From IMG/VR virus record IMGVR_UViG_3300033147_000418, positions 1-64,000 of that record: a stretch of 64,000 nt of DNA. One strand, given 5' to 3'. Positions 1-64,000 of this stretch are shown here, one piece after another (the first letter of the stretch is position 1; each line of letters begins with the position of its first letter). Origin of the DNA: a virus. The notes beneath the pieces were generated by a model. That model was given only the letters and a program-made list of their open reading frames with translations. It did not search any database and was not told the origin of the DNA. The position numbers and the translations under genes were made by a program.

Positions 1-1
1 G

Positions 2-802
2 GAGAGGATTGCGCTCAACGACGAGTTCGATGAGTGCGACTGGGACGACGCGTCGTATCGCGGCATCATCGACCTTCTCGAGATCGATGGTGACCATGCC
101 ACCATCTGGGATTGGAAGAGCCAGGCAAACATCCTGAGCCAGACCGACCTGGACGTCCACGACCAGTTCACGATGTACGCCTGGCTGGTCTCCAAGATGT
201 ACGACCACGTGACCAGCTTCTCCTGTCGGATCTGGTACAGCCGCTACGGGTTCTACCAAACGACGGTTCGCATCCAGGAGGATCTGGACCGACTCGAAAA
301 CGTCATGCTGATCGAGGAGACCAAGCTCGCCGAGATCAAGTCGTGGGATCCGATCCCTGGGACGCAGTGCGGGTGGTGCGATTATATCCGCAAGTGTCCG
401 ATCGCATGCAACCTGAGCCCCGCCGACATGGACGTCATCGCGACCCAGGAGCAGGCGATCATAGCCGCGCAGCAGCTCTCGGTGATGGATGCGCTGGGCA
501 AGCAGATCAAGGAGAACCTGCGTGCGTACGTCAAGCGCAACGACAACGTGCGCATCGGAGACAACTGGTGCTACGGCTACAGGCACTCGACGTCGGAGAC
601 CTGGGACCCCAAGGAGCTCGCCAAGGTACTCCCTGACTTCGAGCTGGACCTCGCCGAGCTGGTCAACGTTGACTCCACAGCGATGAAGAAGCTGATCAAG
701 GCCGCGAAGAAGGATGACCCTGAGCTCGAGGAGGCGCTCGCGGATATCACCCACGAGAAGCACTCCACGCGGTTCGGGGGGCACAAGCTCAAAAAGGGGT
801 AG
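2..802 (+). CDS. PD-(D/E)XK nuclease with C-terminal cysteine cluster, 5' end cut off
   Basis: The reading frame is open from the window edge, so the N terminus is missing. The visible 266 residues carry the RecB/Cas4-type nuclease core: an acidic residue in RGIID, then WDWKS (D-x-K) about 13 residues later, then QFTMYAWL, the usual helix with the Q-x3-Y motif. A cysteine cluster follows (QCGWCDYIRKCPIAC, C-x2-C-x5-C-x3-C), as in Cas4/AddB enzymes, where it holds an iron-sulfur cluster. The family cuts or resects DNA ends. With the clamp and exonuclease genes downstream it probably serves phage recombination or replication. The fold call is good. Substrate polarity is unknown, and the fourth iron ligand cannot be assigned without the missing end. 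Confidence 0.8.
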   Translation, partial: ERIALNDEFDECDWDDASYRGIIDLLEIDGDHATIWDWKSQANILSQTDLDVHDQFTMYAWLVSKMYDHVTSFSCRIWYSRYGFYQTTVRIQEDLDRLENVMLIEETKLAEIKSWDPIPGTQCGWCDYIRKCPIACNLSPADMDVIATQEQAIIAAQQLSVMDALGKQIKENLRAYVKRNDNVRIGDNWCYGYRHSTSETWDPKELAKVLPDFELDLAELVNVDSTAMKKLIKAAKKDDPELEEALADITHEKHSTRFGGHKLKKG

Positions 803-812
803 ACTAGGGGTC
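800..812 (+). promoter_or_regulatory. Leaderless-type -10 element before the gene at 813
   Basis: TAGACT lies at 800-805, seven bases before the ATG at 813, and reuses the TAG stop of the upstream gene. No TTGACA-like box is visible at the usual distance. A run AGGGG just before the ATG could be a poor ribosome site instead. Confidence 0.35.
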
Positions 813-1283
813 ATGTCAGCACCAACCCGCAAAGAGCTGTTCGCAGCCAAGAAGAAGTCGCCGGGGTCCACCGTGATCCCGGCGACTGTGACGTTTCGTC
901 ACGACAAGCGCCAAGGGCGTCTGCATCCGCTTTCGATGCGCGAGAAGATGATCGTCGCGGTCAAGAAGATCTTGGCAACAATGTCCGACGACGACGAGAA
1001 CGGGTGCCGCTTCTACGTCGACAACAACAAGATCCAGGTTCTGCGCGAGCCCTCTGGGTCCGACGCGCGCGCGGGCGAAGCTCGGACCTACCGCGCTTCT
1101 GGTCGGTGTGCGGTTGGCGTGTGTCATCCACAGGGACGGAAGAGCTCGAAGATCATCCAATTCGACATCACCTACCGCGATATCAAGGACGCCCGCGGAC
1201 TCGACGACATCGAGTGGATTGATCCGTCGACGGTTGAGGAGCTACCCAGGAACACTCCAGTCGACATCTCTGCGCTAGCGTAG
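813..1283 (+). CDS. Conserved-looking hypothetical protein, 156 aa
   Basis: Unrecognised. The ATG at 813 is chosen because it directly follows the upstream nuclease gene and a TAGACT box; the frame is open further upstream but only inside that nuclease gene. The protein begins with a basic segment (KKKSP), has a helix around SMREKMIVAVKKIL, an acidic DDDE turn and a C-terminal half of alternating strands (KIIQFDITY). Two cysteines occur in RCAVGVCHP. It is the last gene before a strong terminator, so it closes the transcription unit of the upstream nuclease. A small replication accessory role is possible but not shown. Confidence 0.6.
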   Translation: MSAPTRKELFAAKKKSPGSTVIPATVTFRHDKRQGRLHPLSMREKMIVAVKKILATMSDDDENGCRFYVDNNKIQVLREPSGSDARAGEARTYRASGRCAVGVCHPQGRKSSKIIQFDITYRDIKDARGLDDIEWIDPSTVEELPRNTPVDISALA

Positions 1284-1303
1284 TCATCCCCCACGACCGC
1301 ATT

Positions 1304-1343
1304 GACGGCCTCCTTCGCAAACGCGAAAGGAGGCCGTCTTTTT
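1304..1343 (+). terminator. Intrinsic terminator
   Basis: A near-perfect 15-base stem (GACGGCCTCCTTCGC at 1304-1318 against its complement at 1323-1338, one bulge) with a four-base loop is followed at once by TTTTTA. It separates the nuclease unit from the sliding-clamp unit and abuts the promoter-like motif at 1344. Confidence 0.9.
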
Positions 1344-1352
1344 AGGCATAAG
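1344..1352 (+). promoter_or_regulatory. GGCATAAG promoter-like motif, site 1 (sliding clamp)
   Basis: AGGCATAAG lies between the terminator T-run and a strong ribosome site (GAGGAGG) for the gene at 1370. Because a terminator ends just upstream, a new transcript must start here. The next bases, GCTAGTGAGGAGGA, closely resemble those after the site at 51032. Confidence 0.65.
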
Positions 1353-1369
1353 GCTAGTGAGGAGGATGT

Positions 1370-2749
1370 ATGTCCAAGAGCCTTGTGAGAGTTCAGCGGT
1401 CTTTGGCTGTGCGACGTAAGCCAGCGCAGCGTACAGAGCTACCGGGAGACGTTTCGTCACGAGCCGACGTGGAGGTCGTGTCCCCTCAGGACGAGCGCAA
1501 CAACGACCAGTGCAAGAAGCGCACGGAGGCGCCGCAAAGTTTCTACTCGGAGCTTCCAGCTGAGCGCCCGCCGCTTGCCGCTGGAGCCAGCGTGAGCCTC
1601 GAGACGTTCCTCGGGTTCCTCGAGGCGGCGAAGCGGATCGTTGCGCCGGAATCGAGCGACAAGATGCTGTCGTCGGCGAAGCTCACGTTCCAGAACGGCC
1701 CGCAACCGAGATTGTTTGTTGAGACGAGTGGAGACACGATCTCGTCCCTGGTGGCACTCGATGCGGAGAAGACGGACGACAAAGGCTTCCAGGTCGTCAT
1801 GCCGATAGCGAACGCGATTGGTGTTCTTCGCGGACTGCGGACTGGCAATGAGAAGGTTGTTGTCGGCGTTGACAAGGAAGGGGTCTGCATCGGTCCAAAC
1901 TCTGTCCCGTTCGGCGGCAACGTCGCGAACTTCCCTGGGGAGCCCGACCGCCCCGCTGCGGACGCAAAGGCCGCCTTGCCGGCGTTCTACCTGGACGAAA
2001 TCGTGAGCCGTGTGCTGCCAGCGCGCGGCAAACCGGGGGAGGGTCGGTTCGACAGTGTTGTTCTCGACTTCGACTACGAATTTGTCGACGGGCAGCGGCG
2101 CTCGGTGTGCACGGCGGTAGCCACGGATGACCACCGACTGCATGCGCTAACTATGCCGCGGATGGTGATCGAGCCAATCGAGGGGCAGCACTGGAGATTG
2201 CCTCGCGCCATGCTCATCGACGCGCGCCTGTTCAGATACCTACGCAGCGTGGTCAACAGGGACTGGGCCGCGATAGACGTCTGCGCGAACCAGCTGAGAG
2301 TGAAGGGCGCCGACTTTGCTGTCATCGCTCAGGCTGCATCCGGGACGGAGAAGAAAGACATCCGCGCCTGGCGAGACCTGATGCCTGACTACGGCGGTTT
2401 CTGGATGGCCGACCAGCGAGATCTTGAGCGGGTGTTGCGCAGCGCGACATCAGACGATATTCGAATCTGCATGGACGGCCTCAGGAACTCTCTGTCGTTT
2501 GCAAGCCTGACGGATGGAGCTCGGTACAGAGAGGAGATGGCGGCGAAAGACTTCGGGGGGGCCAGCACTGTCGACGTCGTTGTCAACAAGAAGCTGCTCC
2601 TTGATGCGGTGAAGGCTTGTCGGACAGGCCTGGTGCGGATGGAATTCAACAAGGACCTGCTCGAACAGAAGACTTCGCCGATCGTAATTCGTGGAGACGA
2701 CGAACTGTTCAGGGCGGTCGTGATGCCGATTGCAAAGGAGACCCGATGA
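1370..2749 (+). CDS. dnaN: DNA polymerase sliding clamp, DnaN/beta-like
   Basis: 459 residues, longer than the usual 365-380 because of a charged, probably disordered N-terminal extension of about 65 residues. Clamp features follow: a first domain from SLETFLGFLEAAKRI, the signature ATDDHRLHALTMP in the middle domain (bacterial clamps have ATDGHRL), and a C terminus SPIVIRGDDELFRAVVMPI matching the conserved family end with its MP(M/I) motif. The clamp rings DNA and gives the polymerase processivity. Start: ATG with GAGGAGG seven bases upstream. It leads an operon with ATGA coupling to the next gene. The three-domain layout looks complete. The clamp loader is not in this window, so it is encoded elsewhere or borrowed from the host. 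Confidence 0.82.
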   Translation: MSKSLVRVQRSLAVRRKPAQRTELPGDVSSRADVEVVSPQDERNNDQCKKRTEAPQSFYSELPAERPPLAAGASVSLETFLGFLEAAKRIVAPESSDKMLSSAKLTFQNGPQPRLFVETSGDTISSLVALDAEKTDDKGFQVVMPIANAIGVLRGLRTGNEKVVVGVDKEGVCIGPNSVPFGGNVANFPGEPDRPAADAKAALPAFYLDEIVSRVLPARGKPGEGRFDSVVLDFDYEFVDGQRRSVCTAVATDDHRLHALTMPRMVIEPIEGQHWRLPRAMLIDARLFRYLRSVVNRDWAAIDVCANQLRVKGADFAVIAQAASGTEKKDIRAWRDLMPDYGGFWMADQRDLERVLRSATSDDIRICMDGLRNSLSFASLTDGARYREEMAAKDFGGASTVDVVVNKKLLLDAVKACRTGLVRMEFNKDLLEQKTSPIVIRGDDELFRAVVMPIAKETR

Positions 2750-3387
2750 CGAGTGCGCAACTACTCCCCGATCCGACGGTGGTCGAAACCCTTAGGCGGA
2801 TGACTCGGCGCCGCCTGGCCGCCTATGAAATGGTGGCGGTGAAGACCTGGTGTCGGAAGTGCGGGCTCCCCGTGCTGTTGAATGTGGTCCGAGACTACAA
2901 CCTGGTGGTGCGCCACTTCTACGAGCTCGACGACCAGCCGATGTCCCACAAGAATCTCCACAGGGAGAACGGCGGGTGGGGCATACATTGGCGCCTGGAC
3001 GAAGTCCTCGCGACACTGTTCCCGCGCGAACACGCGGAGGACTGCTGGCCCAAGCCGGCGTGGTACGAGGGGGACGAGTCGGAGGGGTTCAACATCCTGG
3101 TGCTCGACAAAATCGATCTCGAAGAAGGGGTCGAGGGGCACGTCATGGACGTCGAGTTGCGGATGCTCGTGGAGGCCATCAATCGCGATCCTCGGTCACG
3201 CGAGGATCTGGAGGAGTACTTTGGCGAGGTGTGGGATACGTATGAGCTCTCGGAGCGATTCTCGGTGACTGGATTCCGTGCGCCGTTCGCTGTCGTCAAG
3301 GAGAAGGCCACCGGCGTCCGTGGTAGCGTGCTGTTTCAGAACGCCCCACGTTACTTCTTCGCGTTCGCACCGGACCGTGTGCTGTGA
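2746..3387 (+). CDS. Hypothetical protein with a CxxC pair, 213 aa
   Basis: Unrecognised. The ATG at 2746 overlaps the clamp stop (ATGA), with AAGGAG six bases upstream, so it is translationally coupled. Residues 25-35 hold WCRKCGLPV, a possible half zinc knuckle, and HAEDCWPK later supplies His and Cys that could complete a site. The middle is acidic (LDKIDLEEGVEG). The C-terminal part is a mixed alpha/beta segment rich in aromatics (APRYFFAFAP). No catalytic motif is evident. Its position between a clamp and nucleases suggests DNA metabolism. Confidence 0.6.
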   Translation: MTSAQLLPDPTVVETLRRMTRRRLAAYEMVAVKTWCRKCGLPVLLNVVRDYNLVVRHFYELDDQPMSHKNLHRENGGWGIHWRLDEVLATLFPREHAEDCWPKPAWYEGDESEGFNILVLDKIDLEEGVEGHVMDVELRMLVEAINRDPRSREDLEEYFGEVWDTYELSERFSVTGFRAPFAVVKEKATGVRGSVLFQNAPRYFFAFAPDRVL

Positions 3388-3569
3388 CCTGCTCTATCTG
3401 CAAAGCCGAGATTGCCCCCGGGACTCCCACTGCATCGGTGGTGGGGGGGTTTTTCCCTCGAGAAGACCCCGACTTCTTCATGGCCGATGAACAGGTCCTG
3501 CGCGAGAGCTATGCTCACCTCGAGTGTTTGCTCAAGCCGTTCAAGGAGGGGGCGTTCCCCCGTGAGTAG
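3384..3569 (+). CDS. Small zinc-finger-like protein, 61 aa
   Basis: Starts at GTG 3384, overlapping the preceding TGA (GTGA). The pattern CSICKAEI near the N terminus and HLEC near residue 48 is a plausible treble-clef or zinc-knuckle arrangement (C-x2-C ... H-x2-C). Phage proteins of this size and pattern often bind nucleic acid or act as adaptors, but no specific role can be read here. Confidence 0.55.
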   Translation: MTCSICKAEIAPGTPTASVVGGFFPREDPDFFMADEQVLRESYAHLECLLKPFKEGAFPRE

Positions 3570-3586
3570 CGGCATGCTAAAGTCGA

Positions 3587-4063
3587 ATGGATGCGGGGAA
3601 AAAAACCGCACCCGATTGCATGCGAATACGGAGACCAATCAACACCGTCGCGACGGAGCAGGTTCGAGGCACTCCCAGCCAGCTACTGGCTGATCGATGC
3701 CCCGACAGGTTGGTGGTGTTCCCGGAGACAGCGTGCACGAACCTCGGGTGCGAATTCCGCGTGAACAAGTCCGAGTATCTCAACTGCTCATTCGTTGCTG
3801 CCGAGGGAGGAGAACACACCCTTGAAGCGATCGGCGAGATGCTGGGGATCACCCGAGAGGGTGTTCGCCTGATCGAGCGACGAGCGTTGAGGAAGCTGCG
3901 GACATCATTGGACCAGCGCAATGCTAAAGCCTCCGTACAAAAACCGGGTATGGCTGCAGGGACGTGTAACGTCGCACCCCTCAGTAAAATCGCTCAGCCC
4001 CAGGACAAAGCTGACGGCCTTCCAGCTCTCGATGGTCGAGGGTTGGGAGAATGCGTCGGGTGA
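3587..4063 (+). CDS. Sigma-70 region 4-like DNA-binding protein
   Basis: 158 residues. Residues 77-105 (HTLEAIGEMLGITREGVRL then IERRALRKLR) match the helix-turn-helix of sigma-70 region 4, the part that reads the -35 box and touches the RNA polymerase beta flap. The preceding segment has cysteines (CTNLGC ... NCSF) seen in stand-alone sigma4-like regulators. Regions 2 and 3 are absent, so it is not a full sigma factor. No ribosome site precedes the ATG. TAAAGT lies three bases upstream, and an alternative ATG is at 3620. The last 143 bases overlap the next gene in another frame, an unusually long overlap, so the C-terminal tail may be accidental. Given the polymerase gene in this genome, it is a candidate specificity factor. 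Confidence 0.72.
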   Translation: MDAGKKTAPDCMRIRRPINTVATEQVRGTPSQLLADRCPDRLVVFPETACTNLGCEFRVNKSEYLNCSFVAAEGGEHTLEAIGEMLGITREGVRLIERRALRKLRTSLDQRNAKASVQKPGMAAGTCNVAPLSKIAQPQDKADGLPALDGRGLGECVG

Positions 4064-4823
4064 GTCCAAGGAACGCAAGAACCGGATAGCGATCGAGGTT
4101 GTGGGCAAAGACTCCGCCCGCGTCGCAGCAGAACTTCGGATCGGCTCATGGGTAACCCTCGAGGGGTATATCCGGTCGGAAAATTTCAAAGGACGCGAGT
4201 TCATCAAGGTGAGAACCTTGACGATCGACGTGTGGCACGACAAGCTCGCGGAGAGATTCTCTGCCGCCGAGCTCGAGACGGAAGGCCAACGCTTACCCGG
4301 CTGGCGCGACCTGCTCGAGAAGAACAACAAGGCTTCAAAGGCCATTGCTGAACGCCGCGAGCGCATCGAGTTAGCACTGCGTGACGAGGACGAGGTCCTC
4401 TTCCTGCGCGCGCTGGGCGAGTGGGACGCTGCTTGGTGCAGGGTCAACGAGATCCTCGCCGAAGAGTACAGGCAGTCCAACCCCGACTCGAAGACGTGGG
4501 AGCTGCGCTACTTCAAGTGGATGAAGAAGGTCAAGTTCATCCGGTTCGACTCACCGCTGGGGGAGTTCTACCTGGTTCCTCGCGAACCTGGATCTCTGCC
4601 ATCCGGCGCCCTCTGGTACACGGCCGACGAAATGATCGCCATGATCAAGCCCAGCGTGGCTGCTGCGATCACGGCGTTCAAGAAGCTCCCGGTAAGGGCC
4701 GAGACGCTCTCGCGCCCGGGCAAGGGAGAGAACCACATGCACATCGACTTCACCGGGAGCGAGCCGGTCGTGAAGTACGAGTTGTGGAAGGGAGGTCGCT
4801 TTGGTCGAGAAAGCATTCGTTGA
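3921..4823 (+). CDS. OB-fold (SSB/PriB-like) protein, 300 aa
   Basis: Residues 8-105 fit an SSB/PriB-type OB fold: NRVWLQGRVTSHP opens strand 1, IAIEVVGKDSARVAAEL and GSWVTLEGYIRSENF match the central strands, FIKVRTLTIDVW closes it. The remaining ~190 residues are an unrecognised alpha-helical domain with a positively charged middle (KWMKKVKFIRF). It probably binds single-stranded DNA or bridges replication proteins. A separate canonical SSB is encoded at 42263, so this one is likely specialised. The start lies inside the upstream sigma4-like gene, with no good ribosome site, which suggests coupling to its translation. Confidence 0.65.
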   Translation: MLKPPYKNRVWLQGRVTSHPSVKSLSPRTKLTAFQLSMVEGWENASGESKERKNRIAIEVVGKDSARVAAELRIGSWVTLEGYIRSENFKGREFIKVRTLTIDVWHDKLAERFSAAELETEGQRLPGWRDLLEKNNKASKAIAERRERIELALRDEDEVLFLRALGEWDAAWCRVNEILAEEYRQSNPDSKTWELRYFKWMKKVKFIRFDSPLGEFYLVPREPGSLPSGALWYTADEMIAMIKPSVAAAITAFKKLPVRAETLSRPGKGENHMHIDFTGSEPVVKYELWKGGRFGRESIR

Positions 4824-5265
4824 TGCACTGCAGAGGCATCTGAAGTCACGATACTCGGCGGTGACCATCCGTCCGTCGGACAACTACACGCTTGGAGTGC
4901 CGGATCTTTTGGTGTGGGTGCCGACCTGCAAGTCTGGTTCAACGCTCCCTGTTGCTTGGGCGATGGCTATCGAGGCAAAACAGTTGCGGCCGTTGATGCC
5001 GGATCCGTTTCATCGAGGGCGGCGCACGGGGCAGATGCTCAAGCACCCATTCACCGGTCCTCAGATCTCCATGCTGAGATCCCTCAAGGCCGCCGGGGTC
5101 GAAGCGTTCGGACTTGTCAGGGCCTCGGAGGATATTGCGTTTCGAATTGAGCCGGAGGCGATCCCCGCGAAGACAGGAAACTTCACCCACGAGGAGTTGG
5201 TGAAGTTCTCAGTGGTGGTTCGTCGCACCAATGGCAACTGGCAACTGTTTGGAGGAGAACCATGA
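4801..5265 (+). CDS. VRR-NUC / Holliday-resolvase-like PD-(D/E)XK nuclease
   Basis: 154 residues. GVPDLLVW gives the catalytic aspartate, AIEAKQL gives the E-x-K pair, and TGPQISMLRSLKAAGV is the glutamine-bearing helix typical of VRR-NUC and related small nucleases. These cut branched or flapped DNA. TTG start at 4801 with GGGAGGT six bases upstream, inside the end of the OB-fold gene. Its stop overlaps the next ATG (ATGA), so all these genes are coupled. The length is normal for a stand-alone VRR nuclease. Confidence 0.72.
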   Translation: MVEKAFVDALQRHLKSRYSAVTIRPSDNYTLGVPDLLVWVPTCKSGSTLPVAWAMAIEAKQLRPLMPDPFHRGRRTGQMLKHPFTGPQISMLRSLKAAGVEAFGLVRASEDIAFRIEPEAIPAKTGNFTHEELVKFSVVVRRTNGNWQLFGGEP

Positions 5266-6056
5266 TCAAGTACCTGGTCCAAGACATCGAGACAATCCCC
5301 GAGAGCGAGATCGCCGGCGACTGGACACCTTCCGAGTCGGACAAGGAGCGCTATCCAGACAAGGATCCGTTTCCTCCGATCTGGGCTCACAAGGTCGTCT
5401 GCATCGGGATGCTGGCGCTCGACGAAGACCTCAAGCCGGTCAAGGGTGGTTGCGCCGCCGGCGGCGCGGCGGGTGGCAAGGGGGAGCGCGCCGCCATCGA
5501 GCGGTGGAACGAAGCTGTGTCCGGCAAGATGTGGAAGCAGGAGCACGCGCTGAGGATGGTCGACTACAACGGTCGCGGGTTTGATGTACCGGTGCTTCAA
5601 ACCCGCGCGTACCGCTATGGCATCCAGATGCCGTGGTACTTCGGCCTCCTGCCGGACAACAAGGGTGGCGTCTCGAGCTGGTCGAAGGAGTATCGCGATC
5701 GCTACGGCGGCCGGCACATCGACGTCCAGGACCTGTGGACCAACAAGGGCGCGTTCCGGTATCCGCACCTCGAGAACCTGGCCAAGCTCATGGGCCTTCC
5801 GGGCAAAGTCGGGATCGATGGCAGCAAGGTGCACCAGGCCTACAAGGACGGGCAGCACAAGGAGATCGACACGTACTGCATGCAGGACGTGTTTCAGACG
5901 GCGTTCATCTTCCAGCGGATCAGGTACCTCTCAGCTCGACTCGACCTCGACGAATACCGCGCCGCGGCGGGCGCGCTGATCGACTTCATCGCTGAGCAGA
6001 CGGAGCACACCGAGTTCCTGGGGGCAACAGACCGCGCTGCTGTTTTGCTCGAGTAG
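5262..6056 (+). CDS. DnaQ-like 3'-5' exonuclease (PolB-exonuclease family)
   Basis: 264 residues. Exo motif I is QDIETIP near residue 8. Exo II is DYNGRGFDVPVL in the middle, where N-x3-F-D is the family form. Exo III is YCMQDVFQTAF near the C terminus. Together these give the DEDD metal ligands of the RNase H-like exonuclease fold, and the order and spacing match stand-alone predicted PolB-type exonucleases. It could proofread or trim 3' ends. A Gly/Ala-rich insert (GGCAAGGAAGGKGE) between Exo I and Exo II is unusual. ATG with GGAGGAG upstream, coupled to the nuclease before it. Last gene of the operon. Confidence 0.8.
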   Translation: MIKYLVQDIETIPESEIAGDWTPSESDKERYPDKDPFPPIWAHKVVCIGMLALDEDLKPVKGGCAAGGAAGGKGERAAIERWNEAVSGKMWKQEHALRMVDYNGRGFDVPVLQTRAYRYGIQMPWYFGLLPDNKGGVSSWSKEYRDRYGGRHIDVQDLWTNKGAFRYPHLENLAKLMGLPGKVGIDGSKVHQAYKDGQHKEIDTYCMQDVFQTAFIFQRIRYLSARLDLDEYRAAAGALIDFIAEQTEHTEFLGATDRAAVLLE

Positions 6057-6058
6057 TG

Positions 6059-6071
6059 TAGAATCGGGGCC
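6059..6071 (+). promoter_or_regulatory. Leaderless-type -10 element before the gene at 6072
   Basis: TAGAAT at 6059-6064 is a near-consensus -10 box seven bases from the ATG at 6072, leaving no room for a normal ribosome site. A -35 box is not convincing. Confidence 0.45.
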
Positions 6072-6425
6072 ATGCCCACCCTGAGCATCGCCGGTACCAT
6101 CTCGTTCCCCCTCGGGACGGAGGCAACCCCTCCGTCCCGACCGTTCTCCGCGGAACTCGTTTACGCGGAGCGCAATGTCGACGATGTCGTGATTACCGGC
6201 GCCGTCGCCGATGTCGACCTGATGGGCCGCATCACGGATGCGAAGGCCTGCTACATCGAGGTCGAGTCTGGCGCGGGCGATCTGAAGATCAACGGCGCCT
6301 CGACTGTCCTTGCGATCTCGGTCGACGGCGGGTTCTGGGTGTGGTTCAACCCGAACGGCGGCCTGTCCGCGCTGACCGTCACGACCGCCGCTGACTCGGC
6401 CTTCAGAGTCTATATGTTCGCATGA
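6072..6425 (+). CDS. Small beta-rich, possibly structural protein, 117 aa
   Basis: Unrecognised. Composition (many V, T, G, A, D; little K; no Cys cluster beyond one) and repeating strand-turn patterns (DDVVITGAVADVDLMGRI, FWVWFNPNGG) suggest a small beta sandwich such as a virion decoration or fibre accessory protein. It lies on the + strand between replication genes and the convergent tail genes. A TAGAAT box sits seven bases before the ATG and no ribosome site is seen, so the mRNA may be leaderless. Confidence 0.6.
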   Translation: MPTLSIAGTISFPLGTEATPPSRPFSAELVYAERNVDDVVITGAVADVDLMGRITDAKACYIEVESGAGDLKINGASTVLAISVDGGFWVWFNPNGGLSALTVTTAADSAFRVYMFA

Positions 6426-6438
6426 TCGGTACGTCTGC

Positions 6439-6467
6439 TTGACGTAAGCAACGGATGATCGTAGCGT
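6439..6467 (+). promoter_or_regulatory. Sigma70-like leaderless promoter for the gene at 6474
   Basis: TTGACG at 6439-6444 and TAGCGT at 6462-6467 are separated by exactly 17 bases, and the ATG follows six bases later. Both boxes and the spacing fit a housekeeping-sigma promoter whose transcript would begin at or next to the start codon. This is the clearest + strand case in the window. Confidence 0.65.
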
Positions 6468-6473
6468 CGGTTC

Positions 6474-6971
6474 ATGGGGCGCTTGTTCGACTCGTCAAGG
6501 TTGGTTTCCCAGGGAGAATCGCAGCGCGCGGCGCGCGCGCGCGTACGCGAGCGGGCGGCGGAGGCCGACGAGCTGCTGCGTGAGCTCGAGGAGGACGATG
6601 AGGCGAGTCGGGCGCTGGGAGACCGGCTCGCAAAGGCTCAGGTCGTTGCTCCGATCGTCTACGCCGAGTACCGGAAGCCGGGCGGCCGGTGGTTGATCGA
6701 GCACGCGTGCGTCGGGGACGACTACGTCTACCAGCTGTTCCCGGTCAAGCCGCCGAAGATCGTGTGGCAGGACGTCCTGGTGCTGGCCATCGCGGCGATG
6801 GACGTGATCTTCCCGAGCACTGTCGACATCCAATACACGCCACCGAGCGAGCAGTTCCAGGTGCAATTCTACACCATTAGGGCCAAGGGCGTAGTTGGTC
6901 GACCAGGCTGGAAGGACGCGTGCATCGAGCGCGCGCTCCCCAGTCTGGCGTCGATTGAGGCTTGGGGCTGA
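6474..6971 (+). CDS. Hypothetical protein with N-terminal coiled coil, 165 aa
   Basis: Unrecognised. Residues 15-60 are a highly charged helix (ARVRERAAEADELL and onward, many R/E/A) likely to form a coiled coil. The rest is a compact alpha/beta domain (YVYQLFPVKPP, VDIQYTPPSEQFQVQFYTI). No ribosome site; the start is fixed by the TTGACG/TAGCGT promoter six bases away. Its stop is one base from the stop of the convergent gene at 6973, with no terminator between them. Confidence 0.6.
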   Translation: MGRLFDSSRLVSQGESQRAARARVRERAAEADELLRELEEDDEASRALGDRLAKAQVVAPIVYAEYRKPGGRWLIEHACVGDDYVYQLFPVKPPKIVWQDVLVLAIAAMDVIFPSTVDIQYTPPSEQFQVQFYTIRAKGVVGRPGWKDACIERALPSLASIEAWG

Positions 6972-6972
6972 G

Positions 6973-7263
6973 CTACCGGCCGCGGCGCGACATGCGCCCC
7001 ACGGCCTTCAGTCCGAGCGCGGCGAGCAGCCCACCGACGACGCCTTTGCCCAGGGCACCCTTGAACGAGCCCTCCGGCCCGTAGTCGCCGGTCAGCCCCG
7101 CCTTCGTTACCTGGGCACCGTGGAGCGCGCCGGAGCTGAGGGCGCCTGTGGCGGCCAGTCGCTCGACGAGCCGATCTGGCCGCGGCCCCATGAACCGGGC
7201 AACCTTCTTTAGGCCGCCCGGTTCGATTCGAATGAGCTCGTCGGTGAATGCCTCGAGGAACAT
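6973..7263 (-). CDS. Small virion-associated candidate with N-terminal FLxxFxDEL tag, 96 aa
   Basis: Begins MFLEAFTDELIRIEPGG, a clear copy of the FLxGFxDELxKxA tag that recurs in this genome. The C terminus is a glycine-rich hydrophobic stretch followed by a basic end (GGLLAALGLKAVGRMSRRGR). This two-part layout (tag, Gly-rich hydrophobic helix, basic tail) is shared with the proteins at 12113, 25317 and 27882. It is the last gene of the sheath-tube operon, two bases after the tube gene. Role unknown; an internal or ejected virion protein is the best guess. Confidence 0.65.
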   Translation of the reverse strand: MFLEAFTDELIRIEPGGLKKVARFMGPRPDRLVERLAATGALSSGALHGAQVTKAGLTGDYGPEGSFKGALGKGVVGGLLAALGLKAVGRMSRRGR

Positions 7264-7265
7264 GG

Positions 7266-8042
7266 CTACTGGTTGGCGAACAGCGGAACTCCGGCGCCGG
7301 AGAGCATCATGCGGATGGGGCGAACCCTATCGAACTGGAGGCTGACGCCCTCCATGAGAAGGACCGACCCGGAGCTGATCGACAGCTGGTGCCCCTGAAC
7401 GTAGCACTCCTCGAGGTAGACGGCGCCGAGCGTCATGTCGAGCTGGTTGCGGAAGTAGATCGCGAGTCCGGTGGGCTGGTTGAAGATGTCCGAGGCCAGG
7501 TTCAGCCACAGGTTGTCGAAGCCTGGGCTGTACTTGACCCGGTGGAGCTCCTGCTGGAGCGCGGGCAGCTCGAGCATGGTGGCGTTGGGGTGCGGGATGT
7601 CGATGCCGCCGATCGGAAGAGTGGCGTCTTTGCCCTCGGAGTTGATCTGGATGGCGCCCGACGCGGTCTGCTTGTAGTGAGCGTACAGCACCTTGAGCAG
7701 GGACGGTCCGTGGTAGAGGACCCTGCCTAGGGTCACCGACCCAATGGTGCGCCCGGGGATGAAGTAGCTGCGGCTCGAGCCGATCTCGAAGATGCGCTGC
7801 AGCTGCTTGGACTGGCTCAGCCCCACGTTCTCGAGCACCCCGATGGGGAAGACCTGGTCGGCTTCGGGGTCGTCGATGGTCGAGTCACCGTTGCCGATGT
7901 CGGACAGCCTCGGCGGGCCGGCGGCGATCAGCGTTGTTTCAGCGCTGACGAACTCGCCACCAAAGAGCTCGCTCTGGACGTGGTGGTTGTGGAAGTCCCA
8001 GTTATTGAAGGCAGTTGTGGCTGCTGGACGAATACGAGACAT
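7266..8042 (-). CDS. Putative tail tube protein, 258 aa
   Basis: Encoded directly downstream of the sheath gene, the usual sheath-tube order. The central segment (FEIGSSRSYFIPGRT, then TLGRVLYHGPSLLKVLYAHY) resembles the tube beta-barrel region of T4 gp19-like proteins, where a strand pair is followed by a helix with GPSLL. Strands dominate the rest. ATG with AAGGAGAA upstream. Tube subunits stack as hexameric rings inside the sheath and carry DNA during ejection. The call rests on gene order and a partial motif. A neck or tail-completion protein is the alternative. Confidence 0.65.
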   Translation of the reverse strand: MSRIRPAATTAFNNWDFHNHHVQSELFGGEFVSAETTLIAAGPPRLSDIGNGDSTIDDPEADQVFPIGVLENVGLSQSKQLQRIFEIGSSRSYFIPGRTIGSVTLGRVLYHGPSLLKVLYAHYKQTASGAIQINSEGKDATLPIGGIDIPHPNATMLELPALQQELHRVKYSPGFDNLWLNLASDIFNQPTGLAIYFRNQLDMTLGAVYLEECYVQGHQLSISSGSVLLMEGVSLQFDRVRPIRMMLSGAGVPLFANQ

Positions 8043-8068
8043 GCGCGGTTCTCCTTCTCAGGGCTCCC

Positions 8069-10906
8069 CTACACCAGGAGGGTCAGCTTGATGTTGTTGA
8101 GCGGCAGCGGCACATCGATGTCGATGTCGATCTCCACGGTGTCGGCGTTAGTCGAAGACTCTTCGATGCGAACGAGTGAGCCGTTGCGGATGGGTGCGCC
8201 CACGCGCGCGGCGCGCTGCTCGAGCAGGAACTGGATCCCAGCTTCGCCGCGGGTCTTGAGCAGGTCCAGCAGCGTGTCCGTGATGTTGTAGACCCCGATG
8301 AACGGGCGATACACGGTGCGGAAGAACCGGGCGATGAGGTCCACGTTCTTGGTGACCGACAACTCCTGGAACAGGATCGCCGACAGGTCGGTGGTGAGCT
8401 GGTGGCGGATGCTGAGAGCTGCGTCGGCAACGGGCTGCGTGAAGATGAAGTTGCCGCCGCCGGCGATCGTGTCGAGCTGGGTGTCGCTGAACCTGTCGTC
8501 CGAGTTCTCTCGGCCGACGAACCCGGCAACGCTCAGGTTGGTGAACCCGGCCTGGCTCGGCAGGCCAGCGCACATCCCGGCAAGGACGGCGCCGGCGAAG
8601 TAGCCGGGGACCTTCGTCGCGACCGAATTGACAGAGACCGCCAAGATGTCGGGCCACGTGTGGATGACGCGCCTGGAGGCGAACGACGTCGCGTAGCCTG
8701 CCAGGAAGGTCGCCTGCTCAGCCAGGGTGAGGTCCTTGACGATGGTGTAGACCACGTCTTCGATGGTGCCGCCGAATCCAGCGGTCGGGTCGGACACGAG
8801 GGCCAGCTGGCTCTCCGAGGTGATCGACTCGACCGCGTGCCGCGTCCCCGTGATGAACGCGTCCTCGGCCGTGCTCGGAGTGATCGAGAGGAGGTCCAGC
8901 GTGGTGAGTCCGGTCTGCGGCAGGAGGCCGGAGAACACCTCGGTGACCGGGGTGGTCAGATTGCTGGTGCGGACTTTGGTCGTGGACAGGACGGCCTCGA
9001 TGACGTGGTCGGCGTTGTTGCCGGCCTCCTGGGCCCCAGCAACGCTGAGCTTGCGGCCGACATCCTCGGACGTGAAGATCGCCCCCAGGATCGTCCATTC
9101 GCGGCTGGTGCCGTTGACTTCGTCGGATGCGATGTCGCGGGCCGGATCTCGATTGATGATGTAGATGTCGGCGGTGACGTCGCCCGCCGTGAAAGTCTCG
9201 GTGGCAGCGGGAACCTCGACGGTCGTGATGGTCGTAGCGTTGACGAACCCGCCGATGAGGAAGACCCCGTTGTTGCCGGCGGTGGGGGCGTTCGTGACGA
9301 ACATGAGCCGCCCGACATCGGCCTCGGTGAATGCCCCGCCCGCGAAGACCCACGTCTTCGTGGCCGCGTTGACGTTGTCGGCGACGTTGACGCCGGAGCT
9401 GCGCGACAGATCGGCAATCCACGCGCGTGTGGTGCTCACCATGAGCTCGGCCGCCGCCGGCGCCGGCGAGACCGTGACGTTGACGGGGCTGTTGATGGTG
9501 CCGATGTCGTAGACCTGGTCGTTGCCAGGCGTGGTGGCGTCTCGGACCAGGATGAAGCGGACGAGGTCGCCGGAGACGAATGCCGCGTTGGTCATCTGGA
9601 TGGCGAGCGCGGTGTCCTCGAACCAGTCACTCTCGTCCGGGGTGACCGAACGATGGATCCCCTGGACCGCCGTGTAGGCGCTGATCTCGATGAAATGGCC
9701 TACGTTGACGCCGTCGGTGATGTAGCCACCGTTCGTGGGGTCCTTGAAGATCTTGTTCGTTGCCCCGCTGGTGCCGTTGCCAGCTCCGGCCGAGGTCACC
9801 GACCCAATGCCGCTCGAGGGGACCACGGTCTCTTCCTCGACCAGGGTCCGGTTGATGAACGCGATGCGCTCCCGGCCGATGGTGGACAAGGACATGCCTT
9901 CGACGTGAGTCTTGGCGGTCTGGTGGACGGCGGTGTTGTGGGTCAGGACAGAGATGGCGTAGACGTCCTTGGACTCCAGGTACTCGAACGCCGTCTGCCA
10001 CGAGGCCTCCTCCGCAGAGAAGAAATCGCTCCCGAGCCCGGTGAAGGACACCTCGGTGGTGGTGTTCTGCAGGGCGAGGTTGACCGCGTAGGCGCCGGCG
10101 TTGGCCGGAACGACGGCACCGACACCGAAGATCGCTTCGAGCGAGTCCAGGTCGGTGAAGACGTTGAGGGCGCTGGCCAGGTCCGGGCGCAGCGCGCGCC
10201 ACGACAGAAGGATCGTGGCTTCGACGACGGGGAGCGCAACGGTGTCGAGGGACGCGAGTCCGGGTAGAACGTCGACCGAGTCTGCGTCGGCGCTGATTCC
10301 GTTGTCGGAGAAGTCCGCGTTCGTGTATTCCTCTTCCTCGCGGAACTCGAGCACGCGATATTCGACGTTGGTCAGCGGCAGGGTGCTCTGCCACTCGGCC
10401 GCGACGACGAGGTTGTTGTCGTCGGTCTTGCTGATGACCAGCTTGCGGCCGACATCTGCGGCGTCGATGCCCGCGGCCGCGATCACGTCGATGTAGAACG
10501 TGGGAGCTCCGCTGGCGTCCGGATCGAACGCCGAGAATGCACCGGTGGAATTGTCCGTGAACACGTTCGGCGTTGCCAGCTGGCCCGTGATCAGGCTTGT
10601 CGACGGAAGCGTGGGCTCCTTGACGAGGTACGCGTTCGAGAGCTTCAAGCTCACTGGCTTGTGGGCGTTGGCCTCAGCCTCGCTCGTCGGCGCGGCGTCC
10701 AGGTCGACGACGGCGCCGGCCGTCAGGCCGCTGTACGAGTAGGACGTGATACCGAGATCATCCTCGGAGTACGCCCCGACGCTCACGTCTTCGGCGATTT
10801 GAAAGCCAGGGCCGGCCACGACGGCGGGCAAGGACGGCAGCGCGAGAGCGGCCGCGGCGTTCTGAAACTCTTGAATGACTTCGATTGCAGGTCGGCGGTA
10901 TGCCAT
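8069..10906 (-). CDS. Contractile tail sheath protein with inserted repeat domains, 945 aa
   Basis: The N terminus (residues 5-40, PAIEVIQEFQ ... LPSLPAVVAGPGFQI) and the C-terminal ~220 residues (TWPDILAVSVNSVATKVPGYF, then FTNLSVAGFVGREN, RHQLTTDLSAILFQELSVTK) match myovirus sheath proteins. The protein polymerises around the tube and contracts at infection. At 945 residues it is much longer than common sheaths (roughly 350-700). The extra length is central and holds three copies of a DVGR unit, at residues 151, 530 and 615 (DVGRKLVI, DVGRLMFV, DVGRKLSV), each followed by a NN turn and a strand. These inserts probably project from the tail surface. Strong ribosome site AGGAGGAG. It heads the sheath-tube unit. 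Confidence 0.88.
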   Translation of the reverse strand: MAYRRPAIEVIQEFQNAAAALALPSLPAVVAGPGFQIAEDVSVGAYSEDDLGITSYSYSGLTAGAVVDLDAAPTSEAEANAHKPVSLKLSNAYLVKEPTLPSTSLITGQLATPNVFTDNSTGAFSAFDPDASGAPTFYIDVIAAAGIDAADVGRKLVISKTDDNNLVVAAEWQSTLPLTNVEYRVLEFREEEEYTNADFSDNGISADADSVDVLPGLASLDTVALPVVEATILLSWRALRPDLASALNVFTDLDSLEAIFGVGAVVPANAGAYAVNLALQNTTTEVSFTGLGSDFFSAEEASWQTAFEYLESKDVYAISVLTHNTAVHQTAKTHVEGMSLSTIGRERIAFINRTLVEEETVVPSSGIGSVTSAGAGNGTSGATNKIFKDPTNGGYITDGVNVGHFIEISAYTAVQGIHRSVTPDESDWFEDTALAIQMTNAAFVSGDLVRFILVRDATTPGNDQVYDIGTINSPVNVTVSPAPAAAELMVSTTRAWIADLSRSSGVNVADNVNAATKTWVFAGGAFTEADVGRLMFVTNAPTAGNNGVFLIGGFVNATTITTVEVPAATETFTAGDVTADIYIINRDPARDIASDEVNGTSREWTILGAIFTSEDVGRKLSVAGAQEAGNNADHVIEAVLSTTKVRTSNLTTPVTEVFSGLLPQTGLTTLDLLSITPSTAEDAFITGTRHAVESITSESQLALVSDPTAGFGGTIEDVVYTIVKDLTLAEQATFLAGYATSFASRRVIHTWPDILAVSVNSVATKVPGYFAGAVLAGMCAGLPSQAGFTNLSVAGFVGRENSDDRFSDTQLDTIAGGGNFIFTQPVADAALSIRHQLTTDLSAILFQELSVTKNVDLIARFFRTVYRPFIGVYNITDTLLDLLKTRGEAGIQFLLEQRAARVGAPIRNGSLVRIEESSTNADTVEIDIDIDVPLPLNNIKLTLLV

Positions 10907-10929
10907 CTAACGCTCCTCCTGATTGCTCG

Positions 10930-11595
10930 CTAGGGTGTGCCACTCCTGCTTGTCCGCACAACGATGTCTCGCAGTTTCCTGGATTTCGGGGTGACACTCC
11001 AGCGTCGCTGCACCATCGCCTGGATAGCAACAGGCACTACTGAAATCTCAGGTCTCGAATCCGTTTTTACCAGGGCTTCTTCGCCCATGCTCGTGGCCTC
11101 AATTTTGAAAAAGCCCAGGTGATTCGGGACCATGATACCTTGTCTTGCGATTTTCCGCAGGACGTCCCGGAATACCTGAAACGACTCGTGGAGGTAGCCG
11201 GCGATATCCTCGGCCTCCATGCCTTGCCTTGAGAAGCAAGAGAGCGTTGCGCTGCCCTGGATGAGGTCCGTGTGGGTCCTCTTGTCTGTCCGCAAGTCGA
11301 TGGATTGAAGCTGGCGAAAGCCGCTGGTCTTCATCCACCGAAGAGGGCCACGGTTTGCCACAACCGCCGGGGTGCTACCGACCTGGTCGAGGTCGAACGA
11401 GTACTTGTCGACGACCATGATCTGGGTCTTTGATTGCTCGGCGTCCCAACAAAAGCCCAGAGGATTGCCCTCGTAGAAGAGTAGCTGCGCGACCTCGAGG
11501 GCGAACCCCTTGATGACGTTGTGCGCCCGGACGTAGCGCTTCTCCGGGTTGTGAAGACTCCGCGCGTTGTCCTGGTGTGTGACCGGCTCGCTCAT
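10930..11595 (-). CDS. Structural protein upstream of the sheath (possible tail terminator or neck), 221 aa
   Basis: No family recognised. Mixed alpha/beta. A strand-rich middle (SKTQIMVVDKYSFDLDQVG) and PSI-like repeats (QGSATLSCFSRQGMEAEDIAGYL) would fit a ring-forming neck or tail-terminator protein, which lies just before sheath genes in many myoviruses. ATG overlaps the preceding TAA by one base. The end is basic and Ser/Arg-rich. The assignment comes mostly from position. Confidence 0.5.
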   Translation of the reverse strand: MSEPVTHQDNARSLHNPEKRYVRAHNVIKGFALEVAQLLFYEGNPLGFCWDAEQSKTQIMVVDKYSFDLDQVGSTPAVVANRGPLRWMKTSGFRQLQSIDLRTDKRTHTDLIQGSATLSCFSRQGMEAEDIAGYLHESFQVFRDVLRKIARQGIMVPNHLGFFKIEATSMGEEALVKTDSRPEISVVPVAIQAMVQRRWSVTPKSRKLRDIVVRTSRSGTP

Positions 11596-12116
11596 TACTG
11601 CTCAGGATGCTGACGGGCAACTGTCTTGAACGCGCCTTCGTAAGCATCCACGATACCTGTACGCACCGTGTCTGTCACCGTCTGTTCCACGGTTGAGTCG
11701 GCTTGCTCCTGCTTCTGCTGAGCAAAAACCTCCTTGGCGCTGATGGTGCGAAAAACCAGACGCTCTTTCCCCGTAGCGTCCCTCTGCATCTTGGGCACCC
11801 CGGAGCTGGGCTCGAACAGTTCGTCCACGCTGCTGGCCATGGTCTGGTCGGTCTCTTCGACCTGGTCGCCGGCGGCGCCGAGGACTGCGCCCTGGTCGGC
11901 CCTGTCGATGACGAGCCGATTACCCTCCGCTGTCACTCGAACGGCCTGAGCTCGATGAGCAGATCTAACGTCGAGGCCGTGGTCGACTCGTCCGCGGAGT
12001 CTCAGCTGAACGTCTTCGGCTAGTCGTTCGCGGGCGAGTTCGTTGACCTCGTCTCGGCGAGTGATCCTGGCGTCCTCGGACGGAACGATCTGGATCATGT
12101 CGCCGAAGCCGATCAC
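11595..12116 (-). CDS. Hypothetical structural-region protein, 173 aa
   Basis: GTG start at 12116, overlapping the upstream stop (GTGA). The N-terminal third is charged and strand-forming (DMIQIVPSEDARI, LRLRGRVDHG). The C-terminal half is a long polar helix rich in Q, E and T (EVFAQQKQEQADSTVEQTV) that may be a coiled coil. It sits in a tightly overlapped set of head-tail completion genes. No family is recognised. Confidence 0.55.
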   Translation of the reverse strand: MIGFGDMIQIVPSEDARITRRDEVNELARERLAEDVQLRLRGRVDHGLDVRSAHRAQAVRVTAEGNRLVIDRADQGAVLGAAGDQVEETDQTMASSVDELFEPSSGVPKMQRDATGKERLVFRTISAKEVFAQQKQEQADSTVEQTVTDTVRTGIVDAYEGAFKTVARQHPEQ

Positions 12117-12352
12117 TGCTGTCCCGCTGAGTATCCAACCATTTGGTTTGGGGTAGTGAGAGGGGTCGGCGCGCGCTTCGTCGGCGCCGGCGGGGTGAGC
12201 GTGGTGCGCCCCCCTTTTAGGCCCGACCCGGAGACCTGCTTCATGACAGCTGCCACCGAGCTTCCTGAGTCGTAGGAGGAGGCAACTTCGTGCTGGGGGA
12301 AAGCCCCAATCTTCATGAGTTCGTTGCCGAATCCGCGCAAGAAATGGTTCAT
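12113..12352 (-). CDS. Small FLxGFxxELxK-tagged protein, 79 aa
   Basis: Starts MNHFLRGFGNELMKIGAF, a close match to the FLxGFxDELxKxA tag. The rest is Ser/Gly/Pro/Thr-rich and probably disordered (TLTPPAPTKRAPTPLTTP). The ATG at 12352 overlaps the upstream TGA (ATGA). The frame is open further upstream, but only as a shadow of the next gene. A tag plus a disordered tail fits a capsid-targeted internal peptide. Confidence 0.65.
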   Translation of the reverse strand: MNHFLRGFGNELMKIGAFPQHEVASSYDSGSSVAAVMKQVSGSGLKGGRTTLTPPAPTKRAPTPLTTPNQMVGYSAGQQ

Positions 12353-13233
12353 CAGAACATCCGCTCCTCTTTGACCCTCTCCCATTCTTGCACGATCTCG
12401 CGGAGCTCCGCGTCTGGAATCCTTTGCACCAGCCGGGAGTACTCGACTTCGTCTCGCTTGAGGGCGTTGAGCCGGCACAGATGCTGGATCGTCGTCCCCA
12501 TGGGCTGGATGGTCTTGACGCTCTCGATGCGCCACAGAGCCGCGGGCATGACCTCGTAGATCAGGTCGCCTGGCTTGACCTGCGGGTACGCCGAGAACCA
12601 GCAGTCCTTTTGCTTGGGCTGCAGCTCTCCGAACTGGGAGAGCTGAACGAGCTTTTCGTCCGGGTTGTAGTCGACGAAGACGGGGATGGGTTCGAAGTAC
12701 GGCCTCTGGCGCCCCGTCCCTAGACAGAGGGTGCACCTCGAGCTGGTCGGCCGTCCTGCCGTTGCGTCATAGCAGGGGCAGTGGGCTGCAGCGGTGGTGC
12801 GTTCCACGAACACGAACGAGGGGGTCCCCTGCAGGTACTGGAGGACGAAGTTGTGGCGCTCGATGATGGCGAGCTCGTGGGGACGCGGGCTCGTTTCCCA
12901 TGTCCGGACTTCGGAGAGAGCGTCGGGGAACAGTAGGTTCGGCGAGCTGGCGCGGACTCGGTAGTAGTACTTCCTCCACCAGCTGATCAGGTTCGGCGTG
13001 ATGTCGTCGTACTCGTACGCGAGTTGCCCGTCCGCGCCGGGGATCCCCTCGGACACAACCTCGAACTCGTCGGCCGAGAACTGCGGCGACAGCGAACGCT
13101 CGATCGAGAACGAGGTCTCGTCGAGTCCACTGTGCTGCGTGACGAGCTCCCAGCAGACCAGCACGCGCGCGTTCCCGCTCGGCGGCGCGCCGGGCTGGGC
13201 GATGATGACGTCGAGCCTGCGGAATGCGAGCAT
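12352..13233 (-). CDS. Neck/tail structural protein with FN3-like N terminus and zinc knuckle, 293 aa
   Basis: Residues 20-105 look like a fibronectin-III-type beta domain (RVLVCWELVTQHSG ... YYYRVRASSPN). A cysteine motif follows at about residues 150-175 (HCPCYDATAG ... RCTLCLGTGRQ), the C-P-x-C ... C-x2-C-x-G-T-G knuckle seen in structural proteins of many large phages. The C terminus is helical and charged. The placement between head and sheath genes agrees with a connector or baseplate-wedge role, which I cannot settle. Confidence 0.6.
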   Translation of the reverse strand: MLAFRRLDVIIAQPGAPPSGNARVLVCWELVTQHSGLDETSFSIERSLSPQFSADEFEVVSEGIPGADGQLAYEYDDITPNLISWWRKYYYRVRASSPNLLFPDALSEVRTWETSPRPHELAIIERHNFVLQYLQGTPSFVFVERTTAAAHCPCYDATAGRPTSSRCTLCLGTGRQRPYFEPIPVFVDYNPDEKLVQLSQFGELQPKQKDCWFSAYPQVKPGDLIYEVMPAALWRIESVKTIQPMGTTIQHLCRLNALKRDEVEYSRLVQRIPDAELREIVQEWERVKEERMF

Positions 13234-13236
13234 CGC

Positions 13237-13716
13237 CTACCAGAAGTAGTTCAGGATCGAGTACTCGGACGCGACTCCTGCACCGGACAGGGCGCTGTTG
13301 ATGTTGGTGGCGATCTTGAAATTCGTCTTCGTTCGCTCGTACTCAGCCACGAATTGCGCGATCCAGCTCTGATAGAGCTGCGTCTTGTCGAAGATGCGGA
13401 CGCTCACTCCGCCGGAGCTGTAGGCGAGTTCGTTGCGAGACTGCAGAAGGCCAGCGCTGCGGAGCACATGGATCGAGGCGCCGTAGATGAGCAGGTACAA
13501 CGAGGGGAAATTCGAAACCGTGTGCGATTGAAGCAACGGCGCCGTCACGTTGTAGTTGTCGATGGCCAAGTCGATCGCAAGATCGAGCTTGGTGTCGTTC
13601 GACTCCTCCCGACGGATCAGGCGGTTGAGCTCGGGAGTGTCGTTGAGGAACAGGCGCAGGAGCTTGCGTACGCGCTCCTTTTGGTCCTGCTCTGCAGTGC
13701 CGGTTGTCGTCGCCAA
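13237..13716 (-). CDS. Putative head-tail connector protein, 159 aa
   Basis: A mainly helical protein between the capsid gene and the neck genes. It has a charged N-terminal helix (QDQKERVRKLLRLFLND), then LDLAIDLAIDNYNVTAPLL and an amphipathic helix with aromatic residues (YQSWIAQFVAEYERTKTNF). Helical proteins of 120-170 residues at this place are often head-completion adaptors that bind the portal. No sequence signature proves it. ATG with AGGAGG some bases upstream. Confidence 0.5.
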   Translation of the reverse strand: MATTTGTAEQDQKERVRKLLRLFLNDTPELNRLIRREESNDTKLDLAIDLAIDNYNVTAPLLQSHTVSNFPSLYLLIYGASIHVLRSAGLLQSRNELAYSSGGVSVRIFDKTQLYQSWIAQFVAEYERTKTNFKIATNINSALSGAGVASEYSILNYFW

Positions 13717-13749
13717 TGGCTAGCCTCCTTCGGCGGGGTGCCGATGGGG

Positions 13750-14277
<528 letters not shown>

Positions 14278-14283
14278 GCCTAT

Positions 14284-14313
14284 ACGGTACGCCCCGCTTT
14301 ACGCTCGGGTCAA
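14284..14313 (-). promoter_or_regulatory. Sigma70-like leaderless promoter for the gene at 14277
   Basis: On the minus strand TTGACC (14313-14308) and TACCGT (14289-14284) are 18 bases apart, and the ATG at 14277 lies six bases after the -10. The same box pair occurs at 59073-59101. This would start a transcript into the neck-sheath genes. Confidence 0.55.
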
Positions 14314-14321
14314 GACGACGT

Positions 14322-15215
14322 CTAGGTGAGCGTCATCTTGGCCGCGGCGCGCAGGTTGCCGTAGCCGAGTCCGATGTACTCCCAGGTCTGCCACGAGACC
14401 ATGTCGGCCCGCTTCTCGATGTAGAACTTCGTGTCGTTGAGGATGTAGAAGTTCCCGAGGTACTTCGGGTCGGTGAAGATGTACAGGTCACCGGGGGGCA
14501 CGATCGACGACTTGATCGTCACGACCAGCTTGTGGCCGAGGATGGTGTTGTACTTGTACCCGTTGACGAGAACCTCGGACGCCAGCGGCGAGCCGATGAT
14601 CGCGGACTCCTGGGTCATGAAGTCGTCCCAGTCGGCCTTGTGCATCAGGATGCAACCGACGGCGAGTTCGTCCGTGTCCAGGGCCTTGAACAGCTTCACC
14701 AGGTTCTCGGACGTCGCGGGGCCGGCGGCCGCCGGGACGATCGTCTTGCCGTTCGCGACGATGACCGCGTCGGTGAACTCGATGAACTTGCCATCCTCGA
14801 TCTTCTGGATGTCCTTGACCGAGTTCTCCTCGATGACCTTGGTCACCGGGTAGTCGAAGGCCAGGAGCTCCGCTTCGTTCTTGCGAAACTTCTCGCTCTC
14901 GATCTTGAAGAACGGGATCTCGTAGCGGTCGCCCTCGATGTAGCGCTCGAAGGCCTTGCCGCGGAAGTTGACCGCGGCGGCGTTCGACTGCGGCTCGATG
15001 TCGACGATCTTGACGAGCGTGTCGTGGTTGACGGAGCGCTGGCAGTCCGCTTTGGTGACGTACTCGGGCGGCAGGATGCTGCGCGTGAACGATACCTCGC
15101 GCAGGCGCTCGCGCACGAATGCGCCACCGGCCTGTGCAGCCTTCTCGAGCCCGTCGTGGGTGTCGAGGCGTGAGATGAAGAGGTTGTTGAAAGTGGCGGC
15201 GTCGATCTGGTCCAT
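14322..15215 (-). CDS. Major capsid protein candidate (HK97-fold type), 297 aa
   Basis: 297 residues with an N-terminal helical arm (FNNLFISRLDTHDGLEKAAQ), an extended E-loop-like acidic region, and a C-terminal half typical of phage capsid proteins: VGCILMHKADWDDFMTQ, then a P-domain-like ending (PPGDLYIFTDPKYLGNFYIL, EKRADMVSWQTWEYIGLGYG). It follows scaffold-like and decoration-like genes and precedes neck genes, the classical order. ATG with AAGGAGAAGG upstream. It would build the icosahedral shell. N-terminal cleavage by the protease-like protein at 18499 is possible but not shown. Confidence 0.75.
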   Translation of the reverse strand: MDQIDAATFNNLFISRLDTHDGLEKAAQAGGAFVRERLREVSFTRSILPPEYVTKADCQRSVNHDTLVKIVDIEPQSNAAAVNFRGKAFERYIEGDRYEIPFFKIESEKFRKNEAELLAFDYPVTKVIEENSVKDIQKIEDGKFIEFTDAVIVANGKTIVPAAAGPATSENLVKLFKALDTDELAVGCILMHKADWDDFMTQESAIIGSPLASEVLVNGYKYNTILGHKLVVTIKSSIVPPGDLYIFTDPKYLGNFYILNDTKFYIEKRADMVSWQTWEYIGLGYGNLRAAAKMTLT

Positions 15216-15261
15216 GGTCCTTCTCCTTGTAGTCTCTGCTGGGGGTTAGCTCAGCCGAGGC

Positions 15262-15780
15262 CTACAGGCCTGGCGCCTCGTAGTGAAGAACGCCACCGGC
15301 GACTTCGAGAATGCGACCAACGGCCGCCTGCAGCTGGCGAATCGTAGCCGAGGATGGATCGACGGCATCGAGGATGCCGCCGGCCTGCGTTGCGTCGAAG
15401 ATGGCAACCAGGAGGTTGCCGGGCGCCAACACGCCGCTGCCGGTGTTGTACAGCTTGGTCTTGGCCTGGTAGTTGCCGCTCAGGATGTCGACCGTCTTGG
15501 TCGCGAGCGCATCGCTCTGGCCGAAGTTGCTGTCGTTCTGGCGGTACTTGGTCCAGGAGACCTTCGCGCCGAGCGCGGGTGCCGCGAGCGTGTCGACGCC
15601 GGTGGCGAGCTTGCCAGCCTTGGTGACGCCACCGCTGGTGACGGGCTTGATCCACTCGCCTACATCGATGGGCGAGGCTTCGACCGCGATCGCCATCGAC
15701 TGGCGCAGCATCTCGTCCTGGCCGAGGACCAGTTCGAAGTCTCGCGTATCGCGAACGTCTGGGGGAACGGGAAATGCCAT
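15262..15780 (-). CDS. Head decoration-like protein, 172 aa
   Basis: Immediately upstream of the capsid gene in transcription order. Residues 40-110 are rich in G, A, T and V in a strand-turn pattern (GEWIKPVTSGGVTKAGKLAT, GNYQAKTKLYNTGSGVLAP), as in head decoration or stabilisation proteins such as lambda gpD-type proteins. The ending is also strand-rich (VGRILEVAGGVLHYEAP). ATG with AGGAGG upstream. The assignment combines composition and gene order. Confidence 0.5.
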   Translation of the reverse strand: MAFPVPPDVRDTRDFELVLGQDEMLRQSMAIAVEASPIDVGEWIKPVTSGGVTKAGKLATGVDTLAAPALGAKVSWTKYRQNDSNFGQSDALATKTVDILSGNYQAKTKLYNTGSGVLAPGNLLVAIFDATQAGGILDAVDPSSATIRQLQAAVGRILEVAGGVLHYEAPGL

Positions 15781-15803
15781 CTGAATCCTCCTTCAGGAAT
15801 CGG

Positions 15804-16124
15804 TTAGTCTTCCGCCAGTCTATGGAAGAAGGCGGCGTGAGCATCTGCTGGGACGTCGCTCTCTGATGCGATCTTGCCGAATTCCGGCAGCGTAACATCG
15901 AGCTCGAGAGCCTCTGCCACGACGCGCAGGTCCTTCTGCATCAGGCCAGCGACCTTCTCCTCGAACTCGACGAACGACTCGAACGGCGGCACCTTGCCGC
16001 GCTCGACCATCGAGAACGCAAGCTTCTCGGCATCGGTGCGAAGTTTGGCCAGCTCGAGCGCGTCGGCGGCCTCCTTGAGCAACGAGTCCTTGTTCTCGAT
16101 CGGGGTGTCTTTGCTGGTTGACAT
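15804..16124 (-). CDS. Small acidic helical protein, scaffold-like, 106 aa
   Basis: Almost entirely helical and charged (LLKEAADALELAKLRTDAE, EEKVAGLMQKDLRVVAEALE). It sits between the protease-like and acidic proteins on one side and the decoration and capsid genes on the other, where scaffold or core proteins are usual. A TTGACG/TACCAT promoter candidate lies in the 133-base gap upstream. Confidence 0.55.
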   Translation of the reverse strand: MSTSKDTPIENKDSLLKEAADALELAKLRTDAEKLAFSMVERGKVPPFESFVEFEEKVAGLMQKDLRVVAEALELDVTLPEFGKIASESDVPADAHAAFFHRLAED

Positions 16125-16159
16125 CGGGTCTCCGCCTGCGCTTTGTGGCGACCTTTTTC

Positions 16160-16187
16160 ATGGTACGCCGGGTGGGCTTTACGTCAA
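16160..16187 (-). promoter_or_regulatory. Sigma70-like promoter before the capsid group
   Basis: Minus-strand TTGACG (16187-16182) and TACCAT (16165-16160) are 16 bases apart, inside one of the larger gaps (16125-16257). They would drive the small helical protein, decoration and capsid genes. The -35 box lies in a short inverted repeat (CGTCAACTTGACG) that may also be an operator. Confidence 0.5.
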
Positions 16188-16257
16188 CTTGACGCGAAAT
16201 TTTCTCGGCCCCAACCGCCGCGCAACGGGGATCTGCAACAGCAAGCAGGCCAGAGAA

Positions 16258-17139
16258 CTACGAGTTCACGACGACGACGCCGCGCTTCCCGGAAGGCTTG
16301 TCCTTGCCGCCGCCGCCGATTGCGCGGTGCGCTAGAGCTCCGCCGCCGAGGTAGAGGGCGGGCTTTTTCACCTTGTCCAGCTGCTTTGACGAGAGTCCGA
16401 CGCTCTTGTCCCCCACGTTGAGGCCGACTGCAGCCTTGCCGCCGCCGGTCGCGGCGCCACCTCCGGTCGCGGCAGCTTTGGGGACTGCTTTCTGCAAGCT
16501 CTTGTACGCATCCAGGTCCTTGAAGCCTTTGGCGTTTGTTGCAGTGAACACGCTCATCGCACTTTGCGCGCCGAGCTCTCGCTGCATGCGCGACACCAGC
16601 GCGGCGCGCTCACCTTCCCTGAGGTTGCCGGACTTCTGTACGATGTCCTGCCACTCGCGGAAGTTGCGGCCTACCTGCGCGTCACCCTTGGCGATGGTTT
16701 TGCCGGCCTGTCGGGCGCCGCGGGCCGCGCGCCAGTTCTGAACTCCGCGAACGGCGCGCCCAAGAAAAGCGTTCTTCTCGAGGAAATCAGCAACGGCTTC
16801 GGGGCTGTGCCCTTGCTCGAGGGCGGCCGCGACAAAGTCGGCCTCGCCCGGGTGTTCGGACGAGGCCGTCTTCGAATGCACTGGAGGGGTGCCGTTGTCG
16901 ATGGCGCTGATCTCCGCCATGGCGCGGCGGATGACCGCAACGGAAGCCGTCTTTTCGACCAACCCCTGCGCCGCGGCCGCTTCGTGATCGGCGTCAGTTG
17001 CGTTGACGGCCGCGCGGCAGCGATCGGCGAGTTTCATGAGGTCGTGCTTGGCAGGCTCGGAAGCCTGCTTCGCAAGGTGAGCCCCGCTGATACGGTTGAC
17101 GCCCGTTTCGTCGAGGAGCTGGTCGAGTGTGTAGCCCAT
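16258..17139 (-). CDS. Alanine-rich virion-region protein, 293 aa
   Basis: Unrecognised. The N terminus (YTLDQLLDETGVNRI) resembles the start of neighbouring acidic proteins (MPTLNDL, MNTLTDL). Residues 130-200 are basic and helical (WRAARGARQAGKTIAKGDAQ). The C-terminal part is Gly/Ala-rich (AAATGGGAATGGGKAAVG), followed by a hydrophobic Gly segment and a basic end (LYLGGGALAHRAIGGGGKD). That end layout recurs in the tagged small proteins. It probably belongs to the prohead core or the set of internal proteins. Confidence 0.6.
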   Translation of the reverse strand: MGYTLDQLLDETGVNRISGAHLAKQASEPAKHDLMKLADRCRAAVNATDADHEAAAAQGLVEKTASVAVIRRAMAEISAIDNGTPPVHSKTASSEHPGEADFVAAALEQGHSPEAVADFLEKNAFLGRAVRGVQNWRAARGARQAGKTIAKGDAQVGRNFREWQDIVQKSGNLREGERAALVSRMQRELGAQSAMSVFTATNAKGFKDLDAYKSLQKAVPKAAATGGGAATGGGKAAVGLNVGDKSVGLSSKQLDKVKKPALYLGGGALAHRAIGGGGKDKPSGKRGVVVVNS

Positions 17140-17178
17140 TGCGATCTCCTAGCGTGAGGCAGTTGCCTCGATTGTACC

Positions 17179-17730
17179 TCAGCGGTAGTGCTTGGCGATC
17201 AGGTGAGATACGTACTCGGGGTCTTGGGCCATGCGACGAAGCACGCTGTCGCGGACCGATGCTTCTTTCTCGCCGCCCTTGCAGTCGGGGCAGTCAGAGC
17301 AGCCGTCGCCTTTGCAGGACTTGTGCGAGCACTTCTTGCACTTGTCCTTGTCGCCGCCCTCGCCGAACATGCCGGCCATCGCCTGCTTCTCTTCCTCGAC
17401 CTTGTCCTTGTCCTTGTCCTTGTCGTCCTTGTCCTTGTCCTTGTCGTCGGACTTCTCGCCCCGCGCCTTTGCCATCAGAGCGGCGAGACCCTTGGACTTG
17501 TCGTCATCGGAAGCCTCGGGCATTTCCTCATCCATGGCTTGCTTGATGAGGTCGGCGAAGACGTTGTGGGCAAGGACGCGACCGATGTGGTCGTAGTCCT
17601 GGGCTTGCTTGATGAGCTCGGCGTCCACGTTAGCGAACGCCGGCCCGTGCTCCGCGACGGCCTGGGCCTGGGCCTCTTTGACGTGGTCCTGGCCCTGCAT
17701 CGTGGTGAAGACTTCTTTGAGTGAATTCAT
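17179..17730 (-). CDS. Acidic protein with Lys-Asp repeats and cysteine-rich segment, 183 aa
   Basis: Starts MNSLKEVFTTMQ, parallel to the MNSLQDIY and MNTLTDLY starts of neighbours. It carries a variant of the GRIMARGF motif at about residue 50 (HIGRVLAHNVFADLIKQA). Residues 90-115 are a Lys/Asp run (KDKDKDDKDKDKDK). Residues 130-155 hold seven cysteines (CKKCSHKSCKGDGC, then CSDCPDC), a likely zinc cluster. The C terminus is helical. An acidic prohead-core or scaffold protein is likely; the metal cluster is unexpected for one. Confidence 0.6.
   Translation of the reverse strand: MNSLKEVFTTMQGQDHVKEAQAQAVAEHGPAFANVDAELIKQAQDYDHIGRVLAHNVFADLIKQAMDEEMPEASDDDKSKGLAALMAKARGEKSDDKDKDKDDKDKDKDKVEEEKQAMAGMFGEGGDKDKCKKCSHKSCKGDGCSDCPDCKGGEKEASVRDSVLRRMAQDPEYVSHLIAKHYR
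17401..17450. repeat. Lys-Asp codon microsatellite
   Basis: CTTGTC hexamers repeat at least six times with small variations, encoding the Lys-Asp run of the gene at 17179. The tract is a likely site of length variation. Confidence 0.8.
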
Positions 17731-17774
17731 CGGTAACTCCGCGTTCGGGTTGAGTGGGAGACGGGAGTCTGAGG

Positions 17775-18494
17775 CTAAGCCTGCAGGTCTCGCACCGTCG
17801 CGAACCCGACCGGCGCGCCGCCGCCGAGGCTGATGGCCGCACCTTCGGGATCGTCACCGGTACCCTGGCCAGCCGAGATCGTTTTCTTCGGCTTGAGCAC
17901 GTCCTTGTAGACCTGCTTCGGGCCGGTGCCGGCCGTCTCGATCTTCTGATCGTGGGCCTCGTTGCCGGCGAAGTTGGTCTCGACGGTCGGAAGGCCGCGC
18001 TCACCGAGCGAGGGAGTCGACGCCGCGGACGGCGACTCGGTCATCTGGTTGGACGCCACGTCGGTGTCCATGTTGCCGGCGAGCTTGCTGAACTCGTCGT
18101 AGAAGCCGCGCGCCATGATGCGACCGGCCGCGTCGTACTCGGACGCGATCTTGACGATCTCGTCGTTGGTGTCGGTCTCGACGATCTCCTGGGTCTCGGC
18201 GTCGGCGAGGTCCGAAGCCATCTTCGCGAAGTCGACGTCGGCAGACCCATCGTCCATCGTGACCTCCGGGGGAACGTTGGCGACCTGGTGGGCGATCTTC
18301 TCGTGGTCGGCGTCGGAGATTGCCATGTAGATGTCTTGCAGCGAGTTCATTTCGTCCCCTCCAGAGGCGATCTTGGTTGTGCCGGGAATCCCGGCGTCGA
18401 AGGCGTCCGGAGTGCTGCCGGACGTGGGAGCCGCGTTGATCTCGGCGTCTGGAGCCGAGGCAAACTTTTCCATGAGGTCGTTGAGTGTGGGCAT
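17775..18494 (-). CDS. Acidic scaffold-like protein with AAGRIMARGFYDEFSKLA motif, 239 aa
   Basis: Very acidic and largely disordered or helical. Residues 121-138 (AAGRIMARGFYDEFSKLA) match the protein at 21136 almost exactly. An internal ATG at codon 49 (MNSLQDIY) has its own ribosome site (GGAGGGG) and looks like the N terminus of the neighbouring paralogs, so two proteins may be made or an old fusion may be present. The upstream start at 18494 also has a ribosome site (AAGGAA). It follows the protease-like gene, so a prohead core or scaffold role is likely. Confidence 0.6.
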   Translation of the reverse strand: MPTLNDLMEKFASAPDAEINAAPTSGSTPDAFDAGIPGTTKIASGGDEMNSLQDIYMAISDADHEKIAHQVANVPPEVTMDDGSADVDFAKMASDLADAETQEIVETDTNDEIVKIASEYDAAGRIMARGFYDEFSKLAGNMDTDVASNQMTESPSAASTPSLGERGLPTVETNFAGNEAHDQKIETAGTGPKQVYKDVLKPKKTISAGQGTGDDPEGAAISLGGGAPVGFATVRDLQA

Positions 18495-18498
18495 GAAC

Positions 18499-20403
18499 CT
18501 ATTCCTTTTTGCGCGATGCGAGTCGTCTGGTTGCGTTGAAGATTCTCGTGTCGATGGAGGCGCCGACTATCGAAGAAGGCACCGCCGACGCAGACGACCC
18601 GGCTGCGTACATGGCTGTGGTCCCAGGTGCGCTGCTGTGTTTTGTGAGGTCCAACACGTCCGGTCGCAATGACGCGAGCCGGTCGAACGATGTAGAGGGC
18701 GCGTTGCTTTGACATCGTTGTTGCTGGTTGCCTGCGTAGATGTATGCGAGAGGAATCAATCCCAACTGAGCAACAGGATTCATGCTCGCAGTCTTCGTGC
18801 CATGGTAGGCCCGTGCATTACCACCGTCAAGTCCACTCCCCGTACCGTGCGGAGTGATCTGACGAGCCGACGACATGGTCGAAAGGCCAACTGATGCTCC
18901 GACGCCTGCACTCATCAGCAGCGGAAGGAGCCACGGGTGTTTTGACAGAGCTCGAAGCGGAGAGGGGGCCTTGCTCATCAGCGAGGGGAAATGCCTTCGA
19001 AACACCATGAAGCCTGCCGCCAGAGCAAGACTCGCCGGAACGAGCCCTTGGATCCCTGATGAGCGCCGCTTCTCGTCGTCGGTCATCGGGTACCACTGGC
19101 TGTCTCGCTTGTAGGTGACCCCGCCCTGCTTCTCCATCCGCTCGAGCCGGTTGAGCAAGACTTCCGGGTAGCACGACCGGTCCTCGATGTACGAGTACAG
19201 GACCATCGCGACTTTTTCGCTGACGTCATGCTCGGTCAAAACCCGAAGTGCCGCCGCCCACTTAGGCATCGTTGCCGCCGGCCTTGTCTCGTCGAACACA
19301 AGTCGGCGGGCGGCGAGCTTGTTTGCGAGCGCGGCCGCACCTTGCTTCACCAGAATGATGCGCTGGAACTCCTCCGGCTTCAGATCGATCCCGAGCGCAA
19401 CCAGCGTAGCGAAGATGTCTTTGAGCGGGAACTGGGCCAGTGCGTCGAGGGCGCCTGGTGGGATGGACCGCTCGTTGGACTTGACCGCGGAAGCGTCGTC
19501 CATGAAGCCGGTGAGCTTCGCCTTGTCCTCCGACGTAACTCCAGAGATGTTTGCCGGTGGCGCGGACGGGACGTCCTTGTCGATCTCAGCGTTCTTGCGC
19601 TGGACGGCGGCCTTCTCCTCCGCGCTCAGCTTGGCGTAGTAGTGCTCACCGATTTCGGCCGAGGCCTTGATGTGGCCGCCGGGTTCGAGGCCGCGCTCCG
19701 TGATCCCGACGGATGACATCGCAACCTTCTTGAGAACGTGGCTGGCCTTCTCTGCGCCGATAGTCACGAAGCTGATGTCGAAGAACTTTGGCAGCCAGTT
19801 GTAGGCGAAGACCCTGCGGCCGTCGCTCAGGATCTTGTTCATCTGGTAGCGCAGATGGGGGCAGTACTCGGCGCGGTTGCGCGCGCGATTTTTGCAGATT
19901 GAGCACTCGTCCCAGGGAACCTTGCACCCCATCGATACGTCCCAGTACGTGCCGTTGGAGAGGTCTCCAAGGATGTCCTGGCACTTCGAGTCGTCGACGC
20001 GGATGATCAGAAGGACCCGATGCATGTTCGGGTCGTAGGACGCAAGCGCGACCTTCTCTCCGTACGCGCGCGCCGGGTCTTTGTTGACGTGGTGCTTGTA
20101 CGGATACGCGTAGTGCATGAACGTCTCGTAGCCGTAGTCGCTGCCCTTGTGCGACAGCGCGACCTCGGGGAAGTAGTCCCCGTTGACGTTCGATCCGTAG
20201 AACTCGCCGGCGCCCATGGCGTCGATGAGCAGCTGCGTCTTGCCGGCGATCGGCTTGGCGGAGCGGATGTAGTGCTCGATGTCCGGCGGCAGCGGCCGCG
20301 CCATCTTGATGTGGCCGATGGTCTTGTTGACGTCGGCCTCGATCGGGAAGATGTGCGGTCCGGTGCTGGAGTCGTAGCCCGAGAATGTGAGGAGCTTGTA
20401 CAT
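18499..20403 (-). CDS. Prohead-protease-like protein with zinc cluster and membrane-type segments, 634 aa
   Basis: The N-terminal ~225 residues resemble phage prohead maturation proteases: His104/105 (KHHVNKDPARAYG), a strand run (RVLLIIRVDD), then DVSMGCKV with Ser157, the S-x-G position of the serine protease fold. Directly after come four cysteines (C160, C167, C170, C181), probably binding zinc, an addition I do not know from standard prohead proteases. Residues 453-468 and 491-508 are hydrophobic and may cross or bind a membrane, also unusual. It lies upstream of scaffold and capsid genes, where a maturation protease belongs. The protease call is moderate; catalysis needs testing. Confidence 0.6.
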   Translation of the reverse strand: MYKLLTFSGYDSSTGPHIFPIEADVNKTIGHIKMARPLPPDIEHYIRSAKPIAGKTQLLIDAMGAGEFYGSNVNGDYFPEVALSHKGSDYGYETFMHYAYPYKHHVNKDPARAYGEKVALASYDPNMHRVLLIIRVDDSKCQDILGDLSNGTYWDVSMGCKVPWDECSICKNRARNRAEYCPHLRYQMNKILSDGRRVFAYNWLPKFFDISFVTIGAEKASHVLKKVAMSSVGITERGLEPGGHIKASAEIGEHYYAKLSAEEKAAVQRKNAEIDKDVPSAPPANISGVTSEDKAKLTGFMDDASAVKSNERSIPPGALDALAQFPLKDIFATLVALGIDLKPEEFQRIILVKQGAAALANKLAARRLVFDETRPAATMPKWAAALRVLTEHDVSEKVAMVLYSYIEDRSCYPEVLLNRLERMEKQGGVTYKRDSQWYPMTDDEKRRSSGIQGLVPASLALAAGFMVFRRHFPSLMSKAPSPLRALSKHPWLLPLLMSAGVGASVGLSTMSSARQITPHGTGSGLDGGNARAYHGTKTASMNPVAQLGLIPLAYIYAGNQQQRCQSNAPSTSFDRLASLRPDVLDLTKHSSAPGTTAMYAAGSSASAVPSSIVGASIDTRIFNATRRLASRKKE

Positions 20404-21120
20404 CTAGACCGCAGACTTGCGAGGCGCTTGGGCGATCGGTGGAGCTGCTGCTGGTGCGGTGGGCGAGGTATACGCAGGACGAGTCCACCCGCGCATGGAC
20501 GACGGAGTAGCACTCGACTGTGGAGCGTACGGAACGGCTCCCACCTGCCTTGGCGGTTGCGAGTTTTTGATCGATGTCTCTCGCGGGGTGTTCGAAACCC
20601 CTCCGCCGCTGGCTCGCGTTGCTGTTGCGGGGCCCTGCCTGGCGCCAGTGAGCTTAGAACCTTCCGCGGGAAGGGTCGTGGCTGGCTTTGATCTATGAGG
20701 TGCTGGCGGCCTTGTTTTGCCGACCATCGGTTTGCCTTGGGCCGCGCTGGCGCCCGCTCCGGTGATAAACTCGTGCGCTTTGCGAACGGTCCGCCCCATG
20801 CCCGACTCGAAGGCGAGTCCTTGGTCTTGCGCCGGAGGCTTCGACCGGCCGCGCCTGGGCGGAGCCTTGGCCTTGACTGCGGTTTGCGCTCTCGCACCTG
20901 CACGAATCCCCGGCGACGGCCGCCAAGTTCCGATCGACCGCTTCGCCGGGGATTCCATTCGCTGCGTGGGGATCGCCTTCGAGAGCGCGTTGGTGGGACC
21001 AATGGAGTTGATGACGGGCGCCTTCTGTGACCCTTTCAACCATGTCGGCCCCCCGGCCGCAGCCGTAGCGACCGCTACCTTGAGCAGCTCGTCGCAGAAG
21101 CCTGTCAGGAAGCTGTCCAT
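20404..21120 (-). CDS. FLxGFxDELxK-tagged, proline/basic-rich protein, 238 aa
   Basis: Starts MDSFLTGFCDELLKVAVA, a full tag. The remaining ~215 residues have low complexity: P, A, S, R and K dominate (KAKAPPRRGRSKPPAQD, SPTAPAAAPPIAQAPRK), with a net positive charge. It is probably disordered and DNA-compatible. This agrees with an internal head protein packed beside DNA. It is adjacent to the protease-like gene, which could process it. The end coincides with the start of that gene. Confidence 0.65.
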   Translation of the reverse strand: MDSFLTGFCDELLKVAVATAAAGGPTWLKGSQKAPVINSIGPTNALSKAIPTQRMESPAKRSIGTWRPSPGIRAGARAQTAVKAKAPPRRGRSKPPAQDQGLAFESGMGRTVRKAHEFITGAGASAAQGKPMVGKTRPPAPHRSKPATTLPAEGSKLTGARQGPATATRASGGGVSNTPRETSIKNSQPPRQVGAVPYAPQSSATPSSMRGWTRPAYTSPTAPAAAPPIAQAPRKSAV

Positions 21121-21135
21121 TGGACGCTAACCAGG

Positions 21136-21429
21136 TCAGACCTTCGTCTTGCTCTGGGCGTTGAGCTGGGCGAGGTTGAGCTTGGGCGGCGGCGCCGCGG
21201 TTGCCCCGGTGCCGGCGGGCTGCTGCCCCGGTGCCTTCCAGGCCTTGGCGGCGACCGGCGGCGCCGGCGGCGCGGCGAGCTTGTTCATCTCGTCCGCGAA
21301 GCCGCGCGCCATGATGCGACCGGCGGCATCCTCTTCCTCGGCCTGCTTGACCAGTTCGGTGGCCTGCTTCTCGAGCTCGACGTCCATCGGGACGATCGCC
21401 TGGTTGTACAGATCTGTGAGGGTATTCAT
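21136..21429 (-). CDS. Small acidic AAGRIMARGF-motif protein, 97 aa
   Basis: N terminus MNTLTDLYNQAIVPMDVE, then an acidic helix, then AAGRIMARGFADEMNKLA at residues 35-52, nearly identical to the motif in the protein at 17775. The C-terminal half is Ala/Pro-rich and ends basic. It is a minimal version of the family: a helical tag and a flexible tail. A scaffold or internal role is inferred. Confidence 0.65.
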   Translation of the reverse strand: MNTLTDLYNQAIVPMDVELEKQATELVKQAEEEDAAGRIMARGFADEMNKLAAPPAPPVAAKAWKAPGQQPAGTGATAAPPPKLNLAQLNAQSKTKV

Positions 21430-21456
21430 CTCGCTGCTCCTTGATGGTCTTTTGGG

Positions 21457-22338
21457 CTAGCCGCCCGTGATGACTCTCTTGAGGCCACTGGCGGCCTGGC
21501 CAAGTAATCCCTGTGGTCGTGGCTTCGCCTTCCCGCGGACGAGCCGTTTGGCTCCGCGGCCGACACCCTTGAGCCCTCGAAGACCCATCTTCCCGGCGAG
21601 TAGGGCGGCGACGCCCATGGCGATCGGGCTCCTGGTGACGGCCTGAAGGCCTTTGTCGGCGGTCGATGCGGCTTGGCGCCCGAGCTCCTTGAGGCTGTCT
21701 CCACCCTGGCTGGAGAGCTGCCCCCCGTAGCCTTCGGCCTTGCTGGCGTAGTCCTTGATGGCGCCGACTTTCGACATCCCGTAGCTCGTTCCGAGGAAGC
21801 GGGGCGGCGACGCCGATGCGTGTTTGCCGACCTGATGGCCGTATCCAGCCGGTCGACTGGAGCCGCCCGTCTCGGTCAGCCCGTGACGCACGCTCTTGCC
21901 CACGCCGAAGGACGGATTTGACGTCTCCGTGTCATGGAAGCGCTCACCCCCGGCCTCGAGCCCCTCTGGCTGCTCATAGGTGGCGCGATGAAATCCTGTC
22001 GGAAGACCACTGTCGGCATCCCACTCGTTGGGCGTTTTGCCAGCGGTCTTGGCTCCGTCACCGGTACCATACATTCCGCCGCTCATGCCCTCGCCGCGCT
22101 CACCCATGCCGCCGACAGGGCCGCCGGTCGCGCCGATGTTGAGCTTCTCGGTGCCCGGCTTTGGTGCGCCGCCCTTGCCGTCGCCGGTGCCCATCTTCGG
22201 AGCGACGTTGATGCCGCCGCCGGAAGGCGTCTGTCCGGGGGAGTAGCTGGACATCGACCCCTTTTCGAAGAAGTTGCCGTCGTCGCGCCCGGCCAGCTCG
22301 TGAAAGAAGCGCCCTTCTCTGTCGGTGGTCTTTGCCAT
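21457..22338 (-). CDS. Glycine-rich protein with C-terminal hydrophobic-basic end, 293 aa
   Basis: The start is taken at ATG 22338, which has GAGGA upstream and avoids overlap with the zincin gene; the frame opens 32 codons earlier. The N terminus has FFHELAGRDDGNFFEK, a loose relative of the tag. The middle is Gly/Ser/Thr-rich and probably disordered. The C terminus has an Ala/Gly hydrophobic helix (AMGVAALLAGKMGLRGL) then KGVGRGAKRLVRGKAKPR. This matches the recurrent internal-protein layout. Function unknown. Confidence 0.6.
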   Translation of the reverse strand: MAKTTDREGRFFHELAGRDDGNFFEKGSMSSYSPGQTPSGGGINVAPKMGTGDGKGGAPKPGTEKLNIGATGGPVGGMGERGEGMSGGMYGTGDGAKTAGKTPNEWDADSGLPTGFHRATYEQPEGLEAGGERFHDTETSNPSFGVGKSVRHGLTETGGSSRPAGYGHQVGKHASASPPRFLGTSYGMSKVGAIKDYASKAEGYGGQLSSQGGDSLKELGRQAASTADKGLQAVTRSPIAMGVAALLAGKMGLRGLKGVGRGAKRLVRGKAKPRPQGLLGQAASGLKRVITGG

Positions 22339-22363
22339 GGGATCCTCTTCGCGCGTGACGAGC

Positions 22364-23194
22364 CTACTTCGACGCCTTCGATCGTCGCTGCATGAGCGCT
22401 CGATGATAGGCGAGGACGCCTTCGCGTCGGCCAATCAAACGCGCGCGCGAGGCAACGTCCATGACGTCGTCGGAGCCTTCCTCGTACCCCTTCTTGCGAC
22501 CCTTGCGCCCACCGACCACAGCACCGCCGGCGCCGGCGCCGCCAGCCATGAGCAAGCCCTTGCCCATGGTCATGCGACCGGTGCCACTTGCGCCAGCCTT
22601 GGCTCCACGGCCGATCATCGCTGCGAGGTTTCCGAGGCCTGGGCGGGCCGTTTTGAAGATCTCGTTGCTGAATCCTTCGAGGAAGCTCATGGCAACCTTC
22701 TCCTTGCTGACGCGCTCGAGCAAGCCGTGGATGAATCGCGCCTTGGCTGGAACACGCTTGGTCGTTTCGCCGTTGTGGATGAAAAACTCAGAGAAGGTGT
22801 CACAGAAATCCTCCTCGGGACTGGTCTTCGCGTACTCGTCGACGTAGCCATCGTCGCGTGTGGAAGTCGCCCATCGCTTGAGTAGCGCCGGTGATCCCCG
22901 AAGGATGGAATGGGCAAGTTCATGGTAGACAGAGCGGCGAAACTGCTCAGGATCAATCTCTCCGCCATGATACACGCCCTTGTCGAATACAACAATTGTG
23001 CCGTCGTCGGGCTCGTACTTCGAGTGTCCCGGCGCCTCCGGCGGAGCGTTGGTTAGGACAGAGCGTCGATTGATCGAACGTAGGTGAGGGTTCTTTTCGA
23101 CCCATGCTTGGGGTAGCGGGGAGAGGATCTTGACGAGCTCGCGGACCTCTTCAGGCCGCCACTTGCCGTCGAGCTGAAGCGCCCGAATCCTCAC
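22364..23194 (-). CDS. Zincin-like (HExxH) domain joined to an FLxGF-tagged glycine-zipper protein, 276 aa
   Basis: Residues 91-95 are HELAH within SVYHELAHSILRG, a metallopeptidase zinc motif, and an acidic cluster EEDFCDTFSEFF about 30 residues on can supply the third ligand. Codon 169 is an ATG with AAGGAG nine bases upstream, and the protein from there reads MSFLEGFSNEIFKTARPG, another copy of the tag. It then runs into a Gly-rich hydrophobic segment (GLLMAGGAGAGGAVVGG) and a basic end. So a nested tagged product (22364-22690) is likely besides the full chain. GTG start overlaps the upstream stop. Substrate unknown; cell-wall or virion-protein cleavage are options. Confidence 0.65.
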   Translation of the reverse strand: MRIRALQLDGKWRPEEVRELVKILSPLPQAWVEKNPHLRSINRRSVLTNAPPEAPGHSKYEPDDGTIVVFDKGVYHGGEIDPEQFRRSVYHELAHSILRGSPALLKRWATSTRDDGYVDEYAKTSPEEDFCDTFSEFFIHNGETTKRVPAKARFIHGLLERVSKEKVAMSFLEGFSNEIFKTARPGLGNLAAMIGRGAKAGASGTGRMTMGKGLLMAGGAGAGGAVVGGRKGRKKGYEEGSDDVMDVASRARLIGRREGVLAYHRALMQRRSKASK

Positions 23195-24615
23195 AGAACC
23201 TTCAGGAGATCGCCGAAGAACTTGGAGAGGATACCGCCCGAGAGAGCAGCGCCGGCGGCGACCAGGCCGGCATACCTCATCGGGTGCTGCTCACGCCATG
23301 AATCATCAACCTTCTGGGTGAACGGGACACCCTTCGGTCTCTTGGTGTAGGAGCTTTCGAGCTGCTCGGGGGAGATGCGCTGGCGAACCTCTTTGCCCGC
23401 CGGCGTTCCGTAGAGGTACAGCGCGCCAAGCGTGGCCGGGATGGCCGACGCGACCGAGCCCATGACGAACTCCGGGGATGTTCCAACCTCCCTGGCTCCC
23501 TGGCCAATGCGGCGTAGGAGGTTGGGCCCCTTGAGCAGTTCGGCTGTTTGCACTCCGACCTGGCGGCCGAGGTTGCCGATGTCCTTGGCGATGCCGCCGC
23601 CCCACTTGAGGGTTTCCCCAAGGATGGCGCTGGTCTTTTCCAACTCGCGCATCTGCTGCTGGACCATGGAGTCGACCTCGGCTTTCTCCCCCCTGGCTTC
23701 GCGCATGTATTTGCGAGCGAGGGCCATGCCGACAACCGCAGGTATGGCGCCGAGTAGGTACGTCCCGAATGCGGGGGCCAATTTTTTGAGAGCCTCGACC
23801 GCTGCATGGCGCCCCTCGACCTTCGCTATATGTCTCAGGGCAAGACCTGTAGCCTTGGCTTCTGGGTAGAGCTGGGTTGCTGCGAGCGTCGCGCCAAGGA
23901 TTTCTGGCGCATGGTCCTGCATGAACTCGATGGCCTTGTCGTCAATCGTGCCCGGCAGGATTTCCTTGATTCGATCGCCGGCAACCAATGCGATAGGGAG
24001 GGCCGTCAAGACGCCGCGTTGAAGGATCGGCTCGGCGAAGCGGCGGATCTTTCCAATGCGTCCCGCAGTGTAGTCGGCGGCGTGGCCGAGTTCATGGAGG
24101 GCAATCGCTTTGCCGACGATGGGGAAGTTGACAGTTTTCGTTGCGACGTTGTAGTTCGGGCCCACCAGCCCAGACAGGGCCCCTCGGTGGAAATTGACAG
24201 TCACTCCCTTTTGAATGAGCTTGTGCTTGTTCATGAACGATTCAACCACTGGGGCGATTTCGTTCATCTTGTCAGTAAATATCGGGCTGGCGATGGCAAG
24301 GTCCGCCCGAATCCTCGGGCTGACCTTGAAGAGCCCCATGAACCGCGAAGAGAGCAAGTCGGCGCGCGGAACAATTGCCTCGACAGTGCCAACTTCGGAC
24401 AGTGGCTTTGCGACGACCCGGGAAATGAAGGGGACCGCCTTCGCCGCGATAGAGCCACTCACCGCCGCGAGCCCAGCCATGGCGCGCTCACCCGGGTCGA
24501 GGCTATCCCGGTCCGGGTTGTCAGTTATGTTGCGAACCGATGCCGAGTTGCTTGTGGTCGGCGCCGAGTCGGCCGTTTTCTCGTGAAAGAAAACGCTGAG
24601 TGGATCCCTGGTCAA
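23191..24615 (-). CDS. Zincin-like membrane-active virion protein candidate, 474 aa
   Basis: HELGH at residues 174-178 in IALHELGHAADY is a metallopeptidase motif. A Glu at 238 in DHAPEILGAT is a likely third ligand, since the same segment is conserved in the paralog at 43649. A shared block LKKLAPAFGTYLLGAIPAVV follows, hydrophobic and Gly/Ala-rich. The N terminus has FFHEKTAD, a loose tag-like start. Several other hydrophobic stretches are present (ALPIALVAGDR, AGLVAAGAALSGGIL). TTG start with GAGGT upstream. The mix of a zinc site with membrane-type helices suggests a protein delivered into, or acting on, the host envelope. Confidence 0.62.
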   Translation of the reverse strand: MTRDPLSVFFHEKTADSAPTTSNSASVRNITDNPDRDSLDPGERAMAGLAAVSGSIAAKAVPFISRVVAKPLSEVGTVEAIVPRADLLSSRFMGLFKVSPRIRADLAIASPIFTDKMNEIAPVVESFMNKHKLIQKGVTVNFHRGALSGLVGPNYNVATKTVNFPIVGKAIALHELGHAADYTAGRIGKIRRFAEPILQRGVLTALPIALVAGDRIKEILPGTIDDKAIEFMQDHAPEILGATLAATQLYPEAKATGLALRHIAKVEGRHAAVEALKKLAPAFGTYLLGAIPAVVGMALARKYMREARGEKAEVDSMVQQQMRELEKTSAILGETLKWGGGIAKDIGNLGRQVGVQTAELLKGPNLLRRIGQGAREVGTSPEFVMGSVASAIPATLGALYLYGTPAGKEVRQRISPEQLESSYTKRPKGVPFTQKVDDSWREQHPMRYAGLVAAGAALSGGILSKFFGDLLKVL

Positions 24616-24624
24616 GCCGCTACC

Positions 24625-25308
24625 TCAGCTGCCGGCTAGCATCGCCTTGGTAGCAAAGTCGGTGACCTTCATCGGCGACATGCGAACGATCTTCCGCTTC
24701 TCGGCCATGTCATCGATGCGACTCTGAGTCTCGGCGAGGCTCTTGATGAAGGGGACGTTGACTCCCTCCATCACGTTCATCGATTTCACGATGGGTCCGG
24801 CCACGGCGGGCTCGGAGGCGAGCGACGGCGCGTAGCGCGCCAGGACTCCAAAATTGCGCTGCGTCTTCTCTCGGTCCCCTGGGACCACGAGCTCGGTGTC
24901 GTGCTTGATCATCTCCTGGTAGGAGTTCTTGACCCTGGCGTCGAGGTTCTTCGCGGAGCGATGGCTCATCAGGCCGCCGAGTCCCGCGGTCGCTCCGGCG
25001 GTCATTCCGGCGAGCGCCATCATCTTCGCGAGATTGGTCGTGACGTCGGACCACTTGGCGCTGTCAGGAGAGCCTGTGCGGGAGCCTGTGCGAAGCTTCG
25101 AGAGCAGCCCACCCCCCTTCTCGGCCTTGACTGCGCTCGACGTTGTCGCAGGGGCTCGGCGCATCGCCTTGAAGATGTTGATGGCGTACTTGCCCATGGC
25201 CTCTTTGATGAGCTGCTGGCGCCTGCGCAGAGCATCAGCGGTAGCTTCTTTTGAGAGGTACCCCTGCTGCTGGCAGGCCATGATCATGTCGAGAGAAGAG
25301 AGAGCCAT
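24625..25308 (-). CDS. Helical virion-region protein with a glycine-zipper segment, 227 aa
   Basis: Unrecognised. Long helices at the N terminus (KEATADALRRRQQLIKEAM) are followed by a basic linker, then residues 95-113 (MMALAGMTAGATAGLGGLM), a Gly/Ala hydrophobic stretch with G-x3-G spacing, then more amphipathic helix. It is encoded between the zincin and a tagged small protein, and its segment type recurs across this group. An internal or ejection protein is inferred. Confidence 0.55.
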   Translation of the reverse strand: MALSSLDMIMACQQQGYLSKEATADALRRRQQLIKEAMGKYAINIFKAMRRAPATTSSAVKAEKGGGLLSKLRTGSRTGSPDSAKWSDVTTNLAKMMALAGMTAGATAGLGGLMSHRSAKNLDARVKNSYQEMIKHDTELVVPGDREKTQRNFGVLARYAPSLASEPAVAGPIVKSMNVMEGVNVPFIKSLAETQSRIDDMAEKRKIVRMSPMKVTDFATKAMLAGS

Positions 25309-25316
25309 GCTTGCTC

Positions 25317-25628
25317 CTAGGAACGTTTGAACTTCTTTTCGTCGTAGTGACGGCTGACGTTCTTTTTGCGTTTCTTCTTGTTCCAGTTGATCAGGGCCGC
25401 CCGGCTGGGGGAGTCCTTCGTGGCGTGGAGATAGCGCGGCTTTTCGCCGCCAGCCAAACCTTCGCGATAGCCCCCTCGCGCCGCGAGCCCGGTGCCCACC
25501 AGGGTGGCGGTGCCGCCAAGGGCGAGCAGTGGGTTCTTCACAGCGAACCCTCCTACCCTCTTGAGGGCGCCCAGTGCGGACGCGTGCTTGGCGAGTTCAT
25601 CGACAAAGCCGCCGAGGAATGGGGTCAC
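25317..25628 (-). CDS. FLxGFxDELxK-tagged small protein, 103 aa
   Basis: GTG start at 25628, overlapping the upstream TGA. Reads MTPFLGGFVDELAKHASA, a full tag, then GGFAVKNPLLALGGTATLVG, a glycine-rich hydrophobic helix, then a very basic tail (WNKKKRKKNVSRHYDEKKFK). This is the clearest example of the tag, glycine zipper, basic tail architecture. A role as an internal protein bound to DNA or inserted into the host envelope at ejection is plausible but inferred. Confidence 0.68.
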   Translation of the reverse strand: MTPFLGGFVDELAKHASALGALKRVGGFAVKNPLLALGGTATLVGTGLAARGGYREGLAGGEKPRYLHATKDSPSRAALINWNKKKRKKNVSRHYDEKKFKRS

Positions 25629-26569
25629 GACAGATCTCTCATCTTCTGATGGTAGACCTTGACCTGGTCGTCGATGCGCAACAGGTTGTGAAGCCCTTGC
25701 TTTACCTCGCCGGTCTTGCGTTGAACGGTATCGAGCGAGACCAGGACCGGGTGGGAGCCGTTGATCACCGTGACGTTGCCCATGTCATTGCTGATGAGTT
25801 CGTCTGGGACCTTGGCAAGGGCCTGCTTCTCGAGCCTGAGCCGCGTGGACCCGTGAGACTCGTCGACCAATCGTTGCTGCCATCCAGGGAAGTACTCCGC
25901 GGCGACTTTGCCCATGTCGCCGGCGCCGGCGGCCGTGTAGAGGTCTCGGAATGAAGCGCCGCCGAGGATCGTCTGCTTGAAGACCTCGAACGCTCGCTTC
26001 TCGAGCGACTCGAGCTGCATCCCCTTGTAGAGGATGTCGCTTTCGAGAGCGGAGCGCTCGCCGGCTTTCTTCTGGAGGATGATGATGATGCGCTTCTTCT
26101 CGCCATCGTCGTGCAGTCCGTTGTGCACGTTGGCCGGGTCGGCTCCCATCATCGAGATCATGGACGGCCCGGACTGAGGGATCCCCTTCGGTGGCCCGGC
26201 GTAGTCTGAATCGCACGATGACGGAGAGATCGTCGGGCTCTGCGGGTCGTCGGAGTCGAGGGGCTGCTTCTTGACGACTGAGACGACTGCCTTGGCGTCC
26301 GCGAGCTGGAACGCGATCGACTCCTTCTGGGCAGTCTTCCTCCACAGGCCCTGGTGGGTGGCGATGTTCGCCATCTCGCACACACGCTGCACCTGGTTGG
26401 AGTTGAGATCGTTCTCGGTCGCGATCTTCTTGATCGTGTCGTTGAGAGCGACGCCCTCCTCGAGGTAGCGCTTGGCTGCTGTTTTGGCGAGGAGCTCGAG
26501 ACGATCCGCGGCTACCTTGGTGTGCTGCGGCGTCCCCGAGAGAAGGTATGAGAAGTGGCCTACGTCCAT
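25625..26569 (-). CDS. Helical virion-region protein, 314 aa
   Basis: Starts MDVGHFSYLLSGTPQHTKVA, similar to MSDHFSYLLDEPAGDFFTKAA of the gene at 55528, so the two share an N-terminal element. Residues 50-80 look like a helix-turn-helix (NDLNSNQVQRVCEMANIA). A long helical region follows (KKRIIIILQKKAGERSALES). First gene of the minus-strand operon that runs to the capsid. A weak promoter (TTGACC, 15 bases, TATACC) lies upstream, overlapping the + motif at 26600. Confidence 0.58.
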   Translation of the reverse strand: MDVGHFSYLLSGTPQHTKVAADRLELLAKTAAKRYLEEGVALNDTIKKIATENDLNSNQVQRVCEMANIATHQGLWRKTAQKESIAFQLADAKAVVSVVKKQPLDSDDPQSPTISPSSCDSDYAGPPKGIPQSGPSMISMMGADPANVHNGLHDDGEKKRIIIILQKKAGERSALESDILYKGMQLESLEKRAFEVFKQTILGGASFRDLYTAAGAGDMGKVAAEYFPGWQQRLVDESHGSTRLRLEKQALAKVPDELISNDMGNVTVINGSHPVLVSLDTVQRKTGEVKQGLHNLLRIDDQVKVYHQKMRDLS

Positions 26570-26599
26570 CGGGGACCTCGCTTCAAGGGTTCCATCTGA

Positions 26600-26608
26600 A
26601 GGTATAAG
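26600..26608 (+). promoter_or_regulatory. GGTATAAG promoter-like motif, site 2
   Basis: AGGTATAAG differs from the consensus GGGCATAAG at two positions. It is 49 bases before the ATG at 26658, in the gap between divergent genes. It overlaps a possible minus-strand -10 box for the gene starting at 26569. Confidence 0.45.
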
Positions 26609-26657
26609 CTATCAGAAATCAGGTCAAGCAAGCGAAAAGACAGACAAAGGAGAACCG

Positions 26658-27332
26658 ATGAAATTTTGCCCCCATTGCGGCGGAGAGATCTCCAAGTACA
26701 TGGAAGCCGAAGGCCGGAGTTCGGCTTCCAGCGTCGCAACGATCCAGGCGCCGGCGCGAGAATATAGCCAAGACGATATCTGGAGACGGCTTGTGTCTCG
26801 GGCCAGGGAGGTTCAGGCGTCTCCGCCGAGGTCGGATGAACTCGTTTTGGCGGCGGTGCAGCGCCTTGGAGCGGTGCACAAATTCCCTCTATCGACGATC
26901 GTCCATGTTGCTTTTGATCGGAACATCGTTCCGACCGGCGGCGTGCTCTATCGAGCCACGATGCTGGAAGGCCGAACCCAGACATCGCCCGAGCAGCTCG
27001 AGGCGATGGGGTACGCGGTCAAGGACGGCGCTGTTCTCACGGTAGCGGATGTTCCTGTTGGCCAGGCATACAGCGCAGTCGACTACTGGGGCGGAGCGAG
27101 ACAGCACAAGCGGTGGCATCTTGCTGAGCCGGTGAGCATCGAACCGAGTCGGAACGGGGATCCGTTCTTCATGGACGAGAATATGCTCGCCTTTGGAGCA
27201 AGATGGCGAGACCTCGAGCGCGTGGAGGAAGGGCTGCTTGGCCTGTTCGAGATGTTCACGGGCGGCATACAAGGCAAGGGTGCAGGCTCGCCCATCGCGA
27301 TTCCGCTGGCGCTCGAGCTGGTCGGTCGGTAG
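26658..27332 (+). CDS. Zinc-ribbon hypothetical protein, 224 aa
   Basis: The start is the ATG after AAAGGAG. It opens MKFCPHCGGEI, a half zinc ribbon, with no obvious second CxxC in the chain, so dimer-shared zinc or another ligand set is possible. The rest is an unrecognised alpha/beta domain (STIVHVAFDRNIVPTGGVLY, LERVEEGLLGLFEMFTGG). First gene of a two-gene + island inside the minus-strand structural region. Likely early or regulatory rather than structural. Confidence 0.58.
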   Translation: MKFCPHCGGEISKYMEAEGRSSASSVATIQAPAREYSQDDIWRRLVSRAREVQASPPRSDELVLAAVQRLGAVHKFPLSTIVHVAFDRNIVPTGGVLYRATMLEGRTQTSPEQLEAMGYAVKDGAVLTVADVPVGQAYSAVDYWGGARQHKRWHLAEPVSIEPSRNGDPFFMDENMLAFGARWRDLERVEEGLLGLFEMFTGGIQGKGAGSPIAIPLALELVGR

Positions 27333-27336
27333 CCGA

Positions 27337-27358
27337 ATCCGGGCATAAGAAGGGTGAA
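27337..27358 (+). promoter_or_regulatory. GGGCATAAG promoter-like motif, site 3, in a 22-base block shared with 59124-59145
   Basis: GGGCATAAG is at 27341-27349. The 22 bases 27337-27358 are identical to 59124-59145, although the genes they precede are unrelated. The ATG at 27374 follows after an AAAGGAG ribosome site. Unlike the copy at 59108, no CCAAACCAC box lies upstream. Confidence 0.7.
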
Positions 27359-27373
27359 CGAAAGGAGTTCACA

Positions 27374-27805
27374 ATGATATCGAATCTGAAAGAGGCTACC
27401 GCCTACCTGCTGCGTGCTCGCAAACTTGCGGCCAAAGCCAAAGATCTGGTCATGGACTACCGCGCTACGGAAGCCCCCCTCGTCGCCCTCATAATCGAGG
27501 AACGCATCGAGTTCAGTCAGAGTGAAGTGGTCGATCTTGAGATCGAACGCCTCATCCTGAACTCGACTGCGCAACTGATCACTGAGGCGCTGAATGATGC
27601 GGAAAGCTCCGCTAAACGCGCGGCCCACGTCTACACCCAGGTCGAGGCTCTGCGCCGCATTGGCACCGACGCCATCGACGAGACTGCAGACGAGTACGGA
27701 AAAGCCATCGACCAGACGATCATGCGCTCCGAGGAAGTTCAGACCCTTTGGAATCTACTGAAGGAGACCCAGCAGAGTATGCTGGAGAAACTTCCGAGCC
27801 TGTGA
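27374..27805 (+). CDS. All-helical hypothetical protein, 143 aa
   Basis: Unrecognised. ATG with AAAGGAG six to seven bases upstream and a GGGCATAAG motif just before. The chain is a series of amphipathic helices with even charge (LKEATAYLLRARKLAAKAKD, EALNDAESSAKRAAHVYTQ) and no Cys or Trp cluster, as in four-helix or coiled-coil proteins. It has its own promoter-like motif and terminator, so it is probably made in quantity as a single unit. Function unknown. Confidence 0.6.
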   Translation: MISNLKEATAYLLRARKLAAKAKDLVMDYRATEAPLVALIIEERIEFSQSEVVDLEIERLILNSTAQLITEALNDAESSAKRAAHVYTQVEALRRIGTDAIDETADEYGKAIDQTIMRSEEVQTLWNLLKETQQSMLEKLPSL

Positions 27806-27811
27806 GTGGCC

Positions 27812-27837
27812 GTGGGGGGCGTTTCGGCGCCCCCCAC
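27812..27837 (+). terminator. Hairpin after the helical-protein gene
   Basis: GTGGGGGGCG pairs perfectly with CGCCCCCCAC around a TTTCGG loop. The T-run (ATTTTTTAG) comes only about 15 bases later, so it is either an imperfect intrinsic terminator or an mRNA-stabilising 3' stem. Confidence 0.65.
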
Positions 27838-27868
27838 CCATCTCATTGCTCGATTTTTTAGCTCTGTG

Positions 27869-27881
27869 TAGACTGGACGGT
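27869..27881 (+). promoter_or_regulatory. Leaderless-type -10 element before the gene at 27882
   Basis: TAGACT at 27869-27874 lies seven bases before the ATG. TTGCTC is 17 bases upstream, a weak -35. No ribosome site precedes the start. Confidence 0.45.
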
Positions 27882-28364
27882 ATGGTCCCCTTTCTCCGAG
27901 GCTTCACCGACGAGCTCGTGAAGATTTCGACCGTCGAAGACAAGCAGCTCAAGAAGCTCTATCGCGACGTGCGCAAAGAGCAGGGCCGGGCGCCGCGGCG
28001 CAAGATGTCTAATCTGCGTGGCAAGGGCCGCAAGGTGAGTCGGGACTATCTGGCTTCGATGATGCTAGGCGCCGCAGCGACTCCTGCGCTGACGATCTTG
28101 GGTGGCAAGATCTCTCGAGGTCTGCACAACCGGACGATCCGGTCGGCGCTCAAGCGTGCGAAGAGCGCAAAGGACATCAAGGCTCTCCGTCGCGAGCTCC
28201 ACACCGGAAAGACCGTGGGGCGAGTCGTGCCGGGCGGGCGTATCCAGCGCCAGCCGATTGCGACACCAGCGGATGTCGCAGGAGACGTTGCCAAGGGCGC
28301 CCTGTACGGCTCGGTGTTGCAGATGATGCGCGATCGCTACGCGGGCTCCGCCGGCGTCAGCTGA
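27882..28364 (+). CDS. FLxGFxDELxK-tagged protein on the + strand, 160 aa
   Basis: Starts MVPFLRGFTDELVKISTVED, a full tag, although it is transcribed opposite to all other tagged genes. A basic region (KLYRDVRKEQGRAPRRKMSN) and a hydrophobic Gly/Ala segment (MMLGAAATPALTILGGK) follow, then more basic helix. The frame is open 12 codons upstream, but the tag begins at this ATG, as in its relatives. Its end overlaps the convergent amidase gene by eight bases. Internal virion protein inferred. Confidence 0.65.
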   Translation: MVPFLRGFTDELVKISTVEDKQLKKLYRDVRKEQGRAPRRKMSNLRGKGRKVSRDYLASMMLGAAATPALTILGGKISRGLHNRTIRSALKRAKSAKDIKALRRELHTGKTVGRVVPGGRIQRQPIATPADVAGDVAKGALYGSVLQMMRDRYAGSAGVS

Positions 28365-28854
28365 GATGGAACTCGGACAGGCCTGGGTGCTTGTTCGCGA
28401 CCAGGAGCAGGTCCTGTGGCGTCCATGTCGCCGGTTCAGAGAACTCCTCGAGCCCAGAAGCCAGCAGGAACCGCGCCACCGCTTCTGAGCAGAAGAGCTT
28501 GGTCGGGTTGTCCATGGGGTTGGACATCCGCTTCATGAAGCGACGCAGCAGGAACCCCAGGATGCCGACGTAGTCGTACTCGGAGCCGAGGCTGTCGGAG
28601 AGCTCGCGGAGCGATTCGATCTGGCGCGACTGGTCGACGGTCAGCGTGTAGCGGGCCACGATCTGGTTTCGTGCGCGCCACTTGCTCCAGGGCGTGAGCA
28701 TGAATCCTCGCCCCGTTGACTCCATGACGAAAACCTTCCCGAGAGTTTCGTCCCTGAACGTGATGACTGCGTGGCTCACCTTCGAGCGGGTGAACCAGCG
28801 GATCGCTCGAGAGAACCACCCGTCGGTGGTGCTAAAGCAAACGTTGATGGACAT
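28357..28854 (-). CDS. Permuted papain-like amidase/peptidase (YiiX/YaeF type), 165 aa
   Basis: Two blocks mark the permuted NlpC/P60 fold: KVSHAVITF with His28, preceded by the strand of residues 3-8, and KLFCSEAVARFLLASG with Cys122 as the likely nucleophile, followed by TPQDLLLVA. In this circular permutation the His precedes the Cys. Such enzymes cleave amide bonds in peptidoglycan or lipids. In a phage, roles include lysis or cell-wall entry. It follows a small membrane protein with a one-base gap, which supports lysis. No signal peptide. Confidence 0.75.
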   Translation of the reverse strand: MSINVCFSTTDGWFSRAIRWFTRSKVSHAVITFRDETLGKVFVMESTGRGFMLTPWSKWRARNQIVARYTLTVDQSRQIESLRELSDSLGSEYDYVGILGFLLRRFMKRMSNPMDNPTKLFCSEAVARFLLASGLEEFSEPATWTPQDLLLVANKHPGLSEFHLS

Positions 28855-28855
28855 G

Positions 28856-29143
28856 TCACGTTCCGATCGCGAGCATCCCGAAGAACGACCCAGCGAAGGC
28901 CATGACTGGATCTGACACCCACCGATTCATCCACGACTCTTTGGTCATCTGCAAGTCGGTGCGAGCATCGAGCCACGTTTCGATGCCCTCCCAGACGAAT
29001 GCGAACACGCCAACCATTGTCCAGCGCAGCCACTGCGCCATCCCGAGTTGCTCCATGTTCGCGCCGACCATGAACCAGAACGCCAGATGGACTAGCGTCC
29101 ATGCGTCGAAGAATGCGTCACCGCGTTTGCCGAAGAATCTCAT
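28856..29143 (-). CDS. Small membrane protein upstream of the amidase, 95 aa
   Basis: Three hydrophobic stretches (WTLVHLAFWFMVGANM, WTMVGVFAFVWEGIE and PVMAFAGSFFGMLAIG) suggest two or three membrane passes. ATGA overlap with the upstream fibre gene and a one-base gap to the amidase imply coupled expression. It could be a holin-like helper for the amidase, or an unrelated inner-membrane protein. No family recognised with certainty. Confidence 0.58.
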   Translation of the reverse strand: MRFFGKRGDAFFDAWTLVHLAFWFMVGANMEQLGMAQWLRWTMVGVFAFVWEGIETWLDARTDLQMTKESWMNRWVSDPVMAFAGSFFGMLAIGT

Positions 29144-30015
29144 TCGTTGGGCTCACTAGAGCAGTAGAAGGAAGCTGTCGCGTACGAACCAGTAAACGGC
29201 ACATTGTGCTGCAGACAGACCTGGACCTCCATCCCGTACTCGGAATGAAGCCTGGTTGATCGCACGTAGTCCCAGTCGAAGATGTAGATGTCTGATGGCA
29301 GCCCGCGCCAACTCGCTCCGCCAAGACCGGCAGGATACTTGGGGAACGCCCTTACTCCGTCGTTGAGGAAATCGCGCATCCCCTTGTAGACGAGCGGGTT
29401 CTTCAGTGGAATGAGCGTCCCGGGCGGATACGGGTCTGGCGTGAGGTCGGGCGCGAAAACGTCAACGAACCCACGGGCCTGGAACGTCACGTTGTCTGTG
29501 AGTCCCACATCGGCACTGAACTGCACCTCGACGAAATCGATAAGCAGGTCGGTGCCAGCCGCTGGCTTGATCGTGACTAGACTCGACCCCGCGTAGTGGT
29601 ACGTCACCTTCACCACGTCGGACTCACCAAGCACAGACAGGAACGTCACTGTGCCGGCCGAATAGTTGACGGTGTAGTCACCGCCGGAGCCGACGTGCGG
29701 GTCCTGCTCGGTCTTCGCGACATCGTTGACCGTGACAACGGCTCGATAGCTGTTGTCCGAGGCGTCCACTAGAAAATCTTCCTGCGTAATGAACCCGTGA
29801 TACGTGTCGATGACGTTCACGTTTGCGAGGCTGTACGTGAGCTGGTCGCCGCCATCGGTCGCCGTCTCCTCGACAACGCGAGTTGACTCCTCGTACCACG
29901 TGGTTGGGTTGGTCCAGTCGTGAGAGTAGAGGGTGACCTTTGACGAGTCCGGTTTTTCGACGGCGATACGAGGGCGGCCGTCAGCGGTCTTGGGAGCGAG
30001 GCGCAGGTCAAGCAT
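29140..30015 (-). CDS. Fibre/baseplate-associated beta-rich protein, 291 aa
   Basis: Strand-rich throughout, with a conserved-looking phage segment GGDYTVNYSAGTVTFLSVLG then VKVTYHYAGSS, which resembles the repeated turn-strand units of tail and baseplate proteins. A Pro-rich stretch (DLTPDPYPPGTLIPL) links to a C-terminal domain with aromatics. It lies in a run of overlapping fibre genes. Exact position on the particle unknown. Confidence 0.55.
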   Translation of the reverse strand: MLDLRLAPKTADGRPRIAVEKPDSSKVTLYSHDWTNPTTWYEESTRVVEETATDGGDQLTYSLANVNVIDTYHGFITQEDFLVDASDNSYRAVVTVNDVAKTEQDPHVGSGGDYTVNYSAGTVTFLSVLGESDVVKVTYHYAGSSLVTIKPAAGTDLLIDFVEVQFSADVGLTDNVTFQARGFVDVFAPDLTPDPYPPGTLIPLKNPLVYKGMRDFLNDGVRAFPKYPAGLGGASWRGLPSDIYIFDWDYVRSTRLHSEYGMEVQVCLQHNVPFTGSYATASFYCSSEPNE

Positions 30016-31009
30016 TCGAGATGTCCTCCACGCCGTAGTGGCAATACGCTCTCAGTTCAGAAATTCCACGGAGATCGTCTCGGACGATAAATTCCAGCAC
30101 GTCGTCATCCGTAACAAGAACGTTGGCTGCGCCAGGCTTGACCATGAACCCGACCAGAAGGCTGTTGTCCGAGAATGCGAACGACTCTTGCGGGTGGTAC
30201 TGCCCAAAGAGCTGGGAGTTGTTCTTGGTGATGAACTTCCACAGGACCTCGCCGGTAGAGATCTTCCGGTGCCTCATGATGAGGCCGCTGCTCAGCCCAC
30301 CAACGATGTTGGCAAATGCCGAACTCGTCCACCCAGCAGTCGGAGCAGTCACCTGAAGCACGGCCATCGACAGATGGTAGATCGTGTCGGCGGGGGCCGC
30401 GATTTGAAATCTGTACGGACCTGCACCACTCGACGCCACTACCTCGATGTCGTCGAAGTAACAATGCTGGCCTGCCTGGTTGGCGTATCGAATACGCAGC
30501 TTCTGGGCGCTCCCTGTGAGACCAAAATCGGTCATGGGAACTGAAATCTTCTGCCAGACCCCGAGGTCCATGTTCACTGCGTACTGATCCAGCCTGACGT
30601 TGTTGCCGATGCGCACATCTGAGCTATCCAGCCACCCAAGCTGCAGACGCGACCCAACAGGGAACGCTTGCGGATTCATCCACAGGTCGACCTGGTCGTA
30701 GGTTCCTGCAATGTCGATCATCGATCCATTGTCGAACACCGTGCTGTCGTTTATCGCAGCAACCCCGGTGTCCCATCCGTTGGTACCCGCGTGCATGGCG
30801 CCAGCCGTCTCGGACCCTGTGCCAGACGCGGTCCAGTCGGTGCCCGTATCCCCTGCACCACCACCGTTCCACAGCACTACCGGGGAGCCGGCAGCTCGCC
30901 CGTCGATGTTCATTAGCTCGGAGCCGTTATCGACACGCAGGAACGGGTCACGGCCGAGCGTCCTCTGTGTGATCGCGACAATCGCATTCCCTTGTGCGTC
31001 TCTCGGCAT
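30008..31009 (-). CDS. Tail-fibre protein with carbohydrate-binding-like domain, 333 aa
   Basis: Residues 85-195 form a jelly-roll-like block (TYDQVDLWMNPQAFPVG, LGVWQKISVPMTDFGL, and HCYFDDIEVVASSG), the pattern of carbohydrate-binding modules in which a strand ends in FDDIE. The flanking N-terminal region is Gly-rich, the C terminus beta-rich. It could bind surface sugars of the host. Overlaps both neighbours by a few bases within the fibre operon. Confidence 0.6.
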   Translation of the reverse strand: MPRDAQGNAIVAITQRTLGRDPFLRVDNGSELMNIDGRAAGSPVVLWNGGGAGDTGTDWTASGTGSETAGAMHAGTNGWDTGVAAINDSTVFDNGSMIDIAGTYDQVDLWMNPQAFPVGSRLQLGWLDSSDVRIGNNVRLDQYAVNMDLGVWQKISVPMTDFGLTGSAQKLRIRYANQAGQHCYFDDIEVVASSGAGPYRFQIAAPADTIYHLSMAVLQVTAPTAGWTSSAFANIVGGLSSGLIMRHRKISTGEVLWKFITKNNSQLFGQYHPQESFAFSDNSLLVGFMVKPGAANVLVTDDDVLEFIVRDDLRGISELRAYCHYGVEDISNA

Positions 31010-32112
31010 TAGACCTCGTACCCGCGAATCACGGTGTCGATCTCCTGCGAGGAATTACTCAAGCGAGAACGATAAATCCGAAGAGTTCCTTCGCCCGCTG
31101 TAGGCATCCCAATCATTGCCGTTCCGTCACGGGTCTCAGAGGTGTCCGGGTAGTTGCCGAACTGCGTTTGCCCGACGATGTAGATTCGGTCCAATAGACG
31201 TTCAGTGGTCCCGTCCCAGTAGAAGTACTCGCACTTGGACCCGTCGGCCGATGGATCTCCCTGGCAGCCTGCCACGATCTGCTGTATGTGCAGCGTCTTC
31301 CCGTTCGTGATTTCGTACTCTGTAAGATGGGGCGAGTTCGAGTTGCTAATCGCCAGAGGGGTGTCCGCAGAAACGGTCAGCTTGATACCGCCCTGGGGCG
31401 GAGGAGGGATTTGGACCGTGACTTGCCCCGTGATGGCAAGTCTGTGCAGTCCTGAAATCTGAGCATCTTCGACAGTCATCAGCTGGTGCTGTGTGGCCGA
31501 CTCGTCTATGCCTAGTGCACCTACGTCACCGATGTCGTTCGTTCCTGCAGGTAGCGCATCGGTGATCTTCTTGATTCCTGCTGTATCGCGAATCGCTGTG
31601 AGAATTGTTTCGATGTCTGAGCTGTTCACCAACAGCGCTGCAATGTCCCCTGCCTGCGCCGCCAGGGTCGCTTGGGTCGCGAAATCCTTCCCGTCAAGTG
31701 AGGCGAGGAGGGCACGAACGGCCTCGAGCTTGACCTCGGTCGAGAGAGTCGAGAGCGTGGCCTCCGTCGCGGCGCCAGTCGGGAGTGGGAGGCTCGCTAC
31801 ACTGACTGGCTGGGTTTCGGCCAAGTCCGCCTTGGTTTGGAGTTCGGCGAGCAGCGCGGCAAGGGTTGTCTGGGTCGCGTAGTCCACCGCTGCCAGCACA
31901 CCAGTGTCCACGTCGATTGTGGCGAGGAGGGCGCGGACGGCCTCGAGCTTAACCTCGGTGGCAAGAGTGGCCACGGTGGCTTCTGTTGCCAGTCCATGCC
32001 CTACCTTGAGATCGGCCTCAACCTGCAGGCGATAGACCGCACCATCGAGCACAACACCCACCGGGTTGACGCCCGTGGAATCGTAGATGATTGCTGCTGG
32101 TGACTGCGCCAT
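31009..32112 (-). CDS. Tail fibre protein with two internal repeats, 367 aa
   Basis: Two copies of a helical unit, near residues 43-90 and 112-155: ATEATVATLATEVKLEAVRA followed by LLATIDV and ATQTTLAALLAE, then ATEATLSTLSTEVKLEAVRA followed by LLASLDG and ATQATLAAQAGD. Such heptad-like runs form trimeric coiled coils in fibre shafts. The C-terminal half is beta-rich with a conserved ending (ITNGKTLHIQQIVAGCQGD ... YWDGTTERLLD). Sits in the fibre operon, one-base ATG/stop overlap with the upstream gene. Confidence 0.62.
   Translation of the reverse strand: MAQSPAAIIYDSTGVNPVGVVLDGAVYRLQVEADLKVGHGLATEATVATLATEVKLEAVRALLATIDVDTGVLAAVDYATQTTLAALLAELQTKADLAETQPVSVASLPLPTGAATEATLSTLSTEVKLEAVRALLASLDGKDFATQATLAAQAGDIAALLVNSSDIETILTAIRDTAGIKKITDALPAGTNDIGDVGALGIDESATQHQLMTVEDAQISGLHRLAITGQVTVQIPPPPQGGIKLTVSADTPLAISNSNSPHLTEYEITNGKTLHIQQIVAGCQGDPSADGSKCEYFYWDGTTERLLDRIYIVGQTQFGNYPDTSETRDGTAMIGMPTAGEGTLRIYRSRLSNSSQEIDTVIRGYEV
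31681..31995. repeat. Imperfect repeat pair in a fibre gene
   Basis: Two ~120-base units encode the TEVKLEAVRALL shaft repeats of the gene at 31009. The wording around GACGGCCTCGAGCTT is shared, the rest drifts at third positions, so the duplication is old. Confidence 0.6.
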
Positions 32113-32696
32113 TACGCGATCGTCCTAGTACGGGATGACTCGAATGCTCCTACGTACGATATCGCATCTGTGATGGTTGCCAGAACGGTACTTCCATCGG
32201 GGTCGAAAACCTTCCATACCTCTTGGGTAATTTTGGCTCCTGACCACGTTGTATCCAGAGAGACTATTTTCTTGAGCTTCGAAGAAGACTCCCACCAAAT
32301 CTCGCTGGTCGGGAAAGGGCCGGTGGGAGCGCTTTCCTTGAAGGCGCCACTGGCGAACCCGCCTCCTGGTCCATCGTTTAGAAAGTGGATCAGCTGGCGT
32401 AGCGTCTTGTGGGACGACTCGGTAAGTCCCGCCGAACCCGCCAGGAGCTCGGTGAGGGTGTGCTCAGCCCCAGTAACGACATCCCGAAAAAGCATGTCAC
32501 CCGTGGCCGAGTCACGGGTGACGTAGACGAGCTCATCCTTGCCGGACGAGCCCTGGAAGAAGATGCCGTGAACCTCGGGGGCGTCCTCGTTCGGGTCGAG
32601 GTGGACGGGATAGCCGTCCTCGGCGTCCGCCCCATCGCCCCCACCGGCCACGCTCTCATTCTTGAGAATCTGAACGCGGTCGGTGGGAGCAGCCAT
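32112..32696 (-). CDS. Fibre-cluster structural protein, 194 aa
   Basis: Beta-rich central part (GKDELVYVTRDSATGDMLF, TSEIWWESSSKLKKIVSLD) with Gly-rich turns. The ending (EVWKVFDPDGSTVLATITD) resembles phage fibre-tip or adaptor domains that often appear as separate small proteins. No ribosome site; TAGCCT with an upstream TGA (extended -10) lies six bases from the ATG, so the mRNA may be leaderless. Role unknown. Confidence 0.55.
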   Translation of the reverse strand: MAAPTDRVQILKNESVAGGGDGADAEDGYPVHLDPNEDAPEVHGIFFQGSSGKDELVYVTRDSATGDMLFRDVVTGAEHTLTELLAGSAGLTESSHKTLRQLIHFLNDGPGGGFASGAFKESAPTGPFPTSEIWWESSSKLKKIVSLDTTWSGAKITQEVWKVFDPDGSTVLATITDAISYVGAFESSRTRTIA

Positions 32697-32702
32697 AGAG
32701 CT

Positions 32703-32711
32703 AGGCTATCA
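32703..32711 (-). promoter_or_regulatory. Extended -10, leaderless-type, for the gene at 32696
   Basis: On the minus strand TGATAGCCT (32711-32703) is an extended -10 form, six bases before the ATG. CTAACG is 17 bases upstream, a weak -35. It restarts transcription between two fibre genes. Confidence 0.45.
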
Positions 32712-32727
32712 GATCGTAGCCGGCTCG

Positions 32728-34506
32728 TTAGTTCACTTTGCCGAGGTACTGCGGCTCGATGTGCAGCTCTTGGCCGACAGTGTTTGCGCACTTGCCGATC
32801 ACCATGCGGTGGTTGCCACTGGTGGCCGGAGGGATGACAGTCGTGAGACCGCCAGCGACGGCCAGGTAGACCAGGGCGCCCGCCACCGGCGTGGTGATGG
32901 CTACCGAACTCTGCTTACCTGCAGAGACGACCTCGACAGCAGCCGAAGCTCCTACCGTGGTCTTTGCGATACCGATGTACTTTCGGGTGTTGTTGTTGTT
33001 GGCAAGACACTTCGACACGATCCCGTTTGCCGAGATGTAGACCGGGTCGCCGGCCGTGACACCTGTGCCGTCCGTGGTGTACCCCGTCTCGATCCGCTCT
33101 GCTTCGGCTGTTCCGGCGTGAACGTGCAGAGATGTTGTCGAGCCATCGGTCAGCTCGGTCAGCTCCGCACCCGTTGCTGCGGTATCGGAGTGAGATGCGA
33201 TGGTGTGAGACTCGGCGTGATGCTGATCGCTGGTCACACCCGACAGATCGGTGTGAGCCATCGAGAGGTCACTGGCACTGTGGATATGCAGCCCGGCCGC
33301 ATCCGAACCATCAGTGAGAGTGTTCAGCTCGGCACCCGTACCCGACGTATCGGAGTGAGATGCGATGGTGTGAGAGCCGACCGCGCTATGGGTGTGCAGA
33401 GAGTCGGCGTTCGAGACGTCGGTCAACGTGTCCAAGTTGGCTGCGGTGACCGTTGCTCCGGTAGCGGTTGCCCCGATCTTGAACAGATCCGGGACACCCA
33501 CGACGTAGAGCCCGGAGGCATCCTTCGCCAACTCGTTCGCGCTCTTGAGGAGCAGGTCGAGCTTGTTCGAGGTGAACTGGAGACCGGGGTTGGTTGCCAG
33601 ATCGACCGCAACATCGTTGGCGTTGGCAACGATACCGTCACCGCCCACGACATCGAGGGTGTTGGCGGTCTTGGTGAGGCCGTCGCCGGCGTTGATGTTA
33701 CCGGTACCAGTGAACTGGATCCAGGCACCACTGGGGGACGTACCTTCGTACGTGTAACCTTCGTTGTCGTAAACACCGATGTGCCCTGGGTCCTGGATCA
33801 GGACAGCGGCGGAGTCCACGGCGTCGCCTGTGTCAGTGGGCGTGAGGCTCGCTCCACCGAACTCGTGGATCTCATCGTTGTCGGTGGCATCGGTGTGCGG
33901 AGCGATCAGAGTTCCGGTGCCCGACAGGATGACTCGGGTGCCGATGGGCGGGAACCCACCGCTGTTTGTGATCAGGATGATCCAGTCCGTGCCATCGAAC
34001 TCCACGATGTCACCGGCCGCAACCGTCGGGTCGGCGCCAGCACCTTCGGTAAGATCGCCTGCATCGGACATGACGTAGGAGTCACCGAGCGTCCCAGAGA
34101 GGGCGTTGATGGTGGCAACGTCATTGGTGCCGAGCATGTTGAGGGTGACGACTCCCTCTTTCCAGCCGAGTCCGGAGACAAGACTGTCGACGTACGCCTT
34201 GGATGCGGCAGCCGTAGCTCCGGTGGGTACGGCCGGTAGGCCTGTGAGCTCACCGCCGCCGGCAACATCGATGTCTCCGCCGGAGGTGATTGTCAGGTCA
34301 CCTAGCTCGGCACCAGTCTGCTGGTACCCGATGGCATCGCCATCAGCGCTCGCATCGCCCAGACCGGTGATCTTCTCACCCGCCATCGTAATGCCGCCGC
34401 CGCCCGCATCCATGGTCAACGAGTTGATCGTGAAGTCGTCGGCGGTGGGATCATTTTCGACCGGAAAACCATCCGTGTCGAACTTGAACATTTTGATCTG
34501 GGCCAT
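32728..34506 (-). CDS. Long tail fibre protein with HxH metal-binding repeats, 592 aa
   Basis: N-terminal linker, then a shaft with GGDIDVAGGGELTGLPA and KAYVDSLVSGL motifs typical of phage fibres. Residues ~385-490 hold repeated LHTHSAVGSHTIASHSD, LHIHSASD and LHVHAG segments. H-x-H sites in trimeric fibres (as in T4 gp12/gp37) bind metal ions along a needle. TGAELNTLTDGS units alternate with them. The C-terminal ~120 residues form a separate beta domain (AGDPVYISANGIVSKCL). Homotrimeric receptor-binding fibre is the likely role. Ribosome site GTAGGAG. Confidence 0.72.
   Translation of the reverse strand: MAQIKMFKFDTDGFPVENDPTADDFTINSLTMDAGGGGITMAGEKITGLGDASADGDAIGYQQTGAELGDLTITSGGDIDVAGGGELTGLPAVPTGATAAASKAYVDSLVSGLGWKEGVVTLNMLGTNDVATINALSGTLGDSYVMSDAGDLTEGAGADPTVAAGDIVEFDGTDWIILITNSGGFPPIGTRVILSGTGTLIAPHTDATDNDEIHEFGGASLTPTDTGDAVDSAAVLIQDPGHIGVYDNEGYTYEGTSPSGAWIQFTGTGNINAGDGLTKTANTLDVVGGDGIVANANDVAVDLATNPGLQFTSNKLDLLLKSANELAKDASGLYVVGVPDLFKIGATATGATVTAANLDTLTDVSNADSLHTHSAVGSHTIASHSDTSGTGAELNTLTDGSDAAGLHIHSASDLSMAHTDLSGVTSDQHHAESHTIASHSDTAATGAELTELTDGSTTSLHVHAGTAEAERIETGYTTDGTGVTAGDPVYISANGIVSKCLANNNNTRKYIGIAKTTVGASAAVEVVSAGKQSSVAITTPVAGALVYLAVAGGLTTVIPPATSGNHRMVIGKCANTVGQELHIEPQYLGKVN
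33139..33210. repeat. 72-base repeat, copy A, in the HxH fibre gene
   Basis: Closely matches 33304-33375; the last ~29 bases are identical. The two copies encode the TGAELxxLTDGS and SHTIASHSD units and point to unit duplication. Confidence 0.75.
33304..33375. repeat. 72-base repeat, copy B, in the HxH fibre gene
   Basis: Second copy of the unit at 33139-33210. The shared 3' identity would allow recombination that changes fibre length. Confidence 0.75.
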
Positions 34507-34524
34507 GCTGGTGTCTCCTACTGG

Positions 34525-35013
34525 TTATGTTGGAGGCGCGATCGGAAGAACGACCCCCGTGTCTGAATCGAACGAGAAATCCTTGAGCTCCTCGGGCTTG
34601 ATCCCGAGCTTCCTTCCGCACTCGAGCTGGATCTGAGCAAGTTCAGTGCGCTTTGCGCGTACGTCCTTGATGATTTGGTTCTGCTCGTTGAGTGCGCGAG
34701 TGACTTCGAAGTGAACGGGTTTGGACAGGAGAAGCTCCACCCTTGCCTTGGCGACTTCGGTCTTCGCCATGACCTCGCCCATCTCGGCCGCGGCGGCCTT
34801 GAAGCGGAGGTGCAACGTCCCCCTCAGCTTCATGGGGTAGGGCAGCTCGCCGGCGACGGCTCCTACTCCAGGCGTTGAAGCATTCTTCTTCTTGGTTGCG
34901 GGAGTCTTTTTTGCCGTCGCGGCAGACGCCTTCTTCTTGGCGGCTGCTCGTTTCTTGGACGCGGCAGTTCTCCCGACAGCCTTCTTCGCTGTCTTGGAAT
35001 TTTTCCTTGCCAT
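34525..35013 (-). CDS. Protein with histone-H1-like Lys/Ala tail, 162 aa
   Basis: Residues 1-46 are a K/A/T run (SKTAKKAVGRTAASKKRAAA, KKTPATKKKNAS) with PATKK units, like H1 or bacterial Hc1-type DNA-binding tails. Residues 60-150 are charged helices (TEVAKARVELLLSKP, RAKRTELAQIQLECG) and probably form a coiled coil. It lies between the terminase-side small proteins and the fibres. It may bind DNA, or the tail may simply be a flexible linker. ATG preceded by GAGAGA. Confidence 0.6.
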   Translation of the reverse strand: MARKNSKTAKKAVGRTAASKKRAAAKKKASAATAKKTPATKKKNASTPGVGAVAGELPYPMKLRGTLHLRFKAAAAEMGEVMAKTEVAKARVELLLSKPVHFEVTRALNEQNQIIKDVRAKRTELAQIQLECGRKLGIKPEELKDFSFDSDTGVVLPIAPPT

Positions 35014-35022
35014 CTCTCTTGA

Positions 35023-35481
35023 TTATCCTCTGAGTTTGACTGGGTTGAGGTCGGGTCGGAGCATCAGGATCGAGCCCTCAAGCGCCACCCCCGCCACCTG
35101 GACAACTATCGTACCACTAGCCGGTGTTGCTGGCGGAGCATTTGCGAGCTTCGAATCGGCACCGATCCAATATCGGTTGTCGACACCGGGAGACAGCCCC
35201 GTGGTCGCGAGCTCGCCAAGTACCTGCACGACACATCGCGTTGCGGTGCTCTTCGAAATGATGATGCCGGGCGAAGGCATCTTCGCGGAATCGGTAGGCT
35301 CACATTTGGCTACCTGTCGGAAGCCTCCAATCGGCACGCCGGTGACGTAGATGAAGTGGCCGACCTCGTCGCTCGACAAACAGTCCGCGTCCCACGAAAC
35401 AAAGTCCGGTGTCGGCGCCGGCGTTGTACCGCTCCCGTCGTCGCACAGTAGACAAGAAGACTTTCCATCACGAAACGCCAT
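35023..35481 (-). CDS. Small structural protein with N-terminal cysteines, 152 aa
   Basis: Starts MAFRDGKSSCLLCDDGSG, a CxxC motif and a flexible linker, then a beta-rich body (EVGHFIYVTGVPIGGFRQV, IIISKSTATRCVVQVLGEL). Features such as SPGVDNRYWIGADSKLA recall small virion or fibre-attached domains. Encoded between two small genes next to the large terminase. Function unknown. Confidence 0.55.
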   Translation of the reverse strand: MAFRDGKSSCLLCDDGSGTTPAPTPDFVSWDADCLSSDEVGHFIYVTGVPIGGFRQVAKCEPTDSAKMPSPGIIISKSTATRCVVQVLGELATTGLSPGVDNRYWIGADSKLANAPPATPASGTIVVQVAGVALEGSILMLRPDLNPVKLRG

Positions 35482-35485
35482 CTGA

Positions 35486-35878
35486 TCAAACCGTGGATTG
35501 CAACGTTATGCGGGCGATGAGTTTAACCGTCGCCCCGGTCGAGCGGATCACGAGGGATTGCTTCTTGGACAGCACCACCGACTCTCCGACGGTCGTGACG
35601 AAGTCTGTTTCGTCGGTCCCGCACAGGAAGAGCAGCTCGTCACCATCGCGGTCGCGTTTGTGCACGGTCCACGAGGTCTGTCCGCCGAGCTTGAGCTCGA
35701 CAGAGCGCACCATCAACGGTTCCGTGAGCTCGGGATCGGGTGTGAACAGCCCACCCACGGCGCCTATCGGATAGGCCTCGAGGTGGTCGCCACGGATGAT
35801 GGCGTCGACGGGCACGACCCCGGTCCAGTCGTTGGCCGCGAGCAGCTTCTGCTCGATGATGCGCAGGCCGTTCGCCAT
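35486..35878 (-). CDS. Small beta-rich protein next to the terminase, 130 aa
   Basis: Strands dominate (VRSVELKLGGQTSWTVHKRD, DGDELLFLCGTDETDFVTTV, SLVIRSTGATVKLIARITL). The ATG overlaps the terminase stop by one base. It is the size of a small baseplate or decoration domain. No family recognised. Confidence 0.55.
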   Translation of the reverse strand: MANGLRIIEQKLLAANDWTGVVPVDAIIRGDHLEAYPIGAVGGLFTPDPELTEPLMVRSVELKLGGQTSWTVHKRDRDGDELLFLCGTDETDFVTTVGESVVLSKKQSLVIRSTGATVKLIARITLQSTV

Positions 35879-37647
35879 TAGAATCTCCCGTGGCTGATGT
35901 CGGCTGCCAGCTTGCAGTAGGCCAAGCTGTGCAGCGCGTCGTCCGGCTGGTCGATGGGGTGGTCGTACATCATCATCCTGGTGCGATCATTGTACTCCAC
36001 GTACTCGGCGAGGATGTCGGCCCCGAATGGCTCGAACTCATCCCAGGCCGGGAACATGAACCGCTCCTGCTTGATGTCCTGGAACAGCTGCGAAAGCACA
36101 GCGTTCCTGTTCACGATGAACTTGAACGCGTTTGGATCCCAGCGCTTGCGCTCGCCAAGCGACGTCGAGTAGGCGAATTGCATGACGGCGTCACGGCCGC
36201 GGGCCGCAAACAGCCGACTGTTCATGCCCCACCCGTGTCCCCAGTCTGCGCCCAGCACCTCGACGTTCCAATATCCGCAGAGATGGATTACGTCGGGCAG
36301 GATGAACTCGGGATCGATCTCCTTGCCGACATACCGCTTCATCATGAACGGCCAGAAGAGTTCCTCGTTGAGGTAGCCCCCGATGGTTAGCACGGTCCAC
36401 GAAGCGTACTTCTTCCGTCCGCCGACTCTCTCGCCCTCCTCTCGCCCTTCCCCCCAGTCGATCCCCGCGAAGAGTCGCATCCCAGCGTGCTCACTGGACC
36501 GTCGATGGATGAACGCGGCGGACGACTTTCCCTCGACCTGCTTGCTTGGATGACAGCACCGCTGGACGTCCATTCGTGTAACAGGCGCCGAGGCTGTGTC
36601 GAAAGCAAAGCCCAAGATCTCGTTGTTGAACTTGGACTCGGGCCACTTCTCGAACGGCAGCACAATCTCTGCGTGCCAGGCCTCGGGTGATTGTTTCCAT
36701 GGCACCATCAGCTGCGAGATGTGGTAGCCGACATAGAATTCGTCAGGCTGGAAGGAAACCCATTGCCCCTGTGCTGGGTTGATTCGCTTGCCACAGTTCG
36801 AGCAGATCAGGCCAGCCTTCCCTATGCAGTTCGAGTCGAGAAAATTCCAGAACCTGGGCTTTTTGCAATCACACGGAACAAGCCATTCGTTCTGAGTCGA
36901 CCAGCTCCAATACTCCTCGAGCGTGTTCGAGAAGGTCAGCGGTGTGCCGGTGAGCATCTCGCTGCCCTCGACGCCGGCGGCTAGCCTCGAGGCCGACAGC
37001 GACTGGCTGATGACCTTGATGTTGTCCTTCAGCAGGTCCTGGGCTTCATCGAAGAACACGCGACTCGCCGGGATGCCTCGGGCGCGCGCCGCGGTCAGGA
37101 AGGCGTAGCGCAGGAACATGTAGGAGCCGTTGAGCAGCGTCTTCTCGAAGACCTGGTCAGTGATCCCCTTGCCGACGAACACGTCCTTTATGAACGGAGA
37201 ATCGTAGATCGTTGGACGCAGTTTCTCGTTCGAGTACTGCCGGGTCTGAAGAGCCGACGGAGAGACGTATAAGCTGCGCCAGTGCGGCCGGATCACAGCC
37301 TCGAGCAATTGCAGGTTGCAGATGGTGGTCGACTTCGCGACCTGGCGCGAACACTTCAGGACAATGCGCGGGTCCTCGTTGTTGTAGACGGGAAGCAGGA
37401 ATGCGTGGTTGTCAAGCCTGAGCGGGCGACCAAGGTGGTGAAGTATGGACTGCGCAATGTCGCTCTTGCGTCCACGGAAAGCCGGCTTGTCCGTCTCCGT
37501 GTCGATCTCGAGCAAGCGAGGCTTCCAGTCGTAGGCCTTGTTCCAGTCGATGTTGGTCGTGAATTTTGGTGGTTCGGTATAGCCGGTGAGATCGAAGGGA
37601 TCAGCGTCAAGGGCTTCGTCGGTTTCGGCTGCGTTGATGTCGGCCAT
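35878..37647 (-). CDS. terL: Terminase large subunit
   Basis: 589 residues with all parts of the packaging motor. Walker A-like CSRQVAKST is at residues 99-107 and Walker B VFFDEAQD at about 197-204. The nuclease domain has D397 in AGIDWGEG, D468 in LGADWGHG and the DDALHSLAY pair near 569. A cysteine set (C259, C261, C274, C282, C285) between the domains probably binds zinc, as in some terminases. The enzyme pumps DNA into the prohead and cuts the concatemer. ATG overlaps the preceding stop. The small subunit is not identified; the gene at 37647 is a candidate by position only. Confidence 0.92.
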   Translation of the reverse strand: MADINAAETDEALDADPFDLTGYTEPPKFTTNIDWNKAYDWKPRLLEIDTETDKPAFRGRKSDIAQSILHHLGRPLRLDNHAFLLPVYNNEDPRIVLKCSRQVAKSTTICNLQLLEAVIRPHWRSLYVSPSALQTRQYSNEKLRPTIYDSPFIKDVFVGKGITDQVFEKTLLNGSYMFLRYAFLTAARARGIPASRVFFDEAQDLLKDNIKVISQSLSASRLAAGVEGSEMLTGTPLTFSNTLEEYWSWSTQNEWLVPCDCKKPRFWNFLDSNCIGKAGLICSNCGKRINPAQGQWVSFQPDEFYVGYHISQLMVPWKQSPEAWHAEIVLPFEKWPESKFNNEILGFAFDTASAPVTRMDVQRCCHPSKQVEGKSSAAFIHRRSSEHAGMRLFAGIDWGEGREEGERVGGRKKYASWTVLTIGGYLNEELFWPFMMKRYVGKEIDPEFILPDVIHLCGYWNVEVLGADWGHGWGMNSRLFAARGRDAVMQFAYSTSLGERKRWDPNAFKFIVNRNAVLSQLFQDIKQERFMFPAWDEFEPFGADILAEYVEYNDRTRMMMYDHPIDQPDDALHSLAYCKLAADISHGRF

Positions 37648-38540
37648 CAGGATTTGCCCTCGGACTGCTTGGCGTCCTTGTGGTCGGAAACGCTACCTTG
37701 CAATTCCGACAAGGAGATGTGCTTCGACTTCGTGACCTGCACAGAGAAGAGCCCATCGAAGTCGGACCTCGACGGAGCATCCGGATTTTTCGCGCTCTCG
37801 CGTGCAGCAGTATTCGATGCATTCCATGCCTTGAGAGTCGCCTCGTGCCATTTGAGTGCGCCGGATGATTCTGGGTGCGGCGCCCTCATGGCGGTCTTGA
37901 ACTGGCGATAGGCAGAGCCAATCAGATCTTCGATGATGCTGCCATGGTTGACCTGCGGGTCTGCGTCGAGCACCTCTCGTATTCGCTCGGCCGTTGGAGA
38001 CGAAAGTCCGACGCCTAGGTAGTGCTGCTCCTCCTTTGTGAGAAGCATTTCGATGAACATCGGCCAGTCGTCGCGCGCCAGGATCGAGATGTCCCAGAAC
38101 AAAGCCTTGTAGAGGGCGAAGGTAGAGGGGCTGAACGAAATGCCGAACTGCGTTTGGAGCAGATCCGCCACCTCATCGCTATCGGCGTTCGAAAGGAGCA
38201 GCATCCCGCAGGCCGCTCGAGCATGAGGGTTGACGAACACCTTGAACGCTGCCCCGAGCTCGAGGTTCTCGATGGCGCCAAACTCTGGCTGGTACTCCCA
38301 TAGGCAGCGAAACCCCTCATCGCCGGCCCACTCGAGGACACCCGCTACCGCCAGCAGCTGGCTGTCGGGTACATCGATGTACGAAACGATGCCAAACGGC
38401 GCTTCGGCGCGGATGGAGCTGCGCGCGCGCGCGACCCACAGGTCCCCTACAGGCGGAAGGCCGTAACGCTCTAGCTTGGCGTTGACATCAGCCTTGCGCG
38501 AGACAAGGAATCGAAGAAAGCGCTCGTAGGGGTATCTCAC
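37647..38540 (-). CDS. Protein encoded just before the large terminase, 297 aa
   Basis: Unrecognised. A helical N terminus (YERFLRFLVSRKADVNAKLE) is followed by a mixed middle and a long helical segment (GISFSPSTFALYKALFWDIS) that resembles winged-helix or small-terminase-like elements. The C terminus is disordered (SDFDGLFSVQVTKSK ...). The start overlaps nothing upstream but the stop overlaps the terminase ATG. By position it could be the small terminase subunit, which normally binds packaging sites. That is untested. Confidence 0.5.
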   Translation of the reverse strand: MRYPYERFLRFLVSRKADVNAKLERYGLPPVGDLWVARARSSIRAEAPFGIVSYIDVPDSQLLAVAGVLEWAGDEGFRCLWEYQPEFGAIENLELGAAFKVFVNPHARAACGMLLLSNADSDEVADLLQTQFGISFSPSTFALYKALFWDISILARDDWPMFIEMLLTKEEQHYLGVGLSSPTAERIREVLDADPQVNHGSIIEDLIGSAYRQFKTAMRAPHPESSGALKWHEATLKAWNASNTAARESAKNPDAPSRSDFDGLFSVQVTKSKHISLSELQGSVSDHKDAKQSEGKS

Positions 38541-38546
38541 GCAGTA

Positions 38547-40742
38547 TCATCGTGTGAAGCCAACGGGGGCCGCGGCCTCGACAATGCGGCCCCCGGCCAG
38601 ACGGGGCTGAGGCCTCGCTGCAGAGGTTTTGGTTTGGTCGCCGTTCAGCTTCAGACGACCGAGGCCGTCGATGACCCGTTGGAGGTGTTGCAGGGCGGAC
38701 CGAACCGCTTCCTCAGGGATGTCCTCCATGCCCAGGCGCGCAGCGAGGAGGAGCTTCGAGAGCATGTGGCTGACCTCCCAAAGCAAAGGCTTTGCCGTCG
38801 AGAAGCGCTCGAGGTTCTCTTCGTTGACGAATCCGAGCGAGAGAACGGAGTCGACGGACTCTGAGTCGTCGAAGTTGGCGGCTATCTTCACGAGCTCATC
38901 GATCGGCGGCTTGATCTGCTGAGCGAGCCGTCTGTGCGCGAGGTTGGGCGCAGCGGTCTTGATCTCGGCGGGGAGCGGGGGGAAGCGGAGGTGGTGCACC
39001 TCGAGCCGAACGCGGCTGTGCGCGCCGTTGAGGACCTCGGCGGTCTTCTCGTGGCTGAGCCCCCACGAGCACAGGAGGAACTCGGCCTCGTGGCGCTGCA
39101 GGTGGTTGAAGTCGAACGCCTGCTTGGCAGCGGAGCTGTACTTCGAGGTGGCAGCGTACTTCGAGATAGCCCCACCGCGCAGGATGTACCGTCCATTGGC
39201 GGTCGCCACCTTGATCGGGTTGATGTCCAGATGCTCGAGCGCGATGCGCTTGAAGTCGTCGGGGCTTTCAGAGATCGGGCACAGCCGGGGCATGCGAACG
39301 AAGAACATCTTGGCCGACACGATGTAGTTGGCCTTGGGGCCCATGAGCGGTCCGAGCTCGGGGCGCTGGCTGTCGGCGACGCGAACGATGCCGTCGACGT
39401 TCGGGGACAGGATCAGGTTCGCGTGATTGCCCTTGTAGTCGACGACGCTCAGGCTTCGAAGGTTGTTGAACACGACCACGGACGTGATCTGGAACGGCAC
39501 GGTGCCCATAATGCGTTCGCCGTCGCGGTACACCAGCGTTCCGATTTTCCCGGTGTCGGCGCGGTCGGCCTTCAGCGACGTGTCGTCATCGTCATCCAGG
39601 CGGATCCCGGAGATGCGGCTCTGGAAGGAAGCCAGGGCTTTGCCCAGGAACAGCTTGATCGGCGCCGGCTTGCCATCGAAGCTCACCACGTTGGGGATTA
39701 CCCAACCCTTCGCCAGAACACCGTCCCGATCTCGCACCCCGTAGCGGCCGTATTTGTCGATCGTCGTCACGACACGATCGTCCTGGAGCGGATCGAACAC
39801 CCACGGGTTCTTGTGAGGGCCCAGGTTGGCGCCGTAGCCGCCAGAGCCGTCGACGCCAGACCCACTGGGCCCATCGATATCGGCCCCGTAAACGGGCTTG
39901 GGGGGCTCGATGGTGAAGTGGCCGATGTGGTCGATGTGCGTGAGCGGATCCTTCTCGAATTCGTCGAGCTTCGAGCAGCGGAGATCGAGGTAGCGCTTCA
40001 TCCCCTGACGATCTGTCGTGACCATGCTCGGGTCGTAGACTCCGTCGTTGGCCGAGTAGAGGCGATAGGCGTCGGGGCCATCCTTCTTGATCGTGAGTAC
40101 CGCCGCGGCGCGCTCCTTGTTGATCGCGTCCTGCTCGTCCTCTTTGGGCTTGTTGTCCGCGGCGAACTTCTGCAGAACGTCGAGGGTCCCGTGGCGGTGA
40201 TACCCGGCAAGCAGGCTCGGGTTGGACTGGACGGCCTGCTTGAGCAGATGGATGTCGTCGGCGCCACGCGTGCCGTCGATGATCTCCGAGAGCGGAGCCG
40301 AGTAGGAGTACTTCCCCCCCAGCGGGGGATTTCGTGCGTCAGCGAAGACGTCGTCCGTCATCTGGGGCGGCGGCTTCCTTGAGGCCAGCCCCACTCCGAG
40401 GCTGCTCTGATAGAACGCCTTGGCGACGTTGTCGTCGCTCAGGGGGTAGACCTTGTTGTCGGCGAAGAACAGGTCGATGGGGGCCAGATGCCACGACCTG
40501 ACGATTACCGGAATCCCGATCTGCTTGCCGCCGCTCACGTCGCGGGCAATCGCGGTTCCGACCGCATACCCCTTTTCGTCATCCACCTTCTGGAAAACGA
40601 CGGTGGTGTCGAGATCGAGCCCCTTCGGAAGATGCTCCGCGACGATCGCGGAGACCTCTTGCTGCCATTCACGTACGTTGTCCGAGAGCTTCTTGTACTG
40701 GACTCGGCGGAACTGCGGATCTTCTGAGAAGAGGTTTTCCAT
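38547..40742 (-). CDS. Large virion-region protein of unknown function, 731 aa
   Basis: The ATG at 40742 follows a GTAGGAG ribosome site; the frame opens further upstream but only in the shadow of other genes. Three parts can be seen: an N-terminal domain with strand-rich GYAVGTAIARDVSGGKQI; a middle of charged helices and acidic turns (DIDGPSGSGVDGSGGYGANL); and a C-terminal domain of alternating strands then helices (FQITSVVVFNNLRSLSVVDY). No catalytic signature found. It sits between baseplate-like genes and the terminase group, so it is probably structural. Confidence 0.6.
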   Translation of the reverse strand: MENLFSEDPQFRRVQYKKLSDNVREWQQEVSAIVAEHLPKGLDLDTTVVFQKVDDEKGYAVGTAIARDVSGGKQIGIPVIVRSWHLAPIDLFFADNKVYPLSDDNVAKAFYQSSLGVGLASRKPPPQMTDDVFADARNPPLGGKYSYSAPLSEIIDGTRGADDIHLLKQAVQSNPSLLAGYHRHGTLDVLQKFAADNKPKEDEQDAINKERAAAVLTIKKDGPDAYRLYSANDGVYDPSMVTTDRQGMKRYLDLRCSKLDEFEKDPLTHIDHIGHFTIEPPKPVYGADIDGPSGSGVDGSGGYGANLGPHKNPWVFDPLQDDRVVTTIDKYGRYGVRDRDGVLAKGWVIPNVVSFDGKPAPIKLFLGKALASFQSRISGIRLDDDDDTSLKADRADTGKIGTLVYRDGERIMGTVPFQITSVVVFNNLRSLSVVDYKGNHANLILSPNVDGIVRVADSQRPELGPLMGPKANYIVSAKMFFVRMPRLCPISESPDDFKRIALEHLDINPIKVATANGRYILRGGAISKYAATSKYSSAAKQAFDFNHLQRHEAEFLLCSWGLSHEKTAEVLNGAHSRVRLEVHHLRFPPLPAEIKTAAPNLAHRRLAQQIKPPIDELVKIAANFDDSESVDSVLSLGFVNEENLERFSTAKPLLWEVSHMLSKLLLAARLGMEDIPEEAVRSALQHLQRVIDGLGRLKLNGDQTKTSAARPQPRLAGGRIVEAAAPVGFTR

Positions 40743-40750
40743 TGGGGCTC

Positions 40751-41194
40751 CTACAAGATCGGAACAACCACTCCCGGGGGAACGGTCACCTTGACTGCGC
40801 TCAGGGTGAAGCTGCTGATGACGGCTGCGAGACCGTCGGCTTGCTGCTGCGGAGATGCGTCGTCGGGTTGTTGACTGGTAACGCCGCCGGTTGGAACGAC
40901 GCCCGTGACGACTCCAGCCTGGGCTGGGACAGGTAGGCCTTGCCAGAAGACGGAAAGCGCCTGAATGAACAAGGTGGGGCCGCCGCCGGCGAGCTCGGGG
41001 TTGAACGCCGCCGCGAGCGCCGATGCAAACGCCCGCTTCTTGGGGGTGGCGGGGATACCGCCGGCGAGCGCGTAATCGGTGTATGCCTGCGCCCAAGTCT
41101 CGGCCGCATCCTTGGTGGATGATGGAGCTGTCTCCGCAACGAACATCGGAAGAAGTCCCGTAGCGAGGACAGATGTGACATTGGCCAGAGGCAT
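40751..41194 (-). CDS. Structural-region protein, 147 aa
   Basis: The N terminus is hydrophobic (ANVTSVLATGLLPMFVAE) and the body is Ala/Gly/Pro-rich (FASALAAAFNPELAGGGPTLF). It ends with a strand-rich PPGVVVPIL. Small proteins with an ALAAAFN region that takes part in lattice contacts are common near baseplate genes. No firm family. The stop is nine bases from the next ATG. Confidence 0.5.
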   Translation of the reverse strand: MPLANVTSVLATGLLPMFVAETAPSSTKDAAETWAQAYTDYALAGGIPATPKKRAFASALAAAFNPELAGGGPTLFIQALSVFWQGLPVPAQAGVVTGVVPTGGVTSQQPDDASPQQQADGLAAVISSFTLSAVKVTVPPGVVVPIL

Positions 41195-41200
41195 GAAGCG

Positions 41201-42202
41201 TTACCCGAGATCAGCCGGGTCCTTCGACAAGAATAGAAAAGTCGAGAGAATTTTACCAGATAGCGATGATTTGAGCTGGTTGAGCTCTGACTGGATCCCT
41301 GGCAGTGGGGGCGTCGACGGGCCCCAGGCCGTGTTGACCTGGAGTCTGTTGATGATGTCGATGAGTTTGCTGAGCTCGTCGACCAGTTGCTGGCCGAGGA
41401 CGGCGGGTTCGTCCGCGCTTTCGCCACCCCACTGATATTTGGGGCCCTCGCCAACCCACGATCCGTCGTTCTTGTAGGACTCTCTGGTAACGATCGTGGC
41501 GGACTCTTGCCCGCCGGCAATGGTCACCGAGGCTAGCGTAAGCCGCCGGCGCGAACCATTCGACAAGGTTCCGTGCTCTACTCTGAACCTGTCGTAGGAG
41601 GCGCCCACCTGGTCGAGAAACTGCTCCGAGTGCTGGGTTTGCGGGGCTGTGTCCCCGGGGGTTAGCCGGCCTTGGCTCGCGAGATACCCGTCCGCACTCT
41701 TGCGGAGGTTGGCCGCACGAAGCGATGCCTGGTTGTTCGAGGGGTTCAGTAAGAGGCTGGTCCCAGCCCCGCCCTCGAAGATCACTGCGCCGCCTCGCTT
41801 CAGGATCATGCTCGCGCCGCCCGCGGTCCTGTAGACCTTGTCGCCGGGAACGGCGTTGTCGTCGGGGTTCCCTACCTCGGGCGGGTCATCGGTGTCGTCA
41901 TCGAACTGAGGGAGGGCCTGAAATCCACAAACGAAGAGCTGCTTCCCGTCGTTGGTTCCGAGTGCTACGCAGGCGGCGCCGGCGCGAGGTTTCGTCGCCT
42001 CCCCTCGACCATTCGCGTCGGCGTCTGGCGATAGGATGTGGGCGTCCGGAACAGAGATACCGCAGGTTGAGTTGAATCGGTAAGTCCCTGGGTGGTTTGA
42101 ATTCTCCTCCCCGAGAGTCCCGAAGAAGATCTTGTTCTGTGCGCCGGCGCCAAGCAGTTCCCATGGGTTGCCCACAGGGGCATGGTACCCCAAACCACGC
42201 AT
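41201..42202 (-). CDS. Baseplate/spike-like protein, 333 aa
   Basis: The ATG at 42202 follows a TTG; ATG is preferred. The middle (GGASMILKRGGAVIFEGG and onward, AGTSLLLNPSNNQASL) looks like the repeating turn-strand pattern of a beta-helix or spike, as in gp5-type baseplate spikes. The C-terminal part is helical with a coiled-coil stretch (QLVDELSKLIDIINRLQVN). First gene of the minus operon that runs through the terminase. Its start codon region overlaps the upstream box of the + promoter-like element at 42190. Confidence 0.58.
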   Translation of the reverse strand: MRGLGYHAPVGNPWELLGAGAQNKIFFGTLGEENSNHPGTYRFNSTCGISVPDAHILSPDADANGRGEATKPRAGAACVALGTNDGKQLFVCGFQALPQFDDDTDDPPEVGNPDDNAVPGDKVYRTAGGASMILKRGGAVIFEGGAGTSLLLNPSNNQASLRAANLRKSADGYLASQGRLTPGDTAPQTQHSEQFLDQVGASYDRFRVEHGTLSNGSRRRLTLASVTIAGGQESATIVTRESYKNDGSWVGEGPKYQWGGESADEPAVLGQQLVDELSKLIDIINRLQVNTAWGPSTPPLPGIQSELNQLKSSLSGKILSTFLFLSKDPADLG

Positions 42203-42218
42203 CAACTAAGGGCATAAG
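42190..42218 (+). promoter_or_regulatory. Two-part promoter-like element before ssb, site 4
   Basis: CCAAACCAC (42190-42198), then 11 bases, then GGGCATAAG (42210-42218). The same pair with the same 11-base gap occurs at 59108-59136. A second GCATAAGGA lies at 42249, just before the ssb ATG, and may act as a ribosome site. Confidence 0.7.
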
Positions 42219-42262
42219 CATTTCGAGAGGGCAATCACGCCCAGTGAAGCATAAGGAACAGC

Positions 42263-42697
42263 ATGTCAGCCAACGTCAACAAAGTAATCCTGGTCGGCAA
42301 CCTTGGGGCCGATCCAGACCTGCGTCACACGTCCAACGGAACTGCGGTTTGCGAACTGCGGCTCGCTACCAACGAGAGTTGGACCGACAAGGATGGCAAG
42401 AAACAGGAGCGCACCGAGTGGCACCGCCTCGTAGCGTGGGACAAACTTGGAGAGATCTGCGCCGAGCATCTCTCCAAGGGGCGGCAAATCTTCGTCGAGG
42501 GGCGCTTGCGTACGCGCAAGTGGGAGGACAAGGACGGCAACGATCGCTGGACGACCGAGATCGTCGCGAAGGACGTCCAGTTCCTCGGGAGCAAGGATGA
42601 CGGGGGCAGTGGGGGCGGAGGAAGCAGCAGCTCTCGCAGCGACGATGATGCTCCGCCGTCCTACAATGGCGGCTCCGTGGATGACATTCCGTTCTAG
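42263..42697 (+). CDS. ssb: Single-stranded DNA-binding protein
   Basis: 144 residues with a canonical bacterial-type OB fold: [20 protein letters not shown], then [46 protein letters not shown] and [13 protein letters not shown] Gly/Ser-rich flexible linker follows, ending in VDDIPF, the acidic-hydrophobic tip that recruits partner proteins. It coats single-stranded DNA as a tetramer. It leads a three-gene + cluster ending in a terminator. The likely start is the ATG after GAACAGC; the frame does not extend upstream in a sensible way. Confidence 0.93.
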
Positions 42698-42712
42698 AGA
42701 GAGGACGGCTCG

Positions 42713-43144
42713 ATGTTCTATCACGCGAGACAAGCCACCTACCCCGCAGGGGTCACCGACGTGGGGGTCCTGCTCTCTCTGCCAGAGCCGATGAAGCCCG
42801 TCGTTGCCTCGTGGCACATGTTGCCAAAGGCTCTCGTGAGCCTTCGGGGGATCACCACCGGCGTGGTCGATCTCGACCTGGCCGGCGAAGTCCTCGACTT
42901 CGATATTCGCAAGCATGGCGATCGCCTCGAGCAGGTGCTCGGATCCTACGATGCAGCCGACGGCGAGTGCGAGCTGGGGCACGACTCGGACTTCGTCGAG
43001 CAGCTCGAGGCGATCATCGCCTGGGCCTGCTCCCTTGGAGAACACTGCTCCTCCAAGAGCGTTCGAGATCAACTGCAGACGCTGGCGCGGCCAGAGCAGT
43101 ACGACTTCGAGCTCGCGGATATCCTCAGCGCTGCGTCGAGGTAG
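42713..43144 (+). CDS. Hypothetical protein downstream of ssb, 143 aa
   Basis: Unrecognised. Starts 16 bases after the ssb stop with GAGAGGA upstream. Contains helix-rich parts and a hydrophobic helix (WHMLPKALVSLRGITTGVV), an acidic strand pair (DLDLAGEVLDFDIRKHGD), and a His/Cys-bearing stretch (LEAIIAWACSLGEHCSSKS). Its place in an ssb cluster suggests replication or repair, but no motif supports a particular activity. Confidence 0.55.
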   Translation: MFYHARQATYPAGVTDVGVLLSLPEPMKPVVASWHMLPKALVSLRGITTGVVDLDLAGEVLDFDIRKHGDRLEQVLGSYDAADGECELGHDSDFVEQLEAIIAWACSLGEHCSSKSVRDQLQTLARPEQYDFELADILSAASR

Positions 43145-43153
43145 ACTAGCGAT
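43142..43153 (+). promoter_or_regulatory. Leaderless-type -10 element before the gene at 43154
   Basis: TAGACT at 43142-43147 shares its TAG with the stop of the upstream gene and sits six bases before the ATG at 43154. No ribosome site is present. Same hexamer as at 800 and 27869. Confidence 0.4.
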
Positions 43154-43606
43154 ATGGACGTCGAGCAAGTTGCCGCTAAGGCCAGGGAGGCGCTGCTGTC
43201 GACGGCGCCAGAGCACGTACGCAGGCTTGGGGGGATTCTCCGGGGCTGCATCGAGAGCGGAAAGCACGACAAGCTCAAAACCTTCCTCGAGGAGGAAGGC
43301 TTAGATGTCGACGTGACCCTCATGGGAGAGTTCCGTGATGTCCTGATCGTCGGAAGAATCGACCTGATGGACTTGGTCCCCGCCGCGCGCGAACGACTGC
43401 GTACGCGAACACTCGCCAATCAGCCACCGGACTCGATGACAGACGAATACCGTGCCGCTGAGGCGGCAGGCAAGAAGCTGCACTGTCGCGATTGCAGATA
43501 CTTTGTCGTTCCGCCCAGGGACGGAACCGACGAAGCCGACAAGGCGTGCGTCGAGTTCGGGACCAAGGGGATCGACAAAGCCTGCTTCGGCTTTCTATCG
43601 AGCTAG
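43154..43606 (+). CDS. Hypothetical protein with C-terminal four-cysteine motif, 150 aa
   Basis: Unrecognised. The N-terminal two thirds are helical (EQVAAKAREALLSTAPEHV, DLVPAARERLRTRTLAN). The C-terminal third has HCRDCRYF and, about 20 residues on, ACVEFGTKGIDKACFGF; the four cysteines could form a zinc site like those of small phage regulators. The start is set by TAGACT six bases upstream and no ribosome site. It ends before a strong terminator. Confidence 0.57.
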   Translation: MDVEQVAAKAREALLSTAPEHVRRLGGILRGCIESGKHDKLKTFLEEEGLDVDVTLMGEFRDVLIVGRIDLMDLVPAARERLRTRTLANQPPDSMTDEYRAAEAAGKKLHCRDCRYFVVPPRDGTDEADKACVEFGTKGIDKACFGFLSS

Positions 43607-43612
43607 CACAGT

Positions 43613-43650
43613 GGGGGAGGGGTCGGGTGGTTCCCCCCTCCCCCCTTTTT
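43613..43650 (+). terminator. Intrinsic terminator between convergent genes
   Basis: GGGGGAGGGG pairs with CCCCTCCCCC across a ten-base loop, followed by TTTTTA. It closes the + ssb cluster, and the tail of the stem overlaps the end of the minus-strand zincin gene. The complementary A-run is not long enough on the other side to make it clearly bidirectional. Confidence 0.85.
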
Positions 43651-44755
43651 AGCCTGCCTTGGCGATTCGGAACCCTCTTTGAGGGTTGTACAAGGACTCG
43701 AGAAGGTCTTTGTAGTAGGCGAGGTTTGACGGGGGCTTGGCCTGAGTGCGCCCTCGAGCGGTCGCGTTGAGCCGTGAGTTGGGCTTGATATCCTTCGGCT
43801 TCGGGGGGGTGGCTCCGCCGATACGCCATGCTGCCGCCGCGCTGTTGCGCAAGACGCCAGGGGCTTTGATCTCGGCACCAATCTGCGCAGCGGTTTTCGA
43901 GCCTTCCTCGCGACGCCTGTGGAGCGCCTTGACGAGGTTGCGCGCAACCACGGTTGCGATGATCGGCGCTGCCGCACTCGCGATGTACGTCCCGAACGCC
44001 GGCGCGAGCTCCTTGATTGCGCGAAGGGTCCCGATGTTGTGGAGCTTCGCCCCCCTTACGGCCCGAAGCGACGCGCGCCCTTCCTCCGCCAGCTCGGGCA
44101 GCATGGTCGCGCCGACGAACTCCGGTGCGTGGTCGTACGCAAACCGACGCGCGCGCGAGGCGTCTTCGTCGGGCGGCAGCAAAACGTTGCCGAGCGCAGC
44201 GTATCTTGCCAGCGCTCCAGCCCGCCCGCGTTGCCCGAGCCCCATTCCGATGTCCTGAACGAGTCGCCGAGCGCGAACGCTTCCCCGGATAGGGGCAGCG
44301 TGCCCGATCTCATGGAAGGCGTGGGGGACCGACGACCTGGTCAACCCAATGTGCGAGGGAAGATCTGGTACGTCGCGCTTCAGAACACGCTGATAGAAAG
44401 TCTTTAGCCGATTCGTTGGAAGCTCTTTGTCGTAAAAATACGATTGCCCAGGCACAACTGACGACTTGATGGGCTCGACTACTCCACTTTTTTCAGCGAA
44501 GCGTTTGATTGCTTTGACTTCGGCTCGTGTGAACTCTGCGATGCGCGCGAGCGGTGTCTCTCCGTCGGCCTTGATAGATTTCCCGCTTGCCAGAAGATCA
44601 GTGAGGCCGCTCGGCAAGTCGCTGAGCAGTTGCCGGGTAATGCGCGGGAGACCTTCGTACACGGCTGCGCCAGCAAGCGCAGGGGCGACGCCGAGTTCTT
44701 TGCGGATCGCATTCTCGCGCTTGATTACGGACGGACGCTTCTCGCTTTTTGGCAT
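43649..44755 (-). CDS. Zincin-like protein, paralog of the protein at 23191, 368 aa
   Basis: HEIGH at residues 148-152 (HAFHEIGHAAP) is a metallopeptidase motif. Glu212 in DHAPEFVGATM is the likely third ligand, at the same relative place as in the protein at 23191 (DHAPEILGATL). Both then share a long helical linker and IKELAPAFGTYIASAAAPII, a hydrophobic Gly/Ala block. The C terminus is basic and disordered. The ATG at 44755 overlaps the RNA polymerase stop (ATGA), so it is coupled to that gene. The recurrence of the pair suggests a conserved job, perhaps envelope entry or virion maturation. Confidence 0.65.
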   Translation of the reverse strand: MPKSEKRPSVIKRENAIRKELGVAPALAGAAVYEGLPRITRQLLSDLPSGLTDLLASGKSIKADGETPLARIAEFTRAEVKAIKRFAEKSGVVEPIKSSVVPGQSYFYDKELPTNRLKTFYQRVLKRDVPDLPSHIGLTRSSVPHAFHEIGHAAPIRGSVRARRLVQDIGMGLGQRGRAGALARYAALGNVLLPPDEDASRARRFAYDHAPEFVGATMLPELAEEGRASLRAVRGAKLHNIGTLRAIKELAPAFGTYIASAAAPIIATVVARNLVKALHRRREEGSKTAAQIGAEIKAPGVLRNSAAAAWRIGGATPPKPKDIKPNSRLNATARGRTQAKPPSNLAYYKDLLESLYNPQRGFRIAKAG

Positions 44756-47700
44756 CAATACACGCCTTCCGTCTTGGATCGGCTGGTGGTTTTAGCTTTG
44801 CCCTGCAGGTCGAGCCCACCCTCTGCACCAAACTCTGCACCGTAGACGAATGAGGGGACGGGTGCATACCCGTGGATGTCTGACTCTTCTCCCTCGGTGG
44901 CTCCGCGGACGAGCGACTCGACAAGCTTGCGATATCCGAGTTGGCTCATCCAATCCTTCCTGAGCATCGGAACTCGCTCAATCCCGTGGAGCTCAGGCAG
45001 GTCGATGATCGGCCGGGGGCCAACCTCGACCTCGGATTTGCCAGCACGCTGGATCAACGTCTTCGTTCGCTCGTCGATTATGCGCCCCTTCTTGGCGCCC
45101 GGAATGTCTTCCTTCAAGATGTGGCCGACCACATCGTCGACCGACATCTTGCCCAATGACTGCTCGTTGAATGAGCGAACCTCCGTCCAGGGCGCGAGTT
45201 CGTTCCTGAGGTATGAGCTCCCTCCAGGGTCAAGGATCTTGGTCGTGTTTCCGATTGACCGGAGAACCGTCTCTATGTTGCGCCGTTTGATAGGAGCGCC
45301 TTGCTTGTCGTAGGCATCCTGGATTTCCCCGGAGATGTAACTCAATGCTGTTGGCAGATCCTTGGTTAGCTCGACGAGCTCCTTTGGCTCAACGATGCCG
45401 TCGGACAGGATCTGCCCCTTGGTCACAACGCTACCCGTGCGAATTCTGCTGGAGTTCCACTCTGGCTCGGGAATGAAAACTGGCTTGGGGTTTCCTTTCT
45501 TGTCGACGGCTCCATCGATGAACACATTTCGTCCGCGGCCGTCGGGGTCTTTCTCGATCCGCTGCACTCGCCCGGCAGCTGGTGCCAACATCGCCTTGCC
45601 CTGCTTGACTTTGTACATCTTGAAGAGCTTGTCGATTTTCGCGTAGCCGCTGATAGCCGTCCTGGTGCCAGAGATGCCGCCCTGATGGAACGTTCGCATT
45701 GTCATCTGCGTGAGTGGTTCGGACAGCGACTGACCGGCGACTGCCCCGATGTTGTCCCCGATGGCCGGAAGCGTGCCAAACTCGTTCAGGCCGTAGCATT
45801 TTGCGCAGGTCCCCTTTGGCATCTTGCACATGATAGGGGAGCGAACGTCGATCTGCTCGATCTTGCGCTTCTGTAGCTCGGCAAGCATCACCGAGGTCAC
45901 CGCGTCGCCAGCCTTCGCGAGCACCCGTCCGCCGACTCGGATGTCCTTGGACAAGAAGCGGTCCTCCACATCCACGCTCTCAGTGGGCAGCTTGAGTCCC
46001 TCAGTCGTCATGCAGTCATCCTTCGAGACGACGTTGGTAATCGCGGCGGCCATGATGTCTTTGTTGAACGCACCGGGGTTCGCCGTCTGGAGCTGCTTAT
46101 CGACCGCAGACGCCCGCGCTCCATAGAGCGTGCTCCAGTAGTCGGAGAACGGGAGACCCGCCGCGAATGACGTCGTGATTGGGATGGGGCTTGGATTCCC
46201 CCTGTGGTCATCGACCATGAACGGCGCCGAGACGATCTGCTTGAGCTGGTTCATGTTGCCTCGCGCGCCGGAGCGAACCATCAAACGGAAGTTGTTGCCT
46301 TGCTTGTCGAGGCTCTTCTCTACAATCGCGTCGATTTCCTCGTTGACCGCATCTAGCTTGTCCGCCGCCGCCTCTCGCCCCTTCTTGGTGTCGAGCCGCA
46401 AAGCGGAGACTTCGGCAAATGTCTTCTTGAAGAGAGCGTCCTTCTCCGGGATCGGAGGGAGAAGATCGTTGAGGCTAACGGTAACTCCGAAGTTGTACGC
46501 GTGGTCGTCGCCGAGCCTCTTGAGCTTGTCGACTACGTCGCCGTACTCGTTCGGAAGTTCATCGGCTACCGACTTGACCATCCCGTCGAGAACCTCCTGG
46601 GTGAGCACCTTGCCACCGAACTCCTTGCTGGTTTTGGGCGGAAGCACCGCTGCGATCTGCTTGCGGAGCTTCGGGTCCTTCGACATCAAGTAGAGGCCAA
46701 GCGAAGATTCGTTCTGTGGCGCGATCATGACCCGGCCCGTTCCCGGGTTGTATAAATGCTTCGAGGGGAGCATCCCTTCCGCCTCACGGATCGCATCGTC
46801 GAGTATGGGAACGTGGACGGTCATCGCGTCGCCATCAAAGTCGGCGTTGAACCCCTTGACGACCAGCGGAGGAATCTTGATCGCTTTCCCGTCGGTCACT
46901 TGTGGCTTGAAGGCCATGATGGAGAACTTGTGGAGCGACGGGGCTCTATTCAAGATTACCGGCCGCTTCTGCATCTCCTGGGTAAGCATCGCCGCGGCCG
47001 CGGCGGACCTATCCGCAACCGCCTCCTGCGCCTCCTGCGGGCTCATGCCGCCGTGCACAACTAGGCGCCGGCGAACGAAGGGGCTGTAGAGCTTCCACGA
47101 CATGTCGAGCGGGAGTCCCACCTCGTCGAGTCCGAGCTTGGGCTCAGGGATGATCGTCCCGCGCCCAACCAGGTCTTGCCGCCGGCTGACTAGCTTGTCC
47201 TGGAAGAAACCCGTCTTAGGACTGGTGCCCTTGATTTGTTCAACGATGCCCTTGGGGCGGCGCTTCTCCGGATAGTAGGCGATCGGCGAAGTGAATCCAG
47301 CGAGAGCTTTGGTCCCCTCGTACAGCTTGCCTCTCCACTGCGCCTTGATGGCATCGGTGATGAACGGGACTTCGTTCTGCCACTTGAGCTCGTTGTTGAT
47401 GAGGCCGATGTCGCGGTAGAGGTTGTTCAGCCCCGGCACGGACAGGTCGCCATCGGCCATTTCTATGATCGGGCGAAACACGGGCGGCATGACCGGGATT
47501 TTGGTTTGAAGGTATGCATCCTCCGGCCGAACCCCCAGCTTCTTCAGAGCGCGGAGATACTTAATCTTCGTGTGCGCTCGATTCAGCTTCGTGGTGCCCC
47601 GCGCCTTCTTTGCTTCATCGGTCCAGTGAGCCAGTTCCGTGTCAACATCGATCTTTGAAAGCAGGTACTTGAACGCTGCGCCACCGGTAAGGCCTTGTTC

Positions 47701-50700
47701 GGCGAACTCCCCGGTCTCGGGGTCGATGAAGACTTCTCCTCGGATCAGTCCCTCGAACTGCGCCTTCTTCAGCTCCGTTTTCTTTGGTCCGATGTCGATT
47801 AGCTTCTTGATGGGGGTTTCGAACACGGGATTCGGGATCGGCTCCGCGAGCTCGATGTGCCCCCAGCGAGTGCCTTCCCTGCCCCCGAAGATTTGCCGGT
47901 CCATCAAGCCGGTCTTCATCTCGCTCATCTTCCCCGAGTAGATGAATACAGGCGACTCCACCTCACCATTGCTCAGGCTGGCCGTCTCCTTGTCCGTCAT
48001 GGGGCCAACAACCAGCCTTGAGCCGTTTCGCTCCACGTTTACGCCCGCGGCCTTCAAGTAGGCTTCGAACTTCCGATAGGCGAAAGTCGGCTTTGGTGGC
48101 GGGGGAGCCTGAATGCCCGTGTGCTCCGCGGTGCCGGTCAACCAGGTCCAGAAGTCCTCGTTCTTCTCCGCCTTGTACGTCGCCATCTCTCGAAGGTTTG
48201 CTCGCGCGCCGTGCGCCAGCATCGAGTACATCGAGATCATGTCGAGAGACTTCGAGCCGTCGTCTCCACCGCGCAAAGGCTGGCGGTTGATGTCGTATTT
48301 TCCATCGTCGCGCGCCGAAAACTGAGACGTTGCCTGCTTCGACAGCTTGAGGATGTACTGGGGGCCGACAAGCACCTCGCCGAGAGGCTTCTTGCTCTTC
48401 GGATCGTAAAGCGTTTCGACGTCTGAAATACCCGCAACGGCGAGGGCCTTCTTCACGGTTACGGCGTGATTTTCACCGTTGAAGTTATCCACCGCGTACG
48501 GCTTCTTGCCGAGGTCCGCGATCTTGGCTGCCGCTGTTTCAAGCAGCTGCGAAGGGTTGATCCTACTCACCACGCCGGCGGGGTTCAGCAGGATATCGAC
48601 AGGCTTCCCATCGGCTGTGTGTGGTGCGTCACTGACCGGGATGATGCGCGTGATGATGCCCTTGCCGCCGTGTCGGTTGGTCAGCTTGTCGCCGATTTGC
48701 GCAGGCTCTTCGGTCTTCACGTAGACCTTGACGCGCTGCCCTTCCTTCACGACGTCAATGACCGTACCGACCGCATCCCCATGCCAGGTTTCCTCAAAGC
48801 CTAGAACCTCCTTGTGGGTCTTCAGCATCCGCTTAGCGGTGATGATCTCCGGGTCGTACTTGTTCTGGCGAACGCCTGCCCAGAGCGGGTCTCCCTTGTG
48901 GATCTTCGTCCCCTTCTTGATCACCCCATCGTCGTCCAACATAGCGAGCAACTCAGGTGAAAGCCCGTTCGCCTTGTGCGCGCGGTATTTGGCTTTGGAC
49001 AGCTCCGAGCTGCCCTCGATCTTGAACACGTATTCGTGCAGATGTTCGCTGGTGAGCTGCTCGGCCGCATCCTCCGTGATGACGATCCCGTCTTCGAAGT
49101 TGTAGCCTTTCCACGGGATGTACGCGGCGCGCAAGTTCGTGCCCAACGCGAGCGTCCCGTCCCTGGTGAAGTTCGAGTCCGCAAGCACGTCGCCCGCGCC
49201 GACTTCGTCGCCCGGCTTCACCGTAGGTGTCGCGTTGAGAAAGGCTTTGTTGTTGAGGGGCAGGTTGTTGTAGACCGGGTATTCGACATCTCGCCCCCGG
49301 GTGGTGATAACGATCTTGGTCTTCGACACGCTCTTGACGACGCCGGCGTCGATTGAGCGAATCGAAAAGCCTGAACCCAAAGCGTCCTCGATCGTGCCAC
49401 GGCCGATCTTGACCTGGACAAGCGGGGCTTGGCGATGCTTGAGGGGGATAGCCTGCTCGAGCATCTTCGTCGCCATCTGTGCGCGAACGCCCTGCGCCGA
49501 CGCCAGGAACGGGATCGTGTTCGACGCGACAGAGAATGCCTGGCGCGCGCTCTTCAGCACCACGTCGACCTTCTTTGGGTCAACCAGCTGATGTTCGCCG
49601 GCCACGAGGGCCTTGACCTTCTTGCCAATGGGTTTTCCATCAGGGAACTGGTCGGGGAAAGAGAGAACCAGATCCTTCATCTCCGAAGGAGAGACCCTGC
49701 GCGTGGACTTCTTTCGTCGGTCGTAAACGAGGGTCATCAGCTGATCGCCGCTCTTGGTTACCCCGACAGGAAGAGTCATCACCAGCCCGATGTTCTCTGA
49801 GTCCGGCGTGTGAATAGGATCGATGAAGCCTGCCTGCGACGGATGGAGCGAATGCGCTGCATTCCCGGCGCGCTGGGCGCTGGCCAACCCCCCTTCGCCC
49901 AGTACCGTGATCTTGGACATTCCGTTGATCATGTTGAGCGGGTTGGTTTGATCGGTGGTGTTCGAGAGCGCGCTGCTGGTAAAAAACGAGTCGATGATCG
50001 GCGAGAGAGCGCTTGGGCGAATGACGTCCTTGACGGCCTCTGGCTTGTATCTGTAGCTGCGCAGCTTCTTGAGGATCCCCTTCCGAAACCCCTCCATCAC
50101 GGGAGTGAGTTCACCGTTCTCCTTGATGAACCGTTCCTTGATGAGGTCGGAAACGCTAAGCGTTTTCTTGTACTCGAGCGCATGGCGGTCGTCCGGTCGC
50201 CGATCCCCGGTGGTAGCGAGCATGACCTGCTTCGCTGCGTCGGCCAAAACTTCGCCACTGACCTTCTTGTACCGAACGCCGACCGTCTCCTCGGTTACGT
50301 TGGGATCCAACACCGCTTCTGCAAACTGCTCGCGGAGCTTCTCTACGGCCTGGTCGGCCGACACGTACTCCCCCGGGTGCAAAGCCTTCGCGATACTGAT
50401 GACAGACTGAGCACTTTTCTTTTCGCTGATGGCCTTGTTCGCCGCGAGCGTCGACTCGCCCCACTTTTTTGCCAGCAGCGAATCTGAGATTCCGAGCCTG
50501 GACAAGAGCGGATAGAGAGGCCACGCGCTGGATCCGCGCACAACGCTGAACTTGCCAGTAGCAACGTCCATCTCGATCCCGAACGAGCGCCCCGTCGTCA
50601 TCACCTCCGCTTTCATGTCGCGGCTCTTCTTCTGGGTGACGTAGATGCCCGGGCGACGACGCAACTGGTTGTAGACCTGGTAGTGCTTGCCGTTGACGAT

Positions 50701-51012
50701 GAAGCTGCCGAGTGTCGTGTTTTTGGGGAGGATGGCCAGCCGTATCTTCGGTTCGCGCGAGAGAACCTTCCCGGTGTTTCGGTCTATGAGCTCGACGTCG
50801 GCGTAAACCGGAACGCCCCAGGTCTTGTCCTTGCGCGAAGCGTCGCGCTGCCCTTTCCAGTCCTGCGGGTCCTTGTTGTCGTTGACCCAAACCTTCCTGG
50901 CTCGCAGCGACAGCCCCGCCTTCGCCGCGTCTGCGGTGAGAGCCTTCGTGAACGCCTGCGCGACGTTCTTTTTGATGAGCTCAAATTGGCCGTCGTAGTC
51001 GAAGGTCTCCAT
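44755..51012 (-). CDS. Single-chain multisubunit RNA polymerase: beta and beta-prime in one polypeptide, 2085 aa
   Basis: Residues 1-960 are beta-like: HPSQAGFIDPIHTPDSENIG (391-410) in the fork region, GYNFED (636-641), GDKLTNRHGGKG (774-785), LLNPAGVVSRINPSQLLE (808-825) and a beta-type C-terminal helix (LREMATYKAEKN). From about 1020 it is beta-prime-like: MGHIELA-type GHIELAEP (1051-1058), the catalytic NADFDGD (1389-1395; D1391, D1393, D1395), a trigger-loop TMRTFHQGG with H1776, and a four-Cys zinc site (C1667, C1729, C1736, C1739). The beta-prime N-terminal zinc ribbon is missing: GLMDRQIFGGREGTRWGHIE joins directly. No alpha or omega is encoded here. The ATG at 51012 is preferred; the 216 codons of open frame upstream are not RNAP-like. 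Confidence 0.93.
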   Translation of the reverse strand: METFDYDGQFELIKKNVAQAFTKALTADAAKAGLSLRARKVWVNDNKDPQDWKGQRDASRKDKTWGVPVYADVELIDRNTGKVLSREPKIRLAILPKNTTLGSFIVNGKHYQVYNQLRRRPGIYVTQKKSRDMKAEVMTTGRSFGIEMDVATGKFSVVRGSSAWPLYPLLSRLGISDSLLAKKWGESTLAANKAISEKKSAQSVISIAKALHPGEYVSADQAVEKLREQFAEAVLDPNVTEETVGVRYKKVSGEVLADAAKQVMLATTGDRRPDDRHALEYKKTLSVSDLIKERFIKENGELTPVMEGFRKGILKKLRSYRYKPEAVKDVIRPSALSPIIDSFFTSSALSNTTDQTNPLNMINGMSKITVLGEGGLASAQRAGNAAHSLHPSQAGFIDPIHTPDSENIGLVMTLPVGVTKSGDQLMTLVYDRRKKSTRRVSPSEMKDLVLSFPDQFPDGKPIGKKVKALVAGEHQLVDPKKVDVVLKSARQAFSVASNTIPFLASAQGVRAQMATKMLEQAIPLKHRQAPLVQVKIGRGTIEDALGSGFSIRSIDAGVVKSVSKTKIVITTRGRDVEYPVYNNLPLNNKAFLNATPTVKPGDEVGAGDVLADSNFTRDGTLALGTNLRAAYIPWKGYNFEDGIVITEDAAEQLTSEHLHEYVFKIEGSSELSKAKYRAHKANGLSPELLAMLDDDGVIKKGTKIHKGDPLWAGVRQNKYDPEIITAKRMLKTHKEVLGFEETWHGDAVGTVIDVVKEGQRVKVYVKTEEPAQIGDKLTNRHGGKGIITRIIPVSDAPHTADGKPVDILLNPAGVVSRINPSQLLETAAAKIADLGKKPYAVDNFNGENHAVTVKKALAVAGISDVETLYDPKSKKPLGEVLVGPQYILKLSKQATSQFSARDDGKYDINRQPLRGGDDGSKSLDMISMYSMLAHGARANLREMATYKAEKNEDFWTWLTGTAEHTGIQAPPPPKPTFAYRKFEAYLKAAGVNVERNGSRLVVGPMTDKETASLSNGEVESPVFIYSGKMSEMKTGLMDRQIFGGREGTRWGHIELAEPIPNPVFETPIKKLIDIGPKKTELKKAQFEGLIRGEVFIDPETGEFAEQGLTGGAAFKYLLSKIDVDTELAHWTDEAKKARGTTKLNRAHTKIKYLRALKKLGVRPEDAYLQTKIPVMPPVFRPIIEMADGDLSVPGLNNLYRDIGLINNELKWQNEVPFITDAIKAQWRGKLYEGTKALAGFTSPIAYYPEKRRPKGIVEQIKGTSPKTGFFQDKLVSRRQDLVGRGTIIPEPKLGLDEVGLPLDMSWKLYSPFVRRRLVVHGGMSPQEAQEAVADRSAAAAAMLTQEMQKRPVILNRAPSLHKFSIMAFKPQVTDGKAIKIPPLVVKGFNADFDGDAMTVHVPILDDAIREAEGMLPSKHLYNPGTGRVMIAPQNESSLGLYLMSKDPKLRKQIAAVLPPKTSKEFGGKVLTQEVLDGMVKSVADELPNEYGDVVDKLKRLGDDHAYNFGVTVSLNDLLPPIPEKDALFKKTFAEVSALRLDTKKGREAAADKLDAVNEEIDAIVEKSLDKQGNNFRLMVRSGARGNMNQLKQIVSAPFMVDDHRGNPSPIPITTSFAAGLPFSDYWSTLYGARASAVDKQLQTANPGAFNKDIMAAAITNVVSKDDCMTTEGLKLPTESVDVEDRFLSKDIRVGGRVLAKAGDAVTSVMLAELQKRKIEQIDVRSPIMCKMPKGTCAKCYGLNEFGTLPAIGDNIGAVAGQSLSEPLTQMTMRTFHQGGISGTRTAISGYAKIDKLFKMYKVKQGKAMLAPAAGRVQRIEKDPDGRGRNVFIDGAVDKKGNPKPVFIPEPEWNSSRIRTGSVVTKGQILSDGIVEPKELVELTKDLPTALSYISGEIQDAYDKQGAPIKRRNIETVLRSIGNTTKILDPGGSSYLRNELAPWTEVRSFNEQSLGKMSVDDVVGHILKEDIPGAKKGRIIDERTKTLIQRAGKSEVEVGPRPIIDLPELHGIERVPMLRKDWMSQLGYRKLVESLVRGATEGEESDIHGYAPVPSFVYGAEFGAEGGLDLQGKAKTTSRSKTEGVY

Positions 51013-51031
51013 CAAGGCACTCACGTTGTTG

Positions 51032-51040
51032 CGGCATAAG
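51032..51040 (+). promoter_or_regulatory. GGCATAAG promoter-like motif, site 5
   Basis: CGGCATAAG is followed by CCTAGTGCAGGAGGA, nearly the same as the bases after site 1 (GCTAGTGAGGAGGA at 1353). It lies 104 bases before the ATG at 51145 and just upstream of the divergent RNA polymerase start. TCAAGGCAC, a weak match to CCAAACCAC, lies 11 bases upstream. Confidence 0.6.
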
Positions 51041-51144
51041 CCTAGTGCAGGAGGAGTTATAGGAACTCGTCGACGATCGCGAGTAGCGTTGGCGTCGGAA
51101 CGATCGCATCCTTCGGTCTTCCGCTCATCGGTCACGGGCTTACC

Positions 51145-51339
51145 ATGTCCGAGGTTCCCTCGATCGCCCTGGGCGCGGGCAAGAGCGTCTTGCTCTTCGG
51201 GGGCAAGGCACTCCTCTTCCTGGGGGTTGGCGTCGGGATCCTGTACCTCGGACGCTGGGTGCTCAGCGGCATCCTGGACTGGGCCGATAGGGTCGAGGCG
51301 CGCGTGGAGCGTATCCGCCCCCGGGCGGAAGTAGTGTAG
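51145..51339 (+). CDS. Small inner-membrane protein, 64 aa
   Basis: One clear membrane helix (KALLFLGVGVGILYLGRWVL) with a short N terminus and a charged amphipathic end (DWADRVEARVERIRPRAEVV). No family recognised. It starts with ATG, weak ribosome site, 104 bases downstream of a GGCATAAG motif, which leaves an untranslated leader. Its stop is adjacent to the GTG of the next gene, so both make one short + unit facing the lysis-like genes. Confidence 0.58.
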   Translation: MSEVPSIALGAGKSVLLFGGKALLFLGVGVGILYLGRWVLSGILDWADRVEARVERIRPRAEVV

Positions 51340-51340
51340 C

Positions 51341-51802
51341 GTGATTACCGCCGCGCACCTCTGGTACAGGTACGGAATTGGACCCCAGAAGAACGACAAG
51401 AAGCCGTCGTTCTTCGGGTTCGCTCGCGTTGCTGGTGTTGCCGCGGTAGTCGTTCCCGCCCATGGATACGTGATTGGCAGTCGAGGCGCTGTGTCGCTCG
51501 GTCTCCAATCGATCAGGGGCCCCCTATGGAAGATCGTGAACAAGTTCTTCGGCGCGGTGGCGTGGATGTTTGCCATCTCGGCCGGGCTTTGGCTTGTGCA
51601 ACACTTCACCGAACGGTGGACTGGTGCCGGGTATCCGATGATCTTCCCAAGCGTCGCCACGATCGCCGGTCAGCAAGCAGGGAACACGCAACCAGGTAAC
51701 AGAAGGGACGGTATCCCGAACGGTCTCGGAGCCGGCTCTGCACATAGGAGGACGCAAAGTAACGACTCGGACCTGTCGGACATCTTCTTCTCCGGTCGCT
51801 AG
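51341..51802 (+). CDS. Membrane protein, 153 aa
   Basis: GTG start two bases after the previous stop. Two hydrophobic segments (ARVAGVAAVVVPAHGYVIG and KFFGAVAWMFAISAGLWLVQ) flank a short loop, then a polar, Gly/Gln/Asn-rich tail (QQAGNTQPGNRRDGIPNGLG). No family recognised. It converges with the secreted-protein gene at 51799 with overlapping stop codons. A role in membrane or lysis control is possible. Confidence 0.55.
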   Translation: MITAAHLWYRYGIGPQKNDKKPSFFGFARVAGVAAVVVPAHGYVIGSRGAVSLGLQSIRGPLWKIVNKFFGAVAWMFAISAGLWLVQHFTERWTGAGYPMIFPSVATIAGQQAGNTQPGNRRDGIPNGLGAGSAHRRTQSNDSDLSDIFFSGR

Positions 51803-52257
51803 TCAAGTAGGGGACGAACAAGGAACCCGGCGAGTACAGCAGTAGACACTGCAGCAAGGGACCAAGCCACGGGAGATCCCCACCGTGGCTTGACCCTTTC
51901 GTCTTGGTACTTCTTGTCTAGGTCGATCAGGTCCTTGGTGAGCTTGTCAGTCTGCGCGACCAGGGCCTTTTGGCTTGAGGCGTACACCTCGAGCTGCCCA
52001 CTCACCAAATCGACCTGGAGCGCCAGGATTGCTGAGCGAGCGAGTTCTTTTTTTAGCTTCGACTTGGTGACCACGAACTCGGCGTCGACAACGAGAACAC
52101 CCTTCCATTCGTCGAGCGTGTAGCCGCAGATCTCCCCGGAACCAACGGTCTTGTAGACCGTGCACTTCGGGATGATCTTCGCTTCGTACTTGGGCTCAGC
52201 GAACGCCGGCGTCGCGCCAAGAACCAATGCTATCGATAGCGCGCAGATCAGCTTCAT
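51799..52257 (-). CDS. Secreted, membrane-anchored small protein (possible spanin-like partner), 152 aa
   Basis: Starts MKLICALSIALVLGATPAFA, a classical signal peptide with an AFA cleavage site; no lipobox cysteine. The start is the ATG after GAGGAGGG; the frame upstream is a shadow. The middle is a long charged helix (LTKDLIDLDKKYQDERVK). The C terminus has a membrane segment (AWSLAAVSTAVLAGFLV). The gene begins inside the neighbouring membrane-protein gene in another frame (62-base overlap), which recalls Rz/Rz1 pairs. The C-terminal anchor is not typical of Rz1. Confidence 0.6.
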   Translation of the reverse strand: MKLICALSIALVLGATPAFAEPKYEAKIIPKCTVYKTVGSGEICGYTLDEWKGVLVVDAEFVVTKSKLKKELARSAILALQVDLVSGQLEVYASSQKALVAQTDKLTKDLIDLDKKYQDERVKPRWGSPVAWSLAAVSTAVLAGFLVRPLLD

Positions 52258-52639
52258 AGCGACCCTCCTCGGCACGTTCGTCAGCAGCGATGACCCGAAG
52301 CGCTTCGCGGGCGGCCGCGAAGGCGCGGTCCGCAGCTGCGATTTTCTCGTCACCGTCGGCGAGCATTTGAATGGTCTTAGCATTGGCCGCGAGAATCCTG
52401 GCCTTGTTCTTTTCGTGGCGAAGCCTGGCGAGCTCTCGGACGTGGCGTCTGTTGAACCATGACCAAGCAGCAAAGCCGGCAAGCACCACCGCGATGATCA
52501 CGATGGTGCTCAGCCAGGACTTGCCGACGCCGCCGGGGGACGTGTTGTTGGAAACGATACCCTTGAGCTTGCTCAGCAGGTCGCTGGGATCAAACGACGG
52601 TTTCTTGACGCCGTTTGGGTCTTTGTCCCCATCTGGCAT
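52196..52639 (-). CDS. Single-pass membrane protein with coiled coil (possible i-spanin-like), 147 aa
   Basis: Residues 43-62 (WLSTIVIIAVVLAGFAAWSW) are a membrane helix. A long charged helix follows (ARLRHEKNKARILAANAKTI, DEKIAAADRAFAAAREALRV), likely a periplasmic coiled coil. This is the i-spanin (Rz) layout. The 3' end overlaps the start of the signal-peptide gene in another frame. Next upstream is a holin-like gene. The pairing supports lysis of a two-membrane host but does not prove it. Confidence 0.6.
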   Translation of the reverse strand: MPDGDKDPNGVKKPSFDPSDLLSKLKGIVSNNTSPGGVGKSWLSTIVIIAVVLAGFAAWSWFNRRHVRELARLRHEKNKARILAANAKTIQMLADGDEKIAAADRAFAAAREALRVIAADERAEEGRYEADLRAIDSIGSWRDAGVR

Positions 52640-52642
52640 TGG

Positions 52643-53161
52643 CTAGATGGGGGTGACCGGCCTGCCAGTCTGATCGCGAGAACCTTCGTCCATGCGGAGC
52701 TCGAACAAGTGGGCCTCGATGAGCCCCTCGAGCTTCTCGCGCGCGAGCTCAGGGAGCTTCTGCGCCTTCGCCATCTCGATAGCCCAGTTCGCGGAGACCT
52801 CCATGACCTCGTTGCCAGGGATCTTCTTGCCCTCGGCCAAAGCCTTCGTCTTCTTGCGAGCCCATTCGCCGCCGCGCAAAGCCGCCTTGCGGGCGAGGTT
52901 CGACCAAGCAGTAGCGGTCTTCTCGCCGACGTCGACGCCGAACTTCTTCTGCACCTTGTGCAGGAGCCAGGTCGCCAAGCCGCCAATGAACGCGACGAAG
53001 ACGGGGACCAAGATGTTCATGATCTCGGCCGACAGGTTGTCGAGCGAGGTCTTTGCCGCCTGCGCGAACGCGATGCTCGGAATGAAGAAAATGACCAGTG
53101 CGATTGCGCTAGCTACCAGAAGATACGCTCTGCAGATCGCGCTGTTTTTGCTCGTCCTCAT
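52643..53161 (-). CDS. Holin-like membrane protein, 172 aa
   Basis: An N-terminal hydrophobic segment that could be a signal or anchor (LLVASAIALVIFFIPSIAFA), then a second membrane helix (ILVPVFVAFIGGLATWLLHK). A long amphipathic C-terminal helical region follows with KTATAWSNLARKAALRGGEW and KKIPGNEVMEVSANW, resembling phage holins of the LL-H type. Holins time lysis by making holes. It is next to the spanin-like pair. The start overlaps the end of the upstream gene by 53 bases. Confidence 0.6.
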   Translation of the reverse strand: MRTSKNSAICRAYLLVASAIALVIFFIPSIAFAQAAKTSLDNLSAEIMNILVPVFVAFIGGLATWLLHKVQKKFGVDVGEKTATAWSNLARKAALRGGEWARKKTKALAEGKKIPGNEVMEVSANWAIEMAKAQKLPELAREKLEGLIEAHLFELRMDEGSRDQTGRPVTPI

Positions 53162-53453
53162 CGGATTCTCCTTTGGTGCGTTTGGGGGGTTTCTCCCAGT
53201 AATGTACCACCAGGTACACGTCTTCCTGGGTGGTCACGATCCCTTCGGGGCCACCCTCTCTAATCACCGTCTTGCGGGTGTACTCGCGGATTTGCTCGAT
53301 ATTGATTCCGCTCGAAGCGTTGTTCGCGTTGGTGCGAAGGTCGCCGTAGGTGACCATGTCCTCTGGTTCGAACATGTTGAACGACTTGCACCTGAATTCG
53401 CCCATGCTCTTGGCCGAATCTGCGAACTTGACCTCGGTTGCTTTGGCGGCCAT
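53109..53453 (-). CDS. Hypothetical protein between portal and holin-like genes, 114 aa
   Basis: Unrecognised. Strand-rich (GEFRCKSFNMFEPEDMVTYG, QEDVYLVVHYWEKPPKRTKG) with an acidic disordered end (GESDEDEQKQRDLQSVSSGS). The ATG at 53453 overlaps the portal stop (ATGA) and has GGGAG upstream. The 53 bases that overlap the holin-like gene encode only that polar tail. A small structural or regulatory role is possible. Confidence 0.55.
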   Translation of the reverse strand: MAAKATEVKFADSAKSMGEFRCKSFNMFEPEDMVTYGDLRTNANNASSGINIEQIREYTRKTVIREGGPEGIVTTQEDVYLVVHYWEKPPKRTKGESDEDEQKQRDLQSVSSGS

Positions 53454-55513
53454 CAGACGCTCCCGTCCTTGCGCCGCGGCGGCGCCTTCTGAGGCAAAGG
53501 CTTCATCCGGTCGGAGACGGCCGCTGCGGTTTCGCCAGGCCGCATCTGACCGAGCAGTTGTTCCACGATCCGAGCCATGTTCGGCATGCGGCGTCTCAGG
53601 TCATCCAGGACAGCGACGCGCTGAGCTGACTCCATCTTGGAGATTTTGTTCGCCCACTGCTTGGCGATACGAGCGGCATCCATCTCGACGACTTGCCCGC
53701 CCCCAGACTGCTCACCGGCCTGTCCTGCCACCTGCGCCGGCATCTCAGCTGCTTGGCCTTGAGCTGCCTGGGTGGCCATCTGGCTGTCGTCGGCTACAGC
53801 GCCGCCCGAGGGCGGCGGCGCCGCTCCTGGCTGCTGTGGGGCTGCCTGCCCCGGCGGCTGTTGACCAGCCTGGCCCGGCGCACCCTCCTGGGGCGGCGGC
53901 GCTCCTGGCTGCTGTGGAGCGCCACCTTCGCCGGACACCTGCCCCTGGGCCTGCTCGGCCTGTGCCGGCTGGCCGCCAGAGATCGCACCCTGCGCCTCAT
54001 TGAACGCCTCTTGCGCGCGCGCCTGGTACTTGGCCTGAACAATCTGCGATTCGCCCTGAGCCTCGGCCTGAGCCTTCATTGTGATGGCCTGGATCCGGTT
54101 GCGCGACTCGGCTTCCTTCTCGATCATCTCCTGCTCGTCGTCGTAGTCGAAACCGAGCTCGGTGAGCATTGTGTGATCGGAAATCTTGTTGGCGGCGTTC
54201 AGCTGGATGACGATCTGCTTGCGCTGGATGTCGTCCGCCATCTTGAACTCGGTGAAGCCGATGTCGACATCGGGCATCCCGAGATAGAGGCGCAGGCGAT
54301 TCTTCGCCCAGTTGACGAAGCGAAGCAGAAGTCGCCGGTACATGAGGAAGTGGTTCTCGAGGGTGCGAAGAGACACGCTCGAGCCAGACCAGGAGAGCCC
54401 GCCGAAGACGAACTCGATGGGCACGCCCATCCCGCCCGTGATCTCCTTGTTCGTGACCTCGATCTCGGGCCCGAGCAGAAGCGCGCGACCGTCGCCGCCG
54501 AGGCGCTCGAAACCGAGCGGAACCGAGACCACGGAGATGTAGTTCGGGTCGACCCGCCACTTGCGGATCTCGGTCTGCACCGTGCCTTGCCAGCTCGAGA
54601 GGTTGACGTGCTGGTAGGGGTCCTGCTGGCCGTTGGCCTGCGGGAAGATGAACTCGAGCGGCATGATCCGCTGCAGCGCGATCGCTTCCTGCGCGCGCCG
54701 GAGCACGTACAGGTAGAACATCCGCCCCATCGAGTGAATGATGAGCGGCTTGCCCCAACCCATGTCTTGCTCGGCGAGTGTGGGGCGCTTGAAGTGGAAG
54801 AGGTTCTGATCGCTGAGCGCGATAGACCGCTTCTTCCGGAGCGCCTCAAAGAAGATCGCCGGGATGTCTACGATGATCTCCCGGGTGCCGTCCTGGATAG
54901 CCTTGCGGATCTTGTTGGGGATCTTGTAGCGGTACTTGGACCGCCCCGTGATCGGGTTGTAGTGGATGTCGATGTTCTTCGGATCCCATCGAACGAAGTT
55001 GATGCCTGTCCGGTCGCGCACAGGCACATCCACGATTTCGCCGATCACGTTACTGCCGCAGCCTGGGCACGCGATGCTGAACTGGAAATTCTTGAACGAG
55101 AACTTGAACTCGGGGTCTGCCAGCTTGTGCATGGACTTGCAGACAGGGCAGCGAATCCATCGAATGAACGGCAGGTTCAGCGAGATGAACGCGTTGCCGT
55201 AGCAGAAATAGTCGAGCCCGATCTCGATCAGGAACGGCTTGAAGTTGAGGGTGTCCTCGAGCAGCTCGCGCCATGCCTCGCGGACGTGCTTCTCTTGGGC
55301 GTTGTAGACGAAATCCGTGACCGGGTACTCGGCGACCTTGGTCACCACGGCCCCGATCATCGGGTCCTTGTAGAAGAAGTACTGGCACCACCGGAAGAGC
55401 TCCTTCACGGTGGGCGGCATGTAGGTTTGCGCGATGTCGAAGAACGGTGACGGATACACCGTCCCGCGACGTCGGTCGACCTGCGACAGCCCTATCGATT
55501 GGTCATCAGCCAT
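53453..55513 (-). CDS. Portal protein with zinc-finger insertion, 686 aa
   Basis: The portal core is recognisable: an N-terminal domain with LFRWCQYFFYKDPMIGAVV, the GLDYFCYGNAFISLNLPFIR strand-helix, and a stem-wing region (FHFKRPTLAEQDMGWGKPLI, IHSMGRMFYLYVLRRAQEAI) ending in the GMGVPIEFVFGG and ARLRLYLG-type helices typical of large phages. Dodecamers form the DNA gate at one capsid vertex. Cysteines 122, 125, 149 and 152 make a zinc site inserted in the N-terminal domain. The C-terminal ~200 residues are P/G/Q/A-rich and disordered, longer than usual. It lies far from the terminase and capsid genes. Confidence 0.82.
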   Translation of the reverse strand: MADDQSIGLSQVDRRRGTVYPSPFFDIAQTYMPPTVKELFRWCQYFFYKDPMIGAVVTKVAEYPVTDFVYNAQEKHVREAWRELLEDTLNFKPFLIEIGLDYFCYGNAFISLNLPFIRWIRCPVCKSMHKLADPEFKFSFKNFQFSIACPGCGSNVIGEIVDVPVRDRTGINFVRWDPKNIDIHYNPITGRSKYRYKIPNKIRKAIQDGTREIIVDIPAIFFEALRKKRSIALSDQNLFHFKRPTLAEQDMGWGKPLIIHSMGRMFYLYVLRRAQEAIALQRIMPLEFIFPQANGQQDPYQHVNLSSWQGTVQTEIRKWRVDPNYISVVSVPLGFERLGGDGRALLLGPEIEVTNKEITGGMGVPIEFVFGGLSWSGSSVSLRTLENHFLMYRRLLLRFVNWAKNRLRLYLGMPDVDIGFTEFKMADDIQRKQIVIQLNAANKISDHTMLTELGFDYDDEQEMIEKEAESRNRIQAITMKAQAEAQGESQIVQAKYQARAQEAFNEAQGAISGGQPAQAEQAQGQVSGEGGAPQQPGAPPPQEGAPGQAGQQPPGQAAPQQPGAAPPPSGGAVADDSQMATQAAQGQAAEMPAQVAGQAGEQSGGGQVVEMDAARIAKQWANKISKMESAQRVAVLDDLRRRMPNMARIVEQLLGQMRPGETAAAVSDRMKPLPQKAPPRRKDGSV

Positions 55514-55527
55514 GGTTCAAGGTCGCG

Positions 55528-56736
55528 CTAGTCGCCGAAGGCGACTTTGCCACCGATGTATGCGGTGAGACCAGCCTGAACCTTCTCGCCGGTGGTGAGC
55601 GAGTTCACGCCCTGGCTCATGATCTTGTCGACGATCCCCTTTGGCGCGCCAGCGTTCTGCGCTGTTTCCGCTGCGGCGGTCGGGCTGGGGGCCGGCTTGG
55701 GAGCGGCCTGCGGAGCAGGCCCATCCGTTCCAGTACCCTTCCTAATCGGTACGACGTTGTCCGGCTGCTTCGTGGCCTTTGCTGCGTCGTCCACGGCGCG
55801 CGTGCGCCCCGATTCGGACTTGATCGCCTTGGCCTCGGTGGTCGCGGCCACGGTGGCCGCCGGCGTTTTGGGTGGGGCGGTTGTTGCCGGCGCCGCCGGC
55901 GGCTTCGGTGTCGCGCGCCTGTTCGCTTTACTCAGCAGCTTTTTCTGCTTGCCAGAAAGGTTTGCACCAGCGCGCTCCATCTTCTTCAGACCAGCGACCT
56001 GCGCAGCGTGGCCGCTTTGATGGGTCTTGATCAAGCTTTGCTTGTAAGCCCTCCCAAGTGCCCCTTTCGCCTTGACCTTGCCGAGAGCTCTCCCGGCCAT
56101 CCTGGCCTTGCTAGCCCCCATCGTCGCCTTGATGTGGCCCATCCCCCCGGAAATCCCTCTCCTGGTTTGGCTGAGGCCACTCTTCGCACCTCTCGCCAAG
56201 GCTTTGGCGCCCGCCCCAACGGCCGCTCCGGCCGCCCGCGTATGCATGAGCCCCTTGCTAAGCAATCCGATGATCGCCTGCTTTTCGAGTTCCGCATCGG
56301 CGGCGAGCTCGAACCCGATTTTTGAAAACTCGGCCTCGAGCCAAGGCTTCAGGTCGTCGGGGCACTCAGCGCCCAGTTGGGCCAGCGAAGCTTCGATGTC
56401 GGTGGAGATTGCCTCGGCGGCGACCTTGTCGAACAGCTCCCCGAACTCATCCGGGCTGAGGTCGCAATTCGTGAGCAGCACGTCGATGTACGCGTTCGCC
56501 CTCTTGCACATTCCGAAACTGGTTCCGCAAGCCCCTGCGATCTTCAGGATGACTATGTCACGATCGAGTCTCGCCGCGACTTTCTCGAAGCTGGTCTTCG
56601 GCGCGGCAGCGGTCTTCTCGATAGGCGCAGGGTCCGCGGCGGTCACTCCGTGGATACGCTCAGCAGCTTCGCAGGCAGCCTTCGTGAAGAAGTCGCCCGC
56701 CGGCTCATCGAGTAGGTATGAGAAATGGTCACTCAT
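55528..56736 (-). CDS. Alanine-rich basic virion-region protein, 402 aa
   Basis: Start at ATG 56736 after GGAGG. Begins MSDHFSYLLDEPAGDFFTKA, related to MDVGHFSYLLSG of the protein at 25625. The first 170 residues are helical and contain several Cys; the next 100 are very basic and Gly/Ala-rich (GLSQTRRGISGGMGHIKATM), and the rest is Ala/Pro/Thr-rich and disordered. It is just upstream of the portal gene in transcription order. An internal DNA-contacting head protein is a reasonable guess. Confidence 0.58.
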   Translation of the reverse strand: MSDHFSYLLDEPAGDFFTKAACEAAERIHGVTAADPAPIEKTAAAPKTSFEKVAARLDRDIVILKIAGACGTSFGMCKRANAYIDVLLTNCDLSPDEFGELFDKVAAEAISTDIEASLAQLGAECPDDLKPWLEAEFSKIGFELAADAELEKQAIIGLLSKGLMHTRAAGAAVGAGAKALARGAKSGLSQTRRGISGGMGHIKATMGASKARMAGRALGKVKAKGALGRAYKQSLIKTHQSGHAAQVAGLKKMERAGANLSGKQKKLLSKANRRATPKPPAAPATTAPPKTPAATVAATTEAKAIKSESGRTRAVDDAAKATKQPDNVVPIRKGTGTDGPAPQAAPKPAPSPTAAAETAQNAGAPKGIVDKIMSQGVNSLTTGEKVQAGLTAYIGGKVAFGD

Positions 56737-56738
56737 GC

Positions 56739-56927
56739 TCAGCCTCCGTTGGCCCACCAGGGCCCGCGACCGCTACCGGCGGCCGGATCGTAACCGGACT
56801 TGGCGACATCGTCGCGCGCACTTCTCACGCTATTGGCAAGCCGGTCCAAGTACTCTTTCCGAAAATCGGACAACAACCGTGCAATCTCTCGCGCTGCCAG
56901 GGTTTTCTCCTGCTCAGTCTCACTCAT
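56739..56927 (-). CDS. Small helical protein, 62 aa
   Basis: Starts at ATG 56927, overlapping the upstream stop (ATGA). One long charged helix (LAAREIARLLSDFRKEYLDR and on) then a Gly/Trp end (GSGRGPWWANGG). The frame is open further upstream but only inside the neighbouring gene. The tight coupling on both sides supports a real gene. Role unknown; small coiled-coil accessory of the portal or head region. Confidence 0.55.
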   Translation of the reverse strand: MSETEQEKTLAAREIARLLSDFRKEYLDRLANSVRSARDDVAKSGYDPAAGSGRGPWWANGG

Positions 56928-57898
56928 GATGGCACAGCCGCGCTTGTGGTTGTAGACCCTACGTCGATGCCCAAGGGCGCGCCGCGGAGCGCCTCTTGCC
57001 GGTTGAGGTAGTCCTGGACAGCGAACAGCTTCACGATGTGCACGTCGACCGGGTTGTCCTTGCGCCACTCGATCTCGACCGGGTCGTGCTCGCGTACCTG
57101 CAGCCACGTCGCCTCAACATCGCTGCGTAGCCCTACGGTCCAATCCTTCCGGTCCAGTAGCGCTTGGGCGCCCGCGAAGTACTCCTCCGGCGCATAGACG
57201 AACCCGTACTCCTCGAGTATGGCTGCGATGTACGCGTTGATCTCGTTCTCGAACGCCTCGCTCTCCCGTACCCCGCGGAGGATCTGCACGGTGAAGGCTG
57301 CCTGCGACGGCGTCATCGGCTGATAGGCCCCGAATATTGGGGCGACCCCGTTCCAGGCAAGCCCGGCATTCTCGAACACGTCCCAGTCGAGCCAGAGAGT
57401 ATCCGTCAGGGCTGCGACGCGGAGAGCCCCGATCTTGTCGCGCGCGAGCTTGCCGACGGGACCAAAGTCCCTCCGCAGCGCCCACCACAGCGTGGGCGGC
57501 TCCCAGGACGCCCACTGCTCCTTGTAGCGAAGGTTGAGGGTGTCGAAAATCTCCAGCGGGTGCGATCGCTTGTCAGAAAAGAGCACCCCATGCGTCAGCC
57601 TCGAGGGGAGCTCTGGCTCTGGCGTCGGCTCCTCCCCGGGCGCGAGCTCGGGCTCGGCATCTGCAGTTGGGACCTCCGTGGCCTCCTCGGGCCCGGCAGC
57701 CTCGGGGGCTGTCTCTGGCTCGCTGGCGCCATCGGCGGCCTGGGCCTCGAGCTGCTTCAGGACCGTCGGCGACACGCTCTCGACGCCGAGAGCGCTGGCG
57801 GTGTCCGGATCGAGCTCAGCAACCTTCTCTACCGGGGCATCCGAGATGATGGCCCCGAAGAAGGCTTGTTCGACCTCGTCGGGTGTATGTCGCCCCAC
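56924..57898 (-). CDS. Head-region protein with acidic linker, 324 aa
   Basis: GTG start at 57898, next to the end of the upstream gene; the frame upstream is a shadow. The first 60 residues are helical, residues ~45-105 an acidic/Pro linker (EATEVPTADAEPELAPGEEP) and the C-terminal ~220 a folded domain with many aromatics (KEQWASWEPPTLWWALRRDF, YAPEEYFAGAQALLDRKDW). The second part resembles no family I can name. It stands in the portal gene group, so a structural or packaging role is likely. Confidence 0.55.
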   Translation of the reverse strand: MGRHTPDEVEQAFFGAIISDAPVEKVAELDPDTASALGVESVSPTVLKQLEAQAADGASEPETAPEAAGPEEATEVPTADAEPELAPGEEPTPEPELPSRLTHGVLFSDKRSHPLEIFDTLNLRYKEQWASWEPPTLWWALRRDFGPVGKLARDKIGALRVAALTDTLWLDWDVFENAGLAWNGVAPIFGAYQPMTPSQAAFTVQILRGVRESEAFENEINAYIAAILEEYGFVYAPEEYFAGAQALLDRKDWTVGLRSDVEATWLQVREHDPVEIEWRKDNPVDVHIVKLFAVQDYLNRQEALRGAPLGIDVGSTTTSAAVPS

Positions 57899-57900
57899 CG

Positions 57901-59043
57901 CTAGGCCTCGCCGGAGATGACCTGCTTGATGAGGACCTTCTCGGGCGTCGGCAGCGATTCGAATACTTCGGATGGATGCTCGGAGAACTGGCGAGCGAAC
58001 GACTCGCCGAGGTAGCCGGCGATCTTCTTGATGGTTGCCGGTTTGCGAAGGTCTTCGTCGGTGATCGTCCGTCCGTCGATGTCGGCAGACCAGCCGTCGG
58101 CTTTCTTGCTCATCGAGCTCGCAAACGGGTCCGTCAGCCCACGGTCGTAGTACCGCGTGAGACCGGTGGCCTGGTCGAAGGTCTGGAGCGCAGACGCCAT
58201 GTCCTCCGGGTCCGTCTCTTCGAGCGCTGCAGCCAGCTTGTTGAGCACGGCGCAGGCGCCCTCGTTGCGTGGAAGGAGCGACTTGCGCTGCTCGATGTGG
58301 GCGACCACGTGACGGTTCCAGGTACTCGATGCCCACTTGCTGAGCAGCATGTTGTCGGAGACGTCGACGCCGAGCTCGGTTGCCCGGTTTGTCACCGAGG
58401 TTGCAAAGCGATGGCGGTGCTCCGGCGCAAGGTCCATCGCGTACTTGTCGAAGTAGTTCGCTGCCAGCTTGACATGCCCCGCGTCGGGCATCGCGTACTT
58501 GCGGATGACGGTTCCATCGCCGTCACGAGCCACGAGAGCAAAGTGCTCGTTCGGCATGTCGATGAGTGCGTTGATTTCGACAGCGTCGGCTTGCTTCGTC
58601 ATGAGCTCGCGCTTGGCCAGCTTTTGCAGCATCCATCGCTGCTCGGAGCCTTCGGTGAAGGTGTTGTGCTGGACGTCGTCAGATGCACGTGCGGCATAGC
58701 CATCGACAAGCGGCGACGTCGGCACACCGTACGCGTCGCACGCCGACTTGATGAACTTCGCTGCGACGAACCTGGCGGGGAATGCCAGTTTCTCGTGTGT
58801 CTGCTGGAAGTACTGCGCGCTTAGCCACGCATTGCCCGGGTCGCAAACAGGGAACTTTCGCAGAACAGAGGCGCGCTTGGTGAGCACAACCAAGCCAAAG
58901 TCTGTGTCTGGCATCTGCTCGATCTGCTCGGGTGTCAGCACGGTAACGTGCGTGTCCCCGAGGGAGTCGGGCATCGCGACTTTGCTCATGAGCTCGTGAG
59001 AGCTGTCGTCGTAAAAATCGAGAACCGCGGCCGAAATCGTCAT
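57901..59043 (-). CDS. Protein with internal duplication, 380 aa
   Basis: Two related blocks, residues ~45-110 and ~164-230, share the order F(G/A)LV-x(n)-(L/I)RK(F/Y)-x3-D-x-G/(A)-x6-A-x-YF-x(n)-R(F)-A-x(n)-G-V-x-(T/V)S, so the protein arose by duplication of a ~65-residue alpha/beta unit. The C-terminal ~150 residues are helical and charged. First gene of the minus operon that includes the portal: TTGACC/TACCGT lies upstream and a ribosome site AGGGGGA precedes the ATG. Function unknown; early in the structural group. Confidence 0.58.
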   Translation of the reverse strand: MTISAAVLDFYDDSSHELMSKVAMPDSLGDTHVTVLTPEQIEQMPDTDFGLVVLTKRASVLRKFPVCDPGNAWLSAQYFQQTHEKLAFPARFVAAKFIKSACDAYGVPTSPLVDGYAARASDDVQHNTFTEGSEQRWMLQKLAKRELMTKQADAVEINALIDMPNEHFALVARDGDGTVIRKYAMPDAGHVKLAANYFDKYAMDLAPEHRHRFATSVTNRATELGVDVSDNMLLSKWASSTWNRHVVAHIEQRKSLLPRNEGACAVLNKLAAALEETDPEDMASALQTFDQATGLTRYYDRGLTDPFASSMSKKADGWSADIDGRTITDEDLRKPATIKKIAGYLGESFARQFSEHPSEVFESLPTPEKVLIKQVISGEA

Positions 59044-59072
59044 ATGAGACTTCCCCCTGGGGCTACTTCAGG

Positions 59073-59101
59073 ACGGTATCACCTGCTCCAAACAGGGTCA
59101 A
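59073..59101 (-). promoter_or_regulatory. Sigma70-like extended -10 promoter for the portal operon
   Basis: Minus-strand TTGACC (59101-59096) and TACCGT (59078-59073), 17 bases apart, with TGA just before the -10 (extended form). A leader of about 25 bases and an AGGGGGA ribosome site lead to the ATG at 59043. Confidence 0.65.
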
Positions 59102-59107
59102 TATTGG

Positions 59108-59145
59108 CCAAACCACCCACCCTATCCGGGCATAAGAAGGGTGAA
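59108..59145 (+). promoter_or_regulatory. Two-part promoter-like element, site 6
   Basis: CCAAACCAC (59108-59116), 11 bases, GGGCATAAG (59128-59136), as at 42190. Bases 59124-59145 equal 27337-27358. Back to back with the divergent TTGACC/TACCGT promoter. A ~90-base leader separates it from the ATG at 59230. Confidence 0.72.
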
Positions 59146-59229
59146 GGGAAATACCTTCATCAACGCTGAGTGTGGCTGCCGTGCCCCTCGTTGTAAATCT
59201 AACGGCGCAAAAACAAGGAACCACACACT

Positions 59230-59532
59230 ATGCCCATCGCCAAGATCCAGGACGACACCAACGCCCCCGGCCTCTTCTCGCAGTTCAGCGACTGGACCTC
59301 CCGCACCTCGCTCTCGCTCGTCCGCAACCACCCGCTCAAGACCCAGATCGCCTCCGCCGCCGCCGGCGCCGTCGTCGCCAAACATGGCGCCAGCGTCGTC
59401 CGCAAAGGCGCGAGCAAGATCTCCGGCCTGTTCGGTGGTGCGACGCGCAGCGCAGCGACGGTCGCGGCGGAGTCCACCGGTGAGACTGCCGCGAAGGGGC
59501 TCTTCGGCGGACTCGTGAAGTCCGTCCTCTAG
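59230..59532 (+). CDS. Small helical, glycine/alanine-rich protein, 100 aa, single-gene unit
   Basis: ATG with AAGGAA eleven bases upstream. Sequence: an N-terminal polar segment, a Trp-containing amphipathic helix (SQFSDWTSRTSLSLVRNHPL), an Ala/Gly hydrophobic stretch (IASAAAGAVVAKHGASVV) and a basic, Gly-rich end (KISGLFGGATRSA). It has its own promoter-like element and a strong terminator. Its codons are unusually C-ending (AAG, GCC, ATC, CTC runs), as in highly expressed genes. The layout is like that of the tagged proteins but without the FLxGF motif. Function unknown; an abundant membrane-active or DNA-binding product is possible. Confidence 0.62.
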   Translation: MPIAKIQDDTNAPGLFSQFSDWTSRTSLSLVRNHPLKTQIASAAAGAVVAKHGASVVRKGASKISGLFGGATRSAATVAAESTGETAAKGLFGGLVKSVL

Positions 59533-59545
59533 CGTCCTTCGGGCG

Positions 59546-59577
59546 CCACCCCCCTCACGGGGGGTGGTTCCTTTTTT
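59546..59577 (+). terminator. Intrinsic terminator
   Basis: CCACCCCCC, loop TCAC, GGGGGGTGG, then TTCCTTTTTT. It ends the unit of the gene at 59230 and lies just before the stop of the convergent gene at 59580. Confidence 0.9.
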
Positions 59578-59579
59578 AG

Positions 59580-59879
59580 CTACACGAGGTCGGCGAAGTC
59601 TGCCGTCGACGTCGCTGGGATGATGATCTCTTTCCTCAGGTTGATGTCTGGGATCTCGAGGTCAACGGTAGAGCCCTGCAGTAGCTGGATCGTGAAGGTT
59701 CCGTCGTCGGCGGTGATCGCCGAAACCACATCGGACGTGACACCGACGCCGCCGGCGATCTGTCCGCCCTGATCCGCCTGGGTCGACTTGATGGTCGCCC
59801 GGACCTGAGCTCCGGCCTTGGCGGTTCCGTCGACTCCGCAAATCGTTCCGCTCACCTGACAAACTGGACCGCTGGCCAT
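59580..59879 (-). CDS. Small beta-domain protein, paralog of the C terminus of the protein at 60689, 99 aa
   Basis: Contains CQVSGTICGVDGTAKAGAQV then RATIKSTQ, GTFTIQLLQGSTVDLEIPDI and an end PATSTADFADLV. The order C-x-V-x-GTI ... RAT ... G-x-F ... LxI-x-D ... IP ... FxDL matches the last ~95 residues of the protein at 60689. The pattern recalls carboxypeptidase-regulatory-like beta sandwiches. A virion decoration or fibre-tip domain is likely. Confidence 0.6.
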   Translation of the reverse strand: MASGPVCQVSGTICGVDGTAKAGAQVRATIKSTQADQGGQIAGGVGVTSDVVSAITADDGTFTIQLLQGSTVDLEIPDINLRKEIIIPATSTADFADLV

Positions 59880-59882
59880 GGC

Positions 59883-60182
59883 TCATTCCTTTCGCGTGCG
59901 GGGGTCGTCGAACTTCCGACCCGCCCAGTAGAACGTGAGGTTCGCATAGCTGGCAACGAGGAGAGAGCATCCTGTCGAGACGTACGCTACGACCTCGCGC
60001 CGCACCGAGCCGGTGATCCCCCAGATACCTGCAACCGCGATCCACATCAGCAGCAAGACGGCTGCGCAGATCGACAAACTGATGGGGTTCCCGCGTTTTA
60101 CCCAGTTCCGGTAGAACCTCAGAAGGATGGGCACCCACAGAACCACGGCGGCGCCGGCCAGTAGAAAATAGGCTTCAACCAC
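59883..60182 (-). CDS. Multi-pass membrane protein, 99 aa
   Basis: GTG start. Three hydrophobic segments: YFLLAGAAVVLWVPILLRFY, ICAAVLLLMWIAVAGIWGIT and AYVSTGCSLLVASYANLTFY, with positive residues between them. No known family; a holin or a transport helper is possible. It overlaps nothing and follows the gene at 60184 by one base, forming a small membrane-protein cluster. Confidence 0.57.
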   Translation of the reverse strand: MVEAYFLLAGAAVVLWVPILLRFYRNWVKRGNPISLSICAAVLLLMWIAVAGIWGITGSVRREVVAYVSTGCSLLVASYANLTFYWAGRKFDDPRTRKE

Positions 60183-60183
60183 G

Positions 60184-60444
60184 TCATCTCACGATAGCCT
60201 GGCGACCTTTTTTTACTTCGGGGTACCAGGAGTTCGATTCCCCTGGCGCATTTGTAGAAGCGCGGCCGAAGCGTGCGAAATGCTTTTTCTCTGCAATGTT
60301 GCCGATCTCTGGCAAGGCTTGAGACGCGGCGTCCTCGGCTGCGTCTTGCACGATGCGGCTTCTCCGCGCAGCCAAGACCAACCCGATGACAACGCCAACC
60401 ATGACCACTGCCCACCCTATGAACGAAATTGTCCCAACGCTCAT
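60184..60444 (-). CDS. Single-pass membrane protein, 86 aa
   Basis: N-terminal membrane helix (GTISFIGWAVVMVGVVIGLV), then basic residues (AARRSRIVQ) and an amphipathic helix. ATG start. The gene sits in a cluster of three small membrane proteins. A lysis-related or accessory role is inferred from context only. Confidence 0.55.
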   Translation of the reverse strand: MSVGTISFIGWAVVMVGVVIGLVLAARRSRIVQDAAEDAASQALPEIGNIAEKKHFARFGRASTNAPGESNSWYPEVKKGRQAIVR

Positions 60445-60447
60445 CGT

Positions 60448-60666
60448 TCAATCTCCCTCCGGTGGCGCCGGCGGCGCGCCGTTGACACGCGTCGTCTCGA
60501 TGTGGGTGTCGACGGACTTTGCAAGAAGGGCCGTCGCCTGCATCAGCGAAGCCATGAGCGCGATCAGCCGGTCGACGCGCTTCTCGAGGCGCCACATGAA
60601 CCAAACCGCTACGAATACCGGGAACCCGAACTCTCGAATGAGAGCTATCCCCTGATCGTAGGTCAC
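60448..60666 (-). CDS. YvrJ/BhlA-holin-like small membrane protein, 72 aa
   Basis: GTG start. One hydrophobic helix (GFPVFVAVWFMWRLEKRVDR) followed by a charged helix with R-L-I-A pattern, like YvrJ and BhlA-type small holin-related proteins. The end is disordered and acidic (PAPPEGD). It probably inserts in the inner membrane. A role in lysis or a secondary holin is plausible. Confidence 0.6.
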   Translation of the reverse strand: MTYDQGIALIREFGFPVFVAVWFMWRLEKRVDRLIALMASLMQATALLAKSVDTHIETTRVNGAPPAPPEGD

Positions 60667-60688
60667 ATTCTCAGCGTACCACGCCGAC

Positions 60689-61309
60689 CTACAGATCGGT
60701 GAACAGCACCTGAGCCTGATCCGGGATGGTCACTTTGCGCGTGTAGCCTACATCGGCGATGTCGAGTGCAAAAATCGCACCCCGAACCAGGGGTAGGTCG
60801 AAGTCCCCGAGCTCGTTGGTGTAGGTCGCGACGATTCGATCAGACTGTACGACCCGACCGAGGGCGTCCGTGAAGACCGGCTGGAGCGTGGCGCGCACCA
60901 GCGTGTTGGCGGCGGGGTCGCCCTGGCCGTCGTAGATCGTCCCTTGGACGGAGCAGAGCTCCAGGCTCGCCGAGCCCGCGAGGGGGCCGAAGATCAGATC
61001 TTCGTACTCCTGCGCGGTCGGCGATCCGGTGTTTGTCTTCTTGACGATGTACTTCGTCGAGGCCGCAAGCACATCGAGCGACTGGGCGAAGTCGAAGTGG
61101 TAGCGCCCGGGCAGGTTCACCGAGTCGGTCTGAACCGTGGGGTTCTCGACCACCGCGGTTTGCCAGGTTCCGTCGGACGCCTGGAACCACTTGCTGTCGG
61201 CCACGCGCTGAAGAGCCATCGTGGGGCTCTGGCTGATGACGCCGGCGCCGGCGCTGATGAGATCCATGAACAGGCGCACGGTGGCGCCGCGGCTATGTCG
61301 GCTCAGCAT
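60689..61309 (-). CDS. Structural protein with C-terminal beta domain shared with the gene at 59580, 206 aa
   Basis: The N-terminal half is a capsid- or fibre-attachment-like beta region (GTWQTAVVENPTVQTDSVNL, RYHFDFAQSLDVLAASTKY). The C-terminal ~95 residues (CSVQGTIYDGQGDPAANTLV ... ATYTNELGDFDLPL ... IPDQAQVLFTDL) match the 99-residue protein at 59580. The pair suggests duplication of a decoration or tip domain, one copy fused and one free. Overlaps the upstream gene by 17 bases. Confidence 0.6.
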   Translation of the reverse strand: MLSRHSRGATVRLFMDLISAGAGVISQSPTMALQRVADSKWFQASDGTWQTAVVENPTVQTDSVNLPGRYHFDFAQSLDVLAASTKYIVKKTNTGSPTAQEYEDLIFGPLAGSASLELCSVQGTIYDGQGDPAANTLVRATLQPVFTDALGRVVQSDRIVATYTNELGDFDLPLVRGAIFALDIADVGYTRKVTIPDQAQVLFTDL

Positions 61310-61634
61310 TCGAACCCTCCTTCAGAAGCTTGCCCTGCTTGGCGTCGTAGGTCCAGGTACCGGGGGGTAGGTCGAGCTCGCGTGCGACCACCGCCAAGAT
61401 CGTTGAGCGCTGTTTCTCGGCCTCTGCCGCCGCGGCCGTGCACGCTGCGATGCAAGCTTTGGATTTTGCGAAAGCGGCTTCCGCCGCTTTGTGCTGAAGG
61501 TAGGCTGCGCCAAGTTCGGCCATGGCCTCGAGTACCCAGAGATCGGCTTTGTCGAGCGGCGTGATGTGCTCGTCGCCCAAGCGGACGTCGTTGACGACTG
61601 CGGCGGATACGCCTTCCGGTTTTGCGTTGGTCAT
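61293..61634 (-). CDS. Helical hypothetical protein, 113 aa
   Basis: ATGA overlap with the fibre gene upstream. The central part is Ala-rich helix (AELGAAYLQHKAAEAAFAKS, ACTAAAAEAEKQRSTILAVV) likely to be a coiled coil. The C terminus ends polar (TYDAKQGKLLKEGSN). Resembles small fibre or tail-assembly helpers in size and position. No family recognised. Confidence 0.55.
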   Translation of the reverse strand: MTNAKPEGVSAAVVNDVRLGDEHITPLDKADLWVLEAMAELGAAYLQHKAAEAAFAKSKACIAACTAAAAEAEKQRSTILAVVARELDLPPGTWTYDAKQGKLLKEGSNAEPT

Positions 61635-64000
61635 GCGGGGTTCGGCAGCTGCGAAAACAGCTCAACGAATTCGTAGTACGTCGTACGGGCGACTGCGATG
61701 AACATCTTCTTGTAGATATGAAACGACCACGTCCCAAAGGACGAGATCGTGCCCGACCCTGGAAGAGCTGCGTTGTACGCAATGGTGTCGGTGGACTTCC
61801 ACTCCGGAGTGGTTCCGATTCTGTATGCGATCTCGGTGAGCGAGATCATTGCAACAGTGACGTAGTACCACTGGTCAACGGTTGTCGTGCCGAAACCTGT
61901 GTCGATCGTTTGCGGATTGGATGCATTGTCCGTGAATCGGATCTTGAAATTATTGTCCACCGACGTGTCTCTCTCCAGCGAGAGCACTTCGCCCGATGCA
62001 CCCCATCCGATTCGATCGATCGTACTGGTAGTAAGGCTCTTGAACGTGAACGCGCACGAGAACCCAGGGAGCATGTCGACGTTGAACGACTCCCTGCCCT
62101 GGACATCGACCTCCCCGTTGATGGCGGCCGGGGCGGCTAGGGCTAGACGGTTGTCTTGCGCAAACCCAGTTCCGGTTCCGCCGGTATAGGTCGTGGATTC
62201 CCAGAAGCTATTTTTCGCGCTCCCCTCTTCGAACCAGTTGAAGTCGTCGCGTATGCGTGGCCCGGGGAACTGGGACGGACCGAGGGGGTTGGCAAGCCAT
62301 GTCGGGATATCTCTTGCTCCACGCAGGCGCGCGAAGAACCCTGTTTGCTGGTCATGCGCCGTCGCCTGATGGATGAGGGTGTCCGCAGACGCGCCGCCGA
62401 TGTTGCTAGCCTCTAGGCGGTGGGCGTTTACGAGTTCCATCCGAGCGCCTGTGCCGATTTCGCGGGTGTCGGCCGTATCCGCAACCAGGTTGGCTGCCAT
62501 GATCAGGTTGGCGTCCATCGTGAGCGTTCCGCTCATGGTGTCGCCGGCCCGCAAGAGACGCTCATTGACGGCGTCGGTGATGACCTCCTTGGAGACTCCG
62601 TCGAACTCCTTGTGCGTCGAGCTCGTCAGCTTGATCGCCTTGTCAACGATCGTCGACGCCCGCGTATTGCCGTCCTCGAGCTCGAGGCCGCTATCGTCGG
62701 TGGTGTCGTAGATCTCCGGGACGCGCACGCGACGCCCCACGTTGGTCTGGATGACCGCAAGATCGTCCTCGTCGCCGGCGATCCGCCCCTCGACGTTGAC
62801 CACGTAGATCGGGGTAGCGCGCCCGCCGTCGATCTCGACGTCGATGATCGTGGCGGTCGGGTCACTGCCATCGGCATGGATGAATTCGAACTGCGGGTAG
62901 GTGCACCCGTTGCCAACCATGATCTTGGGGCCGCCGTCGCGCAGCCGACAATGCCTCGTCATGGGACTTTCTACGAACCCAGAGGGTTCACCGAAGTTGA
63001 TCGCGTAGTGCCCTGTCGGGGCATTGAACTGTGTGAAGTCGATCTGCTCGATCAAGGGCATGATGCTCTTGGTGCCGAACGCGATCGGGGCCCCCGGAGT
63101 GCCGCCCACGTTGGTATGCGATCCGACGAACGCAAGGTTCCGGAGCACCATTTGGAAACTGCGCTCCACCCTGATGATGTCGGCAGCGCCGGTGGCCACC
63201 ACGCCGGCGTTGATGCACAGGTTCTCAATTCGGAAGCCTGTCGGGTAATGCGCGATGGCCGTTCCTGCTGGCGGCGTTCCGGTCGTCGCTCCGTAGGCGT
63301 CGTCAACGATGACCGTAATCCCCGTCGTACCCAGATCTGTCACCTGAGCAATGCGATGGAACCCGGTCCCGCCTCCGCCGGTCAGCTCAACGAAGTCCCC
63401 TGCTCGTGGGTGTATCACCCCAATCGCAAGGGCCGGGAAGACGACTTTGTTGGCCGTGATGGTCGGGGTCCACGTCGTGGATTTTCCGATCAGCAGAGCC
63501 TTGCCCGTCCCTTCCGTGACGGCGTCGAGATACGCCATCCCGTCACCACAAATCGACATGCTGCTGCTGATCTGTACGCTCGCCCGCAAGACGTGGCGCC
63601 CGGCGCGGAGGACTACTTCCCCCCCGACGCGGTTGGCTTCCATGATGGCGCGGTCGAGCGAGTCGTACCCCTGAAAATCTCCTTCGTCGCCCACGAGAAT
63701 CGGGTAGTTCAAACGCTTCGGGCGCGTGTTGAACACCTCGAAGGTGCTCGCGAAGACTCCGTCCGAAACGGGGACAACACCCGTTGCGCTGCCGGCGACC
63801 CGGTAGGTTTTCAGAACGACATCTTGCGGATGGACCGCGTACTCGGTGGGGGTCGGCGGCACCGGCCCCGTCGCCCCTCTGAAGATCTCCCTCCGCTCAG
63901 AGACCCCAGCTGAGCCCGTGTGCAGCGAGACTACGACATCCCCGCCCGAGCCGATGGACACGGGGACATGGGGGTCCAGTGTCAGGGTCTCCTGGACGAG
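61631..64000 (-). CDS. Tail spike/fibre with beta-helix and lectin-like C terminus (may continue past the window)
   Basis: The first possible GTG is at 63961, but the frame stays open to the window edge with sensible residues (LTLDPHVPVSIGSGG), so the true start may lie outside. Residues ~100-135 (SLDRAIMEANRVGGEVVLRA, HVLRASVQISSSMSICGDG) open a pectate-lyase-type right-handed beta-helix, as in depolymerase spikes. Later GDTMSGTLTMDANLIM is a common fibre motif. The C-terminal ~170 residues form a LamG/concanavalin-like sandwich (FSCAFTFKSLTTSTIDRIGW, WYYVTVAMISLTEIAYRIGT). It probably binds and may degrade surface polysaccharide. Confidence 0.72.
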   Translation of the reverse strand, partial: LVQETLTLDPHVPVSIGSGGDVVVSLHTGSAGVSERREIFRGATGPVPPTPTEYAVHPQDVVLKTYRVAGSATGVVPVSDGVFASTFEVFNTRPKRLNYPILVGDEGDFQGYDSLDRAIMEANRVGGEVVLRAGRHVLRASVQISSSMSICGDGMAYLDAVTEGTGKALLIGKSTTWTPTITANKVVFPALAIGVIHPRAGDFVELTGGGGTGFHRIAQVTDLGTTGITVIVDDAYGATTGTPPAGTAIAHYPTGFRIENLCINAGVVATGAADIIRVERSFQMVLRNLAFVGSHTNVGGTPGAPIAFGTKSIMPLIEQIDFTQFNAPTGHYAINFGEPSGFVESPMTRHCRLRDGGPKIMVGNGCTYPQFEFIHADGSDPTATIIDVEIDGGRATPIYVVNVEGRIAGDEDDLAVIQTNVGRRVRVPEIYDTTDDSGLELEDGNTRASTIVDKAIKLTSSTHKEFDGVSKEVITDAVNERLLRAGDTMSGTLTMDANLIMAANLVADTADTREIGTGARMELVNAHRLEASNIGGASADTLIHQATAHDQQTGFFARLRGARDIPTWLANPLGPSQFPGPRIRDDFNWFEEGSAKNSFWESTTYTGGTGTGFAQDNRLALAAPAAINGEVDVQGRESFNVDMLPGFSCAFTFKSLTTSTIDRIGWGASGEVLSLERDTSVDNNFKIRFTDNASNPQTIDTGFGTTTVDQWYYVTVAMISLTEIAYRIGTTPEWKSTDTIAYNAALPGSGTISSFGTWSFHIYKKMFIAVARTTYYEFVELFSQLPNPA

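Follow-up and report, generated by a model that had tools for sequence, protein, structure and literature searches.

The question raised by this locus is whether a phage can carry a nearly full-size RNA polymerase (RNAP) of the bacterial type as one polypeptide and, if so, how such an enzyme would assemble and when during infection it would act. Cellular multisubunit RNAPs need a dimer of alpha to assemble beta with beta-prime. In the window (i.e. the whole analysed stretch of 64,000 nucleotides, positions 1 to 64,000 of IMG/VR record IMGVR_UViG_3300033147_000418), which makes up the greater part of a virus contig of 66,192 bases from an incomplete phage genome, an uninterrupted frame of 2085 codons on the minus strand (44755-51012, stop codon included) codes for a fused beta-beta-prime RNAP of 2085 aa. 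It starts with an ATG that agrees with the start in the relatives L003-L005. The initial annotation, made from the letters of the DNA, had described beta and beta-prime in one reading frame with no stop in between; this reading held, as did every beta and beta-prime motif cited for it, all of which are present in the frame.

Six RNAP domains of Pfam follow each other along the chain in the cellular order, among them Rpb2_3 (1.5e-11) and Rpb2_6 (1e-53, residues 557-915), and in the beta-prime part Rpb1_2 (2.8e-25), Rpb1_4 (5.5e-7) and Rpb1_5 (5.2e-25), while Rpb1_1 (2.6e-9) scored 37.3 bits, slightly below its cut-off of 39.7. Searched with phmmer against PDB chains, the fused chain matched bacterial beta-prime at about 1e-99 and bacterial beta at about 1e-90 (range ~1e-90 to 1e-100). 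The enzyme had been called close to cellular polymerases, which is right in so far as it can be aligned with bacterial RNAP, but its identity to bacterial polymerases is just 27-31%. It had also been called complete: nearly the whole of beta and beta-prime is indeed there, but the chain lacks the zinc ribbon at the N-terminus of beta-prime as well as the large lineage inserts.

The beta part extends from residue 1 to about residue 1000 (48013..51012, minus strand), where it reaches the equivalent of the C-terminal helix of E. coli beta, and the beta-prime part, from about residue 1003 to 2085 (44755..48006, minus strand), begins near residue 25 of E. coli beta-prime; both limits come from alignments with RpoB and RpoC. 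At the junction (residues 986-1010; 47983..48057, minus strand) the end of beta is separated by a very short linker from the 'SNGEV' segment of beta-prime, and the stretch of beta-prime entered here aligns with residues 25-45 of the E. coli subunit. Residues to the left and right of the join are invariant among 12 diverse family members (G990, G997, P1004, T1006 and D1007).

A frameshift or assembly join around residues 960-1020 had been named beforehand as the finding that would undo the fusion. Scans of IMG/VR yielded 189 loci (with overlaps between scans), which supplied 163 full-length fused frames on viral contigs, i.e. 109 clusters at 90% identity, and a second contig from another metagenome (L002, IMG 3300033144) is 99.99% identical to the window over 16.3 kb, the entire RNAP gene included. 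These two results rule out a join or frameshift at this place. In none of 80 bacterial loci found with the same profile were beta and beta-prime fused; they are separate there, and a few of the contigs are cut or frameshifted. Given the match to the second contig, the 163 fused frames, the conserved join and the separate subunits in the bacterial loci, the fusion is real and ancestral to the fused-RNAP family, and it is no one-off, since it belongs to a large family with cultured members. That the gene is nevertheless an assembly artefact, a chimera or a pseudogene has the metagenomic origin of the contig in its favour and nothing else; against the near-identical second contig, the fused frames, the congruent trees of the two halves and an intact active site, its probability is practically negligible. 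Bacterial contamination is ruled out by the phage genes on the contig and by the lack of any bacterial match above 31% identity.

Phylogenies of the two halves, which the initial annotation had asked for, each resolve into three groups, namely the bacteria (19 of them), the viral clade of fused enzymes, and the RNAPs of phages with a gp23-type capsid, whose beta and beta-prime lie in separate genes. The fused clade has an SH-aLRT of 100 in each half-tree, the gp23-type clade likewise has 100 and is distinct in both, and the members of the fused clade branch in the same order in the beta and the beta-prime tree. Descent of the halves from different bacterial donors, the other refuter proposed beforehand, is ruled out by this congruence, and the catalytic residues are intact as well. 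In both trees the fused RNAPs fall outside all sampled bacteria, a sample of 19 lineages that includes Alphaproteobacteria; as the trees cover bacteria and phages only, 'deep-branching' is claimed here only in the sense of lying outside the sampled bacteria. Cellular fusions of rpoB and rpoC are known from Helicobacter and Wolbachia, where the C-terminus of beta is likewise joined to the N-terminus of beta-prime and the fused enzyme is the cell's only RNAP; that of Helicobacter is generally held to assemble with the alpha dimer. Unlike these, the phage chain has no beta-prime zinc ribbon and lies outside the sampled bacteria (a set without Helicobacter and Wolbachia).

Both barrels of the active centre are present, with the catalytic Asp triad, the catalytic lysines, the bridge helix and the trigger loop. 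The beta motif GDKLTNRHGGKG (48658..48693, minus strand) holds the lysines K776 and K784, which correspond to E. coli K1065 and K1073; the beta-prime motif NADFDGD (residues 1389-1395; 46828..46848, minus strand) forms the catalytic Mg site with D1391, D1393 and D1395; and the trigger loop TQMTMRTFHQGG (45676..45711, minus strand) holds H1776. All of these residues, as well as R1356, are present in every one of the 29 fused-clade sequences compared. The second zinc site (C1667, C1729, C1736 and C1739; 45796..46014, minus strand) is retained in 26-27 of the same 29, but none of them has kept the zinc ribbon at the N-terminus of beta-prime. Also absent, according to the alignment, are the E. coli lineage inserts at beta ~226-347 and ~937-1048 and at beta-prime 942-1129. 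By its sequence features the fused chain would count as a bacterial-type two-barrel DNA-dependent RNAP, and catalysis is predicted from the intact active site.

A comparison of the predicted structure of the full chain with bacterial core polymerase had been proposed; models were made with AlphaFold for each half, and their low pTM (0.47 and 0.39) makes them usable for the fold only, so that neither the placement of domains nor the join was read from them. At that level the beta half matched bacterial beta (Z 31, 702 residues aligned) and the beta-prime half E. coli beta-prime (Z 27, 874 aligned), in both cases with an rmsd that is high because of domain placement.

As to partner subunits, the absence of alpha and omega from the window had already been noticed, and profile searches extended it to relatives, two complete genomes among them: the contig itself (66 kb of an incomplete genome) and 19 relatives gave no alpha, and 12 records gave no omega, with the complete genomes of Arash and D69 in both sets. 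Apparent alpha matches in two relatives were 27-residue fragments with stops, below the cut-off, and were discarded. Sigma region 2 was found in 7 of 19 relatives, Arash and D69 among them. A search of the contig itself with the sigma model PF04542 gave no match, and only the region 4 model (PF04545, 3e-10) matched, at residues 69-105 of a 158-aa ORF on the plus strand (3587..4063) that has no detectable region 2. This small protein is a candidate promoter-recognition partner of the fused RNAP. Since the clamp-helix residues that contact sigma in E. coli (R275 and E295) are not conserved in the fused clade, the contact with sigma must differ. When intergenic regions were searched by exact k-mers for a promoter motif of the phage, GC-rich words were all that came up.

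The description of the enzyme as phage-encoded stands, since the same contig carries genes for terminase, portal, capsid and sheath; judging by these genes, it comes from a tailed phage with a contractile tail, in a distinct myovirus lineage. The RNAP gene lies within a block of the order portal - RNAP - g38547 - TerL, which is conserved and wholly co-oriented among the loci of 109 relatives. In the window, on the minus strand, the block comprises the portal gene upstream (53453..55513; PHROG portal, 5.2e-8), g38547 (38547..41096; 849 aa, a structural-protein homologue) and the large terminase subunit (35878..37647; PF05876, GpA_ATPase type). The portal is upstream and co-oriented in 83 of the 109, a homologue of g38547 downstream and co-oriented in 81, and a terminase is present in 55, at 5-10 kb downstream of RNAP, the last count being limited by the length of the flanks. 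Thus, across the lineage, the fused RNAP gene sits among late structural genes. Directly downstream of it, a gene (43649..44755, minus strand) whose ATG overlaps the stop codon of the RNAP gene, has a homologue at the same place in 10 relatives. The lineage terminase is common to 18 of 26 fused-RNAP records and to none of 6 gp23-type ones; the lineage major capsid protein (14322..15215, minus strand; PHROG major head, 1.3e-15) occurs in 12 of the 26 and in none of the gp23-type records.

Cultured members of the lineage are Salmonella phage Arash (OQ632216) and the Vibrio phages D69, D148 and D181. The phage of the window shares with these cultured phages the RNAP clade (SH-aLRT 100 for both halves), the terminase and capsid families and the lack of a detected alpha, and with Arash also a portal directly upstream of RNAP (28-33% identity). 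It differs from them in its unsplit beta-prime and in an identity of at most 34%: in the cultured phages beta-prime is split behind the catalytic loop, the remainder being encoded by a second gene (Gp216 in Arash). Its N-terminal part is fused to beta in Arash and D69, while D181 has a further break inside beta, a homing endonuclease lying between the two pieces. According to the present sequence analysis, Gp206 of Arash consists of beta and the N-terminal half of beta-prime; in the Arash paper it is annotated as 'subunit beta' and the fusion is not described (PMC10585845).

The virion proteome of Arash bears directly on the role of the enzyme. Gp206 was detected more than any other protein, with 3516 spectra from 128 unique peptides and a coverage of 100%; the spectra of other proteins include those of capsid (1333), Gp216, i.e. 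the C-terminal part of beta-prime (1210), Gp218 (1149), the helicase Gp217 (1148), portal (877) and the sigma factor Gp10 (467) (PMC10585845). Per residue of annotated length these counts become about 2.3 for Gp206, 2.0 for Gp216, 2.4 for Gp217, 1.9 for Gp218, 1.5 for portal, 2.0 for Gp10 and 4.3 for capsid, which, as a crude measure, would fit comparable amounts of polymerase, helicase, Gp218 and sigma in Arash virions. Residues 170-327 of g38547, the conserved neighbour in the window, match the virion protein Gp218 (28% identity, a partial match). Some entries of the Arash table look unreliable, combining few unique peptides with many spectra.

Following these results, the reading that we favour, with a probability of about 0.68, is that of an alpha-free, one-chain RNAP that was joined once in a myovirus ancestor and is packaged in the virion and delivered to transcribe the early genes. 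Beta and beta-prime would have been joined end to end a single time, in the ancestor from which this distinct lineage of myoviruses descends. Judging by homology, the single chain probably folds into a crab-claw core and contains the two double-psi barrels, and the covalent join probably takes over part of the role of the alpha dimer in assembly. The enzyme would be made late, together with portal and terminase, and packaged with a phage sigma-type factor; delivered with the DNA, it would allow early phage genes to be transcribed without the host polymerase. For the phage of the window, packaging and delivery with the DNA are probable by analogy, from the gene neighbourhood and the kinship with Arash, and we infer that the fused enzyme would be active, transcribe early and be independent of alpha. 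Points against this reading, besides the possible carry-over discussed next, are the distance of Arash and its split beta-prime, the lack of a detectable region 2 in the sigma-type protein of the window, and the incompleteness of the genome, whose remainder may encode further partners.

It could instead be that the polymerase is not a virion component, being made during infection for the transcription of middle or late genes, and that its presence in particles is carry-over. The Arash authors themselves point out that a virion preparation could retain abundant proteins from inside the cell, and many enzymes of DNA metabolism appear in the same table (PMC10585845); sigma factors encoded in the genomes would also fit a holoenzyme made de novo. 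This is nevertheless unlikely in view of the position of the RNAP gene inside the portal/terminase block throughout the lineage, and of the detection of Gp206, which ranks first and has 128 unique peptides, together with its direct neighbours (PMC10585845). Somewhat less improbable, though still doubtful, is assembly of the fused chain with the alpha dimer (and omega) of the host, which would make it a large phage subunit in an otherwise host enzyme. The overall bacterial architecture of beta and beta-prime would suit such a hybrid, as would the failure to find a phage alpha, but the RNAPs of jumbo phages function without alpha (PMC7598289), and host alpha would be expected in virions if the enzyme is packaged; the Arash table covers phage proteins only (PMC10585845).

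Among known phage enzymes, the virion and non-virion RNAPs of phiKZ and AR9 (vRNAP and nvRNAP) likewise have neither alpha nor omega, and the vRNAP is carried in the virion; these enzymes consist of four or five very divergent polypeptides and have no recognisable sigma (PMC7598289), whereas the present one is a single chain, is 27-31% identical to bacterial enzymes and is accompanied in its lineage by sigma-type proteins. The crAss-like gp66, YonO and P23-45 gp64/gp96 (the last, gp96, being a virion RNAP) are reduced and barely alignable to cellular RNAP (PMC10770324, PMC5467207). The fused chain resembles them in having two barrels in a single polypeptide and differs from the minimal crAss-like and YonO chains by its nearly full-length beta and beta-prime with six cellular RNAP domains. 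In its working the enzyme may be likened to the RNAPs that phiKZ and crAss-like phages carry in their virions; being neither split nor reduced, it belongs to neither kind.

A relation to the deep-branching multisubunit RNAPs reported from phage metagenomes had also been suggested initially. These are the mReC, the multi-subunit RNAP-encoding Caudovirales of Weinheimer and Aylward (2020), described from 97 contigs with 8 capsid and 31 terminase genes of the families PF07068 and PF03237 (PMC7481178). It is a serious possibility, if not the probable case, that the fused RNAPs are members of mReC whose fusion had merely gone undescribed: both sets are bacterial-alignable two-barrel RNAPs of tailed phages outside the sampled cellular clades, the metagenome IMG 3300017989, source of two of the three mReC sequences shown in a figure, contains a fused contig (L167) as well, and with so few capsid and terminase genes in the 97 contigs, part of these could be of the fused lineage. 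However, PF07068 was found in 0 of 20 fused-lineage records, compared to 6 of 6 gp23-type RNAP contigs as a control; all 7 lineage terminases compared matched PF05876 as their sole family, and not PF03237; the RNAPs of the gp23-type phages group apart in the beta and in the beta-prime tree; and the text of the mReC paper speaks of fusion for crAss-like phages only (PMC7481178). As searches for two hallmark genes reported for mReC gave no match, the suggested link was not confirmed and the lineage is not filed under mReC.

What is new here is a full-size beta-beta-prime fusion that is widespread in a phage lineage with cultured members; no published fusion in phages of this kind was found in the open-access literature. 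Tentatively, and short of even odds, we would go further and propose that a one-chain, full-size core works without alpha and omega, is packaged with a compact sigma and injected, and that the single early fusion was kept for alpha-free assembly and delivery. If true, a one-chain, alignable enzyme in more than 100 divergent phages would show how the requirement for alpha can be dropped, and would offer a simple, one-gene polymerase of the bacterial type for structural work, evolution and biotechnology. The tie between an environmental phage lineage and the cultured Arash and Vibrio phages opens the questions on virion polymerases to bench work. Resistance to rifampicin is also predicted, since the query has other residues at several contact positions of the rifampicin pocket (H526 to G, R529 to K and R143 to Y).

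In several relatives of the window's phage, the fused beta-beta-prime RNA polymerase (RNAP) carries in-frame inserts; those of four contigs (L017, L026, L013 and L019) hold LAGLIDADG domains, joined in L017 and L026 by intein splicing domains, and are read as inteins. In L022 and its near-identical copies, the RNAP insert (~350 aa) returned no Pfam match. A different arrangement is found in the cultured Vibrio phage D181 (L037), where a homing endonuclease gene (6707-7324) separates two halves of the beta part, whereas the counterpart gene of phage D69 is uninterrupted; the endonuclease region of D181 could be an intron or a self-splicing insert.

The RNAP frames of three other relatives are interrupted solely by in-frame TGA codons (L186 at 8490, 9054, 10866 and 13959; L008 at 12200; L194 at 9981). 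Because nothing but TGA breaks these frames, and one L186 codon lies near the alignment column of the near-invariant Trp955, it seems that these phages decode TGA as an amino acid, which is probably Trp.

Around the RNAP gene of the window, the near-identical contig L002 contains ~190 additional bases (its positions 9762-9952) that have no counterpart in the window (at 51060-51061). Only 48 bp separate them from the RNAP start codon that follows, and the difference is either a natural leader indel or an assembly difference. At the other edge, the ATG of a gene encoding 368 aa (43649-44755) overlaps the RNAP stop codon; its product had no Pfam or PHROG match, and the gene is kept directly downstream of RNAP in near relatives.

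Further contigs (L029-L034 and L211-L221; 90-320 kb, mostly jumbo-sized) encode beta as a separate gene, while beta-prime, where found, is also a gene of its own, in some contigs in pieces. Together with the gp23-type capsids in all six contigs tested for these (L029-L034), this fits a second group of RNAP phages with the published hallmarks of mReC, the multi-subunit RNAP-encoding Caudovirales (PMC7481178).

Elsewhere in the window, tandem GCCTCAGCC/GCCTCGGCC repeats (13811-13942) lie within an Ala-rich ORF, and a 3'-5' exonuclease of the DNA_pol_B_exo2 family (5262-6056, plus strand; PF10108, 2.8e-40) is the product of a replication gene.
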